Shown here: piece by piece, positions 1 to 58,032 of the stretch
Numbering within the stretch: the stretch's first letter is position 1
Layout: the number at the start of each line of letters is the position of its first letter
Assembly: GCA_017630395.1 (NCBI GenBank)
Contig: JAGBVI010000028.1
Span: forward strand, 1 to 58,032
Source: Paludibacteraceae bacterium
GTDB lineage: Bacteria; Bacteroidota; Bacteroidia; Bacteroidales; Paludibacteraceae
Reading direction: 5' to 3'
DNA length: 58,032 bases
The notes under the pieces: generated by a model
Told to the model about the DNA's origin: nothing
The model's input: only the letters and a program-made list of their open reading frames with translations
Database searches by the model: none
Translations under genes and position numbers: made by a program

Positions 1-172
1 GTCGGTCACAGTGCTCGCACTGCTCCTTCCTTTCGCACGGCAATTTACTCGAAATAAATTCAAAAATTCCTCGAAATGAATTTATAGAACCCACCTAAAA
101 GAATCTCAAAGATGCCGAAAATAAGAGAGTGAAACTCTAAATTTTTTTTTAATAAAATTTAAACAGCTTCTT
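1..172 (-). repeat. F1-in-F2 composite repeat, cut by window start (copy R1)
   Basis: Reverse-orientation copy of the composite repeat described at 32687-33084. Bases 1-97 are about half of an F1 element, with its central hairpin CAGTGC/GCACTG at 9-22 and its outer end reading GAATTTATAGAACCCACCT. Bases 98-172 are the short arm of F2, ending in TAAAATTTAAACAGCTTCTT. No open reading frame. It lies just upstream of the capsule promoter and is the only copy next to the capsule locus. Confidence 0.85.
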
Positions 173-264
173 AATTTTTAGTATATTGGATATATGAGAG
201 AAAGACAAAATATAGATTAGAGTTTTTTAGTGTGGAAATTATATAGAGAAAAGTGTTGGAAATG

Positions 265-296
265 TTTGTTTCCTAACGAAAAATCAACTAATTTTG
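265..296 (+). promoter_or_regulatory. Capsule operon promoter (Bacteroidota type)
   Basis: TTTG at 265-268, a 20-base spacer, then TAATTTTG at 289-296. This matches the known Bacteroidota housekeeping promoter (-33 TTTG, -7 TANNTTTG). Transcription would begin near 303 and give a leader of about 90 nt before the antiterminator gene. I looked for inverted repeats flanking the promoter, as in phase-variable Bacteroides capsule promoters, and saw none. Confidence 0.65.
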
Positions 297-339
297 CATG
301 AATAAAGGATAGGTAAATTTAGCAAATGTCTATTTTGTA

Positions 340-366
340 GGCCGGTAGTACATGTTACTAACGGCC
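340..366 (+). promoter_or_regulatory. Leader hairpin before the antiterminator gene
   Basis: GGCCGGTAGTA (340-350), a five-base loop, then TACTAACGGCC (356-366): ten paired bases with one G-A mismatch. It is far more GC-rich than its surroundings, lies in the predicted leader between promoter and start codon, and is not followed by a T run, so it is not a classical terminator. It could be a pause or antiterminator-loading site for the UpxY-like protein, by analogy with other NusG paralogues. That role is inference. Confidence 0.5.
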
Positions 367-392
367 GCGAAGCGTGCCAGAAAGTGAGCAAA

Positions 393-923
393 ATGGGTGA
401 ATCAGAAGGTAAAAAGTGGTATGTAGCGCGAACTAATGCTCGTCATGAGAAGAAGGTTTATGAGAAAATCCTAAGTTTGGGAGTAAAGGCTTATTTGCCT
501 ATTAGAGAGGAGCTTAGACAGTGGCATGATCGAAAAAAAAAGGTAGATGTAGTGCTGACTCCTTGTGTCTTGTTTATTTATGCCGACAAAACTACGGCTT
601 TGTCTCTTCCTAATGAGATGGGGTTGAAACTTCAATACATGTTGGATTACACGAATAAGGGTAAGAAATTGATGGTTGTCCCGGATAACCAAATGGAGGA
701 TTTTATTGCTTTTGTCGGAGTCGCTGATGATACTTTTCGGATGGAGGATGATTTGTTGTATGTGAAAGGTGATAAAATTATCGTTACTTCCGGGGTTATG
801 AAGGGGTTGACAGGTGAGTTGGTTAAGGTCGGACGAGAAGATCGTATTTTGGTTAGATTGGATGGTGTATTAGCCTGTTCAATGGTGATGAGTTCAGATA
901 TGTTTGAAAAAATTCATGTGTAA
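393..923 (+). CDS. upxY: UpxY-type transcription antiterminator (NusG paralogue)
   Basis: A NusG-family antiterminator that, by family knowledge, loads onto RNA polymerase in the leader of a capsule operon and lets it read through the long transcript. About the first 100 residues form the NGN domain (KKWYVARTNARHEKKV near the start). Residues about 125-160 form a KOW-like segment (VKGDKIIVTSGVMKGLTGE). The 176-residue length fits UpxY proteins. I chose ATG 393; the frame could start at GTG 384. It is the first gene of the capsule locus, behind a clear promoter and leader hairpin. Which of several possible capsule loci it acts on cannot be judged here. Confidence 0.85.
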   Translation: MGESEGKKWYVARTNARHEKKVYEKILSLGVKAYLPIREELRQWHDRKKKVDVVLTPCVLFIYADKTTALSLPNEMGLKLQYMLDYTNKGKKLMVVPDNQMEDFIAFVGVADDTFRMEDDLLYVKGDKIIVTSGVMKGLTGELVKVGREDRILVRLDGVLACSMVMSSDMFEKIHV

Positions 924-968
924 ACAGTCTTTTGTTTTAGTCTGTGTCAAAATAAAGAATATTATTTT

Positions 969-2102
969 ATGAGCTTTAAGAAAAGTATTTTAGTGACCGG
1001 TGGAGCCGGATTTATTGGTTCTCACGTGGTGCGTCTTTTTGTGAATAAATATCCGGAGTATCGTATTGTTAATCTTGACAAATTGACTTATGCCGGTAAT
1101 TTGGCGAATTTGAGAGATATAGAGCCTGCTCCGAATTATGCTTTTGAAAAAGCGGATATTTGTGATTTTGAAACAATTCAATCTATCTTTGAAAAATATA
1201 ATATTGATAATGTGATACATCTTGCGGCTGAGAGTCATGTGGATCGTAGTATTCGCGACCCATTTACTTTTGCTAAAACAAATGTTTTGGGAACTTTGAC
1301 GTTGTTGCAAGTGGCAAAAGAGTTTTGGAAGGGTGACTTTGAGGGAAAACGTTTTTATCATATCTCTACGGATGAGGTATATGGAGCATTACAGATGACT
1401 CATCCAGAGGGTATTGAACCTCCTTTTACGACAACGGCTTCAAGTGGAGAACATCATTTGGCATACGGAGAGAATTTCTTCTATGAGACAACTAAATATG
1501 ATCCGCACTCTCCTTATTCGGCTTCAAAAGCAAGTTCAGATCATTTTGTTCGTGCTTACCATGATACATACGGTTTGCCTACAATCGTTACAAATTGTTC
1601 TAATAATTACGGTCCTTATCAATTCCCTGAAAAATTGATACCTTTGTTTATTAACAATATTCGACAGGGGAAACCTCTTCCGGTTTATGGTAAAGGTGAA
1701 AATGTGAGAGATTGGTTGTATGTTGTTGATCATGCAAGAGCAATTGATGTTATTTTCCATAATGGTAAAATCAATGATACCTATAATATTGGCGGATTTA
1801 ATGAGTGGAAAAATATTGACCTGATAAAGGTTATCATTAAGACCGTCGATCGTTTGTTAGGAAATCCAGAGGGAACAAGCGAGCATTTGATTACGTACGT
1901 GACAGACCGAGCAGGTCATGACTTGCGTTATGCAATAGATTCAACAAAACTCAAGAATGAGTTGGGTTGGGAACCGAGCCTTCAGTTTGAAGAGGGTATC
2001 GAAAAAACGGTTCGTTGGTATTTGGATAATCAGGAGTGGATGGACAATATCCTTAGTGGAGATTACGAGAAATATTACGAGGAGATGTATAAAGGACGTT
2101 GA
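969..2102 (+). CDS. rfbB: dTDP-glucose 4,6-dehydratase
   Basis: Converts dTDP-glucose to dTDP-4-keto-6-deoxyglucose in the cytoplasm, the entry point to many 6-deoxy and amino-deoxy sugars. It is an extended short-chain dehydrogenase. The NAD-binding GGAGFIG is at residues 11-17, the catalytic Thr-Asp-Glu in STDEVYG at 133-139, and the Tyr/Lys pair in YSASK at 183-187. The length of 377 residues is slightly above the usual 350-360. The rmlA, rmlC and rmlD genes are absent from the window, so rhamnose is not the likely product of this locus. The DegT aminotransferase downstream suggests a 4-amino-4,6-dideoxy sugar. Confidence 0.93.
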   Translation: MSFKKSILVTGGAGFIGSHVVRLFVNKYPEYRIVNLDKLTYAGNLANLRDIEPAPNYAFEKADICDFETIQSIFEKYNIDNVIHLAAESHVDRSIRDPFTFAKTNVLGTLTLLQVAKEFWKGDFEGKRFYHISTDEVYGALQMTHPEGIEPPFTTTASSGEHHLAYGENFFYETTKYDPHSPYSASKASSDHFVRAYHDTYGLPTIVTNCSNNYGPYQFPEKLIPLFINNIRQGKPLPVYGKGENVRDWLYVVDHARAIDVIFHNGKINDTYNIGGFNEWKNIDLIKVIIKTVDRLLGNPEGTSEHLITYVTDRAGHDLRYAIDSTKLKNELGWEPSLQFEEGIEKTVRWYLDNQEWMDNILSGDYEKYYEEMYKGR

Positions 2103-2130
2103 TATTGTCTATATATAGGTATAGATTTGT

Positions 2131-3474
2131 ATGAGGGATTTCGAAAATTTGAAAATTGCCGTTGCAGGAACCGGATATGTGGGTTTGAGTATTGCTACAT
2201 TGTTGGCTCAGCATCATGATGTTGTGGCTGTTGATGTGGTGAAGGAAAAGGTGGATTTAATCAATGCAAAGAAGTCGCCGATTCAGGATGATTACATTGA
2301 AAATTATCTGAAGGAGGAGGATTTGCGATTGTCTGCAACATTAGATGGAAGGTCTGCGTATGCTGATGCTGATTTTGTTGTGATTGCAGCTCCGACAAAC
2401 TATGACCCTGTGAAAAACTATTTTGATACGAGTCATGTAGAAGAGGTTATTGATTTAGTGCTGGACGTGAATCCGGACGCTGTAATGGTGATTAAATCAA
2501 CTATTCCAGTAGGTTATACTCGAAATCTTTATGTAAAATATGCGGATAAGTTTGCTCAAACGGCTGCTCTAAAAGGTAAAAAGTTCAATTTGCTTTTTTC
2601 TCCGGAGTTTTTAAGAGAGAGCAAAGCTTTATATGATAATCTATATCCGTCCAGGATTATTGTTGGTTATCCGAAAAAAATCGAGGCGGATGGTTTTGAA
2701 GATGAAAACAGGGCAATAGAGGCAGTTGCTCATCCTGATATTGAAAGCTATGCTAAAACATTCGCACGGTTATTGCAAGAGGGTGCCCTGAAAGAGGAGG
2801 TTGATATTCTCTTTATGGGCATAAAGGAGGCTGAGGCAGTTAAGTTGTTTGCCAATACCTATTTGGCTCTTCGTGTCAGTTATTTCAATGAGTTGGATAC
2901 TTACGCGGAGGTTAAGGGAATGGATGCGCAAGCCATCATTCAAGGTGTAGGTCTGGATCCGCGTATCGGAACTCACTATAATAATCCAAGTTTTGGTTAT
3001 GGTGGATATTGTTTGCCCAAAGACACGAAACAGTTGTTGGCCAATTATGAGGATGTCCCTCAAAATATGATGACTGCCATTGTTGAGAGCAATCGAACAC
3101 GTAAGGACTTTATTGCAGACCAAATTCTTCGACAAGCAGGATATTATGATTACACCGACCAAAGTGGATACAATCAAGATAGAGAAAAGGAGGTGACAAT
3201 TGGAGTGTATCGTTTGACGATGAAGAGTAATTCCGATAACTTTCGTCAGAGTTCCATTCAAGGTGTCATGAAGCGTGTCAAAGCAAAGGGAGCAACGGTG
3301 ATAATTTATGAACCGACTTTGGAGGACGGAACCACATTCTTTGGCAGCAAGGTGGTGAATGACATTGAACGTTTTAAGTCTCTCAGCAATGCTATCGTGG
3401 CCAATCGTTATGATCCCGTTTTGGATGATGTTAAAGATAAGGTTTACACGAGGGATATATTTGGACGAGATTAA
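2131..3474 (+). CDS. ugd: UDP-glucose 6-dehydrogenase
   Basis: Oxidises UDP-glucose to UDP-glucuronate for the capsule. The N-terminal Rossmann motif GTGYVG is at residues 13-18. The catalytic cysteine is Cys294 in [12 protein letters not shown]. The C-terminal UDP-binding domain ends in [10 protein letters not shown]. It resembles the short enterobacterial Ugd type throughout. The 447-residue length, against about 390, comes mainly from an inserted stretch near residues 181-210 and a second one near 325-350. It sits 28 bases after rfbB and is surely cotranscribed. Confidence 0.92.
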
Positions 3475-3630
3475 GAGGGGGTACAAACTCAAGAGAGGAG
3501 ATATTTGTTGCATCAATATTTCGAGAGAGGCTTTTGGGGAGTAGGCAAAATATAAGTATCCGACTCATCAGATTGTATTTTGCACCGAGAATGCTTTAAA
3601 AACTATTTCGTTCAAAAGCCATTACACTTT

Positions 3631-4092
3631 ATGAAAAACAAATATTTTCCCGAAGAATCAATTTCAACGAATGATTTGTTTTTTGTCTGCTATATGGTAG
3701 AACGAGTTGCAAGGAAAATTAAACAGCACAATTCATACGTTGTAAACCAAATAGGAAAAGAAAAATTATATCACTTTTTAAGTTTGGCACAGGTTCTTCA
3801 TTCTTCCAATCCTTTGCAAGTTGAGGCTGAGTGGATAGAGGAGTTTAATTTGCAGGACGGAACTTTTGATATTACAAATGTGGATAAGAATTTGTGTGAT
3901 AAGATTCCCACTCCCCTCGAAATGGGAAGCGTCTATTCTCGTTTGATAGATTCTGTCTCTGAAAATTATGTGGATGGGTTAGTCGAAGTTTATAATTCAG
4001 ACTTATGTGATGTCATAGACAATTATAATTCAAGTGCTTATTATGAGCCATCATATTATATAACAAGAGCTTATTTGAATGGCGGGTTTTAG
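3631..4092 (+). CDS. Conserved Bacteroidales hypothetical protein
   Basis: A soluble protein of 153 residues with no signal peptide and no function I can assign. It starts MKNKYFPEESISTNDLFF and ends AYYEPSYYITRAYLNGGF. I recall similar small proteins in other Bacteroidales genomes but know of no activity. ATG 3631 is preferred over the TTG at 3580 that opens the frame. It lies 156 bases after ugd and just before a decayed flippase fragment, so it may be a leftover of an earlier version of the locus. Several conserved-looking polar and aromatic residues (NYNSSAYYEPSY) suggest a folded, retained protein. Confidence 0.6.
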   Translation: MKNKYFPEESISTNDLFFVCYMVERVARKIKQHNSYVVNQIGKEKLYHFLSLAQVLHSSNPLQVEAEWIEEFNLQDGTFDITNVDKNLCDKIPTPLEMGSVYSRLIDSVSENYVDGLVEVYNSDLCDVIDNYNSSAYYEPSYYITRAYLNGGF

Positions 4093-4132
4093 TGTTGTGT
4101 GTGGCATTGTGATGAAGAGTTTTGAATGATGA

Positions 4133-4400
4133 ATAACAAGTATTATTACATCTTTGATTAATTGGTCTGTCAATACATACTATACTGGTAAACTGATTAA
4201 TGTTGGGTTTGTCAAGCAGATGATGGATTTGTTCCCTATCTTGTTTTTGTCATTATTAATGGGAACTTTAGTGTATGCATTTTGTCATTATTTCTCGTTC
4301 TCGCCATTATTTATTAGCATTGATTGTAGGTTCGCTAATAGGATTTATTTTTTATGTTTCCATAGCAAAAATATTTAAATTTGCAGAGTGGGTTGATTAA
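4133..4400 (+). pseudogene. Remnant of a Wzx-type flippase (C-terminal fragment, frameshifted)
   Basis: The open stretch reads INWSVNTYYTGKLINVGF then MDLFPILFLSLLMG, the pattern seen near the C-terminus of Bacteroidota polysaccharide flippases. The intact flippase later in this locus has the equivalent NASLVSYYIGYKLWRQLLDIVPVLLLS segment. Around 4300-4315 the frame breaks. In the next frame translation continues as LIVGSLIGFIFYVSIAK and then FKFAEWVD to a stop at 4398-4400, as expected of a flippase tail. The N-terminal 80 percent or so is gone. It is best read as a decayed older wzx replaced by the copy at 13034. Confidence 0.7.
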
Positions 4401-4428
4401 TGATGATAATACAAAAAATAGTTTAGAA

Positions 4429-5535
4429 ATGAGTAAAGTTACGATAACAGTTACCTCTCCACTGCTTCCGGATTTAGATGAGTTTCATTCCTTATTGAAA
4501 GAAATTTGGAATAGTAAATGGATAACCAATAATGGTAGTTTTCATAAACGCTTAGAGGCTGAACTGGCTTCATATCTAAAGGTGCCATTCGTTAGTTTGT
4601 TTACGAATGGTACTTTGCCATTGATAACAGCGTTGCAGGCTTTGAGGATAACTGGAGAAGTGATAACAACTCCTTATAGTTTTGTGGCAACTACACATGC
4701 TTTGTGGTGGAACGGGATTAAACCGGTTTTTGTTGACATAGATTTGCAGACAGGTAATATAGATCCAGATAAGATTGAGGCGGCTATTACTCCTAAAACA
4801 ACGGCCATAATGCCGGTGCATGTGTATGGAAAACCTTGTGATACAAAGAGGATTCAAGAGATAGCAAATAAATATGGATTAAAGGTGATTTACGATGCTG
4901 CTCATGCTTTTGGAGTGGAGGTAAATGGAGAGAGTGTTTTGAACGCTGGAGATATGTCCACATTGAGTTTCCACGCTACTAAAGTTTATAATACGATAGA
5001 AGGTGGAGCATTGGTGATGCATGATGAAGAGACAAAAAAACGGATTGACTATTTAAAGAACTTTGGTTTTGCCGGAGAGACAGAGGTGGTGGCTCCCGGT
5101 ATTAATAGCAAGATGGATGAGATGCGCGCCGCATACGGATTGCTAAATCTTCGTCAGGTGGATGCTGCTATTGAGTCTCGTCATCAGGTGGCGATTAAGT
5201 ATAGAGAGGGTCTGCGGGATGTTGATGGAATTTCTTTTATGGAGGATATGCCGGGGGTGAAGCATAATTATAGTTATTTCCCAATATTTGTTGATGCAGA
5301 AAAATATGGTATGACTCGCGATGAATTGTATTTTAAAATGAAAGAAGCCAAAGTATTAGGTCGTCGTTATTTTTATCCTTTGATTAGTGAGTTTGCTACT
5401 TATTGCGGATTACCAAGTTCGTCAAGAGATAACTTGCCTAATGCTCACAAAATGGCAGATAGTGTAATTTGTTTGCCAATGCATCATGAATTGAGCCGAG
5501 AAGATATAGAAAGAATACTTGATAGTATAATTTGA
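4429..5535 (+). CDS. DegT/DnrJ/EryC1-type sugar aminotransferase
   Basis: A PLP-dependent aminotransferase of nucleotide-sugar metabolism. The PLP-binding lysine is expected at Lys185 in FHATKVYNT. A glycine-rich FTNGT motif near residue 58 and DAAHAFG near 157 are typical. Length 368 with ATG 4429, which matches the family; the frame opens at TTG 4381, but that start would overlap the flippase remnant. With rfbB in the same operon, the natural substrate would be dTDP-4-keto-6-deoxyglucose. The product would then be a dTDP-4-amino-4,6-dideoxyhexose, as made by VioA or FdtB-type enzymes. Which of these it resembles most cannot be settled by eye. Confidence 0.85.
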   Translation: MSKVTITVTSPLLPDLDEFHSLLKEIWNSKWITNNGSFHKRLEAELASYLKVPFVSLFTNGTLPLITALQALRITGEVITTPYSFVATTHALWWNGIKPVFVDIDLQTGNIDPDKIEAAITPKTTAIMPVHVYGKPCDTKRIQEIANKYGLKVIYDAAHAFGVEVNGESVLNAGDMSTLSFHATKVYNTIEGGALVMHDEETKKRIDYLKNFGFAGETEVVAPGINSKMDEMRAAYGLLNLRQVDAAIESRHQVAIKYREGLRDVDGISFMEDMPGVKHNYSYFPIFVDAEKYGMTRDELYFKMKEAKVLGRRYFYPLISEFATYCGLPSSSRDNLPNAHKMADSVICLPMHHELSREDIERILDSII

Positions 5536-5547
5536 TTATAAATTGAA

Positions 5548-6429
5548 ATGAAAGAAACTCGAGATTTTTTGAAGAATGTAGGCTTGCCTGTAGGTGATCT
5601 ATATACTTTACCAACATCAGAAAAGAGATTCCCCGATGGTGGCCAATATCGTTTTGAAGTACCAGGGATACAAGGTCCAGGTTCTATGAAAGCGTTATTG
5701 GAGCAGTTGGATGAATATGGTATTCAAATACATAGGGTTACACAAACAAAAGGGATTATGTTTTTGACCGATGATGAAATATTGAAAATGGTGGAATATG
5801 CTCAAAGATGGAATGTTGAATTGGTTTTAGCTTGTGGACCACGAGCTACCAACGATACGAGTGCTTCTGTGAAAACGGAAGAAGGACAGCGAATGGGGTA
5901 TCGTTTAAGAGGTCAAGAACAAGTTGTTCGTGGAATAGAAGAGATCCGAAGAGGCGTTCGTTTAGGTGTAAGAGGTTTTCTGGTATATGACGAAGGGTTG
6001 TTGTTTGTTTTGAATGAAGCTCGTAAAAAAGGATTTATCCCATCTGATTGTCATTTTAAAATTTCTGCCCATTCAGGACATGGTAATCCTTGTTCAGCAA
6101 AAGTTTTAGAGATGCTAGGTGCGAATTCTATTAATCCTGTGAGGGATATCCAGTTACAAATGCTTTCGTCTATGCGTGCAGCTGTAGATATTCCAATTGA
6201 TATTCATACTGAAAATCCAAAATCCTCAGGTGGATTTATTCGCCATTATGAGGTTCCTGAGTTTATTCGTGTAGCATCTCCTGTATATCTAAAAACAGGA
6301 GGGTCTGTTGCAGCTAATCATAGTTATGATACTACGGAAAAAGAAGCTAAGCAACGGGCAAAGCAAATATTGTTGGTGAAAAGAATGATCGATAGCTATT
6401 ATCCAGAAGCTATTGTTTCTCCCAAGTAA
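5548..6429 (+). CDS. U32-peptidase-like TIM-barrel protein
   Basis: A soluble 293-residue protein that reads as a single alpha/beta barrel: repeated hydrophobic strands such as VELVLACGP, GFLVYDEG, HFKISAHSGHGNP and IPIDIHTENP. I believe it belongs to the group often annotated as U32-like peptidases, but it lacks a motif I can tie to catalysis. It keeps several His, Asp and Glu at strand ends that could bind metal or substrate. It starts 12 bases after the aminotransferase and ends 2 bases before the ATP-grasp ligase, so the three are tightly coupled. A lyase, aldolase or isomerase role on a small acid is as plausible as proteolysis. Confidence 0.5.
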   Translation: MKETRDFLKNVGLPVGDLYTLPTSEKRFPDGGQYRFEVPGIQGPGSMKALLEQLDEYGIQIHRVTQTKGIMFLTDDEILKMVEYAQRWNVELVLACGPRATNDTSASVKTEEGQRMGYRLRGQEQVVRGIEEIRRGVRLGVRGFLVYDEGLLFVLNEARKKGFIPSDCHFKISAHSGHGNPCSAKVLEMLGANSINPVRDIQLQMLSSMRAAVDIPIDIHTENPKSSGGFIRHYEVPEFIRVASPVYLKTGGSVAANHSYDTTEKEAKQRAKQILLVKRMIDSYYPEAIVSPK

Positions 6430-6431
6430 GT

Positions 6432-7676
6432 ATGATTATGACGGAAAGGAAGGTTGCTATTGTTTTGGGAGGAACTAGTCCTCATATAGAGTTGATTCGG
6501 CAGTTGCACGAACGTAATTTTTTTGTTGTATTAGTAGATTATTTATCAAATCCTCCTGCAAAACAGTATGCAGATGTTCATATTCAAGAAAGTACGTTAG
6601 ATTGTGAGGCTGTATTAAATGTAGCTATAGAATTTAATGCGAGTTTGGTTATCAGTGCATGTGTTGATCAGGCGAATATTACGGCATGTTATGTGGCAGA
6701 AAAGTTGAATTTACCTCGACCATATTCATATGAATTGGCTAACAACATAACAAATAAAGGTTATATGAAGGAGGTTATGGTAGCCAACAATATTCCAACG
6801 ACGCGATACGTATTTTTGGATAAGGATGAAAATTTGACAAATTTTGGATTGCGATTTCCTGTGATGGTAAAACCTGCAGATAGTTGTGCGGCTTCAGGAG
6901 TGAAGAAAGCAAATAATTTTAATGAATTGTCAGTATTTTTGAATGATGCAAAAAAAATTAGTCGTACAGGTCGAACAGTTGTTGAAGAGTTTTTTTCGGG
7001 TGTAGAAGTCAGTGTTTATGCATTTATAAAGGATAGAATAGCTAATATTTTGATGATTTCAGAAAGAATTTCTATAATTGAAGGTGAAAATCAGGTATTA
7101 AAATGTTATGCTACTATCACACCTCCTAATATATCAGAAGTGGCCTTAGCAAAAATACAAGAGAGTACTACTTGTATTGCTAACGTATTCAATTTGGACA
7201 ATACGCCTCTTCATGTACAATATATCATTGATGGAGATGAGATTAGTGTGATAGAATTTGCGCCTAGAGTCGGAGGAGGTATAAGTTATAAAAATATTAA
7301 AAGCAACACAGGTTTTGATATTATTTCATCAACCATAGATTCGTATTTGCAGAAGTCAGTTGACGTTCGGTATCAGTGTTCAAATCGCTATTTTTCAGTA
7401 AACTTGGTCTATGGCGTCCCTTCTACATTTCATCGTATGACAGGTATTGAAGACTTATTAAACGAAGGTATTGTAGATAGTATTCATTATCATAAGACTC
7501 CAGGTAGTGTAATCACAGACGATCGAGCTAGTGGTGGTCGTATAGCTGCTATTCTGATATCAGGTGATACCCGTCAGGATGTTCTAGATAAAGTAAAGAT
7601 TACTTTTGAAAGAATCAATGCTTTCGATTCAAATGGAAATCAAATACTGCGTAAGGATTTATATATAAAGCAATAA
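6432..7676 (+). CDS. ATP-grasp ligase (carboxylate-amine type)
   Basis: The order is a preATP-grasp Rossmann segment (VAIVLGGTSPHIELIRQL), a central ATP-binding segment (FPVMVKPADSCAASGVKK, VVEEFFSGVEVSVY), and a C-terminal Mg-binding segment (VIEFAPRVGGG). This fits ATP-grasp enzymes that activate a carboxylate as acyl-phosphate and join it to an amine. It has 414 residues. It could join an organic or amino acid to an amino sugar or to another acid. The start may be ATG 6432 or ATG 6438. It is cotranscribed between the U32-like gene and the citrate-lyase-like gene, which supports a role in making or attaching an acid. Confidence 0.82.
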   Translation: MIMTERKVAIVLGGTSPHIELIRQLHERNFFVVLVDYLSNPPAKQYADVHIQESTLDCEAVLNVAIEFNASLVISACVDQANITACYVAEKLNLPRPYSYELANNITNKGYMKEVMVANNIPTTRYVFLDKDENLTNFGLRFPVMVKPADSCAASGVKKANNFNELSVFLNDAKKISRTGRTVVEEFFSGVEVSVYAFIKDRIANILMISERISIIEGENQVLKCYATITPPNISEVALAKIQESTTCIANVFNLDNTPLHVQYIIDGDEISVIEFAPRVGGGISYKNIKSNTGFDIISSTIDSYLQKSVDVRYQCSNRYFSVNLVYGVPSTFHRMTGIEDLLNEGIVDSIHYHKTPGSVITDDRASGGRIAAILISGDTRQDVLDKVKITFERINAFDSNGNQILRKDLYIKQ

Positions 7677-7680
7677 AAGA

Positions 7681-8817
7681 ATGAAACATCATCAATATAA
7701 CCCCACATATCAATTTGTAAAAGCGCCCAGTGATTTCAATAAATATACAGACCGAGAGCTACTTCAATATTGTTTGGGAGCTACTATGTATATGCCTGGC
7801 ACAAAAGATTTTGCACAGGCAGTTATTGACAAGAAGTATCCTGGATTGACTTCAATGGTCATGTGTTTTGAAGATGCTTGTAGGGAAGAGGACGTACCGG
7901 CAGCAGAAATCAATTGTATTCATGTGCTTGAAACATTGGCTGATAATGTAGAAAACGGTACTCTCAAGTACGAAGATATTCCATTGATATTTTTCCGTGT
8001 ACGTAGTGTAGAGCAGTTCAAGCATTTTGCATCGATGCTCCAACCACGTCACATCAAGTACTTGTGTGGTTTCAACTTTCCAAAATTCAATAGCATAACT
8101 GCGGCTCCTTATATGGAGCATTTAGTGGAGTTGAATGCTAAATTTGGGGAAATCATCTATGGTATGCCTATCATTGAAGATTCACGTGTGGCTTATAAGG
8201 AAACGCGACTTCTTGAATTGATGGCAATCAAAAATGTTTGTGATTGTCATAAGAAATTAGTTTTGAACGTTCGTGTAGGTGGTACAGATTTTTCTAGCTG
8301 TTTTGGTGTACGTAGAGGCATTAATTACACGATTTATGATATAATGACCGTAAGTAACTGTTTGATGGATATCTTGAATGTGTTTACTCGAAATAATGAT
8401 TATACAGTAAGCGGACCGGTTTGGGAATATTTCAAGGCTAACAAGCGAATGAAGAATATGAATGAACTTCCAAAGGTTGATTTGCAGCAAACATTGTTAA
8501 AACGAAAGGCTGTTGTGAATGATGCTGTGGATGGATTGATGCGTGAGTTGGTACTTGATCAGGCAAATGGCTTTATGGGTAAAACATGCATTCACCCAAC
8601 ACATTTGAATTACATCAATGGTATGCTTGCTGTTACTAAAGATGAATACGATGATGCCTATCAAATCATGAACACATCGGGTGGTGTGATTCAAGGAAGT
8701 AAGGGTATGAATGAGATTGGTCCGCATAAGGCTTGGGCACAACGTATCATGATGCGTTCTGAAGCATATGGTGTTATTGAACATGATGGTAGTTATATAG
8801 AATTGTTTGGAGTATAA
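7681..8817 (+). CDS. HpcH/HpaI aldolase / citrate lyase beta-like protein
   Basis: A TIM-barrel C-C lyase family protein of 378 residues. Recognisable parts are MPGTKDF near residue 38, MCFEDACREEDV near 61 and GKTCIHPTHLNYIN near 300, which correspond to the CitE pattern. Family members cleave or form bonds next to pyruvate, oxaloacetate or acyl-CoA units, using Mg. It lies four bases after an ATP-grasp gene. A similar lyase plus ATP-grasp pairing is known from ter-type gene clusters, but no other ter genes are here. Its substrate in this locus is unknown; a C4 or C3 hydroxyacid fits the neighbours. Confidence 0.75.
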   Translation: MKHHQYNPTYQFVKAPSDFNKYTDRELLQYCLGATMYMPGTKDFAQAVIDKKYPGLTSMVMCFEDACREEDVPAAEINCIHVLETLADNVENGTLKYEDIPLIFFRVRSVEQFKHFASMLQPRHIKYLCGFNFPKFNSITAAPYMEHLVELNAKFGEIIYGMPIIEDSRVAYKETRLLELMAIKNVCDCHKKLVLNVRVGGTDFSSCFGVRRGINYTIYDIMTVSNCLMDILNVFTRNNDYTVSGPVWEYFKANKRMKNMNELPKVDLQQTLLKRKAVVNDAVDGLMRELVLDQANGFMGKTCIHPTHLNYINGMLAVTKDEYDDAYQIMNTSGGVIQGSKGMNEIGPHKAWAQRIMMRSEAYGVIEHDGSYIELFGV

Positions 8818-8822
8818 GCAGC

Positions 8823-9809
8823 ATGAAGCAATATAATTATTGTTTGGACTTCATCAAAGGTATAGCTTGTATCTTTGTTGTTTTTATGCATTGCGAGTTT
8901 CCAGGTATCATGGGCACTGTTGTGCAAGCTATCAGTCGTTTTTGTGTACCTCTCTTTTTTATGGTGTCTGGTTACTTCTGCTATAAATCAACAAATTATC
9001 AAGATAACGGCTCATGGCTCTTTAATAAGAAGGTCATACATATTTTAAAAATAACAATAAATGCTTCTTTGTTTTATCTTGTATTCGTTATAATCCAATC
9101 CCTTTTGTTTGACAACATCAATTGGCATATAACAATTGGAAGAATTTGCAAATTCTTATTATTCAATACACCTCCAATTATCGCAGGTCAATATTGGTTT
9201 TTGTTCGCTTTGCTTTATGTGTATATTTTATATGCAATTATAGAACGGTTTGGATTGCTGAAATATGCTTACCCTATTGCTGCATTCATGTTTTTAGTAT
9301 ATATAATCATGGCACAAGGAATGCATTTAGTTGGGATATCTGTTCCAAACATGTTTTATCGTAACTTTTTAGTCGAAGGCTTTGCTTTTTTCATGTTAGG
9401 ACATTGGATTCACAAGAATCAATCCACTTTACGTATAAGCAACCATACATTACTTTTTACGATTGTCATAACAACATTATTATGTTTGTTAGAACGTTAT
9501 TTGTTAGGAAGAGATTTTGGAGTCAATATCGTTACTATCCCTCAAGTATTCTGTCTTTTTCTTTATGCAGTAAACAATCCACAACAACATAAAAGTGTTA
9601 TCCAAGAAGTTGGTAAACGATATTCGATGTATGTCTATATTTTACATCCATTTGTATGGCATGTATTAGAATACATATATGAACACTACCATTTAGAAAC
9701 CAATACTCCGGCGTTATATGCAATGCCTATATTAGTGTTGTTTATTTCTTTATTATTATCCCATATTGTTTATCTGGGTAATGCTAAACTATTAACTCAA
9801 CGTAAATAG
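8823..9809 (+). CDS. Membrane O-acyltransferase (acyltransferase family 3)
   Basis: An integral inner-membrane protein of 328 residues with about ten hydrophobic spans. The opening LDFIKGIACIFVVFMHCEFPG and following FCVPLFFMVSGYFCYKS carry the conserved Arg/His-type signature region of family 3 acyltransferases such as those that O-acetylate surface polysaccharides. It probably acetylates the repeat unit at the membrane. It starts six bases after the lyase gene and ends four bases before the dehydrogenase gene. Confidence 0.88.
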   Translation: MKQYNYCLDFIKGIACIFVVFMHCEFPGIMGTVVQAISRFCVPLFFMVSGYFCYKSTNYQDNGSWLFNKKVIHILKITINASLFYLVFVIIQSLLFDNINWHITIGRICKFLLFNTPPIIAGQYWFLFALLYVYILYAIIERFGLLKYAYPIAAFMFLVYIIMAQGMHLVGISVPNMFYRNFLVEGFAFFMLGHWIHKNQSTLRISNHTLLFTIVITTLLCLLERYLLGRDFGVNIVTIPQVFCLFLYAVNNPQQHKSVIQEVGKRYSMYVYILHPFVWHVLEYIYEHYHLETNTPALYAMPILVLFISLLLSHIVYLGNAKLLTQRK

Positions 9810-9813
9810 ATTT

Positions 9814-10785
9814 ATGCCCAAAATACTTCATACTTATCGTTATACAGGTCGTCCTTGGGAAATACTTCAGTCTGTAGTTCCCGAAGGATATACCATCAAG
9901 ACACTTGATACTCCTACTTACGAACAACTGGTTAAAGAGGCAGAAGATGCTGATTATTTCTTGGTAAGCGGACGCTTGCCTATCGACAAGGGAGTATTGG
10001 ATGCAGCCAAGAAGCTGAAGATGATACAACGTACCGGTGTCGGAACTGAGATGCTTGATAAGGAAGAAATCAAGCAAAGGGGCATTCCTGTATATGTTAA
10101 TGCAGGCGTTAACGCACGCAGTGTAGCCGAACATACCCTTGCATTGATGTTATCTTGCTTAAAACGAATTCCCGCTATTGACAAACAAGTACGCCAAGGT
10201 ATATGGAAAAAACAGGAAACAGGCACTTCTTGTCACGAACTTTACGGCAAAACGGTAGGTTTAGTAGGTATGGGAGCCATTGGCAGACAAGTCGCCGAAT
10301 ATTTGCATGTTTTTGGTGCAAAAATCCTTTATACGGATCTTTGCCAATTATCATCAGAACAAGAACAGAAACTATATGCGACATATATATCTTCATTGGA
10401 AGAGATGTTACCATTAGTAGATATTCTTTCTTTTCATTGTCCATTAACTAATGATAACAAGGAGATTCTCAATGAAAGAACGTTATCTATGATGAAGTCA
10501 GATGCAATCATTGTCAATACAGCACGAGGAAAACTTATTGAAGAAGTTGCTCTTTATAAAGCATTGAAAAATGGAAAAGTTCGAGCTGCGGGTTTGGACG
10601 TTCATTATGAAGAACCAATATCTATAAACAATCACCTTTTGTCAACTTCAGACAATGTGATTCTTACCCCCCATATTGGAGGATTATCTTTTGAAACATT
10701 TCATGCTATGATGAAAGATGCTGTAGAGAATATTGTTTTATATGAAGAAGGCAATACGGAAATGCTCCAAAATAAGTTATTGTAA
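9814..10785 (+). CDS. D-isomer-specific 2-hydroxyacid dehydrogenase
   Basis: NAD-dependent interconversion of a 2-oxoacid and a D-2-hydroxyacid. The Rossmann motif GLVGMGAIGRQVAE begins near residue 150. The catalytic Arg is in VNTARG, the Glu in HYEEP and the His in LTPHIGG. Length 323 fits phosphoglycerate/glyoxylate-dehydrogenase relatives without an ACT domain. In a capsule operon this is unusual. Its simplest role is to supply a hydroxyacid such as lactate, glycerate, malate or a relative for attachment. The exact substrate cannot be read from the sequence. Confidence 0.85.
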   Translation: MPKILHTYRYTGRPWEILQSVVPEGYTIKTLDTPTYEQLVKEAEDADYFLVSGRLPIDKGVLDAAKKLKMIQRTGVGTEMLDKEEIKQRGIPVYVNAGVNARSVAEHTLALMLSCLKRIPAIDKQVRQGIWKKQETGTSCHELYGKTVGLVGMGAIGRQVAEYLHVFGAKILYTDLCQLSSEQEQKLYATYISSLEEMLPLVDILSFHCPLTNDNKEILNERTLSMMKSDAIIVNTARGKLIEEVALYKALKNGKVRAAGLDVHYEEPISINNHLLSTSDNVILTPHIGGLSFETFHAMMKDAVENIVLYEEGNTEMLQNKLL

Positions 10786-10809
10786 TTTAAACTTTTATTA
10801 TTCTAAGTT

Positions 10810-11922
10810 ATGGCTATATTGCTTACCTTTAAGAAAAAAATTTCTTCTATAATATTTCAAATTTGCCCAGTTTTTAAAGTGAGGCGATTCATTCAAAAGA
10901 TGCAGGTCGGGCATGTTGAAATGTACGGAGGATATGATGCATATTCTCACATAATGGAGAATTGTGAATACTTTCTTAAAAAAGAAAAATTGGAAAATAA
11001 GTCATATATGGATGAAGTTTTTTATGATATAGTTTATTGCTATTTAAAGTATGGAACTAATGCTAATGAATATTTTTGCTATAATTTTCCAAAACGAACG
11101 TCTAAAGAACGAGCAACTTATTTACCAAGAAAACGGAAAGACGATTTGCTTATAAAAAATATGGGAAAGAATTGGAATATTTATTTTGATCAAATAAAGG
11201 ATAAGTATTGTTTTTACAAAATAGCGAAGGACTTTTTCTGTAGAGATGCTTGCGAAATAGCAGCTCCTTCAGATTATGAATCTTTTATTTTTTTTATGAA
11301 TAAGCATAAGAAGGTGATAGCCAAGCCTTCAAGAGGAGGATGTGGTAGTGGTATTATTATTCTTGATTTACTAAATTTTGAGAACAATACTGAAAAGGCG
11401 TTTAATCACCTATTGTCTTTCAATACGCCTTTTATATTGGAAGAGATTGTAGAGCAAGATACTCGTATTGCTCAGTGGAATGCCTCTAGCTTAAATACAC
11501 TAAGAATACCATCTTTTAGGACTGCAAAAGGTAATCGTATTATTTATCCTTCCATTAGAATTGGACGGTCTGGCAGTATAGTAGATAATGCGGGTAGTGG
11601 AGGTACTTTTGCCGCAATTGACCCTCAAACAGGTAAAATCATAACAAAAGGATATGATAAACGTGGTAATAGCTTTGATAAACATCCTGATTCACAAATA
11701 ACTTATATAGGAATGCAAATACCTAAATGGGATGAATTGTTGGTGTTTGTGAGAAAAATGCATGAATCTATGGCCAAAGAGCATAAATACCTTGCATTTG
11801 ATTTGGCATTATCGACTAAGGGCTGGGTAGTTATAGAAGCTAATTGGGGTGAGATGTCTATGCCTCAAATTGAATTTGGGAAGGGTCTATATAAAGAATT
11901 TGAAGATTGCTTGTTTTCTTGA
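10810..11922 (+). CDS. Sugar-transfer-associated ATP-grasp protein
   Basis: A second ATP-grasp fold, of the type linked to polysaccharide loci (ATPgrasp_ST). The N-terminal 120 residues are specific to this type (YGGYDAYSHIM and TYLPRKRKDDLL-like region). The ATP-binding part contains VIAKPSRGGCGSGI near residue 174 and ILEEIVEQD near 213. The C-terminal part carries LAFDLALSTKGWVVIEANWG. It has 370 residues, with no signal peptide or membrane span. Family members are thought to ligate substituents during polysaccharide assembly. Together with the other ATP-grasp gene it points to amide or ester decoration. Confidence 0.8.
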   Translation: MAILLTFKKKISSIIFQICPVFKVRRFIQKMQVGHVEMYGGYDAYSHIMENCEYFLKKEKLENKSYMDEVFYDIVYCYLKYGTNANEYFCYNFPKRTSKERATYLPRKRKDDLLIKNMGKNWNIYFDQIKDKYCFYKIAKDFFCRDACEIAAPSDYESFIFFMNKHKKVIAKPSRGGCGSGIIILDLLNFENNTEKAFNHLLSFNTPFILEEIVEQDTRIAQWNASSLNTLRIPSFRTAKGNRIIYPSIRIGRSGSIVDNAGSGGTFAAIDPQTGKIITKGYDKRGNSFDKHPDSQITYIGMQIPKWDELLVFVRKMHESMAKEHKYLAFDLALSTKGWVVIEANWGEMSMPQIEFGKGLYKEFEDCLFS

Positions 11923-11951
11923 TTGATAATATGTAATTTGTTGTTGGTCCT

Positions 11952-13031
11952 ATGATAAAGATAGGTTTTGTCGGAGATATAAATCCTGGAGGTACTCTTG
12001 TTTACGGATGGGAATTAGGTGAAAATCTGAGTTCTCTTTTTGATGGTTTTGACATTCGGGTAGGTACATTGGAGTCTGCAATAGGAGATGGGAATACACT
12101 TTGTCATATAAAAATAGCCAACAAGCATATGGGAAATATTATATATTCTCCTGATGAAAGTATAAGTGTATTAAAGAAATTGAATATAAACGCTGTTTCT
12201 TTAGCAAATAATCATGCTTGTGATTGTGATTTGGAGGGGTTGGGTCATACAATTGAGGTATTAGAAGCTAACCAAATAGCTTATTTTGGAGCTGGTAGAA
12301 ATGAAGAAGAGGCATCAAGACCTGCCACACTAATTGTTAGGGGGTGTAAAGTTGGATTATTGGGATATTGTTATCCCGATACTAGTGCTAGATATGTTCC
12401 TAGTGAAAATGCTGGAGGTTTGAACTTTTATAGTAAAGAAAAAGTATTGGATGATATTAGAAGATATAAGGATACGTATGATTATCTTTTTATTCTTCCG
12501 CATTGGGGGGTCCAGCATAAAAAACGCCCTTTATATGTTGATATAGAAGCTGCAAAATTATTTATAAAGGAAGGTGCAACAGCTGTTATTGGCAGTCATA
12601 CTCATATACTTCAGCCTACCTTTAGTTATAAAAATCGCTTTATTGCGATGAGTTTAGGTAATTTCTTATTTCCAGACAGATATATAGTCCCTCCTCGAGT
12701 AACTTATTATCCTTCTATTTTGGAACGAAGTAATAAAAATATTCCTATAACGTTGTCTTATCCTATTGTTAATAAATTAACTTATAAACAAGTGCCTAAA
12801 TATGGTCGGTATGGAGCTGTTTGTTGTGTTAATATTGATGGGAATAAGCTTTCTTACCAAATAGTACATACCTATTTGGATTCCATTAATAAGTTGGAAC
12901 GAACTAAAGTTTCATTAAGGTATCGTGTGTTGTATCAATATCTTGCTTTTATATCAAAAAACACTATTCTTTCTAGAATAGAAGGAAAATGCTATCGAAT
13001 GCTATGTAGATTCTCATTTTTTAGCCGCTAA
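11952..13031 (+). CDS. CapA/PgsA-family metallophosphatase-like protein
   Basis: Family proteins are needed for poly-gamma-glutamate or amino-acid-decorated capsules and have a calcineurin-like fold. The sequence starts MIKIGFVGDINPGG. It contains VGTLESAIG, SLANNHACDC, LPHWGVQ and IGSHTHILQP, the metal-ligand motifs of this fold in the expected order. It has 359 residues and no signal peptide, so it is probably cytoplasmic or peripheral, unlike anchored PgsA. It follows an ATP-grasp gene, a common pairing for amide-bond chemistry. Confidence 0.85.
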   Translation: MIKIGFVGDINPGGTLVYGWELGENLSSLFDGFDIRVGTLESAIGDGNTLCHIKIANKHMGNIIYSPDESISVLKKLNINAVSLANNHACDCDLEGLGHTIEVLEANQIAYFGAGRNEEEASRPATLIVRGCKVGLLGYCYPDTSARYVPSENAGGLNFYSKEKVLDDIRRYKDTYDYLFILPHWGVQHKKRPLYVDIEAAKLFIKEGATAVIGSHTHILQPTFSYKNRFIAMSLGNFLFPDRYIVPPRVTYYPSILERSNKNIPITLSYPIVNKLTYKQVPKYGRYGAVCCVNIDGNKLSYQIVHTYLDSINKLERTKVSLRYRVLYQYLAFISKNTILSRIEGKCYRMLCRFSFFSR

Positions 13032-13033
13032 TT

Positions 13034-14509
13034 ATGAAGGATTGTAAACAATTGAAACATAAGGCAGTAACGGGTGCTTTTTGGACTTCTATTCAGAGAT
13101 TTATGAGTATATTTATACAATTTATCTCAAATATAGTTTTGGCACGCTTGTTAACCCCTAATGATTATGGCTGTATAGGTATGTTGGCTATATTTATGCT
13201 TTTGTCTTCTACAATTATTGATGGAGGATTTGGTTCGGCTTTGATACAAAAGAAAAGACCTACACAAGAAGATTATTCTACGATATTCTTTTGGAATTTA
13301 GGTTTGTCAATTGTTATATACGTCCTCTTATATTTATCAGCTCCTTTTGTTGCACAATTTTATCATATCGAGTTATTATGTCCTGTATTACGTGTTCAGG
13401 GAATTGCATTGATAATCAATGCGTTTCAACTAATTCAAACAAATCAGTTAAATAAGCAATTTAAGTTCAAGAAAATCTCAATAGTAACATTGTTTTCTTC
13501 TGTAGTTTCTTTGATGGTTACTATAGTGATGGCATATAAAGGCTTTGGGGTTTGGTCATTGGTAGCTCAAAATCTTTTAATGTCTTCTATACCAACGGTT
13601 ATTTATTGGTTGACTAATAAATGGAAGCCTTTATTAGTCTTTTCTATTCAATCCTTTAAGGAATTGTTTAGCTTTGGATTTTATATGTTTTTGTCTACGT
13701 TACTTTCAACTTTTGTAAACAATATTCAAGGATTGCTTATTGGTCGTTTCTATGACGCTGCTCAAATGGGATTTTATTCTAAAGCTCATAATACAGAGAA
13801 ATTAGCATCTACAAGTATTTCTCAAATACTGAGTCAAGTGTCTTATCCTTTATATGCAGAATTGCAAGATGATAAAAATAGTCTCATCAAAACTATCAAG
13901 AAACTGACTTTGTCTGTTTCTTATTTAACATTTCCAATGATGCTTTTATTGATACTTTTGGCAAAACCAATTTTTATACTCTTATTTTCTGATAAATGGC
14001 TTCCTGCGGTACCTTTTTTTCAAATTCTTTGTATTGCAGGTTTGGCGATTTGTTTGCAATCTGTTAATTCTCAATCTATAGCCGCGATAGGAAAAAGTAA
14101 AGTGATGTTTATTTGGTCTTTTATTAAACAAGGTATAGGTTTATTATTTATGATAGTTGGTTTGTTTTTTGGGGGAATGAAAGGATTGCTAATAGGAATG
14201 GTAATGAAATCATGGCTAATTTATATTATAAATGCTTCACTAGTTTCATATTATATAGGTTATAAGTTATGGAGACAGTTATTAGATATAGTACCGGTTT
14301 TACTACTTTCTACCGTAGCTTTTGCAATTTCTTATATAGGGGGGGGGCTAATCCAGATTTCATTATATGTTGATGCATGTATCATGTTTCTCGTTTTTGT
14401 GACAGTTTATGTGACAAGTTCTGTTTTTTTTAAGATGGAAGCTTATATACTTTTTTATAATTTAGTCAATCCTCATATAAGGAGAATTAAGGATAAATTA
14501 ATAAAATGA
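13034..14509 (+). CDS. wzx: Wzx-type polysaccharide flippase
   Basis: Moves the lipid-linked repeat unit across the inner membrane. It has 491 residues and 12 to 14 hydrophobic spans. The N-terminal segment has a typical signature (GAFWTSIQRFMSIFIQFI, ARLLTPNDYG). The C-terminal YYIGYKLWRQLLDIVP region matches the decayed fragment at 4133-4400, so this is the working flippase and the other is the relic. It starts two bases after the CapA-like gene and stops one base before the MmgE/PrpD gene. Base composition is strongly AT-rich compared with the gene that follows. Confidence 0.93.
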   Translation: MKDCKQLKHKAVTGAFWTSIQRFMSIFIQFISNIVLARLLTPNDYGCIGMLAIFMLLSSTIIDGGFGSALIQKKRPTQEDYSTIFFWNLGLSIVIYVLLYLSAPFVAQFYHIELLCPVLRVQGIALIINAFQLIQTNQLNKQFKFKKISIVTLFSSVVSLMVTIVMAYKGFGVWSLVAQNLLMSSIPTVIYWLTNKWKPLLVFSIQSFKELFSFGFYMFLSTLLSTFVNNIQGLLIGRFYDAAQMGFYSKAHNTEKLASTSISQILSQVSYPLYAELQDDKNSLIKTIKKLTLSVSYLTFPMMLLLILLAKPIFILLFSDKWLPAVPFFQILCIAGLAICLQSVNSQSIAAIGKSKVMFIWSFIKQGIGLLFMIVGLFFGGMKGLLIGMVMKSWLIYIINASLVSYYIGYKLWRQLLDIVPVLLLSTVAFAISYIGGGLIQISLYVDACIMFLVFVTVYVTSSVFFKMEAYILFYNLVNPHIRRIKDKLIK

Positions 14510-14510
14510 A

Positions 14511-15857
14511 ATGACAGATCGGTTCATTCAAGATATACGTTTAATTACAAAGGAATCTATTCTTTCGGAAGTTTATCTCCAAGCAAGAAAATGTTTGATA
14601 GACTATTTGGCAGTAACGATTTCTGGTGCATGTTCTTTTTCGGGCAAGGCTCTTGATTATATTCAGACAATGGGGCATGGTAATGAGAACGCTACTGTCA
14701 TTGGACTGAATTGTAAAACTGATATGCAAACAGCATCTCTCATCAATGGAATGAATGCTCATGTTCTCGAATTGGATGACGGTCATCGTCAGGGAGCTTT
14801 GCATGTAGGAAGTACTATCTTTTCAGCCCTATTGGCAATAGCAGAGAAAGAAAATCTTTCTAGTGAAGATTTTTTATACGGAGCCATCATTGGTTATGAA
14901 GTAACTGTCCGTTTGGCTTGTGCCATCCAACCAGGGAATAAACTTCGTGGTTATCATGCTACAGGTACCTGCGGTACAGTAGGGGCAACCATGGGAATTG
15001 CGGCAGCACTTGGTTTTGATGAGGAGCAAATGAAATCGGCTTTGTCGGCTGCTGTGACTTGTGCGGCCGGTGTATTGGAAATGCAGGAGGATAATGCTGA
15101 CTATAAACCACTCAATGTAGGACGTGCAGCTATGGATGCGGTAGCTGCTGCATATCTGGGTAAAGCTCGTTTTGCTCCTCCATTTGATGCAATAGGAGGC
15201 AAACGTGGATTTTTGAAGGTGATGACAGATGAACCGAAAACAGAATATCTGACGTATTTTGATTCGACCAGCCCATTAGCCATCACGCAGATTTATATGA
15301 AGACGTATGCAGCATGCCGACATACACATCCTACTATTGAAGCGGCGTTGACACTCCGGGAAAAGTATGATATCTATCCTTCGGATATAACTTCGATTGA
15401 GGTAGAAGCATACAAGTTGGCGGTTGCCGGACATGACCATACGGACATCTTGGGCATCAGTTCTGCCAAGATGAGTTTGCCATTCAGCGTAGCTTTGGCC
15501 TTATGCACAGGCAGTGCAGGTATGGAGGCTTATAACGGAACTAATATGACAGATAAAACTATACTCTCGTTGGCAAAAAGGGTGACGGTAACAGAAAATG
15601 AAGAATTATCATCTTTAGTACCTCGGAAACGTGCTTCCATTCTTCATTTAACCATGGGCGATGGAACCAAACTAACCTGTCGGGTAGATTATCCGAAAGG
15701 AGAGCCTGAAAATCCATTGACGGATGAGGAAATTGAAGAAAAGTTCGTATCTTTAGTTACAGCCAGTGGTTTTACTAAGGAAAGATGTAAAGATATTATT
15801 CACACCATCCAACAACCGTCATTTGAATTACCTACCCTTTTAGATAAATTGAAATAA
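14511..15857 (+). CDS. MmgE/PrpD family protein
   Basis: The family includes 2-methylcitrate dehydratase and cis-aconitate decarboxylase, so it handles di- and tricarboxylic acids. Typical stretches are LDDGHRQGALHVGSTIF near residue 85, YHATGTCGTVGATMG near 147 and CRHTHPTIEA near 268. The 448-residue length fits. It is out of place in a capsule locus. With the adjacent split fumarase/tartrate dehydratase it forms an acid-converting trio. Base composition is visibly richer in GC than the flippase or polymerase genes (32 of 60 bases at 15121-15180), suggesting a different origin. Confidence 0.85.
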   Translation: MTDRFIQDIRLITKESILSEVYLQARKCLIDYLAVTISGACSFSGKALDYIQTMGHGNENATVIGLNCKTDMQTASLINGMNAHVLELDDGHRQGALHVGSTIFSALLAIAEKENLSSEDFLYGAIIGYEVTVRLACAIQPGNKLRGYHATGTCGTVGATMGIAAALGFDEEQMKSALSAAVTCAAGVLEMQEDNADYKPLNVGRAAMDAVAAAYLGKARFAPPFDAIGGKRGFLKVMTDEPKTEYLTYFDSTSPLAITQIYMKTYAACRHTHPTIEAALTLREKYDIYPSDITSIEVEAYKLAVAGHDHTDILGISSAKMSLPFSVALALCTGSAGMEAYNGTNMTDKTILSLAKRVTVTENEELSSLVPRKRASILHLTMGDGTKLTCRVDYPKGEPENPLTDEEIEEKFVSLVTASGFTKERCKDIIHTIQQPSFELPTLLDKLK

Positions 15858-15858
15858 T

Positions 15859-16362
15859 ATGATATACTTGAAAACTCCCATTCAAGAAACAGACATCAGC
15901 CAACTGCAAGTGGGTGATGTCGTCTCTATTTCCGGATATATTTATACGGGGAGAGATGCTGTTCTTCCTAAAATAGTGAAACTGATAGAACAAGGTAAAT
16001 TGGAAGAATATGGAATAGATTTGAAGGGGTCTATCATCTTTCATACGGCAGTGAGTCCAGCGGGTGTAGGTCCTACTTCTAGTAATAAATTTGAGATAGA
16101 AAGTAGTTTTCCTGCGTTGTCGAAGGCAGGAGTTAAGCTTCATTTAGGGAAGGGTGCTTTATCCTCCTATACCATTCAATCGTTGAATGAGAATAATTCT
16201 GTTTTTGCGGTAATTCCTCCCGTGACAGCTTTGTTGGAAAGTTTGACCTTAGAAAGAGAAGTTGTTGCTTTCCCTGAGTTAGGAATGGAAGCCTTGCATC
16301 GTATCAAAGTAGAAAATTATCAAGCTATTATAGCTGTTGCACATGGTAAAAGCATATATTGA
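15859..16362 (+). CDS. Class I fumarase / L-tartrate dehydratase, beta-type subunit
   Basis: Corresponds to the C-terminal swivelling domain of iron-sulfur fumarases, as in TtdB. It has 167 residues. LKTPIQETDISQLQVGDVV and GYIYTGRDAVLP cover the start, and SPAGVGPTSSNKFE near residue 66 is the substrate-binding loop. In most relatives the RDA motif is followed by Ala-His; here it is Val-Leu, a possible specificity change. It sits one base after mmgE/prpD and one base before the alpha subunit. The order beta then alpha is the reverse of the usual ttdA-ttdB order. Confidence 0.82.
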   Translation: MIYLKTPIQETDISQLQVGDVVSISGYIYTGRDAVLPKIVKLIEQGKLEEYGIDLKGSIIFHTAVSPAGVGPTSSNKFEIESSFPALSKAGVKLHLGKGALSSYTIQSLNENNSVFAVIPPVTALLESLTLEREVVAFPELGMEALHRIKVENYQAIIAVAHGKSIY

Positions 16363-16363
16363 A

Positions 16364-17212
16364 ATGAATTCTGATATAATCAATAAAGTAAAACAAACTT
16401 TGGTAAGGGCAGGATCTTCATTTCGAAAGGATCAAATTGAAGCTTATGAATTTGCTATTGCTAAAGAGATATGTAATAATGCGAAGTGGGCATTATCTCA
16501 GACGTTAGAAAATGCGAGAGTTGCATGTTCTAAATGTAGTCCCCTTTGTGACGATACAGGTATTCCTCATCTGTATTTAGAAGTAGGGCCAAATCAGGTA
16601 GTAACCGGACAACTTATTGAAGATATCCACGAAGGGGTTCGTCAAGGTTTGCGAGAACTACCTGGACGACCGATGGCTGTTAAAGGCAATGACATCCAGC
16701 GTATTGAACAATCAGATGGTCTTTATGAAGATGCAGCCGCTTTAGATGCGGCTCCTTTGATTGTCCGAAATATACAAGAAGACGAAATGCGTTTAACCGT
16801 TTTGATGTTGGGAGGAGGTCCGGCTATCCGCGGTATTACTCAGAGTATCTTTCATAAACATAGCATTCATGTAGTGGTAGATGAGATTGTAAAACGAGCA
16901 TCAGAAGGTGTGAAGAAATTAGGTTGCACACCGTGTACTTTGGCTATTGGAGTAGGTCGTTCTCAATATGAAGCAACTTCGATGATGATGGAAGCTATGG
17001 TGAAAGGTAATTATAGTATTCAATCTGAATTAGAAAAAGAAATAACTGCAAGAGTTAATGAGACAAATGTTGGTCCATTAGGATTGGGAGGAGGTACAAC
17101 TGTGTTAGCAACTTTTCTTAATGTTGGACCACAGAGAGCTAGTGGCGTTAGAATTGTGGCAATTCGTCCTTGTTGTTGTTTTGAACCAAGACGTGCAACT
17201 GTGTCGTTGTAA
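16364..17212 (+). CDS. Class I fumarase / L-tartrate dehydratase, alpha-type subunit
   Basis: The [4Fe-4S]-bearing catalytic half of a split class I hydro-lyase, as in TtdA. The three cluster cysteines are readable: one in PLCDDTGIP, one in LGCTPCTLAIGVG, and one in the run RPCCCFEPRR near the C-terminus. GLGGGTTVLATF corresponds to the family GLGGxTT motif. It has 282 residues from ATG 16364; the frame opens at TTG 16337 inside the beta gene. It would reversibly add water to fumarate or a relative (giving malate) or remove water from tartrate. Substrate is uncertain. Confidence 0.83.
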   Translation: MNSDIINKVKQTLVRAGSSFRKDQIEAYEFAIAKEICNNAKWALSQTLENARVACSKCSPLCDDTGIPHLYLEVGPNQVVTGQLIEDIHEGVRQGLRELPGRPMAVKGNDIQRIEQSDGLYEDAAALDAAPLIVRNIQEDEMRLTVLMLGGGPAIRGITQSIFHKHSIHVVVDEIVKRASEGVKKLGCTPCTLAIGVGRSQYEATSMMMEAMVKGNYSIQSELEKEITARVNETNVGPLGLGGGTTVLATFLNVGPQRASGVRIVAIRPCCCFEPRRATVSL

Positions 17213-17227
17213 ATTAAGTTTTGATAT

Positions 17228-18247
17228 ATGGAAATTTGTGATAATTCAATTAGTAATCCGTTAGTTTCAGTTCGATGTTTTACCTACAACCAATCTGCAT
17301 ACATTAAGGATGCACTGAATGGTTTTGTGATGCAACAAACTAACTTTCCCTTTGTAGTACTTGTTGTTGACGATGCATCTACAGATGGGGAGCAGGAGGT
17401 AATCCGTAAATTTATGACGGAGGAATTTGAATTGTCAGATGCTTCTGTTGCTTACGAAAAAGAGACTGAATTTGCGTATATTCAATATGCACAGCATAAA
17501 ACAAACAAGAATTGTTTTATGGTTGCGATGTTTTTGAAAGAAAATCATTATTCTCAAAAGAAAAAGAAATTTCCATATTTAGCAGAGTGGCGAGATGGAG
17601 TTAAATATGAGGCTATTTGTGAAGGCGATGACTACTGGATTGACCCTTTGAAACTACAAAAACAAGTAGATTTTTTGGAAGAGAATGATGAGTGTGGTTT
17701 GGTATATGGAAAAGCCAAAGAATATTTGCAAGCAAAAGGAATGTGTGGTTCTTTTATAGGAGGAAAGGCAACATCTTTTGAAGATATTTTTTTTAAAGGG
17801 AATCCTGTGCCGACTTTAACAGCTTGTTATAGAGTGAAAATTCTTAATGAATATCGTAAGAATATACAACTTCCTAATTTTGCAATGGGGGACCTTCCTA
17901 TGTGGCTATATATATCTAAGCATTATTCGATTCATTTTATTGATGAAGTACTTGGGGTTTACAGAGTATTGAAAAATTCAGCTTCTGGTAGAATAAGTTA
18001 CGATGCTAGATTACGTTTTATTCAATCATCTTTTGATGTAAGACGATTTTTTTGTGATTATTATAAATTACCATATATGAACTCTTTAGATGAGTTTAAA
18101 GCCAGAGTATATTATTTATCGGCAAAGGAATTTGGACAGATTGAAGATATGAGAAAGCATTATGTCTGCATAAAAAATAAATTGAGTATCAAGGAACGTG
18201 TTGTACATTATTTGTATATATTGGGTATTGTGGGGAATAAAGGATGA
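17228..18247 (+). CDS. Family 2 glycosyltransferase
   Basis: GT-A fold enzyme that adds a sugar to the growing lipid-linked unit on the cytoplasmic face. VSVRCFTYNQSAYIKDAL begins the nucleotide-binding domain. VLVVDDASTDGEQEVI holds the first aspartates. YEAICEGDDYWIDPLKLQ holds the metal-binding motif. It has 339 residues and no membrane span. Its stop overlaps the next start by four bases (ATGA), so translation is probably coupled. Confidence 0.9.
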   Translation: MEICDNSISNPLVSVRCFTYNQSAYIKDALNGFVMQQTNFPFVVLVVDDASTDGEQEVIRKFMTEEFELSDASVAYEKETEFAYIQYAQHKTNKNCFMVAMFLKENHYSQKKKKFPYLAEWRDGVKYEAICEGDDYWIDPLKLQKQVDFLEENDECGLVYGKAKEYLQAKGMCGSFIGGKATSFEDIFFKGNPVPTLTACYRVKILNEYRKNIQLPNFAMGDLPMWLYISKHYSIHFIDEVLGVYRVLKNSASGRISYDARLRFIQSSFDVRRFFCDYYKLPYMNSLDEFKARVYYLSAKEFGQIEDMRKHYVCIKNKLSIKERVVHYLYILGIVGNKG

Positions 18248-19449
18248 AATATACTAATGTTGGAGTGTTAAATTATTGTTTTGGATGCGGAGTTTGTTCA
18301 ATTTCGTGTCCGAAGAAAATTATTGAGTTAAAACTTAATGATAGGGGATTTTATACACCGAATATTACCAATCCTGATTTGTGTGTTGAGTGCGGATTAT
18401 GTACAGATAATTGTTCGTTTTTGAGCAAAGAACTCGCATCTCAGTCAACAGATATTAAAAGTTGGGGAGCATGGAGTTCTGATAATTTAGTTAGAAGAAA
18501 AGCATCTTCAGGAGGAGTCGGATTTGAAATCGCTTCTTTATTGATAGAAAAAGGATATAAAGTTTGTGGAGTAGAGTACAATATTGATAATCAGCGTCCA
18601 GAACATTATATAGCAACAAACAAAATAGAATTAATTAGAAGTATAGGGTCTAAATATCTTCAAAGTTATACGGTGAATGGTCTTTCTCAAATAAATAAGA
18701 CTGATAAATATTTAGTAACAGGAACTCCGTGTCAAATAGATAGTTTTAGAAGATATATAAAAAGGTTAAAGATAGAAGATAATTTTGTATTGATGGATTT
18801 CTTCTGCCATAGTGTGCCTAGTTACTTAGCATGGAAGCATTATATGAAATTGGTAGAAGAAAAAGTGGGAAAAATAACTTATGCTTCTTGGCGAAATAAA
18901 TTTACTGGTTGGCATGATTCTTGGGCTATTAGTATGGATGGTGTTAATACTAATGAACCCGTTAATTGGCATGATTCTTATAATTTGTTGATAAAGGGAA
19001 AAAAAGGATTTTATAACTCTCGTTTATCACAAGGTGATATTTTTTATAATCTTTTTTTGGGAGATTTTTGTTGTGGTCGCCAATGTGTCAAAAATTGTAA
19101 ATTTAAATATGACAAATCTTCTGCTGATATAAGAATTGGTGATGCTTGGGGACGTACTTATGAAAAAGATGACGTTGGTGTCTCTACGTTAATCTCTTTT
19201 ACTGAGAAAGGTAAGTTGATAGTTAATTCATTGAGAGAGAATAAGCGTTGTATTCTTGAAGAATTACCTTTTGAACAGATTGCAGAAGGGCAGATGAAAA
19301 AAAATGCAGGAGAAGCTTCTTTATCTTGGCTTGCATGGATGATGCTAAAGTCTGAATATTCTTTTTTCGAAGCTTCGTGGAAGTTTTTGGTGAGGGTAAA
19401 TTCAATAGTAGGAAAAATTGTGAAAAGATTAAATGTAATCAGATTTTGA
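18244..19449 (+). CDS. FrhB/F420-dehydrogenase beta-like iron-sulfur protein
   Basis: Two 4Fe-4S ferredoxin motifs open the protein (Cys12, 15, 18, 22 and Cys47, 50, 53, 57). They are followed by the domain found in coenzyme F420 hydrogenase beta subunits, with ASSGGVGFEIA near residue 85 and VTGTPCQID near 158. It has 401 residues. Such proteins are common next to polysaccharide pyruvyltransferases in Bacteroidota capsule loci, as here (next gene starts two bases later). Their job there is not established; a redox step on a sugar or an acid substituent is a guess. Confidence 0.85.
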   Translation: MKYTNVGVLNYCFGCGVCSISCPKKIIELKLNDRGFYTPNITNPDLCVECGLCTDNCSFLSKELASQSTDIKSWGAWSSDNLVRRKASSGGVGFEIASLLIEKGYKVCGVEYNIDNQRPEHYIATNKIELIRSIGSKYLQSYTVNGLSQINKTDKYLVTGTPCQIDSFRRYIKRLKIEDNFVLMDFFCHSVPSYLAWKHYMKLVEEKVGKITYASWRNKFTGWHDSWAISMDGVNTNEPVNWHDSYNLLIKGKKGFYNSRLSQGDIFYNLFLGDFCCGRQCVKNCKFKYDKSSADIRIGDAWGRTYEKDDVGVSTLISFTEKGKLIVNSLRENKRCILEELPFEQIAEGQMKKNAGEASLSWLAWMMLKSEYSFFEASWKFLVRVNSIVGKIVKRLNVIRF

Positions 19450-19450
19450 G

Positions 19451-20575
19451 ATGAAAATAAAGACAATTACATGTCATGATGTTTATAATTATGGAGCTTC
19501 ATTGCAAGCATATGCTTTGTTACATTTTTTAAATATTTCTGGTCATAATGTTGAAATAATTGATTATTTGCCTAATAAAAATAGAAGAAGATATGATTAT
19601 TTTCGGTTAGCTTCAACAGGTTTTTTACGAAAGGTTGCTGATTTATGTCCTTTTTCTGAACCTTTTTTAGCTTTATGGCAGAATAGATGGGAGATTTTTG
19701 GGAGAAAAAGAAAGTTAAATTTTGATAAATTTAAGTGTGAATATTTAAAATGTACAGAGCTTAAGTATACAACATTTTCAGATTTAAAAAATAATAAGCC
19801 TAGTGCTGATTTTTTTGTTGCGGGTAGCGATCAAATATGGAATGTATCATATGGTAATGGGTTAGATCCTGCGTTTTATTGTGCGTTTGAGGATGATTGC
19901 AATAAACGAATTTCTTATGCTGCAAGTTTTGGCTCAAGTACTATTCCGGAAGAATCTGTTGATTTTATAAAAAAAATGTTGTCTGGATTTAAGGCAATAT
20001 CAGTAAGAGAAACTTCTGGTGTTAAAATTATAAATTCTTTAGGATTAGATGCGTTTCACGTTTTAGATCCTGTATTTTTGTTAGAGAAAGAGGTGTGGAG
20101 TACATTGTGTAGAAAGAGTGAAAACAAAAATTATGTTTTAGTATACGATTTTTTACATAACGATCCTACTATTGAATATGTAGCTAAACAATTGGCAAAA
20201 AAGTATAAGCTAAAGATTGTTTCTCTCAATGATTTTAAACCTTTGTTATATGCTGATGAAAATGTGAATAATGCTGGACCAATAGAGTTCTTAGAATATG
20301 TTAAGAATGCTGGCTATGTTATTTCTTCATCATTTCATGCGACTGCTTTTAGTGTGATATTTTCCAGAGAATTCTATACGTTCCCGTTAGTAGGTCATGG
20401 AAATTCTGCAAGAATGGAAGATTTTCTTGGAATGCTGGGTTTGTCTGATCGATTTATTCATTCTGAAGACTCTTTTGTTGAATCGAGTGATATTGACTAT
20501 AAGCAAGTTGATCAGATTATTAACGAAAAAAGAAATTTGTCTAGAAATTGGTTGTTAGACCAATTGAAATATTGA
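19451..20575 (+). CDS. Polysaccharide pyruvyltransferase family protein
   Basis: A CsaB/WcaK-like enzyme that puts a ketal pyruvate on a sugar, using phosphoenolpyruvate. The start KIKTITCHDVYNYGASLQAY is typical. FFVAGSDQIWN near residue 119 is the family signature, and SSSFHATAFSVIF near 297 is the catalytic-site region. It has 374 residues and is soluble. It is paired with the FrhB-like gene before it and the polymerase after it. Very AT-rich. Confidence 0.88.
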   Translation: MKIKTITCHDVYNYGASLQAYALLHFLNISGHNVEIIDYLPNKNRRRYDYFRLASTGFLRKVADLCPFSEPFLALWQNRWEIFGRKRKLNFDKFKCEYLKCTELKYTTFSDLKNNKPSADFFVAGSDQIWNVSYGNGLDPAFYCAFEDDCNKRISYAASFGSSTIPEESVDFIKKMLSGFKAISVRETSGVKIINSLGLDAFHVLDPVFLLEKEVWSTLCRKSENKNYVLVYDFLHNDPTIEYVAKQLAKKYKLKIVSLNDFKPLLYADENVNNAGPIEFLEYVKNAGYVISSSFHATAFSVIFSREFYTFPLVGHGNSARMEDFLGMLGLSDRFIHSEDSFVESSDIDYKQVDQIINEKRNLSRNWLLDQLKY

Positions 20576-20578
20576 TTT

Positions 20579-21859
20579 ATGTTATTTTCTCTAGTAGCCA
20601 CAATATTATTATTTTATTTCCTATGTAAGTGCCCTGAAAAGTGTATATTATTGGTTTTTATTTGGTATCCCACGATTACGTTATTGCCAATTTGTAGAGG
20701 AATTAATGTTTCAACATTGTTTATTTATCTTTGTTTCTTTTATACCTTGTATTCAAGAACGTGGGATGAGTTGAAAAAATTCCCTTTTTTTTTGCCGTTT
20801 ATACTTTGCATAGGTTCCTATGCAGTTTCTGCTATATTGGGGTATAAAATAGCATTGAGCGTAGCTAAATGGGTAGAGCAATATATATTAGTACTTACTG
20901 TTTGGATGTTATTTAAGCCGAAGCATAATATTATTAGTTTTTTAATAAATAATTTAATGCTATACTTATGTGTACTAGTTATTTATTCTGTTTTTGAGTC
21001 GATAACGTTTTCAAATCCCTTTTTAGATTATTTGCGTATGAATGGGGTCGGAATCCCTAAGCAAGGGGAAGGGTACGTTCGTTATGGTTTGTACAGATCG
21101 CAATCAATGACAATTTGGACAAGTATTTTAGCTATAGCATGTGGTATAGGGGCTGTTCTCTTGGCGAAGTTGTATTTTATGAAATATGTCAAACATAAGT
21201 TATTTTTTTTTATTACAATTTGTTGTTGTTTGGTAGGTGTTTTTATATCAGGAACTCGTTCTGCAATGTTAGTAACTTTCATTGCTGCTTTTTGTTTATT
21301 TAAAGAGATATTTAACGCAAGAGTGTTATTGGTTTTAGGTGTTTTTTGTTGTGTTTTTATATATTTTAATGTAGAGTATTTCAGTGCGATTTTAGATTCT
21401 TTTCTTAATCCCGAGGATGTGGGAGGAAGTAGTTTAGAACAGAGAAGTTTACAATTTTTAGTTACCTATAAATATTGGATGCAAGCTCCATTTATAGGTA
21501 ACGGATTAGATTATACAAATTTGTTAGTGGAGCAAGAAGTAGGTATATTGGGTGCAGAAAGTATAATTTTTAGATTGCTTATTGATAGAGGTATATTAGG
21601 ATTTATTTCTTATTTCTTTTTATATATTTATGCAATTGTAATTTTATATAAACGCAATTTATTTTTTCTATCATTTATTTTGATTGGTTTTATGATAGGA
21701 AAGGTGATGTCTTTACTTCCATCAATAGAAGAAGCTTATGTTTTTGTTTATTTAGTACTTTTGTTAAGAATTATTGATTCTGAAAACATAAAAATATTAT
21801 TAAAAAATATTTTTATAAACAAACTAGTTAAAAGAAATAATGAGAGTATTGTGGTTTGA
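20579..21859 (+). CDS. wzy: Wzy-like O-antigen/capsule polymerase
   Basis: A polytopic inner-membrane protein of 426 residues with about 11 spans and a long loop after the GTRSAMLV segment (near residue 221), typical of O-antigen polymerase/ligase proteins. It would join flipped repeat units on the periplasmic side. There is no close sequence signature, as usual for Wzy, so the call rests on topology, the GTRSA-type motif and context next to wzx-dependent genes. It is the most AT-rich gene of the locus (13 G or C in 60 bases at 20701-20760). It overlaps the next gene by 20 bases. Confidence 0.8.
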   Translation: MLFSLVATILLFYFLCKCPEKCILLVFIWYPTITLLPICRGINVSTLFIYLCFFYTLYSRTWDELKKFPFFLPFILCIGSYAVSAILGYKIALSVAKWVEQYILVLTVWMLFKPKHNIISFLINNLMLYLCVLVIYSVFESITFSNPFLDYLRMNGVGIPKQGEGYVRYGLYRSQSMTIWTSILAIACGIGAVLLAKLYFMKYVKHKLFFFITICCCLVGVFISGTRSAMLVTFIAAFCLFKEIFNARVLLVLGVFCCVFIYFNVEYFSAILDSFLNPEDVGGSSLEQRSLQFLVTYKYWMQAPFIGNGLDYTNLLVEQEVGILGAESIIFRLLIDRGILGFISYFFLYIYAIVILYKRNLFFLSFILIGFMIGKVMSLLPSIEEAYVFVYLVLLLRIIDSENIKILLKNIFINKLVKRNNESIVV

Positions 21860-23084
21860 AATAACTGAGCCAAGTCGATATAGAGGCGGGAATAGTGTTT
21901 TGTCTGGATGGCAAGATTCTTTAGAACAGATTTTGCTAGAGGAGAAAAGAGTGGAATTGATTGTAGCATTTGAATCATCAAATCCTTCCGATGAGGTTAA
22001 AACTATTGACGGGATTACGTATGTCCCGTTACACTTTTCGTATTCTCTAAGTGATAAAATCAAGAAAATGATTTCTTGGGGAGTAGTTGCAAAGAAAACA
22101 GTTGAAAAAGCAAAGTCTGTTGTTGATGCATACAGACCTGATCTCGTTCATGTGTTTGGTTGTGAGTGGCCATATGGTCTAGTTGCAAAGTTTGTAGAGA
22201 TTCCTGTTGTGATTCATATACAAGGTTCTATAGTTGCTTTAGAGAATGCACTTTATCCTCCTAAATATAATATATGGAATTACATAAAATACTTCAAATT
22301 GAATCTACCTAGAATTTTGGGCGCATTTATAATGGAGCTAAATAATGCTAGTAGAAAAAAAATGGAGAGTGAGGTTTGGTCTGTTGTAGATAATTACATG
22401 GGAAGAACTCATTGGGATTTTGCGTTATCTAAGATTATGAATAAAAACAGGTCGTATTTTCATGTGGATGAAATGATACGTCCATTGTTTTTATCTTCTC
22501 AGAAAAAGTGGAAGGTAAAAGTAAAAAATGACAAGATTAAGTTGTTTAGTATAGGGTGTGCAGTTTTTTGGAAGGGAATGGATATGATGCTAAAAACAGC
22601 AAAAGTATTAAAATCCGCAGGTGTTGATTTTGAATGGAATGTTGCAGGAGGTGACTTTTCAAAATCGTTAAAAGGTGTAATTGAAAAGACTGAAGATTGT
22701 AAATATATTGAAAATAATGTCCATTTTGTTGGTAGTTTACCTCCCCAAGATTTGATTGAATATTTAACCAATACAACAATTTATGTGCATACTGCGTATA
22801 TGGAAAATAGTCCTAATTCTATATGTGAAGCAATGTTATTAGGTGTTCCGGTCATTTCTACAAATGTTGGAGGTATATCAACTTTGTTAGGGAATGGAGA
22901 GTGTGGAGTTTTAGTTCCTGCGAATGATCCTTGGCAGATGGCTTATGCAATATTAAGTCTATCTACAGATAATGAGAAGATGGAATATTATTCAAAAAAA
23001 GGGATGGAGATTGCTAGAGAAAGGCATTCTGCAGAAAATATAAGAAAGCAGTTGTTAAATTGCTATGAAACGTTAACAAATTAA
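21840..23084 (+). CDS. Family 4 glycosyltransferase
   Basis: GT-B retaining transferase of 414 residues. The C-terminal donor domain is clear: FSIGCAVFWKGMDMMLKT near residue 235, FVGSLPPQDLIEYL near 298, then the EX7E region ENSPNSICEAMLLGVPVIST. The N-terminal domain begins MRVLWFEITEPSRYRGGNSV. Its start lies inside the end of wzy. There is a 69-base gap with no visible promoter before the next gene. Confidence 0.9.
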   Translation: MRVLWFEITEPSRYRGGNSVLSGWQDSLEQILLEEKRVELIVAFESSNPSDEVKTIDGITYVPLHFSYSLSDKIKKMISWGVVAKKTVEKAKSVVDAYRPDLVHVFGCEWPYGLVAKFVEIPVVIHIQGSIVALENALYPPKYNIWNYIKYFKLNLPRILGAFIMELNNASRKKMESEVWSVVDNYMGRTHWDFALSKIMNKNRSYFHVDEMIRPLFLSSQKKWKVKVKNDKIKLFSIGCAVFWKGMDMMLKTAKVLKSAGVDFEWNVAGGDFSKSLKGVIEKTEDCKYIENNVHFVGSLPPQDLIEYLTNTTIYVHTAYMENSPNSICEAMLLGVPVISTNVGGISTLLGNGECGVLVPANDPWQMAYAILSLSTDNEKMEYYSKKGMEIARERHSAENIRKQLLNCYETLTN

Positions 23085-23153
23085 GTTGAGTCAATTAGAT
23101 GGTGGCTAATAAACTTCTTGAGATGAATATTTAGCGAAAGTAATAAATAAGTT

Positions 23154-24461
23154 ATGAATAAACATTGTATATTTACTATATGTGCTAAGAATTATATTGG
23201 TTTGGCTTTAGCTCTAGAAAAGTCTGTCAAACAATATAATGGAAGTGTTGATTTTTTTATTATTGTCGCAGATGAATTTGATACGGGTAAAGAACCGTCT
23301 GTGGCAGATAATGTGATTGAAGCGAAATCGGTTTTGGAAATTCCGGAATCGTTGTGGACAAATATGTCATTCAAATATAATTTGACGGAATTTTGTACTT
23401 GTATCAAGCCATTCAGTATTGAGTATTTCTTTACAAAGAAGGGGTATGAAACGGTTTGTTATATGGACCCTGATACATATTTGTTCAGTGATTTCAGTTA
23501 TGTGTACGATAAGCTGTCAAAATTCTTGGTGGTGACTGCCCCTCATATTACAATTCCTGATTATCCATATACGGGAGATTTGCCAGACAGAAGTTTTTTG
23601 TTCAATGGCATCAGCAATTTTGGGTTTGGCGCGTTTAGAAATTCTCCCAAAACGTTGAATCTGATGAGATGGTGGGAAGACAGATTATCGATTCTATGTT
23701 TTGGAGAAATGCTTTGGGCAGTATGTACTGATCAGAAATGGACCGATTTCTTCCCTGCTTTTTTGAATTATGACGAAATTTTATTCTCCAATAATTTGGG
23801 ACTGAATGTGGCTCCATGGAATTATTTTGAGCGCAGAATTGAAAAAGAGGGAGACATATATTATGTCGTAAGCAGGACGGGAGCAAGTGATAGAAAAGAT
23901 AAATTGGTCTTTTGCCATTTTGCAGGATACAATTACAAAGAATTGTCTGCAGGAGTAGTCAACAACCAAAATCGTATGCGCATCAACAATCTGAAGGAAT
24001 ATCCTGATATGAATCCGCTTATTGACGAGTATGTTAAGTTCATTTATGATAATCGTGACCTATTCAATCAGTTTTTGAATCTACCTTATTCTTATGCTAA
24101 GTTTGATAATGGAGTAAAGATAGACAAGTTGCACCGTCGACTTTATAATGGAGCAGTGACAAATTTCGGATACTGCAAGAATCCTTTTAAGACAGAAGGT
24201 AAGGAATCATACTATGCTTTACTGAAAAGCAAACATTTGTTTGGAGCTATTGAGCCTGGCTCAAAGATTGATGATGTCAGTCAGATGAATGAAGGATTTG
24301 AGAAAAAGCTAAAGTTCCTCTATACAGGGTTGCGTATATTCTATAGACTTATAGGGTATAAGAATTATGTGCTTTTCCTTCAGTTTATCCGCAGATTGTC
24401 GCTATACGATGTAAACACATTTTTGTTAGGAAAAGAATTTGAAAATTATAAACTTCGTTAA
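23154..24461 (+). CDS. Glycosyltransferase (GT8/GT-A-like)
   Basis: A 435-residue protein starting MNKHCIFTICAKNYIGLALA, with a DXD-type metal site in CYMDPDTYLFSD near residue 103 and DRKDKLVFCHFAGYN near 250. This order is that of GT-A sugar transferases related to family 8, though assignment to a CAZy family is not certain by eye. The C-terminal 150 residues are rich in basic and aromatic residues and may mediate membrane contact. It is followed after six bases by another glycosyltransferase. Confidence 0.7.
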   Translation: MNKHCIFTICAKNYIGLALALEKSVKQYNGSVDFFIIVADEFDTGKEPSVADNVIEAKSVLEIPESLWTNMSFKYNLTEFCTCIKPFSIEYFFTKKGYETVCYMDPDTYLFSDFSYVYDKLSKFLVVTAPHITIPDYPYTGDLPDRSFLFNGISNFGFGAFRNSPKTLNLMRWWEDRLSILCFGEMLWAVCTDQKWTDFFPAFLNYDEILFSNNLGLNVAPWNYFERRIEKEGDIYYVVSRTGASDRKDKLVFCHFAGYNYKELSAGVVNNQNRMRINNLKEYPDMNPLIDEYVKFIYDNRDLFNQFLNLPYSYAKFDNGVKIDKLHRRLYNGAVTNFGYCKNPFKTEGKESYYALLKSKHLFGAIEPGSKIDDVSQMNEGFEKKLKFLYTGLRIFYRLIGYKNYVLFLQFIRRLSLYDVNTFLLGKEFENYKLR

Positions 24462-24467
24462 GTAGAG

Positions 24468-25613
24468 ATGAGAGTTGGAATTAGTGGATATGTAGGAAAT
24501 AGACTGACTGGTATAGGACGAGTCTTGATTTGTACACTTCAGGAGTTGGCGAAGCAGAATCCCGATTCGACATATATCATTTTCCGTAATTTTGATTTTT
24601 TAGATTACGATTTGCTCCGTACGTTTCCCAATGTAGAAATTGTAGATGTTCCTTACACTAAGGAATCAGGATTTAAGAACATCCTTTGGCATCAGTGGAC
24701 ATTCCAAAAACTGCTGAAACAATATAAGTGTGATGTTGCTTATATTCCAAATTTTACTTTATTGTTATGGAAAGTAACACCGACACTAGTGACTATTCAT
24801 GATCTGATTGAATTCAATGTGCCAGACAAATTCTCTAAACTACGAATGTTCTACAGAAAGTATGTCTGTGATCCATTGATGGCAAAGAGAAGCGACCATA
24901 TTCTGACGGTTTCTAAGTCCTCGTATAGCGATATAGTGAAATATTTGGGTGTCAATCCTTCGAAAATAACATTGACCCTCAATGCGACAGATAAGAGATT
25001 TTTTCGTAAATATCCAAGGGAAGAGGTAGACAGTGTTTTGTCAAGTTATGGCTTGCGATATAAAGAATATCTTCTTTTTGTTGGGACAATAGATTATCCT
25101 GGTAAAAACATAAAGACAGTTGTTGATGCTTTTTTGAATTTAAGGTCAAGAGGACAATTGGGAGGGAAAAAACTGGTTGTCGTAGGCAAAGACGGTTATA
25201 ATTCGGATGTGATTTACGATGTGGTAAATCGTTCGCAATTCAGAGCAGATGTTGTATTTACAGGTTATCTAAGAGACGGAGATTTGCCCAAATTTTATGC
25301 AGGAGCTTCTATCATGTTGTATTTGTCTCTTTTTGAAGGCTTTGGACTGCCTGTTTTGGAGGCAATGTCTTGTGGTACACCTATTGTTTGTCCAAACACA
25401 TCATGTTTTCCTGAAATCGTGGAAGAGTTGGATGTTACGGTGCCACCGACTGATGTGTCGGCTGTTGAACAAAAGATTTTGACGATTCTTAATGATAAAG
25501 AGTATTACGATGATTTGTCTGCTAAATGTTATGATAAGTCATTAAAATATTCATGGGAAGATTCGGCAAAAGTTTATCAACAGACATTTGAGAAATATTC
25601 CTCCCCAAAATAA
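24468..25613 (+). CDS. Family 4 glycosyltransferase
   Basis: GT-B retaining transferase, 381 residues. It starts MRVGISGYVGNRLTGIGRVL and contains VTIHDLIEF and HILTVSKSSYSDI. The donor-domain motif FEGFGLPVLEAMSCGTPIVC near residue 283 is the EX7E signature. It probably transfers one sugar of the repeat unit from a nucleotide sugar. It lies between the GT8-like gene and the beta-helix gene with spacings of six bases on each side. Confidence 0.92.
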   Translation: MRVGISGYVGNRLTGIGRVLICTLQELAKQNPDSTYIIFRNFDFLDYDLLRTFPNVEIVDVPYTKESGFKNILWHQWTFQKLLKQYKCDVAYIPNFTLLLWKVTPTLVTIHDLIEFNVPDKFSKLRMFYRKYVCDPLMAKRSDHILTVSKSSYSDIVKYLGVNPSKITLTLNATDKRFFRKYPREEVDSVLSSYGLRYKEYLLFVGTIDYPGKNIKTVVDAFLNLRSRGQLGGKKLVVVGKDGYNSDVIYDVVNRSQFRADVVFTGYLRDGDLPKFYAGASIMLYLSLFEGFGLPVLEAMSCGTPIVCPNTSCFPEIVEELDVTVPPTDVSAVEQKILTILNDKEYYDDLSAKCYDKSLKYSWEDSAKVYQQTFEKYSSPK

Positions 25614-25619
25614 AGATTT

Positions 25620-26936
25620 ATGAGCATTAATGAGAATAATACAATCAAGATAGTTTTATTTATCTTATTGCTATTAAGTTTGTTTTTTTGGAAGGAAACT
25701 AAAGGGGGAGCTAAACATTCTACAGCGGAATCCTATCCTAAAGTGGATTTGTCATATTATGGAAGTTTGGAGCCTGATTCAATACAAAAAACGTTTCAAC
25801 GAGCGGTTTCCGATTTGAATGGAAAGAAACTAGTCGTTCCTGCAAGGAAAATTTCTTTGGAAAAATTGGACATTAAAGGAAAAAATCATTTTGAGATAGA
25901 GTTTCTACCTGGAGGAGAAGTTAATTGCTCGCAATTAAGGTTAATAGATTGTCAAAATTTCGCATTTCATGGAATGAACTTGAAAGGCACACGTGAAAAA
26001 TTTGCCATTTTTGATATTATAGGAAATAGTTATGAATTCTCGATTTACGATTGCAGGTTTGATTCCGAGAAGGACAAGGATGGACAAAACACGTTCTATG
26101 GTATACATGTTCGTGCCAATTGGAATATGGCAAAACGTAAATATGAAAATTCACCGAGAGTATTTAAAATTTACAATAATCATGTCCGTAATACTAAATA
26201 TGACGGAATTTTAGTTCATGCTCACTGCAGCGATTTTGTCATCGAGAATAATGTTGTGGAGGATGCTAAATGTATTGGCATTGAGGTGGAGGGCCGTTAT
26301 GGAGGATGGAAAAATACTACAGTTCATCCATGTAAGAATGCTATCATACGAAATAATACACTTAGGCGTTGTGGTGATTGGGGTATTTTGTTAATGTGGG
26401 TAGATAATGTGAAGGTTTATGATAATGTCTCCAAAGCGGCTGTGGGTACATTTCTTTCAATTGGATGTTCTAATATGGAGGTTAAACGCAATGTTTTGGA
26501 GGGTAGTAAGAAAGGGTTTGAAATCTCGCAAGAATTTTATAAAATAGAAAACGGGATTAATGCCAATATAATTGTTGAGGATAATGATATAATTGCTATG
26601 CCAAGGGATAATGGACGAGGTGCGTTAGATATCCGACATTCTAAAGGTATACAGGTGAGGAATAATAGAATTTCTTGTTTGAATAGATTTCAATCAGCAT
26701 GTATTTCGATAGCGTCTTCTCAAAATGTAATAATTGAAGACAATCAGTTTAGTGCAAAAACAGAAATTGATTATCGTTTTATAATTGATGATGTGGTTGA
26801 TCCTGAAACGAAAATGTCACATCCTGAATTAGATGTTAAAAATGTCTACGTAAAAGGAAATATATACAAAAATATAAGCAAATTAAACTTTATCAAAGTC
26901 AAAGAGTTTAGCAGTAGAAATTGTAATATTGAGTAA
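25620..26936 (+). CDS. Membrane-anchored or secreted right-handed beta-helix protein
   Basis: Residues about 8-24 (IKIVLFILLLLSLFFW) form a signal or anchor. From about residue 85 onward short repeating strands rich in Asn and Ile (NNHVRN, ENNVVED, RNNTLRR, YDNVSKA, EDNDIIA, RNNRIS, EDNQFSA, KGNIYKN) mark a parallel beta-helix. Such folds are found in polysaccharide lyases, epimerases and hydrolases. A role in cleaving or editing the finished capsule in the periplasm is plausible. I see no confirmed catalytic set. It has 438 residues. A 160-base gap follows. Confidence 0.8.
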   Translation: MSINENNTIKIVLFILLLLSLFFWKETKGGAKHSTAESYPKVDLSYYGSLEPDSIQKTFQRAVSDLNGKKLVVPARKISLEKLDIKGKNHFEIEFLPGGEVNCSQLRLIDCQNFAFHGMNLKGTREKFAIFDIIGNSYEFSIYDCRFDSEKDKDGQNTFYGIHVRANWNMAKRKYENSPRVFKIYNNHVRNTKYDGILVHAHCSDFVIENNVVEDAKCIGIEVEGRYGGWKNTTVHPCKNAIIRNNTLRRCGDWGILLMWVDNVKVYDNVSKAAVGTFLSIGCSNMEVKRNVLEGSKKGFEISQEFYKIENGINANIIVEDNDIIAMPRDNGRGALDIRHSKGIQVRNNRISCLNRFQSACISIASSQNVIIEDNQFSAKTEIDYRFIIDDVVDPETKMSHPELDVKNVYVKGNIYKNISKLNFIKVKEFSSRNCNIE

Positions 26937-26966
26937 TCTTTTTTTAGCATCTCAAAGAAAAATTAA

Positions 26967-27016
26967 TGAAACAGATTTTATCTTAGCTCATTTTTTATTT
27001 GAGTTGAATTGTTTCA
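26967..27016. repeat. Imperfect inverted repeat in an intergenic gap
   Basis: TGAAACA (26967-26973) pairs with TGTTTCA (27010-27016), and GCTCA pairs with TTGAG inside it. The hairpin lies in the largest gap of the capsule locus. No T run follows, so a terminator is unlikely. It may be a small insertion remnant or an RNA stability element. No promoter is visible before the next gene. Confidence 0.35.
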
Positions 27017-27096
27017 GTTATAATTCTATGATTGTTTCTTACTGAAATCAAGTTTAATATAAAATTTTTGAAAAATTAAGTCATATAAAAATAATC

Positions 27097-28167
27097 ATGG
27101 CAAATAAAAATATACCACAGCCGACAGATGCGAGTATCATCCTTACGTATCGTTGTCCGATGAAGTGCAAAATGTGCAATATTTGGTTTAATCCTACCAA
27201 TAAAAGTGAGGAGATTAAAGCTTCAGATTTACGCACATTGCCTAATTTGAAGTTTATTAATCTTACAGGAGGAGAACCATTTATTAGAGAAGATTTAGCA
27301 GAGATTGTTGAGGAGTGTTATAAGCATACAGATAGAATTGTAATTTCAACAAGTGGCTGGTTTGAGGATAGAGTTATAAATTTGGCTAAGAAATTTCCTA
27401 ATATTGGAATTCGTATATCGATTGAAGGTTTGAGTTGTAAGAATGATGAGTTGAGAGGTCATGCCGGAGGTTTCGATAAGGGCTTGAGAACATTGTTGAC
27501 ATTAAAAGATATGGGGTTAAAAGACATCGGATTTGGATGTACTGTGTCTAATAACAATTCGGCTGATATGTTATCATTGTATCAATTAAGCAAATCTTTA
27601 GGAATGGAATTTGCGACAGCAGCTTTTCATAATAGTTATTATTTTCATAAAGAGGATAATGTGATAACGAATAAAGATGAGGTTTGCAAGAACTTTGAAC
27701 AGTTGATAGAGTGGCAACTAAAAGAGAATCATCCAAAGAGTTGGTTTAGAGCTTGGTTTAACATGGGACTAATCAATTATATTGAAGGTGGTAGAAGAAT
27801 GTTGCCATGTGAGGCCGGTTCTGCCAATTTCTTTATAGATCCGTTTGGTGATGTTTATCCATGCAATGGTTTGGAGGATAAATATTGGAAAAGGTCCATG
27901 GGGAATATTCATGAAACACCTAATTTTATGGATATTTGGGAGAGTGAACAAGCTCAAGAAGTTAGGAAATGTGTTAGGAAGTGCCCGAAAAATTGTTGGA
28001 TGGTGGGAACTGCAAGTCCGGTTATGCACAAGTATATCAAATATCCTTTAAAGTGGGCTTTAAAGAATAAATTACGTAGTTTACAGGGAAAGTCAGCTTG
28101 TTTGGATAAAGAATGGTGTGATGTTGGTCAAGATCCTTGCCAAGGTGACTTAAGAGAAAAATTCTGA
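27097..28167 (+). CDS. Radical SAM protein with a SPASM-like C-terminus
   Basis: The CxxxCxxC cluster motif is at Cys20, Cys24, Cys27 (TYRCPMKCKMCNIW), followed by FINLTGGEPFIRED. The C-terminal part has CEAGSANFFIDPFGDVYPC and further cysteines (CVRKCPKNCW, CLDKEWC, DPC), suggesting one or two extra Fe-S clusters. It has 356 residues and is cytoplasmic. In a capsule locus it may carry out a radical change of a sugar or an acid, or install a modification on a peptide. No small precursor peptide gene is seen nearby. Function unassigned. Confidence 0.8.
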   Translation: MANKNIPQPTDASIILTYRCPMKCKMCNIWFNPTNKSEEIKASDLRTLPNLKFINLTGGEPFIREDLAEIVEECYKHTDRIVISTSGWFEDRVINLAKKFPNIGIRISIEGLSCKNDELRGHAGGFDKGLRTLLTLKDMGLKDIGFGCTVSNNNSADMLSLYQLSKSLGMEFATAAFHNSYYFHKEDNVITNKDEVCKNFEQLIEWQLKENHPKSWFRAWFNMGLINYIEGGRRMLPCEAGSANFFIDPFGDVYPCNGLEDKYWKRSMGNIHETPNFMDIWESEQAQEVRKCVRKCPKNCWMVGTASPVMHKYIKYPLKWALKNKLRSLQGKSACLDKEWCDVGQDPCQGDLREKF

Positions 28168-28176
28168 TTCAATTAA

Positions 28177-29271
28177 ATGAAAATAGTAGTTACCGGAACG
28201 CGTGGTATTCCCAACTTTTTAGGAGGAATAGAGACTCATTGTGAAGAGTTGTATCCTCGTATTGTTCAGTATGGAGTTGATATTGATTTAATTAGACGTT
28301 CTAATTACGTCACTGATACTTTGTCTGAGTATAAAGGAGTTCGTTTGCATAATGTGTCATCACCTAAAAATAAGTCATTTGAGACAATTATACACACGTT
28401 AAAGTCAGTGTTTCTCGCAAAGTTTCGGTATAATGCAGATGCTGTTCATATACATGCTGTAGGGCCGGGGTTGGTAGTTCCTTTGGCAAAACTTTTAGGA
28501 TTAAAGGTTGTTTTTACGCATCATGGACCTGATTATGATAGGGAGAAGTGGGGGGGCTTTTCAAAAAAGATAATTCGCCTTGGAGAAAGATTTGCCGTGA
28601 AATTTGCTGATGAGGTAATTGTAATCTCTCAGGTAATAAAAGATCTTATAGAAAATAAATACAAAAGAATTGATTCTCATTTGATTTACAATGGAGTTCC
28701 AACTCCCCGAATTATTGAAACAACAGATTATCTGACATCTTTGGGAGTAGAATCCTGTAAATACGTTTTCGCAATGGGGCGTTTTGTCCCAGAGAAAAAT
28801 TTTCATCAACTCATTGAAGCGTTTTCTAAGTTAGATAATATAGGTTATAAGTTAGTTCTTGCGGGAGATGCAGATTTTAATGACGCTTATAGCAAAGGAT
28901 TAAAGCAGCAAGCAAAAGAGGGAGGGGTGATTTTGACTGGCTTTGTTAAAGGTAACAAATTGTATGAATTACTTTCCCATGCAGCATGTTTTGTTTTACC
29001 ATCTTCTCATGAAGGGTTACCTATTGCGCTGTTAGAGGCAATGAGTTATGGTTTGCCGGCAGTTGTGAGTGATATTCCTGCTAATTTGGAGGTTGGTCTT
29101 CCTGATTCAGATTATTTTAAAGTTGGTGATGCCAATCATCTTTCAGAAGTGTTGAGGCGGAAGTTGGAAGAGATTGCTCTTAACCCGCGGATAGCGTATG
29201 ACATGACCAAGTATAAGTGGGATACTATAGCGGAGCAGACGGTGGAGGTGTATGAGAGGTTGGATGGCTAA
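28177..29271 (+). CDS. Family 4 glycosyltransferase (DUF1972-type N-terminus)
   Basis: 364 residues. GTRGIPNFLGGIETHCEEL at residues about 7-25 is the N-terminal signature of the DUF1972/rhamnosyltransferase-like group. The donor domain has FAMGRFVPEKNFHQLIEAF and SSHEGLPIALLEAMSYGLP. It is the last gene of the capsule operon and is followed 49 bases later by a strong terminator. In several Bacteroidota loci the last genes act on the first sugars. No initiating polyprenyl-phosphate transferase is present here, so this is presumably an early but not first transferase. Confidence 0.9.
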   Translation: MKIVVTGTRGIPNFLGGIETHCEELYPRIVQYGVDIDLIRRSNYVTDTLSEYKGVRLHNVSSPKNKSFETIIHTLKSVFLAKFRYNADAVHIHAVGPGLVVPLAKLLGLKVVFTHHGPDYDREKWGGFSKKIIRLGERFAVKFADEVIVISQVIKDLIENKYKRIDSHLIYNGVPTPRIIETTDYLTSLGVESCKYVFAMGRFVPEKNFHQLIEAFSKLDNIGYKLVLAGDADFNDAYSKGLKQQAKEGGVILTGFVKGNKLYELLSHAACFVLPSSHEGLPIALLEAMSYGLPAVVSDIPANLEVGLPDSDYFKVGDANHLSEVLRRKLEEIALNPRIAYDMTKYKWDTIAEQTVEVYERLDG

Positions 29272-29319
29272 CTCTAGAGTGTATGAATGAATTTCTAATT
29301 TTCTTTTGAAAATATTATG

Positions 29320-29345
29320 CGGCTCAATTTTGAGCCGTTTTTTTT
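29320..29345 (+). terminator. Rho-independent terminator of the capsule operon
   Basis: CGGCTCA (29320-29326), loop ATTT, TGAGCCG (29331-29337), then eight T. A perfect seven-base GC-rich stem in AT-rich DNA, placed 49 bases after the last capsule gene. It closes a transcription unit of about 29 kb. Confidence 0.93.
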
Positions 29346-29503
29346 ATTACTGTCCGCTAAACTTTTTGAAGGTTTTCTCAAATTATATTTTATCGGACAG
29401 CCTTTATTTTTAATTCAAGGGGGGCTTATTCATACTTATGATAATATAAAACGTTGTTTATAAGAGAGTTATTAATATGATTTATTATTTAGCGGACAGT
29501 AAT
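29346..29503. mobile_element. MITE-like element with perfect 16-bp terminal inverted repeats
   Basis: ATTACTGTCCGCTAAA (29346-29361) and its exact reverse complement TTTAGCGGACAGTAAT (29488-29503) bound 158 bases with no reading frame. A related internal motif TCGGACAG is near 29393. The ends do not resemble F1 or F2. The element abuts the capsule terminator T run. It is probably a non-autonomous transposon remnant; no matching transposase is in the window. Confidence 0.7.
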
Positions 29504-29557
29504 ATTTTTTTTAGAGTTTTTGAAGAGTAACCATCCGAATTTATAGAACTTATCAAA

Positions 29558-29602
29558 AAATATCCCTCAAAAGTTTTTTATCAAAACCTTTGGGGGATAT
29601 TT
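29558..29602 (-). terminator. Terminator of the GH9 cellulase gene
   Basis: AAATATCCCTCAAAAG (29558-29573) pairs with CTTTGGGGGATATTT (29588-29602) with one mismatch and one bulge. Read on the minus strand the stem is followed by six T. It lies 17 bases past the cellulase stop codon. A short F1-end-like sequence (GAATTTATAGAACTTA) lies just beyond it near 29538-29553. Confidence 0.8.
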
Positions 29603-29618
29603 TATATCTTGATTTATA

Positions 29619-31397
29619 CTATTTTACCACCTTATAGGCTTTTTGACTCCCACACGAAGTGGTAATAAGTAAAATGTAATTACCACTAGGTAAATCGCTT
29701 GTATCGAAAACTACCGGAAGAAACTTGTTTGTGTTTTGAGACTTTACAATCGTTCCATTTATTGAAATTATTTGAATGGAGGTTTCTTCTCCGCAGTTTG
29801 TTTCGATTGGGTCTGCAACAATGTAATTATCAAAATAAGTAGGATAAACATTGTAGCTTAAATCATTATTTGTTATGTTGAGAGATGTTGTAGCCACAGG
29901 ATCTTTTTCTGCGACGATAGAAGCAATGGCAGCAACAAACGGAGCATTATAGTCGCAACCTCCTTCTGTTTCAGTATAAGAAGAACCTCCCTCGATAATA
30001 TTTTGGAATACACCCGGAGACGATGGTCCACCAATAAGAGCTCCGCTGGCAAACATAAAATCACAAGAGTTCTTAACATTTGTAGGTGGATTGTCATTTC
30101 TTCCCATGGCATTTCTATGATGAATTCTGAAATGCATATCACCTTTATAACCATGTAAGAAAGTATGGTTAAATTCGTTTTTACCTAAGACATAGTCAAT
30201 AACTCGAAGATTAAAATTCTTTATTTTTTCACAATTTTCATCACTTGTAATCACTCCATCTTCAACAAGTTTTAAGTAAAGAGCTGCAGATGTTGCACCT
30301 CCACAAGCCAATTTATTAGTACCCCATTTACTTAGATAATATGGGAATCCGTTAGAATCTTTTTCTCCGTTCGGGATATGGAGTGTCGTTACATTTTTTC
30401 TAAGAAATTCGGCAATTACGCCACCTTGTCCGTTTCCTGCAGTTGGGTCTGCTTTTATGATATAGTAATAAGCATAATCCGACATAGTATCCCAAGCCAG
30501 AGGAGAATTGGATTCCCATTTCCCTTGCAAGTAACCCAATGCTTCTGATTTATAATTATCATCGCCAGTTACCACATACAAAAGAATCGCTGCCAAACTT
30601 AATTCGTCTGTCCATTCTGTATTTGGTGCATCATAAAAAATAGGAATGCTAGCATGACTAGATTTGTGTTTTACTGCATAATTATAAGCTTTAACAGCAT
30701 ATTCTTGGCATACCTTTTTATACTCATTATCAGGATAATGTTTAGCCATTAAAGCAAGAGCTGCTGCATATCCGGCAGCTTGAGGACCTCCTTTTTCCGA
30801 TGTTGTCCAAACTGCACGAGGATCCCCTCCTTTATCCACACTTAAATCAGACTGTGCAGAGGATGTTCTCCATTCATCATGGTCGCAACGATCTCCAATG
30901 TAATAAACGAATGTATTGTCATCAATGAAAGATTTAATAAAGTAGTCTGTTGCAATTTTAGCTTCGTCAAGAACATCAGGGATGCCATTAGGTGCACCAT
31001 ATTCACCATCATAGTTGTCTTGAAAAGCGGCAGGCCAAATGTCATAAGCAATTAATAGTGAAGTTGCGGCATATCCCATTGTAGTTGCAACCTTGATATG
31101 GTCTCCACAATCGTGCCAACCTCCGGTGAGATTATAATTACCATTTCCCCCTCCGTTAATTTTTCCTTGTCCGTCTTTTGTGTGACAATATTTTTTTGAG
31201 ACACTAGTATTATCATGTAACATCCAATTATGAGTATTTCCACATCTTTGTCCTCCAAAGAATTTTAGTCCCATATTTAGGGCTTCTCTATAATCAGAAT
31301 CAGCATATCCTGCAGAATAAGAGGAATAATCAAATGCACTAATGTTAGAAATAGACAATATTGTTCCTAATAAAAGAGTCTGTAATTTGTTTTTCAT
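29619..31397 (-). CDS. Secreted GH9 cellulase (endoglucanase) with T9SS sorting domain
   Basis: 592 residues. A signal peptide (residues 1-21, ending near SNISA) is followed directly by a family 9 catalytic domain with no N-terminal Ig domain. GGWHDCGDH at 92-100 holds the catalytic-base aspartates. HHRNAMGRND near 428 is the substrate-binding His motif. TETEGGCDYNAPF near 482 supplies the acid glutamate. Residues about 515-592 form a type A T9SS C-terminal domain (YNVYPTYFDNYIVAD to KAYKVVK). The enzyme would be exported through the outer membrane and cleave beta-1,4-glucan. It is a single-gene unit with its own -7 box and terminator. Confidence 0.93.
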   Translation of the reverse strand: MKNKLQTLLLGTILSISNISAFDYSSYSAGYADSDYREALNMGLKFFGGQRCGNTHNWMLHDNTSVSKKYCHTKDGQGKINGGGNGNYNLTGGWHDCGDHIKVATTMGYAATSLLIAYDIWPAAFQDNYDGEYGAPNGIPDVLDEAKIATDYFIKSFIDDNTFVYYIGDRCDHDEWRTSSAQSDLSVDKGGDPRAVWTTSEKGGPQAAGYAAALALMAKHYPDNEYKKVCQEYAVKAYNYAVKHKSSHASIPIFYDAPNTEWTDELSLAAILLYVVTGDDNYKSEALGYLQGKWESNSPLAWDTMSDYAYYYIIKADPTAGNGQGGVIAEFLRKNVTTLHIPNGEKDSNGFPYYLSKWGTNKLACGGATSAALYLKLVEDGVITSDENCEKIKNFNLRVIDYVLGKNEFNHTFLHGYKGDMHFRIHHRNAMGRNDNPPTNVKNSCDFMFASGALIGGPSSPGVFQNIIEGGSSYTETEGGCDYNAPFVAAIASIVAEKDPVATTSLNITNNDLSYNVYPTYFDNYIVADPIETNCGEETSIQIISINGTIVKSQNTNKFLPVVFDTSDLPSGNYILLITTSCGSQKAYKVVK

Positions 31398-31423
31398 AAG
31401 ATTAATTAGTTGTAATTTACCCG

Positions 31424-31431
31424 CAAAGGTA
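31424..31431 (-). promoter_or_regulatory. -7 promoter box for the cellulase gene
   Basis: Minus-strand TACCTTTG, followed by CGGG, 26 bases before the start codon. It matches TANNTTTG exactly. No good TTTG is found 19 to 20 bases upstream, so the promoter may be weak or need an activator. Confidence 0.5.
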
Positions 31432-31525
31432 AAATAAATTATTGAGAATTGATGGGTGTAGTTAGAAAATCTGTATTAATACGAGTTTTAGTAAATAGAT
31501 ACAAATAAAATTTGATTTAAAGTGT

Positions 31526-31559
31526 AAAAAAAAAGTGTAAACCAAACGATCTACACTTT
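31526..31559 (-). terminator. Terminator of the tRNA transcription unit
   Basis: On the minus strand AAAGTGTA pairs with TACACTTT around a 12-base loop and is followed by a run of T (the A run at 31526-31534 on the plus strand). It lies six bases past the tRNA-Ser 3' end. Confidence 0.8.
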
Positions 31560-31564
31560 CTTTG

Positions 31565-31649
31565 CGGAGAGAGAGGGATTCGAACCCCCGGTACCTCTCG
31601 GTACGGCGGTTTTCAAGACCGCTGTAATCGACCACTCTACCATCTCTCC
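31565..31649 (-). tRNA. tRNA-Ser (anticodon UGA)
   Basis: 85 bases on the minus strand. Acceptor GGAGAGA pairs with TCTCTCC, with G as discriminator. The anticodon loop is CTTGAAA. The long variable arm (CCGTACCGAGAGGTACCGG) is typical of class II serine tRNA. The T loop is GGTTCGAATCC. CCA is not encoded. Confidence 0.95.
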
Positions 31650-31688
31650 AATATTTTTTTTCTACACAGAACGCTTCCTGTTGAATAG

Positions 31689-31761
31689 TGACCCAGCAGG
31701 GGATCGAACCCTGGACCCACAGATTAAGAGTCTGTTGCTCTACCAGCTGAGCTACTGAGTC
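31689..31761 (-). tRNA. tRNA-Lys (anticodon CUU)
   Basis: 73 bases on the minus strand. Acceptor GACTCAG pairs with CTGGGTC, discriminator A. Anticodon loop CTCTTAA; T loop GGTTCGATCC. It lies 39 bases before tRNA-Ser in the same transcription unit. CCA is not encoded. Confidence 0.95.
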
Positions 31762-31807
31762 ATAATGTACCTCTGTACATCCCCTGACTTGTTTTATTTA
31801 ACGAGTG

Positions 31808-31839
31808 CAAAAGTAGGTGCTATTTTTGAATCTACCAAA
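31808..31839 (-). promoter_or_regulatory. Promoter of the tRNA-Lys/tRNA-Ser unit
   Basis: On the minus strand TTTG (31836-31839), a 20-base spacer, TACTTTTG (31808-31815). A full match to the Bacteroidota consensus, about 46 bases before the mature tRNA-Lys 5' end. Confidence 0.8.
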
Positions 31840-31874
31840 TTTTTTCTCAATTTTTTTTCATATTTTTTTTTATG

Positions 31875-32651
31875 TTATTTTTGAAAGCAGCTTATTTTCT
31901 TTATAACTAGGAAGATAAACCAGTCAGGAAGATGTTTAATCAATGGAATAAATAGATGATTTATCCAGCCGGGAATATATTGTTTTTTCTTTTTATACAT
32001 TTTTTTTAGTGCTTTTTGTGCCAATTTTTCTGGTCGCATTGATATTCCCAATCCCACTGCTATTTTTCGCCAATAATCGCTAAGTCCGTATAGACCTGTA
32101 TCCACCGCTCCCGGGCAAATAGCAGTAACACCTACGTTGTGAGGGTGTAATTCGTACCATAAAGAGCGAGAAAAATTAAGGATAAATGACTTGCTGGCAT
32201 TATAAATATTGATACCAGGCATAGTCATCCAAGCAGACATCGAAGACATATTTAGAATGTAGCCACTTCCTTTTTTCTTCATGTCTTCTCCAAATAGACG
32301 ACACATTTTAGTTACAGTAACGATATGTAGTTGCAACATTACTTCAATGCGTTTCATTTCTGTACTTACTAATTCATTGAAGAAAAATACTCCTGCATTG
32401 TTAATCAATATATCAATATCGTAATTATTTTCTTTACAATAGGAGTGAAGTTCCTCAGCTGCCTCTGATGTTGCTAAATTTCTATATAACCCAACGGCTT
32501 TTATTCCATATTCATGAGACAATGTTTGGGCAGCTTCTACTATCTCTTTTTCTTGATTGCTTACCAATATTAAGTCGTGTTTTTGTTTTGCTAATTCTGT
32601 AGCATATTGTAATCCAATGCCTGAACTTGCTCCTGTGATTAACGCTAACAT
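31875..32651 (-). CDS. Short-chain dehydrogenase/reductase
   Basis: Classical SDR of 258 residues. The NAD(P) motif TGASSGIG starts at residue 6, NNAG is near 85, the catalytic Ser is in NMSSMSAW and the Tyr/Lys in YNASK near 150. The C-terminal tail (KKKKQYIPGWINHLFIPLIKHLP and a hydrophobic WFIFLVI end) resembles membrane-associated ketoacyl or hydroxysteroid dehydrogenases. Its coding end lies upstream of the tRNA unit in the same direction. Its start is directly next to composite repeat R2, and no consensus promoter is visible between them. A link to the steroid cluster 2 kb away is possible but not shown. Confidence 0.85.
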   Translation of the reverse strand: MLALITGASSGIGLQYATELAKQKHDLILVSNQEKEIVEAAQTLSHEYGIKAVGLYRNLATSEAAEELHSYCKENNYDIDILINNAGVFFFNELVSTEMKRIEVMLQLHIVTVTKMCRLFGEDMKKKGSGYILNMSSMSAWMTMPGINIYNASKSFILNFSRSLWYELHPHNVGVTAICPGAVDTGLYGLSDYWRKIAVGLGISMRPEKLAQKALKKMYKKKKQYIPGWINHLFIPLIKHLPDWFIFLVIKKISCFQK

Positions 32652-32686
32652 ACTTCTGTGATTAATTATTTATGGTGATTCTATAA

Positions 32687-33084
32687 AGAAGCTGTTTAAA
32701 TTTTATTATTAAAAAATATTTTAGAGTTTCACTCTCTTATTTTCGGCATCTTTGAGATTCTTTCAGGTGGGTTCTATAAATTCATTTCGAGGAATTTTTG
32801 AATTTATTTCGAGTAAATTGCTGTGCGAAAGAAAGAAGCAGTGCAAGCACTGTGACCGACTGACAAGCAGCAATTTGCCTAAATAAATCAAAAAGTACCG
32901 AAAAGTTTATCAATCTTCGATTTACACTTTTTAAATTTTAAACGGTGAATTTATAGAACTCACCTTAAACCTATTTTATTCTCCTTTTTTGATAATAGTC
33001 CACTATTTTCTGCAAAAGAAGATTAAAAATAGATTTAAAAATCTCTCTCAAATATGCTCGAAATAAAATTTAAAACAACTTCTA
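32687..33084 (+). repeat. Full composite repeat: F1 nested in F2 (copy R2)
   Basis: The F2 short arm (32687-32764) starts AAGAAGCTGTTTAAATTTTA and contains GAGTTTCACTCTCTTATTTT. The complete F1 (32765-32966) has ends AGGTGGGTTCTATAAATTCA and TGAATTTATAGAACTCACCT. The F2 long arm (32967-33084) ends TAAAATTTAAAACAACTTCT. The F2 parts add to 196 bases, almost the same as uninterrupted F2 copies (194 at 34567, 192 at 42649), so F1 was inserted without loss. F1 itself folds as nested inverted repeats: AAATTGCTG/CAGCAATTT around CAGTGC/GCACTG. No reading frame. A divergent F1-end-like sequence follows near 33155-33177. Confidence 0.88.
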
Positions 33085-33248
33085 AATTATATATTGTTTT
33101 CAATATTTGCTTTGACACTTTAATTAGACTAAAATATCTTGGAAAGTAAAATCAACTTAATTTATAGAAATTGCCTAATTATTTTATTTGAGACAAAGAT
33201 AGTTAATAATTTCTATATTGTTTATGATTGTTGAAAATATTATCATTA

Positions 33249-33510
33249 AGGAGTTGTTTAAGTTGGGTTTTATAAATTCATTTCGAGGAATTTTTGAATT
33301 TATTTTGAGTAAGCTGCTGAGCGAAAGGAGGGAGTAGTGCGAGCACTATGACCGACTGACAAACGATCAGAAGTAGTTTAAATTTTATTTAAAATTTATT
33401 TTGAGTTTCACTTCCTTATTTTCGGCATCTTTGAGAGAATTTCGTCTCGACCTAATTCATAGAAGCAGCCTTCAAATCATTTCGCAAAATGAATTTATAG
33501 AACCTACCTT
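33249..33510 (+). repeat. Rearranged F1/F2 mosaic repeat (copy R3)
   Basis: Order: a stub like the F2 end (GGAGTTGTTTAA), the left half of F1 (GGGTTTTATAAATTCATTTC to the hairpin TAGTGC/GCACTA), an F2 short-arm segment (33369-33440, with GAGTTTCAC and TTTTCGGCATCTTTGAG), then a right F1 end (TGAATTTATAGAACCTACCT, to 33510). It lies about 120 bases upstream of the PCMD gene. With R2 it fills most of the 978-base gap between the SDR gene and the PCMD gene. Confidence 0.75.
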
Positions 33511-33568
33511 AGAACGCTTGGAGTTGATTTTTTTAAAATTACATTTATATGATTTGCCTTAATTTTAT

Positions 33569-33576
33569 TATCTTTG
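33569..33576 (+). promoter_or_regulatory. -7 promoter box for the PCMD gene
   Basis: TATCTTTG matches TANNTTTG exactly and lies 53 bases before the chosen start codon, 58 bases past repeat R3. Only a poor -33 match (TTTA at 33544-33547) is seen at the right distance. Confidence 0.5.
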
Positions 33577-33629
33577 TGGTGCGATGAATATTGTGTAGTT
33601 ATAATGATGAACTTTTTAAAGTTTTGATA

Positions 33630-34559
33630 ATGAGAAAGTTAGTTTATATGATTACATTGCTAAATATAGCATTTGTTTCTTTTTCTCAAGTTTCTTTGCC
33701 CTACATGAATATGGATAGTTGGATACAAAGAGATATTCAGGAGAGTAGAATTATTGGAGGCGATGTAAAGACTCTTTTTGAAGTAGGAAAACCTTGTGTT
33801 ACAAAAGAAGCTGCTCCTTGGGTGAGGGGAGATTCTCCATGGGAAACATCAAGTATTTATGCTAATGTTATGGGTATAAGTAAGGTTAGTAGTACTGTAT
33901 TCCCAGAAAAAAGGGGGAGTGGTTATTGTGCTCGATTGGAAACGCGATTAGAGGAGGTTTATGCGTTAGGGTTTATTCATATTACTGCTCTTGCAACAGG
34001 AAGTCTTTTTGTTGGACATCTTATTGAACCAATTAAAAATATAAATTCTCCTATGGCTAAAATGGTTCAGGGTGTTCCTTTTACGCATAAAATTAAAGCC
34101 TTAAAATTTGATTATAAAGCTAAAACAGGAGGGAAGCGTATAAAAGCATCTGCCCTAAAAAAAGATGATGTAGAAGGACCTAATAACGCTGAAATTTGTG
34201 TTTTTCTTCAAAAACGTTGGAATGAGGATGGTAAACTTAAGAGTAAACGTATTGCAACGGCTTATATTAGAATTGAAAAAAGTACTGATTGGGTGAATGG
34301 TTATGAGTTAAAATTACATTATGGAGATATTACGAAGGAGTCTTATTACAAGGAGTATATGTCTTTAAATTACCAAGGTTATCCTTTGTATGGTTTAAAT
34401 GATAAAGGTGAAAATGTTCCAATTGATGAAGTCGGATGGGGTGACGAAAATGATAATCCTACCCATATTATAATTCGGTTTTCTTCGGGTTATGGAGGGG
34501 CTTATGTGGGCGCAGTAGGAGATTGTTTGTGGATAGACAATATTAAATTTGTTATGTAA
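33630..34559 (+). CDS. PCMD-domain secreted protein (putative carbohydrate metabolism domain)
   Basis: 309 residues with a signal peptide (MRKLVYMITLLNIAFVSFSQ). The rest matches the layout of the Bacteroidota PCMD domain: SGYCARLETR near residue 95, GSLFVGHL, GVPFTHKIKALKFDYK near 142, ITKESYYKEYM, and IIIRFSSGYGGAYVGAVGDCLWIDNI at the end. The domain is a carbohydrate-binding or glycan-associated beta-sandwich of unknown activity, usually on the cell surface. It stands alone between repeats R3 and R4. ATG 33630 was chosen because it starts the signal peptide; the frame opens 39 bases earlier. Confidence 0.8.
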   Translation: MRKLVYMITLLNIAFVSFSQVSLPYMNMDSWIQRDIQESRIIGGDVKTLFEVGKPCVTKEAAPWVRGDSPWETSSIYANVMGISKVSSTVFPEKRGSGYCARLETRLEEVYALGFIHITALATGSLFVGHLIEPIKNINSPMAKMVQGVPFTHKIKALKFDYKAKTGGKRIKASALKKDDVEGPNNAEICVFLQKRWNEDGKLKSKRIATAYIRIEKSTDWVNGYELKLHYGDITKESYYKEYMSLNYQGYPLYGLNDKGENVPIDEVGWGDENDNPTHIIIRFSSGYGGAYVGAVGDCLWIDNIKFVM

Positions 34560-34566
34560 ACACTTT

Positions 34567-34760
34567 AAGAAGTTGTTTAAATTTTATTTCGAGCATATTT
34601 GAGAGTGATTTTTAAGATTATTTTATTATTCTTTTGAAGTTAATAGTGGATTATTATCAAAAAAGAACAGTAAAAATAGCTTAAAAAGCGCTTCAAAGAA
34701 GCCGAAAAAAAGAGAGTGAAACTCAAAATCAATTTTATAATAAAATTTAAACAGCTTCTA
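34567..34760 (-). repeat. Uninterrupted F2 palindromic repeat (copy R4)
   Basis: 194 bases from AAGAAGTTGTTTAAATTTTA to TAAAATTTAAACAGCTTCTA. Besides the ends, the interior is also palindromic: GATTTTTAAGATTATTTTAT near 34610 pairs with GTAAAAATAGCTTAAAAAGC near 34670, so the whole element can form one long imperfect hairpin. It lies between convergent genes (PCMD and SDR), seven bases after the PCMD stop, where it could act as a two-way terminator. Confidence 0.85.
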
Positions 34761-34802
34761 AATAATGGAATTAATTTTAGCTTAATTTAATTGAAGAAAA
34801 AG

Positions 34803-35645
34803 TTATTTTAAAGAAGTTAACAAGTACTCGTTAAGTATTTTATCTGTTTCAGATTTTAACCAATTGCGGTTGCTAGACTCAAGAATTCGAGATGGTATAT
34901 TTTTTTCTTTGCAAGAGGCAAAGAGAGTACCGTTTTTATTAATCCCATCCTCAGTGAGAGCGATATGTAATGCTGTTGCTGCGCCTTCTTCCGGGGTGCG
35001 AATAAACGGTCGGAAAAGAAGGTCTGCTATAGGGTCAAACCATTTATCCATTGTTATCATCCCTGTGCTGACAATCCCCGGGTCTGCAGCGTTGATGGTG
35101 ATTTCATAATCCTTGGCTTTTGATGCTAATTCTATTGTGCCTAAAAGTAAAGCTAACTTTGAATTAGAATAAAAGGGGAAACGCCTGAATTTAGATGTAG
35201 GATGAAAAATATCTCTGTTGATTCTCCCGATTTGCGTAGTGCAAGAAACCACATTTATAATTCTACCACCTTTATTCATTGATGGTAACAAAAGTTGGCA
35301 GAGCAACATTGGAGCCAGATAGTTGACTCCAATGTTCATCTCGTATCCATCTTGGGTGGTTTGATATTCATGGCAAAGAATTCCGGCATTATTAACTAAT
35401 ATGGATATATCTCCTTCCTTTAAAATCTCTTTAGCAAAATCTGTAACTGATTTTAAAGAACATAAATCCAATTGTTTTATGGAGACATTAGGATTATTGG
35501 AATTGGCAATTATCTCTTCTCGAATAGGGATAGACTTAGAGATATTTCTACACGCCATAATTATTTCGTACCCCTTTTTACTTAATTCGAGGGCAATAAC
35601 TTTTCCCATATCTCCAGATGCGCCGGTAATAATTGCTTTGGCCAT
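34803..35645 (-). CDS. Short-chain dehydrogenase, likely 3-beta-hydroxysteroid dehydrogenase
   Basis: SDR of 280 residues. TGASGDMG at residue 8 binds the nucleotide, NNAG is near 87, the catalytic Ser is in VVSCTTQIG and the Tyr/Lys in YSNSK near 157. It is the last gene of a three-gene minus-strand operon, one base after the flavin reductase. In gut Bacteroidales such an SDR, next to a 5-alpha-reductase and a flavin-type 5-beta-reductase, is the 3-beta-hydroxysteroid dehydrogenase that finishes iso/isoallo bile acid formation. Steroid specificity here is inferred from that context. Confidence 0.75.
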   Translation of the reverse strand: MAKAIITGASGDMGKVIALELSKKGYEIIMACRNISKSIPIREEIIANSNNPNVSIKQLDLCSLKSVTDFAKEILKEGDISILVNNAGILCHEYQTTQDGYEMNIGVNYLAPMLLCQLLLPSMNKGGRIINVVSCTTQIGRINRDIFHPTSKFRRFPFYSNSKLALLLGTIELASKAKDYEITINAADPGIVSTGMITMDKWFDPIADLLFRPFIRTPEEGAATALHIALTEDGINKNGTLFASCKEKNIPSRILESSNRNWLKSETDKILNEYLLTSLK

Positions 35646-35646
35646 A

Positions 35647-36879
35647 TTAATATCCTTTTTTTCTGTTATTTTCTAGTTCGTCCAACAACTTTTGAGGAAT
35701 TTTTTCTCCTTGAGCTAAAAGGCATTTATGACAAGCCATGTCTATGGTGTACATACGTCCAATGCAGTAATTAGAATGGTCGCAAGCCGAGCGAGCCTTT
35801 TCGTCAGCCATCATTCTGTTTACAAATCCGGGCTCATTTACCAGAGCTCTTGCCATGGCTACAAATTCAAACCCTTTATCTAAAACCTCGTCTATCTTTT
35901 CTCTTGAAATTAAACCACCAATATAGCAGAGTGGCATATTTAGTGCTTCTCTAAATTTAAGAGCATCCTCTAAGAAGTATGCTTCTTTAAAAGGTCGTGC
36001 CGGAACCATAAATCGTCCTCCTAACTTAACTAATAGAGGCATCATCCAGCCCTCCATATAGTGAGTCATGGTTTTAAACGGCATAGCTCCACGCATTACG
36101 TCCATAGGCGCACTACTGACAAAGCCGCTACTTAAAACTAACGCATGGGCTCCGCATTTTTCCAAAGTTTTACCCACCTCAATGCTTTCGTCTATTTCCA
36201 TTCCATTGCGGCAACAATCTCTCATGTTCATTTTTACTAGTACGCCCATATCGTCTTTGGCTGCTTTCATTACATGGTCCATCGACATCTCCATAAAGCG
36301 CATCCTATTTTGCAATGAGCCTCCAAATTCGTCTTTTCTATGATTGGTGGAAGGCGACAAAAATTGACTGATTAAATATCCGTGTCCGGCGTGAAGTTCG
36401 ATTGCGTCAAATCCCGCTTCTCTTGCTAAATTAACACCTTCTCCAAACGATTTTGCAGTCTCTTCAATTTCATCTTTTCTCATTCCTCTAACAAAGGTGG
36501 GAGAGTAAAGATTAAATCCTGTTGAGGCTGAAATTGGGGTACATCCGCAGATGTTCCTATGCGACATGTTTCCACAATGTCCAATTTGGATGCTTGCAGC
36601 TGCTCCTTCTTTGTGAATCGCATCAGTTACTTTCCTAAGTCCTTCGATGTTCTCTTTTTTTAGCCAAAGCTGACGATGGAAAGATAGACCGCTCTGCTGA
36701 ACTGCAGAGTAAGCTATAGTTGTCATGCCAATCCCGCCGGCTGCGACAGATTGATGATACTTTAGAAGTTGTTCTGATGGGGCATTACCAGGGCACATTC
36801 CTTCAAATGCTGCAGAACGAATTGTGCGATTTCTTAATGTGATAGGACCGATTTTTCCCGGTGTAAATAGTGTACTCAT
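35647..36879 (-). CDS. NADH:flavin oxidoreductase, BaiCD/5-beta-reductase-like
   Basis: An old-yellow-enzyme FMN barrel of 410 residues: LFTPGKIGPITLRNRTIRSA at the start, QIGHCGN near 98, ELHAGHGYLISQFLSP near 163 with the active-site His pair, and CYIGGLI near 317. A C-terminal four-cysteine set (CDHSNYC, then MACHKC) suggests a 4Fe-4S cluster. There is no second NAD-binding Rossmann domain, so it is shorter than 2,4-dienoyl-CoA reductases and BaiCD. Next to a steroid 5-alpha-reductase gene it is likely to reduce a 4-ene-3-oxo steroid, giving the 5-beta product. An unrelated enoate substrate is the alternative. Confidence 0.82.
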   Translation of the reverse strand: MSTLFTPGKIGPITLRNRTIRSAAFEGMCPGNAPSEQLLKYHQSVAAGGIGMTTIAYSAVQQSGLSFHRQLWLKKENIEGLRKVTDAIHKEGAAASIQIGHCGNMSHRNICGCTPISASTGFNLYSPTFVRGMRKDEIEETAKSFGEGVNLAREAGFDAIELHAGHGYLISQFLSPSTNHRKDEFGGSLQNRMRFMEMSMDHVMKAAKDDMGVLVKMNMRDCCRNGMEIDESIEVGKTLEKCGAHALVLSSGFVSSAPMDVMRGAMPFKTMTHYMEGWMMPLLVKLGGRFMVPARPFKEAYFLEDALKFREALNMPLCYIGGLISREKIDEVLDKGFEFVAMARALVNEPGFVNRMMADEKARSACDHSNYCIGRMYTIDMACHKCLLAQGEKIPQKLLDELENNRKKGY

Positions 36880-36883
36880 GTTA

Positions 36884-37657
36884 TTAATAAATAAATGGAA
36901 TAACTCGTTTTAATTTTAAATGCTCCATTTCAGGGAACATTTTTTGATATTTTTTATAAATCGTATTGGCTCTTGGAACCAAGTTGGCAAATGTCCAAAT
37001 TGCAAATACAGCTCCTGCCCAAGACCATGTCAAAATGGCAAATCCAATCCATTCTACTAGTTCGCCAAAGTAATTGGCAGACGTGATGTAATTAAACATT
37101 CCGCCCTTGGGTAGATAATGGTTGGTATCCCCCGGTTTTCGCAAGTGTCTGACAATGTAATCCGATTGAATATTTATAAACATTCCGCAAAGAAATACAA
37201 TTGTTCCAATAATAAATTGAGGTGAATGTAACCATTCGATAGTGTAATAATCTTCCGGAGATATGTAGAATATCCATCCTCCTTGGATAAGTCCATTTAA
37301 AGTATTAAAAACCACTCCCATCATCATAATCGTTAGTGGCATTTTACTTTTTGATTTGAATAAAAATGGAAAAATAAATGAGCGTTGAAAGTAGTGAGCC
37401 TGAAATAATAAGAATATTATCAAAGGTGTAATTTCAAATCTACGATCAGAAAACCACCAACTAGCTAACATTACAATAAAAACAGGAGCTTCCATTAAAA
37501 TCCATCCAGTCCTATTATTTACAGATGGCCCCCATTTTTTATTGTACATTATGCCATAACCGGCATCCACAAAGTATAACGCGATAAAAACGATGGCAGC
37601 AATGATGCACATTACGCCTAAAAAGATATTAAATTCAGTTAATGTAATTGTATTCAT
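36884..37657 (-). CDS. Steroid 5-alpha-reductase family membrane protein
   Basis: 257 residues with about six hydrophobic spans. The C-terminal half carries the family signature: YLPKGGMFNYITSANYFGEL near residue 182, EWIGFAILTWS after it, and a conserved end HLKLKRVIPFIY. The N-terminal spans include GWILMEAPVFIVMLASWWFS and FLLFQAHYFQRSFIFPF, which match the NADPH- and substrate-binding region of eukaryotic SRD5A enzymes. It would reduce the C4-C5 double bond of 3-oxo steroids to the 5-alpha form at the inner membrane. It is the first gene of the operon; F1 repeat R5 (to 37870) starts 17 bases before its start codon. Confidence 0.88.
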   Translation of the reverse strand: MNTITLTEFNIFLGVMCIIAAIVFIALYFVDAGYGIMYNKKWGPSVNNRTGWILMEAPVFIVMLASWWFSDRRFEITPLIIFLLFQAHYFQRSFIFPFLFKSKSKMPLTIMMMGVVFNTLNGLIQGGWIFYISPEDYYTIEWLHSPQFIIGTIVFLCGMFINIQSDYIVRHLRKPGDTNHYLPKGGMFNYITSANYFGELVEWIGFAILTWSWAGAVFAIWTFANLVPRANTIYKKYQKMFPEMEHLKLKRVIPFIY

Positions 37658-37673
37658 AAACGTAATAAATAAT

Positions 37674-37870
37674 GGGGAAAACTATAAATTTATTTCGCTA
37701 ATTTTTTGAATCTATTTCGATTGGTTTGCTGAACGAAAGATGGGAGCAGTGCGAATATGATGACTGATTAACAAACAGCAAGTTGTGAAATAAATCAAAA
37801 AGTGCGGAAAAGGTTATCCCCTCGATTGATACTTTCCCAATTTAAAATGGTGAATTTTTCGAATTCACCT
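37674..37870 (+). repeat. F1 palindromic repeat (copy R5)
   Basis: 197 bases. The left end GGGGAAAACTATAAATTTAT and right end GGTGAATTTTTCGAATTCACCT are more divergent than in R2. The inner stem TTGCTG/CAGCAA (37729-37734 and 37785-37790) is kept, while the central hairpin has decayed. It sits immediately upstream of the 5-alpha-reductase gene, so it occupies its promoter region. Confidence 0.75.
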
Positions 37871-37950
37871 ATAATCATGCGAATGTAAGAATAATCTTTT
37901 TATTAATGATTGAATTTCATTATTTTTTTTGAAAAAACAGGAATTTTTTT

Positions 37951-38333
37951 GAAGTTGTTTGAAATTTATTTAGAGCATATTTAGGAGAGATTTTCAAATT
38001 TATTTTTATTGTTCTTTTGCCGTTAATATTGGCCAATTATCAAAAAAATAATAATAAAACTAGGTTTGAGGTGAGTTCAAAAATTCACTATTTATAACAT
38101 AAATCAATGGGTAAACTTTTCGGTATTTTTTTATTTCCTCTTCAACTTGCTGTTTGTCAGTCGGTCATCGTGTTTGCACCGCTCTCTCCCTTCTCTTTGC
38201 AATCTACTCGAAATAAATTCAAAAATTCCACTAAATGAATTTATAGAACTCGCCTAAAAAGAATCTCAAAGATGCCGAAAATAAGAGAGTGAAACTCAAA
38301 ATAAATTTAGAATATAATTTTTGCGGCTTCTTA
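37951..38333 (-). repeat. Full composite repeat: F1 nested in F2 (copy R6)
   Basis: Reverse orientation of R2. F2 long arm 37951-38068 (118 bases), F1 38069-38256, F2 short arm 38257-38333 (77 bases, containing AAGATGCCGAAAATAAGAGA). The F2 parts again add to 195 bases and the F1 junctions fall at the same place in F2 as in R2. The two copies therefore descend from one nested event followed by movement of the composite. Confidence 0.87.
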
Positions 38334-38743
38334 ATACAAACGATTATATAATTATCTTAATCAAAAATTTTAGAAAAAGGAGTAAGAATAAAATTCTTAA
38401 TAGTAATTTACAAAAGTAGTATCTGTAAATTCTCGAAAAAAGATAGATAATAGATTTTATGAGAGTTAATTGTGATAATGAGAATAACGATAAAAAAATA
38501 TTGAACTATTAGCTATAGTCCTAACTTTTTCTTACTTTTGTAGTCGATAAATAGGAAGTTGTTTTTTTTTGTTTATTGAGATAGGAAGTTAAGAAGCTGT
38601 TTTTGTTGTTTTTGATATAACTTTGAACTTTTAATTATTGGTTAAGGTTCGTTATTATCAATCAAAAGATTACGAGAAGATATTCCTATTTAGAGGCTGA
38701 AAGTGAAGTTAGACAACTAGTATGTAATTATTAATTTATTATT
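38334..38743 (+). promoter_or_regulatory. Upstream region of mscS with a -7 box
   Basis: 410 bases without a gene. TACTTTTG at 38533-38540 matches the -7 consensus, with TTAG (three of four) at 38509-38512 for the -33. This would give a leader of about 200 nt, unusually long. In that leader AAGAAGCTGTTT (38591-38602) is a solitary F2-end sequence. I see no terminator or riboswitch-like fold that I can support. Confidence 0.45.
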
Positions 38744-39655
38744 ATGGGAGAGTTAGATTCTTTACAAACAGATTCAATTTCGGTATTAGCATCCCTTGTA
38801 GATAAGGAAGCTATTGCAAATGGTGATTATGAAGGGGCTATTCGCACTGTTATGGAGACAGGTGTAGATATGTTGATGAGTTTTACCTCAAGAGTAGTTT
38901 TGGCAATCATTGTATTTTGTATTCTTAAATGGGTTATAAAGAAGCTCAATAAGGGATTGAGAAAGGCCATGGAAAAAAGGAATACAGAAGCATCTTTGTC
39001 CTCTTTTTTATCAAGTGTGGTTAATATCACCCTAAATTTTCTGATGATAATTATTGTCGTAGGAATTTTGGGTATAGAAACATCTTCTTTTGTAGCTTTG
39101 TTTGCTTCTGCCGGAGTTGCTATTGGTATGGCACTTAGTGGAACTTTACAAAACTTCGCAGGAGGTGTTATGATTATGTTATTTAAACCTTTTAAAGTAG
39201 GTGACTTTTTAGATGCACAAGGGGTTGTTGGAACTGTAAAGGAGATTCAGATTTTTAACACATTGATTGCAACTGCGGATAATAAAGTTATAATTGTTCC
39301 TAATGGAGGACTTTCTACGGGGATTGTCACTAATTATTCAAAGGAGAAATACAGAAGAGTTGATTTTGAATTTTCTATAGGTTATGGTGATGATTATGAC
39401 AAAGCAAAAGTTGTATTACGGGAATTGATTAATGCCGATTCAAGAATCTTGCAAGGAGGGGAAGTTGCAGTGCCGTTTATTGCTTTAACAAAGTTAAATA
39501 GCAGTTCTGTTGATATTGTTGTGAGAGTTTGGGTTGATGCAGCTAATTATTGGGGAGTATATTTTGATATGAATGAGGCTGTATATAAAGAATTTTCAAA
39601 ACAAGGTTTGAATATTCCTTATCCGCAGATGGATGTTCATGTGCATCAAGCGTAA
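38744..39655 (+). CDS. MscS-type mechanosensitive channel
   Basis: 303 residues. An N-terminal extracytoplasmic stretch is followed by three spans (VVLAIIVFCILKWVI near 52, a second near 92-112, and the pore helix). The pore-lining ASAGVAIGMALSGTLQNFAGGVMIM near 117-142 is the MscS signature. It is followed by the beta domain (FKPFKVGDFL) and a soluble C-terminus. It opens under membrane tension to release ions after osmotic downshock. It is monocistronic or leads into the next small gene. Confidence 0.93.
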   Translation: MGELDSLQTDSISVLASLVDKEAIANGDYEGAIRTVMETGVDMLMSFTSRVVLAIIVFCILKWVIKKLNKGLRKAMEKRNTEASLSSFLSSVVNITLNFLMIIIVVGILGIETSSFVALFASAGVAIGMALSGTLQNFAGGVMIMLFKPFKVGDFLDAQGVVGTVKEIQIFNTLIATADNKVIIVPNGGLSTGIVTNYSKEKYRRVDFEFSIGYGDDYDKAKVVLRELINADSRILQGGEVAVPFIALTKLNSSSVDIVVRVWVDAANYWGVYFDMNEAVYKEFSKQGLNIPYPQMDVHVHQA

Positions 39656-39741
39656 AGAATATAGTACACTGGCGGACATTCTTTGTGTGTAGGCTTGAAG
39701 AGGGCTTAGAAAGAATTGATTTCTTTTTTTATTGCAGTTTT

Positions 39742-40314
39742 ATGAGACATTTTCTTTGCTTTTTCGTTTTTTTATTCTTGTTGTCAGGTTTATTTTCATT
39801 GATGGCGCAAGAGAATTATTTGGAGCAAACGGCTATTTCTTTACAAGAAGGAGAGTATAGGTTGTGTTGGTCTGCGAGGAAGAGCGATGGTCGCATTTTT
39901 GAGGAATTTTGTATTCAAGGCGAGTCGATGTCTAAATTTAGCAGTAAATTGGTGTTGGAGTGTGCACCTCTTGGAAGAAGTATCGAAGAGGAGATAAATA
40001 AACTTTTAGTAAAGTTGGCTTATCAAAAAGAGGAAAGTATTGTACATAACTTCAGTCAAGTAGAAATTGATTCCATAGGAGAGAGTCATGTTGAATATGT
40101 ACAGAGCAACGTACAAGGGGGACGTCCATTTGTTGTAGAGTGGAACTACTGTCGGTTTAAGATAATTGATAATAGAGTTTTGATGATTCAGTTAAAGCGA
40201 AGAGTTTATAAGGAAGAGTTGTCTAAATTTCTAAAATTAATAGATAAGAACCGACAAAAGTGGATTGAAGAATTTCTTCGATACAATATGAATGAAATAA
40301 AAATTAATAAATAA
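39742..40314 (+). CDS. Small exported protein of unknown function
   Basis: 190 residues from ATG 39742, which starts a clear signal peptide (MRHFLCFFVFLFLLSGLFSL, cut near MAQ). The mature part is charged, has no membrane span, and shows no motif I recognise. Length and pattern suggest a periplasmic alpha/beta protein. It ends six bases before ffh and so may be cotranscribed with it. The frame opens further upstream at 39685, but that part looks non-coding. Confidence 0.6.
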   Translation: MRHFLCFFVFLFLLSGLFSLMAQENYLEQTAISLQEGEYRLCWSARKSDGRIFEEFCIQGESMSKFSSKLVLECAPLGRSIEEEINKLLVKLAYQKEESIVHNFSQVEIDSIGESHVEYVQSNVQGGRPFVVEWNYCRFKIIDNRVLMIQLKRRVYKEELSKFLKLIDKNRQKWIEEFLRYNMNEIKINK

Positions 40315-40320
40315 AATACT

Positions 40321-41655
40321 ATGTTTGAAAGTTTAGGCGAAAGGTTAGAACGCTCGTTTAAGATTTTAAAAGGAGAAGGAAAGATTACAGAAATCAACGT
40401 TGCAGAAACGTTGAAGGATGTTCGTAAGGCATTATTAGATGCCGATGTGAATTATAAAGTGGCAAAAACTTTTACTGATACAGTAAAAGAAAAAGCATTA
40501 GGTCAAAATGTTTTGACATCTGTGAAGCCTAGTCAGTTAATGGTGAAAATTGTTCATGACGAATTGGCTTTGTTGATGGGAGGGACAAGTGTTGACATAA
40601 ATTTAGATGGTCGCCCCGCTGTTATCTTGATGTCTGGTTTGCAAGGTTCCGGAAAAACAACGTTTTCAGGGAAATTGGCCAATATGTTGAAGACGAAAAA
40701 ACGTAAGAAACCATTGTTGGTTGCTTGTGACGTTTATCGTCCGGCTGCAATAGAACAATTAAAAGTTTTAGCTGGTCAGATTGGTGTGGATGTGTATTCT
40801 AATGAAGAAAGCAAAAATCCGGTATCAATAGCGCAGGAAGCCATAGCTCAAGCTAAGGCTAATGGGAACGATGTGGTGATTATAGATACTGCAGGACGTT
40901 TAGCTGTTGATGAACAGATGATGGTTGAAATTGCTTCTATTAAGGAAGCCATTAAGCCACAAGAGATTTTATTTGTTGTCGATTCAATGACAGGACAAGA
41001 TGCAGTGAATACTGCAAAGGAGTTTAACGATCGTCTGGATTTTGATGGTGTTGTCTTAACCAAATTAGATGGTGATACTCGAGGTGGAGCTGCTTTATCT
41101 ATTCGTTCTGTCGTAGATAAACCAATAAAATTTGTTGGTACAGGTGAGAAGATGGAGGCGATTGATGTTTTCCATCCGGAACGTATGGCAGACAGAATTC
41201 TAGGAATGGGAGATATTGTTTCGTTGGTTGAGAGAGCTCAGGAACAATTTGATGAAGAGGAAGCGAAAAAATTACAGAAAAAAATTGCAAAAAATCAATT
41301 TGATTTCAATGACTTTTTGGGTCAAATTCATCAAATTAAAAAAATGGGTAATTTGAAGGATTTGGCATCAATGATTCCCGGAGTAGGAAAGGCAATGAAA
41401 GATATTGATATTGATGATAATGCCTTTAAGGGAATTGAGGCGATTATTTATTCTATGACACCGGAAGAACGGTCGAATCCTGCAATTTTGGATGGAAGTA
41501 GGCGTGCTCGTATTGCTAAGGGTAGCGGAACGAATTTACAAGAGGTAAACCGTTTGTTAAAACAGTTTGAAGATACACGCAAGATGATGAGGATGGTTAC
41601 CAATGGTCAGGGATTAGGTGGTAAAATGAAATTAGGTAAACGATTTAGAAGATAA
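40321..41655 (+). CDS. ffh: Signal recognition particle protein Ffh
   Basis: SRP54 GTPase that, with 4.5S RNA, brings ribosomes making membrane proteins to FtsY. N domain 1-85; G domain with GLQGSGKTT at 106-114, DTAGR near 191 and TKLDGD near 249; methionine-rich M domain from about 325 ([13 protein letters not shown], then MKLGKRFRR at the end). The 444-residue length is normal. The start is six bases after the upstream gene; the folD start is five bases downstream. Confidence 0.97.
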
Positions 41656-41660
41656 TTGAT

Positions 41661-42542
41661 ATGAAATTAATAGATGGAAAAGCAATTGCTGATCAAATTA
41701 AGCAAGAAATAGCTGCGGAAGTTGCAGATATTAAGGCTGCCGGAGGTAAAATACCTCATTTAGCAGTGATTATTGTAGGTCATGATGGTGGCAGTGAAAC
41801 GTATGTGGCTCATAAGGTTAAGTCTTGCGAGCAAGTGGGTTTTAAATCAACAAAGATTTGTTTTGAAGCAGATGTTACGGAAGAGACTTTGTTAGAGCAA
41901 ATTGATGCTTTAAATAAGGATGCAGATGTTGATGGATTTATAGTTCAACTTCCTTTACCTAAACATATTTCAGAACAAAAGGTTATTGAGGCAATTGATT
42001 ACAGAAAAGATGTAGATGGATTTCATCCAATAAATGTTGGGCGTACATCAATTGGTTTGCCTTCATTCGTTTCTGCAACACCTGCCGGTATTATGGAATT
42101 GTTGAAAAGATATGAAATAGAAACTTCGGGAAAACATTGTGTTGTGATTGGTAGAAGTAATATCGTTGGAAAACCGGTAACATCTTTAATGATGCAAAAA
42201 GCTTATCCGGGAGATGCTACAGTGACTATTTGTCATAGTCGGACCAAAAATTTGAAAGAGATTACTTTACAAGCGGATATTATTATTGCTGCTATGGGGT
42301 CTCCTAAGTTTTTGAAGGCGGATATGGTGAAAGATGGGGCAGTGATTATAGATGTTGGAACTACTCGTGTTCCTGCGCCAGATACAAAAACAGGATTTAA
42401 ATTAACAGGTGATGTCGATTTTGAAAATGTAGCACCAAAATGTAGTTATATAACTCCTGTGCCGGGAGGAGTGGGACCTATGACCATTTGCTCATTGATG
42501 AAAAATACTTTGTTAGCTGGTAAAAAGGAGGTTTATAAATAA
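41661..42542 (+). CDS. folD: Methylenetetrahydrofolate dehydrogenase/cyclohydrolase FolD
   Basis: Bifunctional one-carbon enzyme making 10-formyl-THF. [17 protein letters not shown] near 38 holds the catalytic lysine (TyrXXXLys pattern). QLPLPKHI near 96 and [12 protein letters not shown] near 118 are family signatures. [11 protein letters not shown] near 163 is the NADP site, and [14 protein letters not shown] near 265 closes the protein. It has 293 residues. It is cotranscribed with ffh. Confidence 0.97.
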
Positions 42543-42648
42543 TCTTTTTGAGATTATAGAAGTTGTTTTAATTTGTTGAAATAATTTTGGCAAATTCTAT
42601 AAATTACGATTTTTATTATTTGTGTCATATTGAAGGTTGTGTTGAAAT

Positions 42649-42840
42649 AAGAAGTTGTTTAAATTTTATTTCGAGCCTATTAGAGAGATTTTTAAATTTA
42701 TTTTTCCTTTTGTTGTAGAAAATAGTGGACTATTATCAAAAAAGAATTGAAAAAACAGGCTAAAAATCGTCTCGAAGATGCCGAAAGAGAAAGAGTAAAA
42801 CTCAAAAGCAATTTAATAATAAAATTTAAACAGTTTCTAA
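42649..42840 (-). repeat. Uninterrupted F2 palindromic repeat (copy R7a)
   Basis: 192 bases from AAGAAGTTGTTTAAATTTTA to TAAAATTTAAACAGTTTCTA, with the same inner arms as R4 (GATTTTTAAATTTATTTTTC against GAAAAAACAGGCTAAAAATC). It lies 106 bases after folD. Between them, at about 42588-42606, is a single F1-end-like sequence (GGCAAATTCTATAAATTACG). Confidence 0.83.
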
Positions 42841-42885
42841 ATATTTTGGCACAACCTTTAAATTAAAGAGCGTTAAGGTAATCTT

Positions 42886-43077
42886 AAGGAGGATTCTATG
42901 AATTCATTTCATGGAATTAATGAATTTATTTTGAGTAGATTGCTAAGAGACGGAAGAGAGTGGTACAAACACTATGACAGACAAACAGTAAGTTAAGAGG
43001 AAATTAAAAAGTACAGAAAAGTTTCCTTTCGATTTACATATTTTTAATTTTAATGGTGAATTTATAGAACTTACCTT
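42886..43077 (+). repeat. F1 palindromic repeat (copy R7b)
   Basis: 192 bases with ends AAGGAGGATTCTATGAATTC and TGAATTTATAGAACTTACCT. It stands alone 45 bases after the F2 copy R7a, so here the two families are neighbours and not nested. The middle has AGTG/CACT around a longer loop in place of the six-base hairpin. Together with R7a it fills most of the 627-base gap between folD and rsmE. Confidence 0.83.
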
Positions 43078-43169
43078 AATATATATTATAGATCATAGAT
43101 GAAAATAATTTTAGGAGATAAGGTTATTTCGTATTATTTTTATGTTTTAGTTTTGATATTTGTTAGATT

Positions 43170-43871
43170 ATGATTTTTTATGCTCCGGCTATTTCTGAGT
43201 CGCCCTTTTTGTCTGAAGAGGAATCTTCTCATGCTGTTCGTGTTTTACGCTTAGATGTAGGTGATAGAATAGAATTGGTAGATGGAATAGGGAATTTTTA
43301 TGAAGCGGAGATTGTTTTTCCTCATCATAAAAAGTGTGAGGTACGGATATTAAATAAATATGAGAATTTTAATACTTTTCCGTATCATTTGCATATTGCT
43401 ATTGCTCCAACAAAGAACATGGATAGATTAGAGTGGTTTGTGGAGAAGGCAACAGAAATCGGTATATCAGAAATTACCCCATTGTTATGTCGGTATTCAG
43501 AACGAAAAGTAGTTAAATTGGAACGTATAAATAAAATCATTGTTTCGGCGATGAAACAATCTAAAAAATCTCTTCTTCCTCAATTAAACGAGATGATTTC
43601 CTTTAATGATTTTATAAAAAAATGTGAGGGGCATGATAATTGTTTTATAGCTCATTGTTATAATCAAAATAAGCAGAGTTTATCTCAGTTGTATCTTAAA
43701 GGTAATGATGCAACAATAGTGATAGGTCCCGAAGGGGATTTTAGTGAAGAAGAAGTTGAATCTGCACTCAAAAATGGATTTTCTCCGATAACGTTAGGAG
43801 AAAGCAGACTTCGTACAGAAACAGCTGGTATTGTTGCTTGTCATACAATTCAACTATTGAACTCATTATAG
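43170..43871 (+). CDS. rsmE: 16S rRNA (uracil-1498-N3)-methyltransferase RsmE
   Basis: SPOUT-fold methyltransferase of 233 residues. An N-terminal PUA-like part (SHAVRVLRLDVGDRIELVDG) is followed by the knot domain: HIAIAPTKNMDRLEWFVEKA near 74, VIGPEGDFSEEEVE near 189 and LGESRLRTETA near 214, which bind S-adenosylmethionine. It modifies 16S rRNA in the mature small subunit. It is an isolated gene with repeats on both sides. Confidence 0.95.
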   Translation: MIFYAPAISESPFLSEEESSHAVRVLRLDVGDRIELVDGIGNFYEAEIVFPHHKKCEVRILNKYENFNTFPYHLHIAIAPTKNMDRLEWFVEKATEIGISEITPLLCRYSERKVVKLERINKIIVSAMKQSKKSLLPQLNEMISFNDFIKKCEGHDNCFIAHCYNQNKQSLSQLYLKGNDATIVIGPEGDFSEEEVESALKNGFSPITLGESRLRTETAGIVACHTIQLLNSL

Positions 43872-43922
43872 GTGAGTTCAATAATGTTAGGTTGATATAA
43901 TTTTGAAGTGCATTATCAAAAC

Positions 43923-43973
43923 AAAACGTAATTTATAGAAATTATTTATAGGAATTTCAATAAATTACGTTTT
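43923..43973. repeat. Near-perfect 21-bp inverted repeat after rsmE
   Basis: Arms 43923-43943 and 43953-43973 match at 20 of 21 positions around a nine-base loop. Each arm carries GTAATTTAT and GAAATT, a variant of the F1 terminal sequence (compare TGAATTTATAGAA). It may be a collapsed element made of two facing ends. It lies 51 bases past the rsmE stop and could stop transcription from either side. Confidence 0.65.
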
Positions 43974-44005
43974 ATAACACTTGAAAAAAAGTAGGATTTC
44001 CCTTT

Positions 44006-44202
44006 AAGGGACTATAAATTCAATTCGAAGAATTTTTGAATTTATTTCGAGAAAATTGTTGAGCGAAAGGAAGGAGCAGTATAAGTACAGAGTCCGGCAG
44101 ATAAGCAGTATATTGCTGAAAGATATTAAAAAATACTGAAAAGTTCCCCCGTACGATTATGCCTTTAAATTTTTAAATGTTGAATTTATAGAACTTCCCT
44201 TT
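44006..44202 (+). repeat. F1 palindromic repeat overlapping the TetR stop codon (copy R8)
   Basis: 197 bases with ends AAGGGACTATAAATTCAATT and TGAATTTATAGAACTTCCCTT. The right end runs into the last codon region of the tetR-like gene: its final bases 44201-44202 belong to the minus-strand stop codon TAA (44201-44203). It lies between convergent genes rsmE and tetR. Confidence 0.8.
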
Positions 44203-44806
44203 ATACAATATTTAAGGTCTCTTTTTCTTTTAGACCGCTAATTAAGAATGCTACAAAATTTTTCTTGTTATCGGCACTTAAGAATCCAAGATCTTTGAAA
44301 TCCCCTCTGATGAAAGGAACTTCCCAACCTTTAAGAGAACAATGAATTAATGTTGCGGCCATTTTAGGGTTTTTTACATTGAATAAACCTTGTTCATTTC
44401 CCTCAATTAGAATATTTTCCAACATTTTTTTTTCTCTGATATCTAATCTGAGGCGACTTTTTTCTACCACGTGAATGTTACTAAAGAAACTTGCTTTTAA
44501 GTTTCCATTTCTAGTTACAGTTTCAGAAAAAAGCCCCATCCTAGCATAGATATAGTTGATTAATTTTTCTGCAGGATTGAGATTCTTTTGCATTTCTGAT
44601 TGTAACTTGTGGGCCAACTGAAATAATTCTGTTTCAATTACCGCATAATATATATCTTCTTTATTTTTGAAGTAGGTGTATATTGTTCTGCGACCTTTAT
44701 TGGCTGCAACAGCAATATCACCAATTGTTGTATTTTCAACGCCTTGTGTAGCGAATAGTTCTCTTGCAACATCAATGAGTATGTTTCTTGTTTTTGTTGT
44801 ACCCAT
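44201..44806 (-). CDS. TetR-family transcriptional regulator
   Basis: 201 residues. The N-terminal helix-turn-helix is clear: TTIGDIAVAANKGRRTIYTY then FKNKEDIYYAVI at about 23-54. The C-terminal ligand domain is divergent, as usual. It is divergent from the metal-chelate transporter genes and may control them or an unrelated target. The stop codon is formed at the edge of repeat R8, which suggests the original C-terminus may have been altered. Confidence 0.88.
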   Translation of the reverse strand: MGTTKTRNILIDVARELFATQGVENTTIGDIAVAANKGRRTIYTYFKNKEDIYYAVIETELFQLAHKLQSEMQKNLNPAEKLINYIYARMGLFSETVTRNGNLKASFFSNIHVVEKSRLRLDIREKKMLENILIEGNEQGLFNVKNPKMAATLIHCSLKGWEVPFIRGDFKDLGFLSADNKKNFVAFLISGLKEKETLNIV

Positions 44807-44835
44807 ATTGAAAAAAAAAAATTTACTTTATAACG

Positions 44836-44843
44836 CAAAAATA
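44836..44843 (-). promoter_or_regulatory. -7 promoter box for the TetR gene
   Basis: Minus-strand TATTTTTG, 30 bases before the start codon, in the 91-base divergent region shared with the transporter genes. A TetR operator is not recognisable among the A and T runs. Confidence 0.45.
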
Positions 44844-44897
44844 TATTTTTTATTGCTTATTAAGAAATTTTTAAAAGATTTTTTTTATCATTGTAGA

Positions 44898-46037
44898 ATG
44901 AAAAGAGTTTTTTATATATGTTATTTTAGTTTTCTAATTTTTGTTTCTTGTGCAAAGGTCACAGATGCGAGAAATGAAGAAACACAGCATAGTTTGCAAA
45001 AAGAGTGTGCGAGAAAAATAGAATTAAAATATGCAAAAAAGTTTTCTATTTTTGAGGCAGAATATGGGTATGTTTTACATATTTTTCTTGATAGCTCACC
45101 TCAGCAATTTTTTCGATATTATCTTGTAAGAGATGACTCTGTAAAAATTCCCAATGATGGTGTAAAAATCAATATACCTATATCTCGTTTAGCGGCGAAT
45201 ACATCAACTGTTTTTGAATTTATTCGTATGCTAGACTGCTTGTCATCTCTAAAAGCAACCTGTGCAGAAGAATATATTTATTCTCCGGATATTTGTCGCT
45301 TGATAAGAGAAGGTAGAATCCGGTCCTTGGGTAATTCGTATAATCTAAATAGAGAAATTTTGTTGTCGGTTTCACCGGACTTACTTTTGTTATCGGACTA
45401 TTCAGATACTCCAAGGGGAATTTCTTTACCTATGGTGTATTCTCTTGAATGGAAAGAAGTAAATGCATTGGCAAGAGCTGAGTGGATTAAATTATGGGGT
45501 GTTTTATATGATAAATATTCCCTTGCAGATTCTCTCTTTCAAGCAACAGAAAAGAATTATCTGGATTTAAAAGAATTAGTTGAGAATCGGGTTTCTGATA
45601 GACCAACATTATTTGCAGGAGGAAGCTATTCCGGAACGTGGTACTTAACAGGAGGAGAAGGGTTTATGGCCCAAGTATATGCTGATGCAGGTGCTAATTT
45701 TCTTATGAAAGATAGTGCTGTTACGACAATTTCTTGTGGTTTGGAGTGGATGTTGTCAAAATTTTCAGAATCAGAATATTGGTTAAATTGTGGCGATTTT
45801 TCAATGGTCAATTGGGATGATAGATTGATGCATTTGAAATCTGTTAAAAATGGCAATGTATATCATTTTATGAAGCGTTCTAAAACAAACGGAGGAATCG
45901 GTATTTCTGATTTTTATGAAAGTGCGGTGGCGCATCCGGATATTATATTAGCAGATGTTATTTCAATTGTCCATCCGCAATTATTACCATCTTATGAGTG
46001 TGTTTATGCCAATAAATGTGAGGAGGGAGAGAGATGA
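44898..46037 (+). CDS. ABC importer substrate-binding lipoprotein (iron-chelate/cobalamin type)
   Basis: 379 residues. A signal peptide with lipobox (FLIFVSC, Cys near residue 16) anchors it to a membrane. The remaining sequence has the two-lobed BtuF/FepB layout: ISRLAANTSTVFEFIRMLDC, SPDLLLLSDYSD, RPTLFAGGSYSGTWYLTGGE near 235 and HPDIILADVISIVHP at the end. It captures a chelated metal, haem or corrinoid for the permease that overlaps its stop by four bases. ATG 44898 fits the signal peptide; the frame is open upstream but crosses the tetR gene. Confidence 0.85.
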   Translation: MKRVFYICYFSFLIFVSCAKVTDARNEETQHSLQKECARKIELKYAKKFSIFEAEYGYVLHIFLDSSPQQFFRYYLVRDDSVKIPNDGVKINIPISRLAANTSTVFEFIRMLDCLSSLKATCAEEYIYSPDICRLIREGRIRSLGNSYNLNREILLSVSPDLLLLSDYSDTPRGISLPMVYSLEWKEVNALARAEWIKLWGVLYDKYSLADSLFQATEKNYLDLKELVENRVSDRPTLFAGGSYSGTWYLTGGEGFMAQVYADAGANFLMKDSAVTTISCGLEWMLSKFSESEYWLNCGDFSMVNWDDRLMHLKSVKNGNVYHFMKRSKTNGGIGISDFYESAVAHPDIILADVISIVHPQLLPSYECVYANKCEEGER

Positions 46038-47029
46038 AACAAGTTGTTTTGTTGTATTTAATTTTACCTATAGTTACTTTACTGCTTTTTGTTGCAGATC
46101 TTTTAGTCGGGAGTGTTGATATTCCTTTTGATTTATTACTATCAAAAGAGGGGATCTACTCTTCTATTTTTTTTGATATTAGGTTGCCAAAAGCAATCAC
46201 ATCTGCTTTGGTGGGAGTTGCATTAGGTGTTTCCGGCTTGTTAATGCAAACGTTATTTCGTAATCCTTTAGCCGGACCATCTATTCTTGGGATTAGTTCA
46301 GGTGCGACGTTGGGAGTAGCTGTGTATGTGCTGTTTTTTTCTTTGAGTGGCCTATCAATTGTCTCTCTTTCCATTTTCGGAAGTGTTCTTTGTGCAATGT
46401 TAGGAGCTTTCATTATGTTATTGATAATATTGTTGGTCTCTATTGTTGTAAAAGATTCTGTCACATTATTGATTGTCGGAGTGATCACCGGAAGTCTGAC
46501 TTCGTCTATTGTCTCAGTTCTTCAAAATTTAAGTGATCCAGAGTCTGTTAAACATTTTGTAAATTGGACATTAGGCAATGTGGAGGTTGTTTCGTGGAGC
46601 CAATTACAATTATTTTTACCAATCGTGTTTCTTGTAATTCTTCTTCTATTGGGTTGCATTAAGTCTTTGGATGCGTTTTTACTAGGTGAATCCTATGCGC
46701 AGGGGGTGGGAGTTTCTGTCAGAAAGTATAAGTTGATAGTTATAGCTTTAACGGCAGTATTAACAGGAGTGACAACTGCTTTTACCGGCCCGATAGGTTT
46801 TATTGGAATAATTGTACCTCATGTTGCAAGGATGTTATTTAATACCTCCAAACATGCAAAAATATATCCTGCATCTATTTTGATTGGTATGATTGCTATG
46901 TTGTTATGTGATATTTTATCTCAATTACCATCCAATGGGTATATTTTACCAATCAATGCTGTTACAGCGTTAATCGGAGCTCCAATTGTTCTTTGGATAT
47001 TATTGGGTCGCAATAAAATGGTGGTATAG
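46034..47029 (+). CDS. FecCD-family ABC permease
   Basis: 331 residues with nine to ten spans. RLPKAITSALVGVALGVSGL near 50, NPLAGPSILGISSGATLG near 78, GPIGFIGIIVPHVAR near 253 and the LPINAVTALIGAP end are the family landmarks (BtuC, FhuB, FecC). It forms the membrane channel of a chelate importer with the lipoprotein before it. The expected ATPase is not the next gene but lies 1 kb away on the opposite strand (48003). Confidence 0.93.
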   Translation: MKQVVLLYLILPIVTLLLFVADLLVGSVDIPFDLLLSKEGIYSSIFFDIRLPKAITSALVGVALGVSGLLMQTLFRNPLAGPSILGISSGATLGVAVYVLFFSLSGLSIVSLSIFGSVLCAMLGAFIMLLIILLVSIVVKDSVTLLIVGVITGSLTSSIVSVLQNLSDPESVKHFVNWTLGNVEVVSWSQLQLFLPIVFLVILLLLGCIKSLDAFLLGESYAQGVGVSVRKYKLIVIALTAVLTGVTTAFTGPIGFIGIIVPHVARMLFNTSKHAKIYPASILIGMIAMLLCDILSQLPSNGYILPINAVTALIGAPIVLWILLGRNKMVV

Positions 47030-47121
47030 GTCGATAAGAAATACTATAAGCAATATTCTATAAAGGAAACTTCTGTAAATTATGTTTTTTTGATGCTTTT
47101 GAAGAACATCTTGACTTACCT

Positions 47122-47340
47122 AAGAAGTTGTTTAAAATTTTATTTAGAGCTTATTTGAGAGCGATTTTAAAGTAGATTCTATAAATCCACTTCTTTCAAT
47201 TTTTGAATTTATTTTGAGTAGATTGTCTAGCGAAGAAGGAGAGGTGTTGTGCGAGCATAATGACTGACAGTCGAACAGAAGAAGTGCTATTGGAATTCTA
47301 GCAGATAAAACTTAATAGAGCTAATTTATAGAAATTGCCG
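47122..47340. repeat. F2/F1 mosaic repeat (copy R9)
   Basis: An F2 long arm (AAGAAGTTGTTTAAAATTTT, then GAGCTTATTTGAGAGCGATT) is cut after about 46 bases by an F1 left half (AGATTCTATAAATCCACTTC onward, 47170). That half keeps the central hairpin TTGTGC/GCATAA. It ends in TAATTTATAGAAATTGCCG (to 47340). Relative to R2 and R6 the F1 is in the opposite orientation and at a mirror-image place in F2, so this looks like an independent insertion. Another end-like sequence is near 47057-47075. Confidence 0.7.
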
Positions 47341-47349
47341 ATAATTTTG

Positions 47350-47357
47350 TATTTTTG
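47350..47357 (+). promoter_or_regulatory. -7 promoter box for the DUF486 gene
   Basis: TATTTTTG, 19 bases before the start codon, only nine bases past the end of repeat R9. The only -33 candidate at the right distance (TTTA, 47325-47328) lies inside the terminal sequence of that repeat. Confidence 0.5.
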
Positions 47358-47376
47358 CAAAAAAAAAAATAAGGAT

Positions 47377-47745
47377 ATGAAAGTTTGGTTGACAATTTTG
47401 TTGCTTATTGTATCAAATGTTTTTATGACATTTGCGTGGTATGGTAATTTGAAGTTACAAGAAATGAAAATTTCAACAGATTGGCCTTTATTTTTGATTA
47501 TTCTTTGTAGTTGGGGAGTAGCATTATTTGAATATTCATTCATGATTCCAGCCAATAGAATTGGATCTCAAATTATGGGAGGACCATTCTCTTTGGTTCA
47601 ATTAAAGGTGATTCAAGAGGTTATATCAATTACGGTGTTTTCTGTTATTGTTACTGTTTTTTTTAAAGGGGAGGTGTTACAATGGAATCATCTTGCTGCC
47701 TTTGCTTGTTTGATATTGGCGGTCTATTTCGTGTTTATGAAATGA
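47377..47745 (+). CDS. DUF486 (DMT-superfamily-like) small membrane protein
   Basis: 122 residues from ATG 47377, four hydrophobic spans. NVFMTFAWYGNLKLQ, SWGVALFEYSFMIPANRIGS, GPFSLVQLKVIQEVI and the end AVYFVFMK match the conserved DUF486 family, thought to be distant relatives of small multidrug exporters. Function is not established. It is a single gene between repeats R9 and R10. The frame opens at 47335, but the promoter box at 47350 rules that start out. Confidence 0.88.
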   Translation: MKVWLTILLLIVSNVFMTFAWYGNLKLQEMKISTDWPLFLIILCSWGVALFEYSFMIPANRIGSQIMGGPFSLVQLKVIQEVISITVFSVIVTVFFKGEVLQWNHLAAFACLILAVYFVFMK

Positions 47746-47793
47746 GGATTGAGATTAAGTAAAGCAGAGTTATATAAATTAATTGTTATAATT

Positions 47794-47976
47794 AAGGAAA
47801 ATTCTATAAATTACAATTTTATATTTGCGACTCAAAAATTCAATTTTAGATGCTTTTGAATTTATTTTGTTCGTATTCATTCAGTCATGATGCCCGTATC
47901 GTTCCCATGAGAATATAATCAACCAAAGTAAAATGCTCTTTAAAATCACCTATAACTAATTTATAGAACCTACCTA
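47794..47976 (+). repeat. Divergent F1 repeat (copy R10)
   Basis: 183 bases between ends AAGGAAAATTCTATAAATTA and TAATTTATAGAACCTACCT. Only a little of the F1 interior is recognisable (CTTTTGAATTTATTTTGTTC), so this is an old copy or a separate subfamily. It lies between convergent genes (DUF486 and the ABC ATPase), 26 bases from the ATPase stop. Confidence 0.6.
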
Positions 47977-48002
47977 GAATTAAAATTAGAATCAAGATTT
48001 TT

Positions 48003-48755
48003 TTAAAAAGGAGTTTTGAATTGAAAATTATTCAATTTGAAACATTCTTGAAGTATCAGATTTATATTAGTGGTATGGGGGGGACACTCTTGAATCTTTG
48101 ATTGCGTGTTAATAACCCAAAGTTTGTCTGAATACTTTAGAGCTAAATCCAACTCATGAGTAGAAAGGATAATGGATTTATTTTCTTGGGAAACAATCTC
48201 TTTTAGTAACCGGAATATATCTATTCTGTTGGGTAAATCAAGATGAGAAGTAGGTTCGTCCAAAATGATAATCGGAGTGTCTTGAGCCAATGATTTTGCG
48301 ATCATAACCCGTTGTCGTTCTCCATCGGATAATTCGAAATAAAAACGATTGGCAAGAGATTCCAAGTTCATTATTTTTAGTACCCGATCAATAATTTTTT
48401 TATCACCATCATCCAAAGTTCCCCACCAATTAGAATAATTATGTCTTCCAATGGAGATAATGTCATAAACAGTTAATTTTCCAGAATCAATTTTTTCAGA
48501 CAATACAAAGGATAGTAGCATTGACAGCTCCTTCGAAGAGTATTTATTTATAGATTTCCCGTTGATAGAAATCTCACCATTGAGTATGGGATGCAGTCCG
48601 CATAAACTTTTAATCAGAGTTGATTTCCCGCTTCCATTAGGTCCAATTAGTGAAATCAAACAATTTTTTTTGACAGACAAATTAATGTCTGAAATAATAG
48701 CTTTAACGGATGAATATCCGATGGATAAGTCTGATATTTTGCAAATCTCCGTCAT
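48003..48755 (-). CDS. ABC transporter ATPase (FecE/BtuD type)
   Basis: 250 residues. Walker A GPNGSGKST near residue 38, signature LSDGERQRV near 142, Walker B PIIILDEPTSHLDLP near 160 and the switch HELDLALKYSDK near 201. The lengths and spacing are those of chelate-importer ATPases, and it is probably the missing partner of the permease at 46034. It overlaps the upstream MBL gene by one base (shared TAATG-type junction at 48755). Being inverted and separated by repeats is unusual for this transporter type. Confidence 0.92.
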   Translation of the reverse strand: MTEICKISDLSIGYSSVKAIISDINLSVKKNCLISLIGPNGSGKSTLIKSLCGLHPILNGEISINGKSINKYSSKELSMLLSFVLSEKIDSGKLTVYDIISIGRHNYSNWWGTLDDGDKKIIDRVLKIMNLESLANRFYFELSDGERQRVMIAKSLAQDTPIIILDEPTSHLDLPNRIDIFRLLKEIVSQENKSIILSTHELDLALKYSDKLWVINTQSKIQECPPHTTNINLILQECFKLNNFQFKTPF

Positions 48756-49396
48756 TATCTCAAATAAGGGTTATTGTTTTTTTCAAAATCAATGGAAGTT
48801 TTAGGACCATGTCCGGGAAATACCAAAGTGTTTTTAGGAAGAGAAAATAATTTATTTACGATGCTACTCTTTAGAGTAGCAAAATCACCTCCTTCTAAAT
48901 CAGTTCTACCAACAGAACCTAAAAATAGAGAGTCGCCGGAGAAGAGGCAATGGTCATCATCGGCATAAAAAGAAACTCCTCCCGGAGAATGTCCCGGTGT
49001 ATGTAACACAGTTAATTTTATATTTCCTAAAGTTATTGTATCATTATCGTTGAGATAATTCCCTATCTCAATGGTAGTATTGGAGTTGATTCCAAAATTT
49101 TTAGCCATTAACGGGAATCTATTTATTAAAAATTCATCTGCTTTGTGCGCTTCAGGTTTTATCCCATATTCCTCGAATACAAATTTGTTCCCGAAAATAT
49201 GATCCAAATGGAGGTGAGTGTTTAAAACCCGTTTAAGAGATAACTTATTTTCTTTAATGTAAGATGATAGTTTTGTACACTCATAAGAGTCAAGACAACC
49301 AGCATCAATCAATATACACTCTCTATATTCGTTTATTAGGAGGTAGGTGTTTACTTGAAAAGGGTTAAATGAGAATAATTTGATTTGCATGCCCAT
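48755..49396 (-). CDS. MBL-fold metallo-hydrolase (glyoxalase II-like)
   Basis: 213 residues. The zinc-binding HxHxDH is present as THLHLDHIFGN near 60. HTPGHSPGGVSFY near 130, FSGDSLFLGSVGRTDLEGGD near 150 and FPGHGPKTSI near 194 supply the remaining ligands. It resembles small cytoplasmic hydroxyacylglutathione-hydrolase-like enzymes; Bacteroidota use these without glutathione, so the natural thioester is uncertain. It is followed directly by the ABC ATPase gene. Confidence 0.9.
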   Translation of the reverse strand: MGMQIKLFSFNPFQVNTYLLINEYRECILIDAGCLDSYECTKLSSYIKENKLSLKRVLNTHLHLDHIFGNKFVFEEYGIKPEAHKADEFLINRFPLMAKNFGINSNTTIEIGNYLNDNDTITLGNIKLTVLHTPGHSPGGVSFYADDDHCLFSGDSLFLGSVGRTDLEGGDFATLKSSIVNKLFSLPKNTLVFPGHGPKTSIDFEKNNNPYLR

Positions 49397-49449
49397 GAAA
49401 ATTTGTAATGATTAATAAAGGAGAGAACTATAAAATTACCATTTTAAAT

Positions 49450-49547
49450 TAAGAAACTATTTAAATTTTATAAAAAAATAGTATAGAGTTTTACTCTCTT
49501 ATTTTTGGCATTTTGAGATTCTTTTTAGGAGAGTTCTATAAATTCAA
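49450..49547 (+). repeat. Truncated composite repeat (copy R11)
   Basis: The F2 short arm (AAGAAACTATTTAAATTTTA, then GAGTTTTACTCTCTTATTTT) is joined to the first 20 or so bases of F1 (AGGAGAGTTCTATAAATTCA) at the same junction as in R2 and R6. It then stops. The remainder is deleted, 44 bases short of the rsmG stop codon. A further end-like sequence (AAGGAGAGAACTATAAAATT) lies at 49418-49437. Confidence 0.75.
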
Positions 49548-49590
49548 TAATCAGCAAAATGCACGTGTAGGTTGCCTAAAGAACGACCTT

Positions 49591-50214
49591 TTAATAAGAG
49601 ACATATACAAGTTTCTTTGTTAAGAAAAACTCCTCATCGAAAAAGTCACTCAAATCCCATAGAGATGCCTCTTTTTTATAAGGTAGAATTTCTTGTTGAA
49701 GTTCTCCACCTTTTAAACAGACAAGTCCATTAGGGAGAGAATTTTTTTGATTTTTTATATCAACATTCTTTTTTGTTAACTTAACCAAATTATCTAAAGG
49801 CATAACAGCACGACTTATTATAAAGTCAAATTTTGTTTTAACATCTTCCACCCTTGCATGTTGAAATGATGTATTGGATAGTCCAATTGCCTCTGACACG
49901 CTATTGGCTACCTTTATTTTTTTTCCGATGGAATCAACCAAATGAAAATGACATTCAGGGAAGAGAATCGCCAATGGAATAGCGGGGAATCCACCACCTG
50001 TACCAACGTCCATAATTGAGGTGTTAGGCCTAAATGATAATACTTTGGCTATTGAAAGAGAATGTAATACGTGATGTTCATAAAGGTTTTCTATGTCCTT
50101 TCTTGAGATGACGTTAATTTTTCCGTTCCAATCAAGATAAAGATCGTATAAAGCCGAAAATTGTTCGATCTGTTTTTCCGTTAAATTAGGAAAATACTTT
50201 TTGATTATTTCCAT
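49591..50214 (-). CDS. rsmG: 16S rRNA (guanine-527-N7)-methyltransferase RsmG
   Basis: 207 residues. NVISRKDIENLYEHHVLHSL near 36, the S-adenosylmethionine site DVGTGGGFPAIPLAI near 70, and FIISRAVMPLDNLVK near 131 are the RsmG landmarks. It methylates the 530 loop of 16S rRNA; loss gives low-level streptomycin resistance in other bacteria. The gene is divergent from the aminotransferase at 50373. Confidence 0.95.
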   Translation of the reverse strand: MEIIKKYFPNLTEKQIEQFSALYDLYLDWNGKINVISRKDIENLYEHHVLHSLSIAKVLSFRPNTSIMDVGTGGGFPAIPLAILFPECHFHLVDSIGKKIKVANSVSEAIGLSNTSFQHARVEDVKTKFDFIISRAVMPLDNLVKLTKKNVDIKNQKNSLPNGLVCLKGGELQQEILPYKKEASLWDLSDFFDEEFFLTKKLVYVSY

Positions 50215-50306
50215 TGAAGTAAAATTTAGTTAGAGTTCAAATATACTCATTTTAGACTGCAAATTTAATCATAGTTTATGAATTTTGGAAAAAATAAAAA
50301 TTCTCG

Positions 50307-50337
50307 TTTGTGTTGTCAAGAAAATTTACGAATTTTG
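50307..50337 (+). promoter_or_regulatory. Promoter of the aminotransferase gene
   Basis: TTTG (50307-50310), a 19-base spacer and GAATTTTG (50330-50337), one mismatch from TANNTTTG. It lies 35 bases before the start codon. On the minus strand TATATTTG (50238-50245) could serve rsmG, but its -33 is poorly placed. Confidence 0.5.
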
Positions 50338-50372
50338 TGCAAGCAAAATAACGGTCAAAATAGATAGAGAAT

Positions 50373-51518
50373 ATGGTAAAGATAAACCCATTGGTAGAAC
50401 AGATGACATCATTTATTGTAATGGATGTTTTGGAGCGCGCACAAGAATTAGAAAGGGAGGGTAAAGATATTGTTCATTTAGAGGTTGGAGAGCCCGATTT
50501 TGATTTATCTGAAATGGTGAGAGAAGCGGCAGAAGCTTCGTTTGCTCAAAAACGGACGCACTATACCCATTCGTTAGGAGACAAAGATTTGCGATTAGAG
50601 GTAGCCAGGTTTTATCAAAGAGAATATGGTGTAACAATAGATCCCGACCAGGTAATTGTGACCTCAGGGTCTTCACCTGCCATTTTGATGGCATTGATGG
50701 TTTTATGTGAACCCGGAAGCGAAGTGATATTGTCAGATCCAGGATATCCATGTTATAAAAATTTTGTTTTAGCATGTAATGCAAAGCCGGTAAGTGTGGA
50801 TTTATCTCCTGAAGATGGTTTTCAGTACTCTATCGAGAAGATAAAAAAAGCTATTACCCCTAAGACATGCGCCATTTTTGTAAATTCACCGATGAATCCA
50901 ACGGGTACATTAGTTTCAGATGCAACCTATAAAGAGTTGGTAAATTTAGGAATTCCGTTGCTTTCAGACGAGATTTATCATGGTTTGGTTTATGAAGGAA
51001 GGGCAAAGTCAGCCTTGGAATTTACAGATAATGCATTTGTTTTGAATGGGTTTTCCAAGCGATATGCGATGACTGGACTTCGATTAGGTTTTTTGGTTGC
51101 ACCGAAGGAGTATGTTAGAAAATTGCAGGTGATTCAACAAAATTTGTTTATTTGTGCACCTAGTATTTCTCAGAGAGCCGGAATTGTTGCATTGAGAGAT
51201 TCAGAGCCGGAAGTGGCAGAAAGAAGAGCAATATATGATGAGCGAAGAAGATACATGTTGTCCAGATTAAAAAACATGGGTTTTGAAGTAGAGGTAGAAC
51301 CGCAAGGGGCGTTCTATATTTTTTGTAATGCAAAAAAGTTTACTACAGATTCATATAGATTTGCATTTGAAGTCTTAGAGAATGCGCATGTAGGAATTAC
51401 ACCCGGTGTCGATTTTGGTAAAAATGGAGAAGGGTATGTTAGGTTTTCTTATGCCAATTCTTTAGATAATATCAAGAAAGGAATGGATCGATTGGAGACT
51501 TACTTGCAAAAGCTCTAA
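50373..51518 (+). CDS. Class I/II pyridoxal-phosphate aminotransferase
   Basis: 381 residues, aspartate-aminotransferase fold. VHLEVGEPDFDL near 35, TSGSSPAILMAL near 95, NSPMNPTGTL near 172, LLSDEIYHGLVYEG near 195 and the PLP lysine in NGFSKRYAMTGLRLGF near 232 are in the expected order. Substrate (aspartate, aromatic or branched-chain) cannot be told from these motifs. It is a single gene with its own promoter. Confidence 0.9.
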   Translation: MVKINPLVEQMTSFIVMDVLERAQELEREGKDIVHLEVGEPDFDLSEMVREAAEASFAQKRTHYTHSLGDKDLRLEVARFYQREYGVTIDPDQVIVTSGSSPAILMALMVLCEPGSEVILSDPGYPCYKNFVLACNAKPVSVDLSPEDGFQYSIEKIKKAITPKTCAIFVNSPMNPTGTLVSDATYKELVNLGIPLLSDEIYHGLVYEGRAKSALEFTDNAFVLNGFSKRYAMTGLRLGFLVAPKEYVRKLQVIQQNLFICAPSISQRAGIVALRDSEPEVAERRAIYDERRRYMLSRLKNMGFEVEVEPQGAFYIFCNAKKFTTDSYRFAFEVLENAHVGITPGVDFGKNGEGYVRFSYANSLDNIKKGMDRLETYLQKL

Positions 51519-51684
51519 ATGAGATCTATAAGAATAAATTTAGGATGAGTTTAAATCTATTTTGAGTATTTTGAAAGTAAATTTTATTAAGCAAGTATCT
51601 TACTTTATTCACATATAGCCTTTTTATATAACGCCGGAAAGATTCTTAAATTATGATAATTAGGTCATAAAAAGATGTTTAAAA

Positions 51685-51717
51685 TTTCGGGCAATTAAGT
51701 ATAAATATGTAATTTTG
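51685..51717 (+). promoter_or_regulatory. Promoter of the sigma-54 activator / lptE / secG operon
   Basis: TTTC (51685-51688), a 21-base spacer and TAATTTTG (51710-51717), 30 bases before the chosen start codon. The -7 is perfect and the -33 has one mismatch. Its position rules out a start at the in-frame TTG 51715. Confidence 0.6.
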
Positions 51718-51747
51718 TCAGTCGATTTTCTCTTAAATATTAAGGAT

Positions 51748-53010
51748 ATGTCAAATATAGATATTCAAACGGTAAAGCAACGATTTATGATTATTGGAGA
51801 CAATCCCATATTAAATCGCGCAATAGATGTAGCAGTTCAAGTAGCATCTACCGATTTGTCTGTATTGATAACAGGAGAAAGTGGAGTGGGGAAAGAGCGT
51901 TTCCCTCAAATTATCCATCAGTATAGTAAACGAACCCATTCTCCATATATAGCTGTAAACTGCGGAGCTATTCCTGAAGGAACTATAGATTCAGAGTTGT
52001 TTGGGCATGAGAAAGGGGCGTTTACCGGAGCTGTATCAGAGCGTAAGGGTTACTTCGAGGCGGCAGACAAGGGGACGATATTTTTGGATGAAGTAGGAGA
52101 ACTTCCGTTGACAACACAAGTTCGTTTGTTGAGAGTCTTGGAAACAGGGGAGTTTATGAAAGTAGGGTCCTCTAAAGTATTAAAAACCGATGTTCGTGTT
52201 GTTGCAGCAACGAATATGGATATGGGAAGAGCAATAGCAGAAGGACGTTTTAGGGAAGACCTCTATTATCGTTTGAATTCAGTCCCGATTGTAGTTCCTC
52301 CATTGAGAGAAAGGGGAATGGATATTTATCTGTTATTTAGAAAATTTGCAAGAGATTTTTCCGATAAATATAAGATGCCGGCAATAACACTGACAGCAGA
52401 AGCCCAACAGTTACTGTTGAGATATACTTGGCCGGGTAATGTTCGTCAGTTGAAAAATGTAACAGAGCAAATATCGGTATTAGAAACGGCGAGAGAGGTG
52501 ACTGTTGATGTTTTGAGGCGTTATTTGCCGTCAGAAAATATTACTTCACAAGTTCCGGTTCTTTCTTCGCAGGTTAATGCTGGGAAAAATTTTTCCAACG
52601 AAGTTGAAATCCTATATCAAGTATTATTTGATATGAAGAAGGATATGAATGATTTGAAAAAGTTGGTGCATGATATTATTCAGAGCGGGAAAGTTGATAT
52701 GGATGCAATTCATATTCCGGAAGGAGTGGATTTAGGAGGAATATATACTCAAAAATTTGAAGATGGTACAGCCGTTGTATCTGCCTCTTCGAATTTTACG
52801 TCGCCTCCAACTTCTAAGATTAGTAAACAGCAAGATATAGAGGATACCGAAGAGTATCAAGAAGAGAACTTTTCATTAGAAGAGGTGGAGAAAGAGATGA
52901 TAAAAAAGGCCTTGGAACGGCATAATAATAAGCGAAAATATGCAGCTCAGGATTTAAAAATCTCAGAGCGAACATTATATAGAAAAATAAAAGAGTATGG
53001 CTTGGAATAA
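51748..53010 (+). CDS. Sigma-54-dependent activator (AAA+ with Fis-type HTH, no receiver)
   Basis: 420 residues. The AAA+ domain begins at once: Walker A GESGVGKE at 43-50, the sigma-54-contacting GAFTGA at 90-95, Walker B IFLDEVGELP near 110 and an arginine finger region REDLYYRLNSVPI near 170. Residues about 280-380 are a poorly conserved linker with a coiled-coil-like part. Residues about 390-420 are a Fis-type DNA-binding helix-turn-helix. There is no N-terminal receiver or sensor domain, so activity must be set by another partner or be constitutive. It is the first gene of an operon with lptE and secG. Confidence 0.92.
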   Translation: MSNIDIQTVKQRFMIIGDNPILNRAIDVAVQVASTDLSVLITGESGVGKERFPQIIHQYSKRTHSPYIAVNCGAIPEGTIDSELFGHEKGAFTGAVSERKGYFEAADKGTIFLDEVGELPLTTQVRLLRVLETGEFMKVGSSKVLKTDVRVVAATNMDMGRAIAEGRFREDLYYRLNSVPIVVPPLRERGMDIYLLFRKFARDFSDKYKMPAITLTAEAQQLLLRYTWPGNVRQLKNVTEQISVLETAREVTVDVLRRYLPSENITSQVPVLSSQVNAGKNFSNEVEILYQVLFDMKKDMNDLKKLVHDIIQSGKVDMDAIHIPEGVDLGGIYTQKFEDGTAVVSASSNFTSPPTSKISKQQDIEDTEEYQEENFSLEEVEKEMIKKALERHNNKRKYAAQDLKISERTLYRKIKEYGLE

Positions 53011-53518
53011 TAAAATAGTACCGATATTGAGTTTTTTTGCAGTGATTTTGGCTATAACATCCTGTAAGATTTCTTATAAATTCAATGGTTCGTCTATTGA
53101 TTATACAAAAGTTAAAACGATATCTATCTCGGATATTCCTAATAGAGCTCCATTGGTATATGCATCTTTGTCATCAGACTTTACCGAGCAATTACGAGAT
53201 GAGTTCTCGCAGAAAACGAGTTTACAGTTTGTTGAGTCTAATGGAGATTTACAAATTTCAGGAGCAATTGTTGGGTATAATGTAATATCGTCCGGAGTTA
53301 ATGCCGATGGAGATGCCATGGATTCTCGTTTACAAATGAGTGTAAATATTTCTTTTGTAAATAGGGTTAATCCTACAGAAGATTTTGAAAGAACTTTTTC
53401 ATCGTATCAAGTTTTTTCAAATACATATACAATAGATCAGGTACAAGCAGAATTGAATGAAGAGTTGATAGACGATATAATCAGTCAAATTTTTAATGCA
53501 ACAGTTGCCAATTGGTAG
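52997..53518 (+). CDS. lptE: LptE-family outer-membrane lipoprotein
   Basis: 173 residues. A hydrophobic signal ends in a lipobox (AITSC, Cys near 23). The mature part has the LptE pattern of strands and one long helix: SISDIPNRAP, SSDFTEQLRDEFSQKTSL, GDLQISGAIVGYNV. It is the plug of the LptD pore that places lipopolysaccharide in the outer membrane. The start lies inside the last 14 bases of the activator gene, so translation is coupled. The order activator-lptE-tetratrico-like gene-secG is one I know from other Bacteroidales. Confidence 0.82.
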   Translation: MAWNNKIVPILSFFAVILAITSCKISYKFNGSSIDYTKVKTISISDIPNRAPLVYASLSSDFTEQLRDEFSQKTSLQFVESNGDLQISGAIVGYNVISSGVNADGDAMDSRLQMSVNISFVNRVNPTEDFERTFSSYQVFSNTYTIDQVQAELNEELIDDIISQIFNATVANW

Positions 53519-53522
53519 AGTT

Positions 53523-54233
53523 ATGACAAGAGAAGAGTTGATATATTATGTAAAGCATCCGAATGAATTGCAGCATGAGCATATTTCAGACTTGCGAGAT
53601 TTGGTATCGGAGTATCCTTATTCATCTTCTTTTCGTTTGTTGTATTTGAAACTGTTGAGAAATGTAAAAGATTTTAGATATGATGCGGAATTGAAAAAAA
53701 CTTCAATTTACGTAGTAGATCGCAGTCGGTTGTACGAATTAATGTGTAAGTTGCCTATAGAAAAAGAGAGTATGTTTTCAAAAGAAACATCGGGGACAGT
53801 AACTACAAATAAGATATCGTTTATAGAGCAAAAGCCCCTTGTGTCGGTAGCTAATTTGCTGGAAGATTTAGGGAAAATGCCTAACAAAGAGGTTTCTCAA
53901 TCAGAAAAAAAAGAGTTAAAAAAACAGATTAGTGCCAAAGAACAAGATGATTTAATAGAAAGTTTTATTGAAAAAAGTAGAGAAGGGGATATTGCAATAT
54001 CAATAAAAAATAAACAACCACAAGTTGAGGAAGATAAGCTGGAAAAGAGCGAGCCTACTCAATTTTGTACAGAAACTTTGGCTAAAATTTACATAAAACA
54101 AAGAAAATTTGATAAGGCAATTGAAATATTTCGTCGTTTGAGTTTGAAAAATCCAGAAAAAAGTATTTACTTTGCAGACCAAATCAAATTCTTTGAAAAA
54201 GTATTAGAAAACAGAGAATTTATAATAAATTAA
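53523..54233 (+). CDS. Conserved hypothetical protein with a TPR-like C-terminus
   Basis: 236 residues, no signal peptide or membrane span. It starts TREELIYYVKHPNELQHEHI, and an N-terminal helical part is followed by a charged, low-complexity middle (residues about 95-175, rich in Lys and Glu). A final TPR-like helix pair follows (TETLAKIYIKQRKFDKAIEI, FRRLSLKNPEKSIYFADQI). It is probably a scaffold or adaptor; function unknown. ATG 53523 is four bases after the lptE stop; the frame is open from 53496 inside lptE. It lies six bases before secG. Confidence 0.75.
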   Translation: MTREELIYYVKHPNELQHEHISDLRDLVSEYPYSSSFRLLYLKLLRNVKDFRYDAELKKTSIYVVDRSRLYELMCKLPIEKESMFSKETSGTVTTNKISFIEQKPLVSVANLLEDLGKMPNKEVSQSEKKELKKQISAKEQDDLIESFIEKSREGDIAISIKNKQPQVEEDKLEKSEPTQFCTETLAKIYIKQRKFDKAIEIFRRLSLKNPEKSIYFADQIKFFEKVLENREFIIN

Positions 54234-54239
54234 AAAGAC

Positions 54240-54545
54240 ATGGTTTATACATTTATTACAATTGTTGTTGTTATTGCGTCTATTCTTTTAATTGGAGTTG
54301 TTTTAATTCAAAATTCTAAAGGAGGAGGATTAGCTTCTAGTTTTCAATCTCAAAATCAAATTATGGGAGTTAAGAAGACGACAGAAACAATTGAGAAAGC
54401 TACATGGATTTTAGTGTCTGTGGTAGTAGTTTTAAGTATTGCATCTGCTGCGTTTTACCCTCGTCAACAAGAAAATTATGATTCACAGTTGAGAGATATG
54501 TATCAAAACGAAGCTACTACAGCAACAGAAGGGATGCAAGAGTAA
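54240..54545 (+). CDS. secG: Preprotein translocase subunit SecG
   Basis: 101 residues, two membrane spans (residues about 3-22 and 57-76). The conserved loop between them reads IQNSKGGGLASSFQSQ, then MGVKKTTETIEKATW. It supports SecYEG-driven export. It is the last gene of the operon, followed by a terminator. Confidence 0.95.
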   Translation: MVYTFITIVVVIASILLIGVVLIQNSKGGGLASSFQSQNQIMGVKKTTETIEKATWILVSVVVVLSIASAAFYPRQQENYDSQLRDMYQNEATTATEGMQE

Positions 54546-54567
54546 GAGGGTTGAAATTTAGAGTTAG

Positions 54568-54599
54568 AAAGGGGGCAATTTTGTTGTTCCCTTTTTTTT
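54568..54599 (+). terminator. Terminator after secG
   Basis: GGGGGCAA (54571-54578), loop TTTTG, TTGTTCCC (54584-54591) pair with two G-T wobbles, then eight T. It lies 25 bases past the secG stop. Confidence 0.85.
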
Positions 54600-54714
54600 G
54601 ACCATTTTTTATAATAAATCTATAGATGACTATAAAAGACTCTCCTTATGCTTAATTTGTTGAATTAATGTATAAAATCATTTGAAAATACGTGCTATTT
54701 TAAATAACTCTCTG

Positions 54715-54722
54715 TATATTTG
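54715..54722 (+). promoter_or_regulatory. -7 box touching the TPM gene start
   Basis: TATATTTG matches the consensus, but lies only five bases before ATG 54728. Transcription would start at or near that codon, so the message would be leaderless or use a later ATG (54737 or 54740). No good -33 is seen. Confidence 0.35.
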
Positions 54723-54727
54723 TCTTT

Positions 54728-55630
54728 ATGGAACGAATGATGATTTTATATAAGGCTTTGATATGTCTAGTTATATGTTTTGTGGGGAGTGCTCATGCAA
54801 AGCAGTATGATATAGATAATATTGAGATGGTTCATCTTATAGATGAAACTAAGTATGTCTGTAATCCGGAAAAAATTTTATCGATGGGGACGGTTGCAGA
54901 GTTAGACTCTTTATTTTATCGTTTGGAAGCAACAACAGGAATAGAAACGGTTGTTGTGGTGGTTGATTCGTTGCGAGGTGGGGATTGTTATTCTTTTTCT
55001 TTGAAGTTGGGGAATAAGTATGGGGTAGGAAGTGAAAATAGGGATAACGGCTTAGTTCTACTTCTTTCTACGTCAGACAGATGTACACAAATTTTGACAG
55101 GACGTGGTTTGGAAGGCTATCTACCCGATGCTATTTGTCGAAGAATTCAAGTTCAAGAAATGAATGAACCATTGAAAAATGGAAACTATGATGTAGCAAT
55201 GCTAAAGTGTGCAAAGAAGGTGGTTTCTTATTTGGATGGTTCAATGGTGGCGGAACCAGTTAAGAAAGGATCTGATAGTAGAGAGTTCTGGGTCATGTTT
55301 TTCTTAATATTTACTCCTATTATTTTGATGAGTATTTGGTCTTATTATAAGCAGAGAAAGTGCCCTAATTGTAAAAAATTTAAATTAGAGCAGAAGGATA
55401 CTCTATTGTTGATAGATGATAAAAAAGTGCGCGTTACAGAAACTTTTTTTCTTTGTAAAAATTGTCAGCATGAATTGTCTCGCAAGACAACGGTTCGCAA
55501 AAGAGATGATTACCATATAGGTGGCTATGGCGGTTATGGTGGACGACCGGGTAGTTTTAGCGGAGGTCCTTCAAGAGGTAGTTTTGGAGGGGGTAGTTTT
55601 GGAGGAGGAGGAAGTAGTTGGAAGTTTTAA
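54728..55630 (+). CDS. TPM-domain membrane protein with zinc ribbon
   Basis: 300 residues. Signal peptide to about residue 25; TPM domain about 45-175 (IETVVVVVDSLRGGDCYSFS, DNGLVLLLSTSDR, LTGRGLEGYLPDAICRRIQ). A membrane span is near 187-207 (FWVMFFLIFTPIILMSIW), followed by a cytoplasmic CPNCKKF/CKNCQHELS zinc ribbon and a Gly/Ser-rich tail. TPM proteins are linked to membrane-protein or photosystem repair and are often paired with LemA, as here. A start at a later Met is possible given the promoter box. Confidence 0.85.
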   Translation: MERMMILYKALICLVICFVGSAHAKQYDIDNIEMVHLIDETKYVCNPEKILSMGTVAELDSLFYRLEATTGIETVVVVVDSLRGGDCYSFSLKLGNKYGVGSENRDNGLVLLLSTSDRCTQILTGRGLEGYLPDAICRRIQVQEMNEPLKNGNYDVAMLKCAKKVVSYLDGSMVAEPVKKGSDSREFWVMFFLIFTPIILMSIWSYYKQRKCPNCKKFKLEQKDTLLLIDDKKVRVTETFFLCKNCQHELSRKTTVRKRDDYHIGGYGGYGGRPGSFSGGPSRGSFGGGSFGGGGSSWKF

Positions 55631-55664
55631 ATAATAAAAGATATAATATTAAATTTTTTTGGAT

Positions 55665-56246
55665 ATGAGTAAAAAATTAATCGCAATTATTGGAGCCGCT
55701 GTCTTATTGGTAATATTTGGAGTTTCTACTTATAATTCTTTAGTGGATAAAGATGAAGAGGTGAAGCTTAAGTGGAGTAACTTAGAGGCTCAATATCAAA
55801 GAAGAGCTGATTTGATTCCTAATTTAGTAAATACGGTAAAGGGATATGCTCAGCATGAAAGAGAAACCTTGCAAGAGGTAATGGAAGCACGAAGTAAAGC
55901 TACATCTATAACAATTGATCCTAGTAATATTACTCCGGAACAATTTGCAGAGTATCAAAAGGCTCAAAGTGGAGTTACAAGTGCATTAGGTAGGTTGTTG
56001 GCTGTGGCAGAAAATTATCCGGATTTGAAAGCTAATCAACAATTTTTGGAATTGCAGGCTCAATTAGAGGGAACTGAAAATCGTATTGAGGTGGCGCGAG
56101 AAGATTACAATAAAGCGAGTAAGTCCTTTAATTCATCAGTTCGTAAATTTCCAACCAATCTTTTTGCTTCGATTTTTGGATTTGAAATGTATGATTATTA
56201 CGAGGCTGAGGAGGGAGCAGAAATAGCACCAGAAGTGCAGTTTTAG
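55665..56246 (+). CDS. lemA: LemA family protein
   Basis: 193 residues. One N-terminal membrane span (KLIAIIGAAVLLVIFGV) is followed by helical LemA core: VKLKWSNLEAQYQRRADLIP then NLVNTVKGYA near 30-57, LGRLLAVAENYPDLKANQQF near 110, and ENRIEVAREDYNKA near 138. The tail FPTNLFASIFGFEMYDYYEA is typical. Function of LemA is not settled; it probably sits in the membrane with the TPM partner encoded 34 bases upstream. ATG 55665 is preferred over TTG 55659. Confidence 0.93.
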   Translation: MSKKLIAIIGAAVLLVIFGVSTYNSLVDKDEEVKLKWSNLEAQYQRRADLIPNLVNTVKGYAQHERETLQEVMEARSKATSITIDPSNITPEQFAEYQKAQSGVTSALGRLLAVAENYPDLKANQQFLELQAQLEGTENRIEVAREDYNKASKSFNSSVRKFPTNLFASIFGFEMYDYYEAEEGAEIAPEVQF

Positions 56247-56272
56247 GTTGCTGTATTAAGAAGAAATTATTG

Positions 56273-56301
56273 AGGAGTGTCTTTTTAAGGCATTCCTTTT
56301 T
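56273..56301 (+). terminator. Terminator after lemA
   Basis: AGGAGTGTCTT (56273-56283), loop TTT, AAGGCATTCCT (56287-56297): 11 pairs including two G-T wobbles, followed by T. It lies 26 bases past the lemA stop. Confidence 0.83.
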
Positions 56302-56306
56302 AATAT

Positions 56307-56351
56307 ATTGTGTAATAATATTGCTATATTTATCTTTGTTTTTTATCTTTG
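56307..56351 (+). promoter_or_regulatory. Two overlapping promoters for the T9SS gene pair
   Basis: ATTG (56307-56310) with TATCTTTG (56331-56338), and ATTG (56320-56323) with TATCTTTG (56344-56351). Both have 20-base spacers, a perfect -7 and one -33 mismatch. They arise from a 13-base direct repeat. A leader of about 135 nt follows with nothing else recognisable. Confidence 0.55.
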
Positions 56352-56490
56352 CAACGCTATTAATAATTATATTGCTAAACGAATTGAAGGCTATTTCTAA
56401 AAATGTAATTTGATTTTTTTTGAGAGGATTTTATTCTGATTGGTGTTGAGTATTCTGGTTGAGATTGTTTAGATACAGCCTTAAAGTAAA

Positions 56491-57007
56491 ATGTTTCAGT
56501 TCATGAATGTAACTTATGAGCATTTTTTGAAAGATTTATTTCTATTTCTTTTTTTATTCACTTCTTTAAGTGGGTATTCACAAGTTTCATTTAATTCTTG
56601 TGGTGGAGAGATTGCTCAGCAGAGTGTAGGATTTGTTTCATATTCTGTTGGACAATTAGATTATCTCTCTTTTTCTTCGTTTGATGTCATCGTTTCTGCC
56701 GGTGTGCAGCAACCTTATGCAAGCATTGCTGAAGAAACTATCGTTTTGTCAGATTCTAAAGTGCCTAATTCACCTTTCACCGTTATGCCCAATCCGACAA
56801 AGGATAATGTTGTTGTCTCTTTTTTTTTTAGAAGGTGAATATCGATATGTTTTAACTGATGTGAATGGAAAATTATTTAAAGAGGGGTGGTTAGTTAATG
56901 GTATGGTATTGTCTTTGCAAGATTGTCTTCCAGGTACTTATGTATTGCAAGTTGTTTCTGATAAGGATAATAAAATCTTAGTGCTTAAAAAAATTATTAA
57001 AGAATAA
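56491..57007 (+). pseudogene. T9SS-sorted surface protein gene with a poly-T frameshift
   Basis: The first frame gives a signal peptide (FLFLFLFTSLSGYSQ), then FNSCGGEIAQQSVGFVSYSV and VSAGVQQPYAS, the usual pattern of short Bacteroidota surface proteins. It reaches MPNPTKDNVVVS, where a T9SS sorting domain begins. A run of ten T (56820-56829) shifts the frame to a stop at 56838. In the next frame the domain goes on correctly (LEGEYRYVLTDVNGKLFKEG to LVLKKIIKE, stop 57007). Nine T would restore one protein of about 171 residues. It may be a sequencing error, a recent mutation or a phase switch. It stops directly before the repeat-protein gene. Confidence 0.8.
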
Positions 57008-58032
57008 ATGGAAATGAGAAGATTTATTACATTTTTTATCTTAAATTGTTTGTGTGTGTGCTGTCTTTTTGCCGCAATACCTAAAACTTTAAGTTATCAA
57101 GCTGTAGTCAGAGATGGGAGTGGTAATTTGATATCAGAGAAATCTATAGGAGTTTCTATATCGATTCTTTTAGAGGATACATCTAATGTTGTTTATCAAG
57201 AACAACATGTAGTAGCGACTAACAAAAACGGGTTAATGTCTTTGTCTATTGGGAAAGAATCTTCTTTTTCAGAGATTGACTGGTCGGATGGCACTTATTT
57301 TATTCAATGCCAATTTGATTTGAATAAAGATGGATTTTATGAGTTGGAATCTTGCTCCCCAATGCAGAGTGTTCCCTATGCTTTGTATGCTGAAAATATC
57401 TCACCATCGGCTTTGCCTGAATGGGTTTATAGAGAGGAAAAACCATCCTATAGTTACGATGAACTTGAAGATAAACCATTCATTCCTTCGCGCTTGAGTG
57501 AGTTAGAGGACGATGTGGTTTTATTGACTATAAATGATCTTCCTAAACAAGATTCCTCATTTTATAAATCGGTAGCATCGCACATCACCTCTGCAGATAC
57601 TTTGAGGTGGAATGAGAAGTTGTCTGAGGAGAGAGACCCAATTTATAGCGCATCGGTAGCATCGCACATCAGCTCAGCTGACACCTTGCGGTGGAACGAA
57701 AAGTTGTCTGAGGAGAGAGACCCAATTTATAGCGCATCGGTAGCATCGCACATTACCTCTGCTGATACTTTGAGGTGGAATGAAAAGTTGTCTGAGGAGA
57801 GAGACCCAATTTATAGCGCATCGGTAGCATCGCACATCAGCTCAGCCGACACCTTGAGATGGAACGAAAAATTGTCGACCGAGAGTGATCCGATTTATAG
57901 CGCATCGGTAGCATCGCACATCAGCTCAGCTGACACCTTGCGGTGGAACGAAAAGTTGTCTGAGGAGAGTGATCCAATTTATAGCGCATCGGTAGCATCG
58001 CACATCAGCTCAGCCGACACCTTGAGATGGAA
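57008..58032 (+). CDS. Secreted protein with 28-residue tandem repeats (3' end beyond window)
   Basis: An open frame from ATG 57008 to the window end (341 codons, incomplete). Signal peptide about 1-23 (FITFFILNCLCVCCLFA). Residues about 25-130 are the common Bacteroidota beta-rich domain (TLSYQAVVRDGSGNLIS, VVYQEQHVVATNKNGLMSLS, SPMQSVPYALYAEN). A short linker (YSYDELEDKPFIPSRLSELE) leads into repeats from 57563 of the form SVASHISSADTLRWNEKLSE. Similar proteins carry a C-terminal adhesin or sorting domain, which here would lie beyond the window. It starts in the base after the preceding stop codon and is surely cotranscribed with it. Confidence 0.8.
   Translation, partial: MEMRRFITFFILNCLCVCCLFAAIPKTLSYQAVVRDGSGNLISEKSIGVSISILLEDTSNVVYQEQHVVATNKNGLMSLSIGKESSFSEIDWSDGTYFIQCQFDLNKDGFYELESCSPMQSVPYALYAENISPSALPEWVYREEKPSYSYDELEDKPFIPSRLSELEDDVVLLTINDLPKQDSSFYKSVASHITSADTLRWNEKLSEERDPIYSASVASHISSADTLRWNEKLSEERDPIYSASVASHITSADTLRWNEKLSEERDPIYSASVASHISSADTLRWNEKLSTESDPIYSASVASHISSADTLRWNEKLSEESDPIYSASVASHISSADTLRW
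57563..58032 (+). repeat. 84-bp coding tandem repeats
   Basis: Unit starts at 57563, 57647, 57731, 57815, 57899 and 57983, exactly 84 bases (28 codons) apart; the sixth unit is cut by the window end. The common unit contains GCATCGGTAGCATCGCACAT. Units alternate between ATCACC/ATCAGC and AGAGAC/AGTGAT variants, and are otherwise almost identical at DNA level, so the array is young or kept uniform by recombination. Confidence 0.93.

Follow-up and report, generated by a model that had tools for sequence, protein, structure and literature searches.

Across the genomes of many gut bacteria, a set of acid-type enzymes found in a capsule locus of a gut Paludibacteraceae bacterium recurs with either of two nearly exclusive finishing chemistries and falls into two co-inherited modules. 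On balance, we favor reading this cassette as a dedicated pathway, with the steps proposed below, for a non-sugar (poly)carboxylic acid that would decorate the capsule. The alternative finishing enzymes, the two modules and a group of catabolic-looking relatives are new beyond the first-pass annotation of this DNA. The window, i.e., the whole stretch of 58,032 nucleotides that was analyzed, comprises positions 1 to 58,032 of the forward strand of contig JAGBVI010000028.1 (assembly GCA_017630395.1), with the following features:

384..923, + strand: NusG-like regulator of the capsule locus (Pfam NusG), presumably of the UpxY type
969..2102, + strand: dTDP-glucose 4,6-dehydratase RmlB (TIGR01181, 463.6 bits, cut-off 365)
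2131..3474, + strand: nucleotide-sugar dehydrogenase (TIGR03026, 309.8 bits, cut-off 189.8)
4381..5535, + strand: DegT sugar aminotransferase (Pfam DegT; best NCBIfam match DesI, 298 bits, below its cut-off of 650)
5548..6429, + strand: U32-like TIM-barrel enzyme, cassette core, common module (homologues, predicted fold)
6432..7676, + strand: ATP-grasp ligase (ATP-grasp_4, PF13535), candidate acid-amine ligase
7681..8817, + strand: C-C_Bond_Lyase, branch-specific module (PF15617, 375 bits, cut-off 28.4)
8823..9809, + strand: Acyl_transf_3 acyltransferase (PF01757, 113.6 bits)
9814..10785, + strand: D-2-hydroxyacid dehydrogenase (2-Hacid_dh, PF02826, 196.6 bits), branch-specific finishing enzyme
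10810..11922, + strand: ATPgrasp_ST ligase, accessory, variable between loci (PF14397, 132.4 bits)
11952..13031, + strand: CapA-like PGA_cap protein, accessory (PF09587, 159.2 bits)
13034..14509, + strand: Wzx-type flippase (PF13440, 315.6 bits)
14511..15857, + strand: MmgE/PrpD protein, branch-specific module (PF03972, 176 bits; PF19305, 132 bits)
15859..16362, + strand: class I fumarase/tartrate-dehydratase beta subunit, FumB, common module (PF05683, Fumerase_C, 82.1 bits)
16364..17212, + strand: class I fumarase/tartrate-dehydratase alpha subunit, FumA, common module (PF05681, Fumerase, 171.5 bits)
17228..23084, + strand: glycosyltransferase, FrhB-like protein, pyruvyl transferase, Wzy and GT4 genes of the same capsule locus (Pfam)

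With its NusG-like regulator, flippase, polymerase and glycosyltransferases on one strand, the locus is of the Wzx/Wzy capsule type of Bacteroidales, and a NusG-like gene also lies upstream of the cassette in genomes G299 and G297. Positions 5548-17212 form a single run of + strand genes, and every family that had been named there from the sequence was confirmed, with spacings between cassette genes of 1 to 29 bases by ORF coordinates. The earlier gene list was sound for the genes that it named but incomplete, since it omitted the acyltransferase and the flippase. The sugar genes are RmlB, which scored above its cut-off, a nucleotide-sugar dehydrogenase, and DegT, which was assigned by Pfam, is nearest to DesI though below that cut-off, and probably performs the 4-amination step.

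No Pfam or NCBIfam profile matched the first cassette gene itself at an E value of 0.001, and Pfam Peptidase_U32 gave no hit for the window protein. The label of a U32-like TIM barrel is still fair because 27 of the 47 members of the barrel alignment match Peptidase_U32 weakly (best E value 0.0053), AlphaFold2 predicts a TIM barrel with eight alternating strands and helices (pLDDT 83), and Foldseek ranked the solved U32 protein 5d88 fourth, amid many other TIM barrels; its matches, which also included aldolases and isocitrate-lyase-type enzymes, had TM scores of about 0.5. The protein is 76-88% identical in two congeners, and it represents an uncharacterized enzyme family delimited by the cassette.

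The hydro-lyase is encoded as two subunits. An ORF for FumA can be read from TTG 16337 (16337-17212), overlapping FumB by 26 bases; its codon 10 is a Met that is retained in all three aligned FumA proteins and at which the G299 ORF begins, so ATG 16364 is the likelier start. FumA residues C71, C197, C200, C280 and C281, which we take to be Fe-S cluster ligands, are present in 58/58 aligned sequences, while all eight NCBIfam matches of FumB fall below their cut-offs. Both Pfam domains of the PrpD protein score above cut-off, and PF03972 matches nothing else in the genome. Matched by spacing rather than by alignment, H84, E87, H98, H149, K199 and K264 lie near the pattern given in the part of PMC12290011 used here, which also describes a 1,4-dicarboxylate as common to characterized PrpD substrates. 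H84, H98, H149 and K264 are conserved in 64/64 sequences and K199 in 63/64, with E (40) or D (24) at position 87. Known reactions of the family are those of 2-methylcitrate dehydratase, cis-aconitate decarboxylase and an epimerase; here, the best NCBIfam match reached only 41 bits against a cut-off of 950, and the protein scored alike against the Bacillus subtilis homologue 7bra (121 bits) and the IDS epimerase 2hp3 (120 bits). The lyase previously described as CitE/HpcH-like is a C-C lyase by profile, with only a weak CitE match (22.7 bits, compared to 375 bits for PF15617); E64, D65, R106, R108, E166, D203 and H305 are retained in 71/71 sequences, and these acidic and basic residues, we presume, resemble CitE active sites. 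The D-2-hydroxyacid dehydrogenase has both Pfam domains, and its translation contains TARGK, YEEP and TPHIGG, presumably the motifs of the catalytic Arg, Glu and His.

Of 61 related genomes, three contained the U32-like barrel, and these same three were also the ones with PrpD, the C-C lyase and cassette-type FumA, which is more than chance. A scan of species genomes returned 317 barrel relatives, of which the best 79 loci, picked by similarity to the window's barrel, were fetched and studied; L031 and L072 repeat G299 and G297 (same gene identities), and most records are metagenome bins, so that phylum names may be wrong for some. The main counts come from 63 loci flanked by 6 kb or more on each side: PrpD was present in 55, the lyase in 58 (absent from 5), and the two fumarase subunits in 53 (FumB) and 51 (FumA). 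Of 22 loci without FumA, the genomes of 12 were searched, and 10 contained a cassette-type copy; those of L068 and L094 yielded no FumA. Where a copy lay just past the flank, extension revealed PrpD, FumB and FumA in 7/7 loci. An ATP-grasp enzyme of some type accompanied 57/63 loci and was not seen in four decarboxylase-type ones, and at least 44/63 contained a GT, Wzx, Wzy or WcaJ gene, a lower bound obtained with few seeds. DegT was found in 41/63 loci and not in the other 22, and the acceptor may therefore differ between loci. Thus, the acid-type enzymes and ligases that the first-pass annotation had grouped do turn up together again, frequently at polysaccharide loci, which was the check that it had itself proposed. 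Its single cassette was nevertheless probably too wide, as CapA (retrieved by the window sequence in 9/79 loci) and ATPgrasp_ST are not constant from locus to locus and also form arrays of their own (L033), and therefore look like a separate module.

We then consider the finishing enzymes. Among the 63 loci, 29 had a decarboxylase without a dehydrogenase, 28 a dehydrogenase without a decarboxylase, one had both and five neither (Fisher p 1e-11); in two of the last five, L043 and L047, a dehydrogenase became visible after extension. The phosphonopyruvate-decarboxylase-like enzyme and an aldo-keto reductase (AKR) occurred together in 30/63 loci, with AKR alone in one. When the branch was mapped onto trees of 48 common loci (short searches without bootstrap), it changed 13 times each on the U32, FumA and FumB trees, compared to about 16 changes with shuffled labels, but twice on the PrpD tree and once on the lyase tree. 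On the PrpD and lyase trees, reducing and decarboxylating loci formed separate groups, whereas loci with D-type and L-type dehydrogenases did not: coding three states (D-type, L-type, decarboxylating) gave five changes on each. Since the branch follows the PrpD and lyase trees and hardly those of the barrel and fumarase, a shared 2-oxo acid is most likely the product of the latter two, with PrpD and the lyase acting on branch-specific products.

In the pathway that we propose, the U32-like barrel and the FumA/FumB hydro-lyase would act first, and their product would be a single 2-oxo acid, shared by all branches and built on a four-carbon dicarboxylate core. The strain studied here would reduce the 2-oxo group with its D-2-hydroxyacid dehydrogenase; in other strains, an L-type dehydrogenase would serve instead or, alternatively, the decarboxylase-like enzyme would remove CO2 before the AKR forms an alcohol. 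The matching PrpD and PF15617 lyase would come next, on the branch-specific product, for example by fixing its stereochemistry or removing water, and by forming or cleaving a C-C bond. The ATP-grasp ligase would then couple the acid to an amine, for which the RmlB/DegT 4-amino sugar is the simplest candidate, before Wzx export. Gene content, co-occurrence, near-exclusive finishing, module co-inheritance and conserved residues at catalytic positions appear from the sequences; from these we infer what each enzyme does and in what order, what the acid looks like, which amine accepts it and which way recruitment ran. Against this pathway weigh the loci in which GT, Wzx, Wzy or WcaJ genes, DegT, an ATP-grasp enzyme, the lyase or FumA were not found, the mixing of D-type and L-type loci on the PrpD and lyase trees, and the PEP mutase near the cassette of L092. 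The earlier proposal of a dedicated C3-C5 acid that is built and then joined to a 4-amino-6-deoxy sugar is partly supported, its recurrence as a unit being borne out and the size of the acid and its attachment to that sugar staying predictions. A related linkage is described in the part of PMC11800379 used here, where amide formation on a capsule sugar of Campylobacter jejuni is carried out by the C-terminal domain of Cj1438, which has the ATP-grasp fold; there, however, the sugar glucuronate is the carboxylate and an amine is added, whereas here the small molecule is likely the acid, at the end of a long dedicated pathway.

Several relatives look catabolic and may mark the origin of the cassette, the module having probably been recruited from a pathway degrading a related acid. 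In L087 and L090, no ATP-grasp gene was seen, and citrate lyase genes accompany an AAT-family protein with an amidohydrolase-type fold. CitE and CitF occur where the PF15617 lyase is absent in L087, L090, L130 and L131, and L087, L090 and L131 carry PrpD; in L132-L134, malic enzyme adjoins the FumAB of a distant set. Sulfolactate degradation employs two dehydrogenases and a tripartite transporter, reminiscent of the D- and L-type hydroxyacid dehydrogenases together in L087 and of TctCBA in L132, but its lyases are different, and a dicarboxylate is likelier here.

Could ordinary small acids suffice? FumAB would then be a plain fumarase, the dehydrogenase would convert oxaloacetate to D- or L-malate, the decarboxylase and AKR would produce 3-hydroxypropionate, and the barrel and PrpD would perform side steps. 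Oxaloacetate is the carboxylate analogue of phosphonopyruvate, and the malic enzyme of L132-L134 fits this scheme as well. As far as the part of PMC4682846 used here describes them, class I fumarases can work as ordinary fumarases and use fumarate well, so the role of FumAB may be no more than the supply of fumarate or malate. However, malate and oxaloacetate are already in the cell, yet the barrel, PrpD and lyase are retained with these genes, and the trees of PrpD and the lyase follow the branch, as if these two enzymes handled branch-specific molecules. We regard this explanation as unlikely.

We attach a similarly low probability to a methyl-branched C5 series (citramalate, mesaconate, 3-methylmalate, 3-methyloxaloacetate), in which FumAB would serve as mesaconase and citramalate would be the substrate of the lyase or of citrate lyase. 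As outlined in the portion of PMC4682846 consulted, class I fumarases turn mesaconate into (S)-citramalate, and in the clostridial methylaspartate pathway of glutamate fermentation the mesaconase is an Fe-dependent heterodimer followed by citramalate lyase; L087, L090, L130 and L131, with their two-subunit class I hydro-lyase and CitE/CitF, are alike. Likewise, methylsuccinate isomerase belongs to the PrpD family, and its itaconate/methylsuccinate cluster, so far as covered in the excerpts of PMC12290011, couples an MmgE/PrpD isomerase to a C-C lyase (citramalyl-CoA lyase) acting on branched dicarboxylates. Yet the C5 series offers no obvious job for the universally retained barrel, and PF15617 is just distantly CitE-like. 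Compared to the methylaspartate pathway, our loci add the barrel (and PrpD in L087, L090 and L131), and the window set looks biosynthetic; unlike the itaconate/methylsuccinate cluster, the window cassette has no CoA transferase or acyl-CoA dehydrogenase, has a lyase of another family and sits in a capsule setting.

A phosphonate or sulfonate pathway is considerably less probable. The decarboxylase of G297, the sole one scored, exceeded the TIGR03297 phosphonopyruvate-decarboxylase cut-off, and the L-type dehydrogenase tested was nearest to L-sulfolactate dehydrogenase, below cut-off. In L092, a PEP mutase and a second decarboxylase-like gene lie 3.7 kb past FumA; the two decarboxylase-like genes near PEP mutase in that genome are 42 and 49% identical to that of G297, and the cassette one 47%, so sequence does not distinguish the cassette decarboxylase. 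As in phosphonate tailoring, an enzyme of this family seems to decarboxylate the 2-oxo acid in other strains, but PEP mutase was found in just 1/12 cassette genomes (L092, with a decarboxylase-like gene of its own) and in none of the other 11, 10 of them decarboxylase-type, nor above cut-off in the window's own genome; another 3-acidic pyruvate is therefore the likely substrate. Moreover, a sulfonate or phosphonate, once decarboxylated, would offer the ATP-grasp ligase no carboxylate. Finally, capsule loci gather foreign genes, and the genes flanking the cassette differ between loci, but a chance cluster of hitch-hiking housekeeping or salvage genes is contradicted by the joint presence of the genes within genomes of relatives and by gene content that is conserved across many loci, and is highly improbable.

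We found no description of the cassette in the open-access literature, in agreement with the earlier statement that no capsule pathway with this exact set was known; it would constitute a polysaccharide acyl decoration, with the predicted acid attached by an amide to a 4-amino sugar. In a bolder and, as a whole, doubtful though possible extension, the U32-like family would be a new C-C bond enzyme producing with FumAB an undescribed branched 2-oxo tricarboxylic acid (e.g., from pyruvate and fumarate or oxaloacetate). The core would be traded independently of the matched finishing blocks (for a reduced acid, or for one decarboxylated to an alcohol) among gut bacteria of at least two phyla, diversifying capsules by acid chemistry rather than sugars, while other gut Clostridia would strip off and ferment the same acid via the amidase-like protein/citrate lyase operon.

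Glycosyltransferases are the usual guide to capsule diversity in gut bacteria. In the present case, an entire pathway resembling central metabolism has apparently been recruited for a non-sugar capsule substituent, with its final chemistry seemingly swapped as a block (the finishing enzymes with matching PrpD and lyase) and its core traveling separately. Reduced versus decarboxylated finishing may thereby provide a genome-readable code for an unseen decoration, and a cross-feeding link is possible between makers, which carry the ligase, and possible consumers, which carry the amidase-like protein and citrate lyase.

We analyzed the domain content of the capsule-locus cassette (5548-17212, forward strand) in the window, which is the entire contig 7 of a 3.57-Mb genome. 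A Por secretion tail and its relatives place it in Bacteroidota. Bordered by the sugar genes rmlB, a nucleotide-sugar dehydrogenase gene, and degT, the domain search identified, in order, the U32-like barrel, an ATP-grasp_4 ligase, a PF15617 C-C bond lyase, an acyltransferase 3, a D-2-hydroxyacid dehydrogenase, ATPgrasp_ST, PGA_cap, Wzx, MmgE/PrpD (PrpD), FumB, and FumA, followed by glycosyltransferases. The first-pass annotation had named these families correctly, but had left out the acyltransferase and Wzx. It had also treated the genes as one set, and the barrel, PrpD, lyase, and FumA do recur together, in the same three of 61 related genomes and at further loci in a species-wide scan. No description of this gene set was found in the open-access papers searched. 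The U32-like protein was present in three of the 61 genomes (G000, G297, and G299) and PrpD in the identical three. The lyase was found there too, plus one partial 21-bit match in a fourth genome, G330, and FumA exceeded 590 bits only in these three, with weak matches (19 to 48 bits) in 14 others. Housekeeping fumarases were rejected as the source of the FumA matches, since class I enzymes of the phylum showed ~21-33% identity over parts of the sequence, compared to 64-65% for the cassette copies of the congeners G297 and G299. In both congeners, the cassette is again part of a capsule locus and is preceded by a NusG-like gene, rmlB, the nucleotide-sugar dehydrogenase gene, and degT. The G299 cassette resembles that of the window. 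That of G297 differs: a short thiamine-diphosphate enzyme and an aldo-keto reductase are present along with two other ATP-grasps, and no window-type dehydrogenase was found in it.

The cassette is real and reaches wider than first stated. When one genome per species was scanned, 317 stretches with barrel relatives emerged, the best 80 of which were kept as 79 loci (L-numbers below), with barrel identities of 73-88%; two of them, L031 and L072, duplicate G299 and G297. By record title, 47 loci belong to Bacteroidota, 29 to Bacillota, and 1 to Spirochaetota, with 2 unplaced, although individual phylum names are unsure because most of the 79 records are metagenome bins. Genes were counted by tblastn in the 63 loci whose flanks reach 6 kb or more on each side: PrpD was present in 55, FumB in 53, FumA in 51, the lyase in 58, and DegT in 41, with part of the missing genes explained by flanks that end at 10 kb. 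FumA was lacking from 22 loci; the genomes of 12 were searched, and a cassette-type FumA was recovered in 10 at 55-67% identity (one a fragment), while none was found genome-wide for L068 and L094. Seven loci had FumA just beyond the flank and, once extended, all seven contained PrpD, FumB, and FumA. An ATP-grasp of any type was present in 57 of the 63 loci and not detected in L087, L090, L071, L098, L105, and L107. Glycosyltransferase, flippase, or polymerase genes occurred in at least 44 of the 63, a lower bound given the few seeds used. At L094, the barrel, PrpD, a D-dehydrogenase, and ATP-grasps were present; FumAB and the PF15617 lyase were not found within reach of the locus.

Two finishing routes, reducing (a hydroxyacid dehydrogenase) and decarboxylating (a phosphonopyruvate-decarboxylase-like enzyme with an aldo-keto reductase), divide the loci. 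Among the 63, 29 had the decarboxylase without a dehydrogenase, 28 a D- or L-type dehydrogenase without the decarboxylase, 1 both, and 5 neither (Fisher p = 1.2e-11). The single locus with both, L075, also holds a second PrpD, and in two of the five with neither (L043 and L047), a dehydrogenase is present beyond the original flank. The decarboxylase and reductase co-occurred in 30 of the 63 loci, with the reductase alone in 1. By record title, two loci stem from named strains instead of metagenome bins: L057 (Prevotella sp. khp7), of the dehydrogenase type, and L086 (Mediterraneibacter massiliensis), of the decarboxylase type. The sole decarboxylase scored, the G297 thiamine enzyme, reached 387 bits against TIGR03297, phosphonopyruvate decarboxylase (cut-off 312.5). 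The L-type dehydrogenase occurred in 7 of the 79 loci, and the one scored was nearest to L-sulfolactate dehydrogenase, under the cut-off. Their families point to a 2-oxo acid, or its aldehyde, as the substrate of the finishing enzymes.

Short maximum-likelihood trees, without bootstrap, were then compared for the 48 loci with all five genes (window included; 21 reducing and 27 decarboxylating). On the U32-like, FumA, and FumB trees, the finishing branch changed 13 times each, against a mean of 15.8-15.9 and a lowest value of 11 in 200 shuffles. On the PrpD tree, in which long branches join, it changed twice, and on the lyase tree once. Using all available rows, there were 15 changes for U32 (70 rows), 15 for FumA (55), 2 for PrpD (60), and 1 for the lyase (63). 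Since each branch was found in both Bacteroidota and Bacillota, phylum alone does not explain why PrpD and the lyase track the branch, and near-identical barrels occur in opposite branches (e.g., L054 vs. L061). Loci with D-type and L-type dehydrogenases were not separated; scoring three states gave 5 changes on the PrpD and lyase trees each. The division into two modules is well supported. We infer from the trees that the barrel and FumAB handle molecules shared by all branches, which would place these enzymes ahead of the fork; PrpD and the lyase would act on branch-specific molecules. The identity of the acid, the individual reactions, and the acceptor are put forward as proposals. The lyase was rejected as the first committed step, since the finishing branch is reflected in its tree but hardly in those of the barrel and FumAB, and some loci lack it. 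PrpD positions 87 and 148 were likewise discarded as a branch marker, as this residue pair does not cleanly separate the branches.

According to one study (PMC12290011), the substrates of characterised MmgE/PrpD enzymes contain a 1,4-dicarboxylate and the binding residues are kept; in the window PrpD, the residues matching this set have nearly the same spacing and are kept across the family. A second study (PMC4682846) lists fumarase, (2S,3S)-tartrate dehydratase, and mesaconase as class I fumarase reactions, and describes a clostridial mesaconase that is a heterodimer, followed in its pathway by citramalate lyase. Because of the PrpD residues and these class I reactions, the acid probably has, by analogy, a substituted four-carbon diacid core. 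In the barrel, 30 positions, picked as invariant, were unchanged in 80 of 80 sequences, many of them basic. Foldseek on the barrel model returned generic TIM-barrel matches, the nearest including aldolases, 2-methylisocitrate lyase, and the U32 protein 5d88. Two lysines, K171 and K249, are invariant in the 80 sequences and lie on strands 5 and 8 in the model. They might serve a Schiff-base aldolase mechanism, but class I aldolases carry the Schiff-base lysine elsewhere than on the strands predicted here, and the Foldseek matches are generic.

Some relatives look catabolic. At L087, the barrel, PrpD, a second barrel, FumAB, and both dehydrogenase types lie near CitC, CitE, CitF, CitX, an AAT-family protein, a metallo-beta-lactamase-fold protein, and a peptide-type binding protein; ATP-grasp and sugar genes were searched for there and neither was detected. 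Its close kin, L090, shares this gene set. In a sample of 391 genomes from the class containing Sarcina sp. DSM 11001 (L096), 13 matched, 2 of them short and weak and 11 at full length or nearly so, and types were assigned for these 11 loci (L096 and 10 others). The gene content of four (L096, L126, L127, and L129) was of the biosynthetic type, with no ATP-grasp seen by BLAST in L126 or the short L129. Citrate lyase genes were present in three (CitE and CitF in L130 and L131; CitX in the short L128), with no PrpD seen in L130. Another three (L132, L133, and L134) carry malic enzyme in a set that is more distant, to which L132 adds an L-type dehydrogenase and a tripartite tricarboxylate transporter. 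The remaining locus, L135, has a barrel without other cassette genes. On a barrel tree rooted with Thermomicrobium, Enterobacter, and Nonomuraea plasmid proteins, but not Streptomyces, the malic-enzyme set diverges below all other barrels with a support of 93 (rooting weak, 33), and the citrate-lyase set forms one side of a branch. Because the support of that branch is 74 and that of the rooting 33, the tree suggests, and goes no further than suggesting, a catabolic origin of the cassette.

The plasmid matches in Thermomicrobium, Streptomyces, Enterobacter, and Nonomuraea were set aside as distant barrels in other gene settings. In Thermomicrobium (L109:3445-9936) and Streptomyces (L110:11548-18900), the neighbors of these U32-like proteins are an enolase-superfamily enzyme and ABC transporter genes of the sugar type, a setting that hints that these proteins take part in breaking down acid sugars. 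On the Enterobacter plasmid (L111:10898-23135), the distant protein accompanies a dehydrogenase, an aminotransferase, two iron-containing redox enzymes, and a nucleotidyltransferase, in what looks like a natural-product cluster.

Further genes were observed in and near the capsule loci. In L136, L137, L138, L139, and L142 (extensions of L078, L067, L066, L047, and L029), the cassette is interleaved with parts of a second acyl-making set, named by sequence likeness as a hexapeptide acyltransferase, an AMP-ligase, a KAS III-like protein, and a FabG-like SDR; this arrangement suggests that two different acyl groups may sit on one glycan. In L027 (6649-10090), two ATP-grasps flank a 330-aa protein without a match in Pfam or NCBIfam, which was matched in 17 of the 79 loci. 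In the window, an FrhB/FdhB-like protein followed by a polysaccharide pyruvyl transferase (18244-20575) makes a second non-sugar decoration in the same locus possible. A radical SAM/SPASM protein lies at the end of the capsule locus (27097-28167), with 52-53% identical copies 3' of the cassette in both congeners, and two open reading frames in the capsule locus (23154-24461 and 3580-4092) had no match in Pfam. The capsule locus is directly followed by:

29619-31397, opposite strand to the capsule locus: GH9-family glycoside hydrolase with a Por-type secretion tail

The match of the decarboxylase to TIGR03297 had first pointed to a phosphonate pathway. PEP mutase exceeded the cut-off in only one of 12 cassette genomes, G362, which contains L092 (all of the 12 but G299 belong to the decarboxylase type), and this general lack disfavors phosphonopyruvate; with the searches largely empty, the idea was mostly abandoned. 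G362 has two PEP mutase copies, C27 and C51, each with a second decarboxylase-like gene close by, and the C27 copy lies inside L092, 3.7 kb beyond FumA. Identity to the G297 enzyme is 42 and 49% for these decarboxylase-like genes and 47% for the L092 cassette copy, so sequence alone cannot separate the cassette enzyme from the PEP-mutase-linked ones. The PEP mutase and a phosphonopyruvate-decarboxylase-like gene lie just beyond the cassette (L092:17222-20468), a region that may carry a phosphonate in addition. Because of this pair in L092, we raised our estimate for a phosphonate pathway a little, to a level at which it is still very improbable, and slightly lowered that for a dedicated pathway to a non-sugar acid, which we now favor by a little over an even chance as the means by which these bacteria decorate their capsule.
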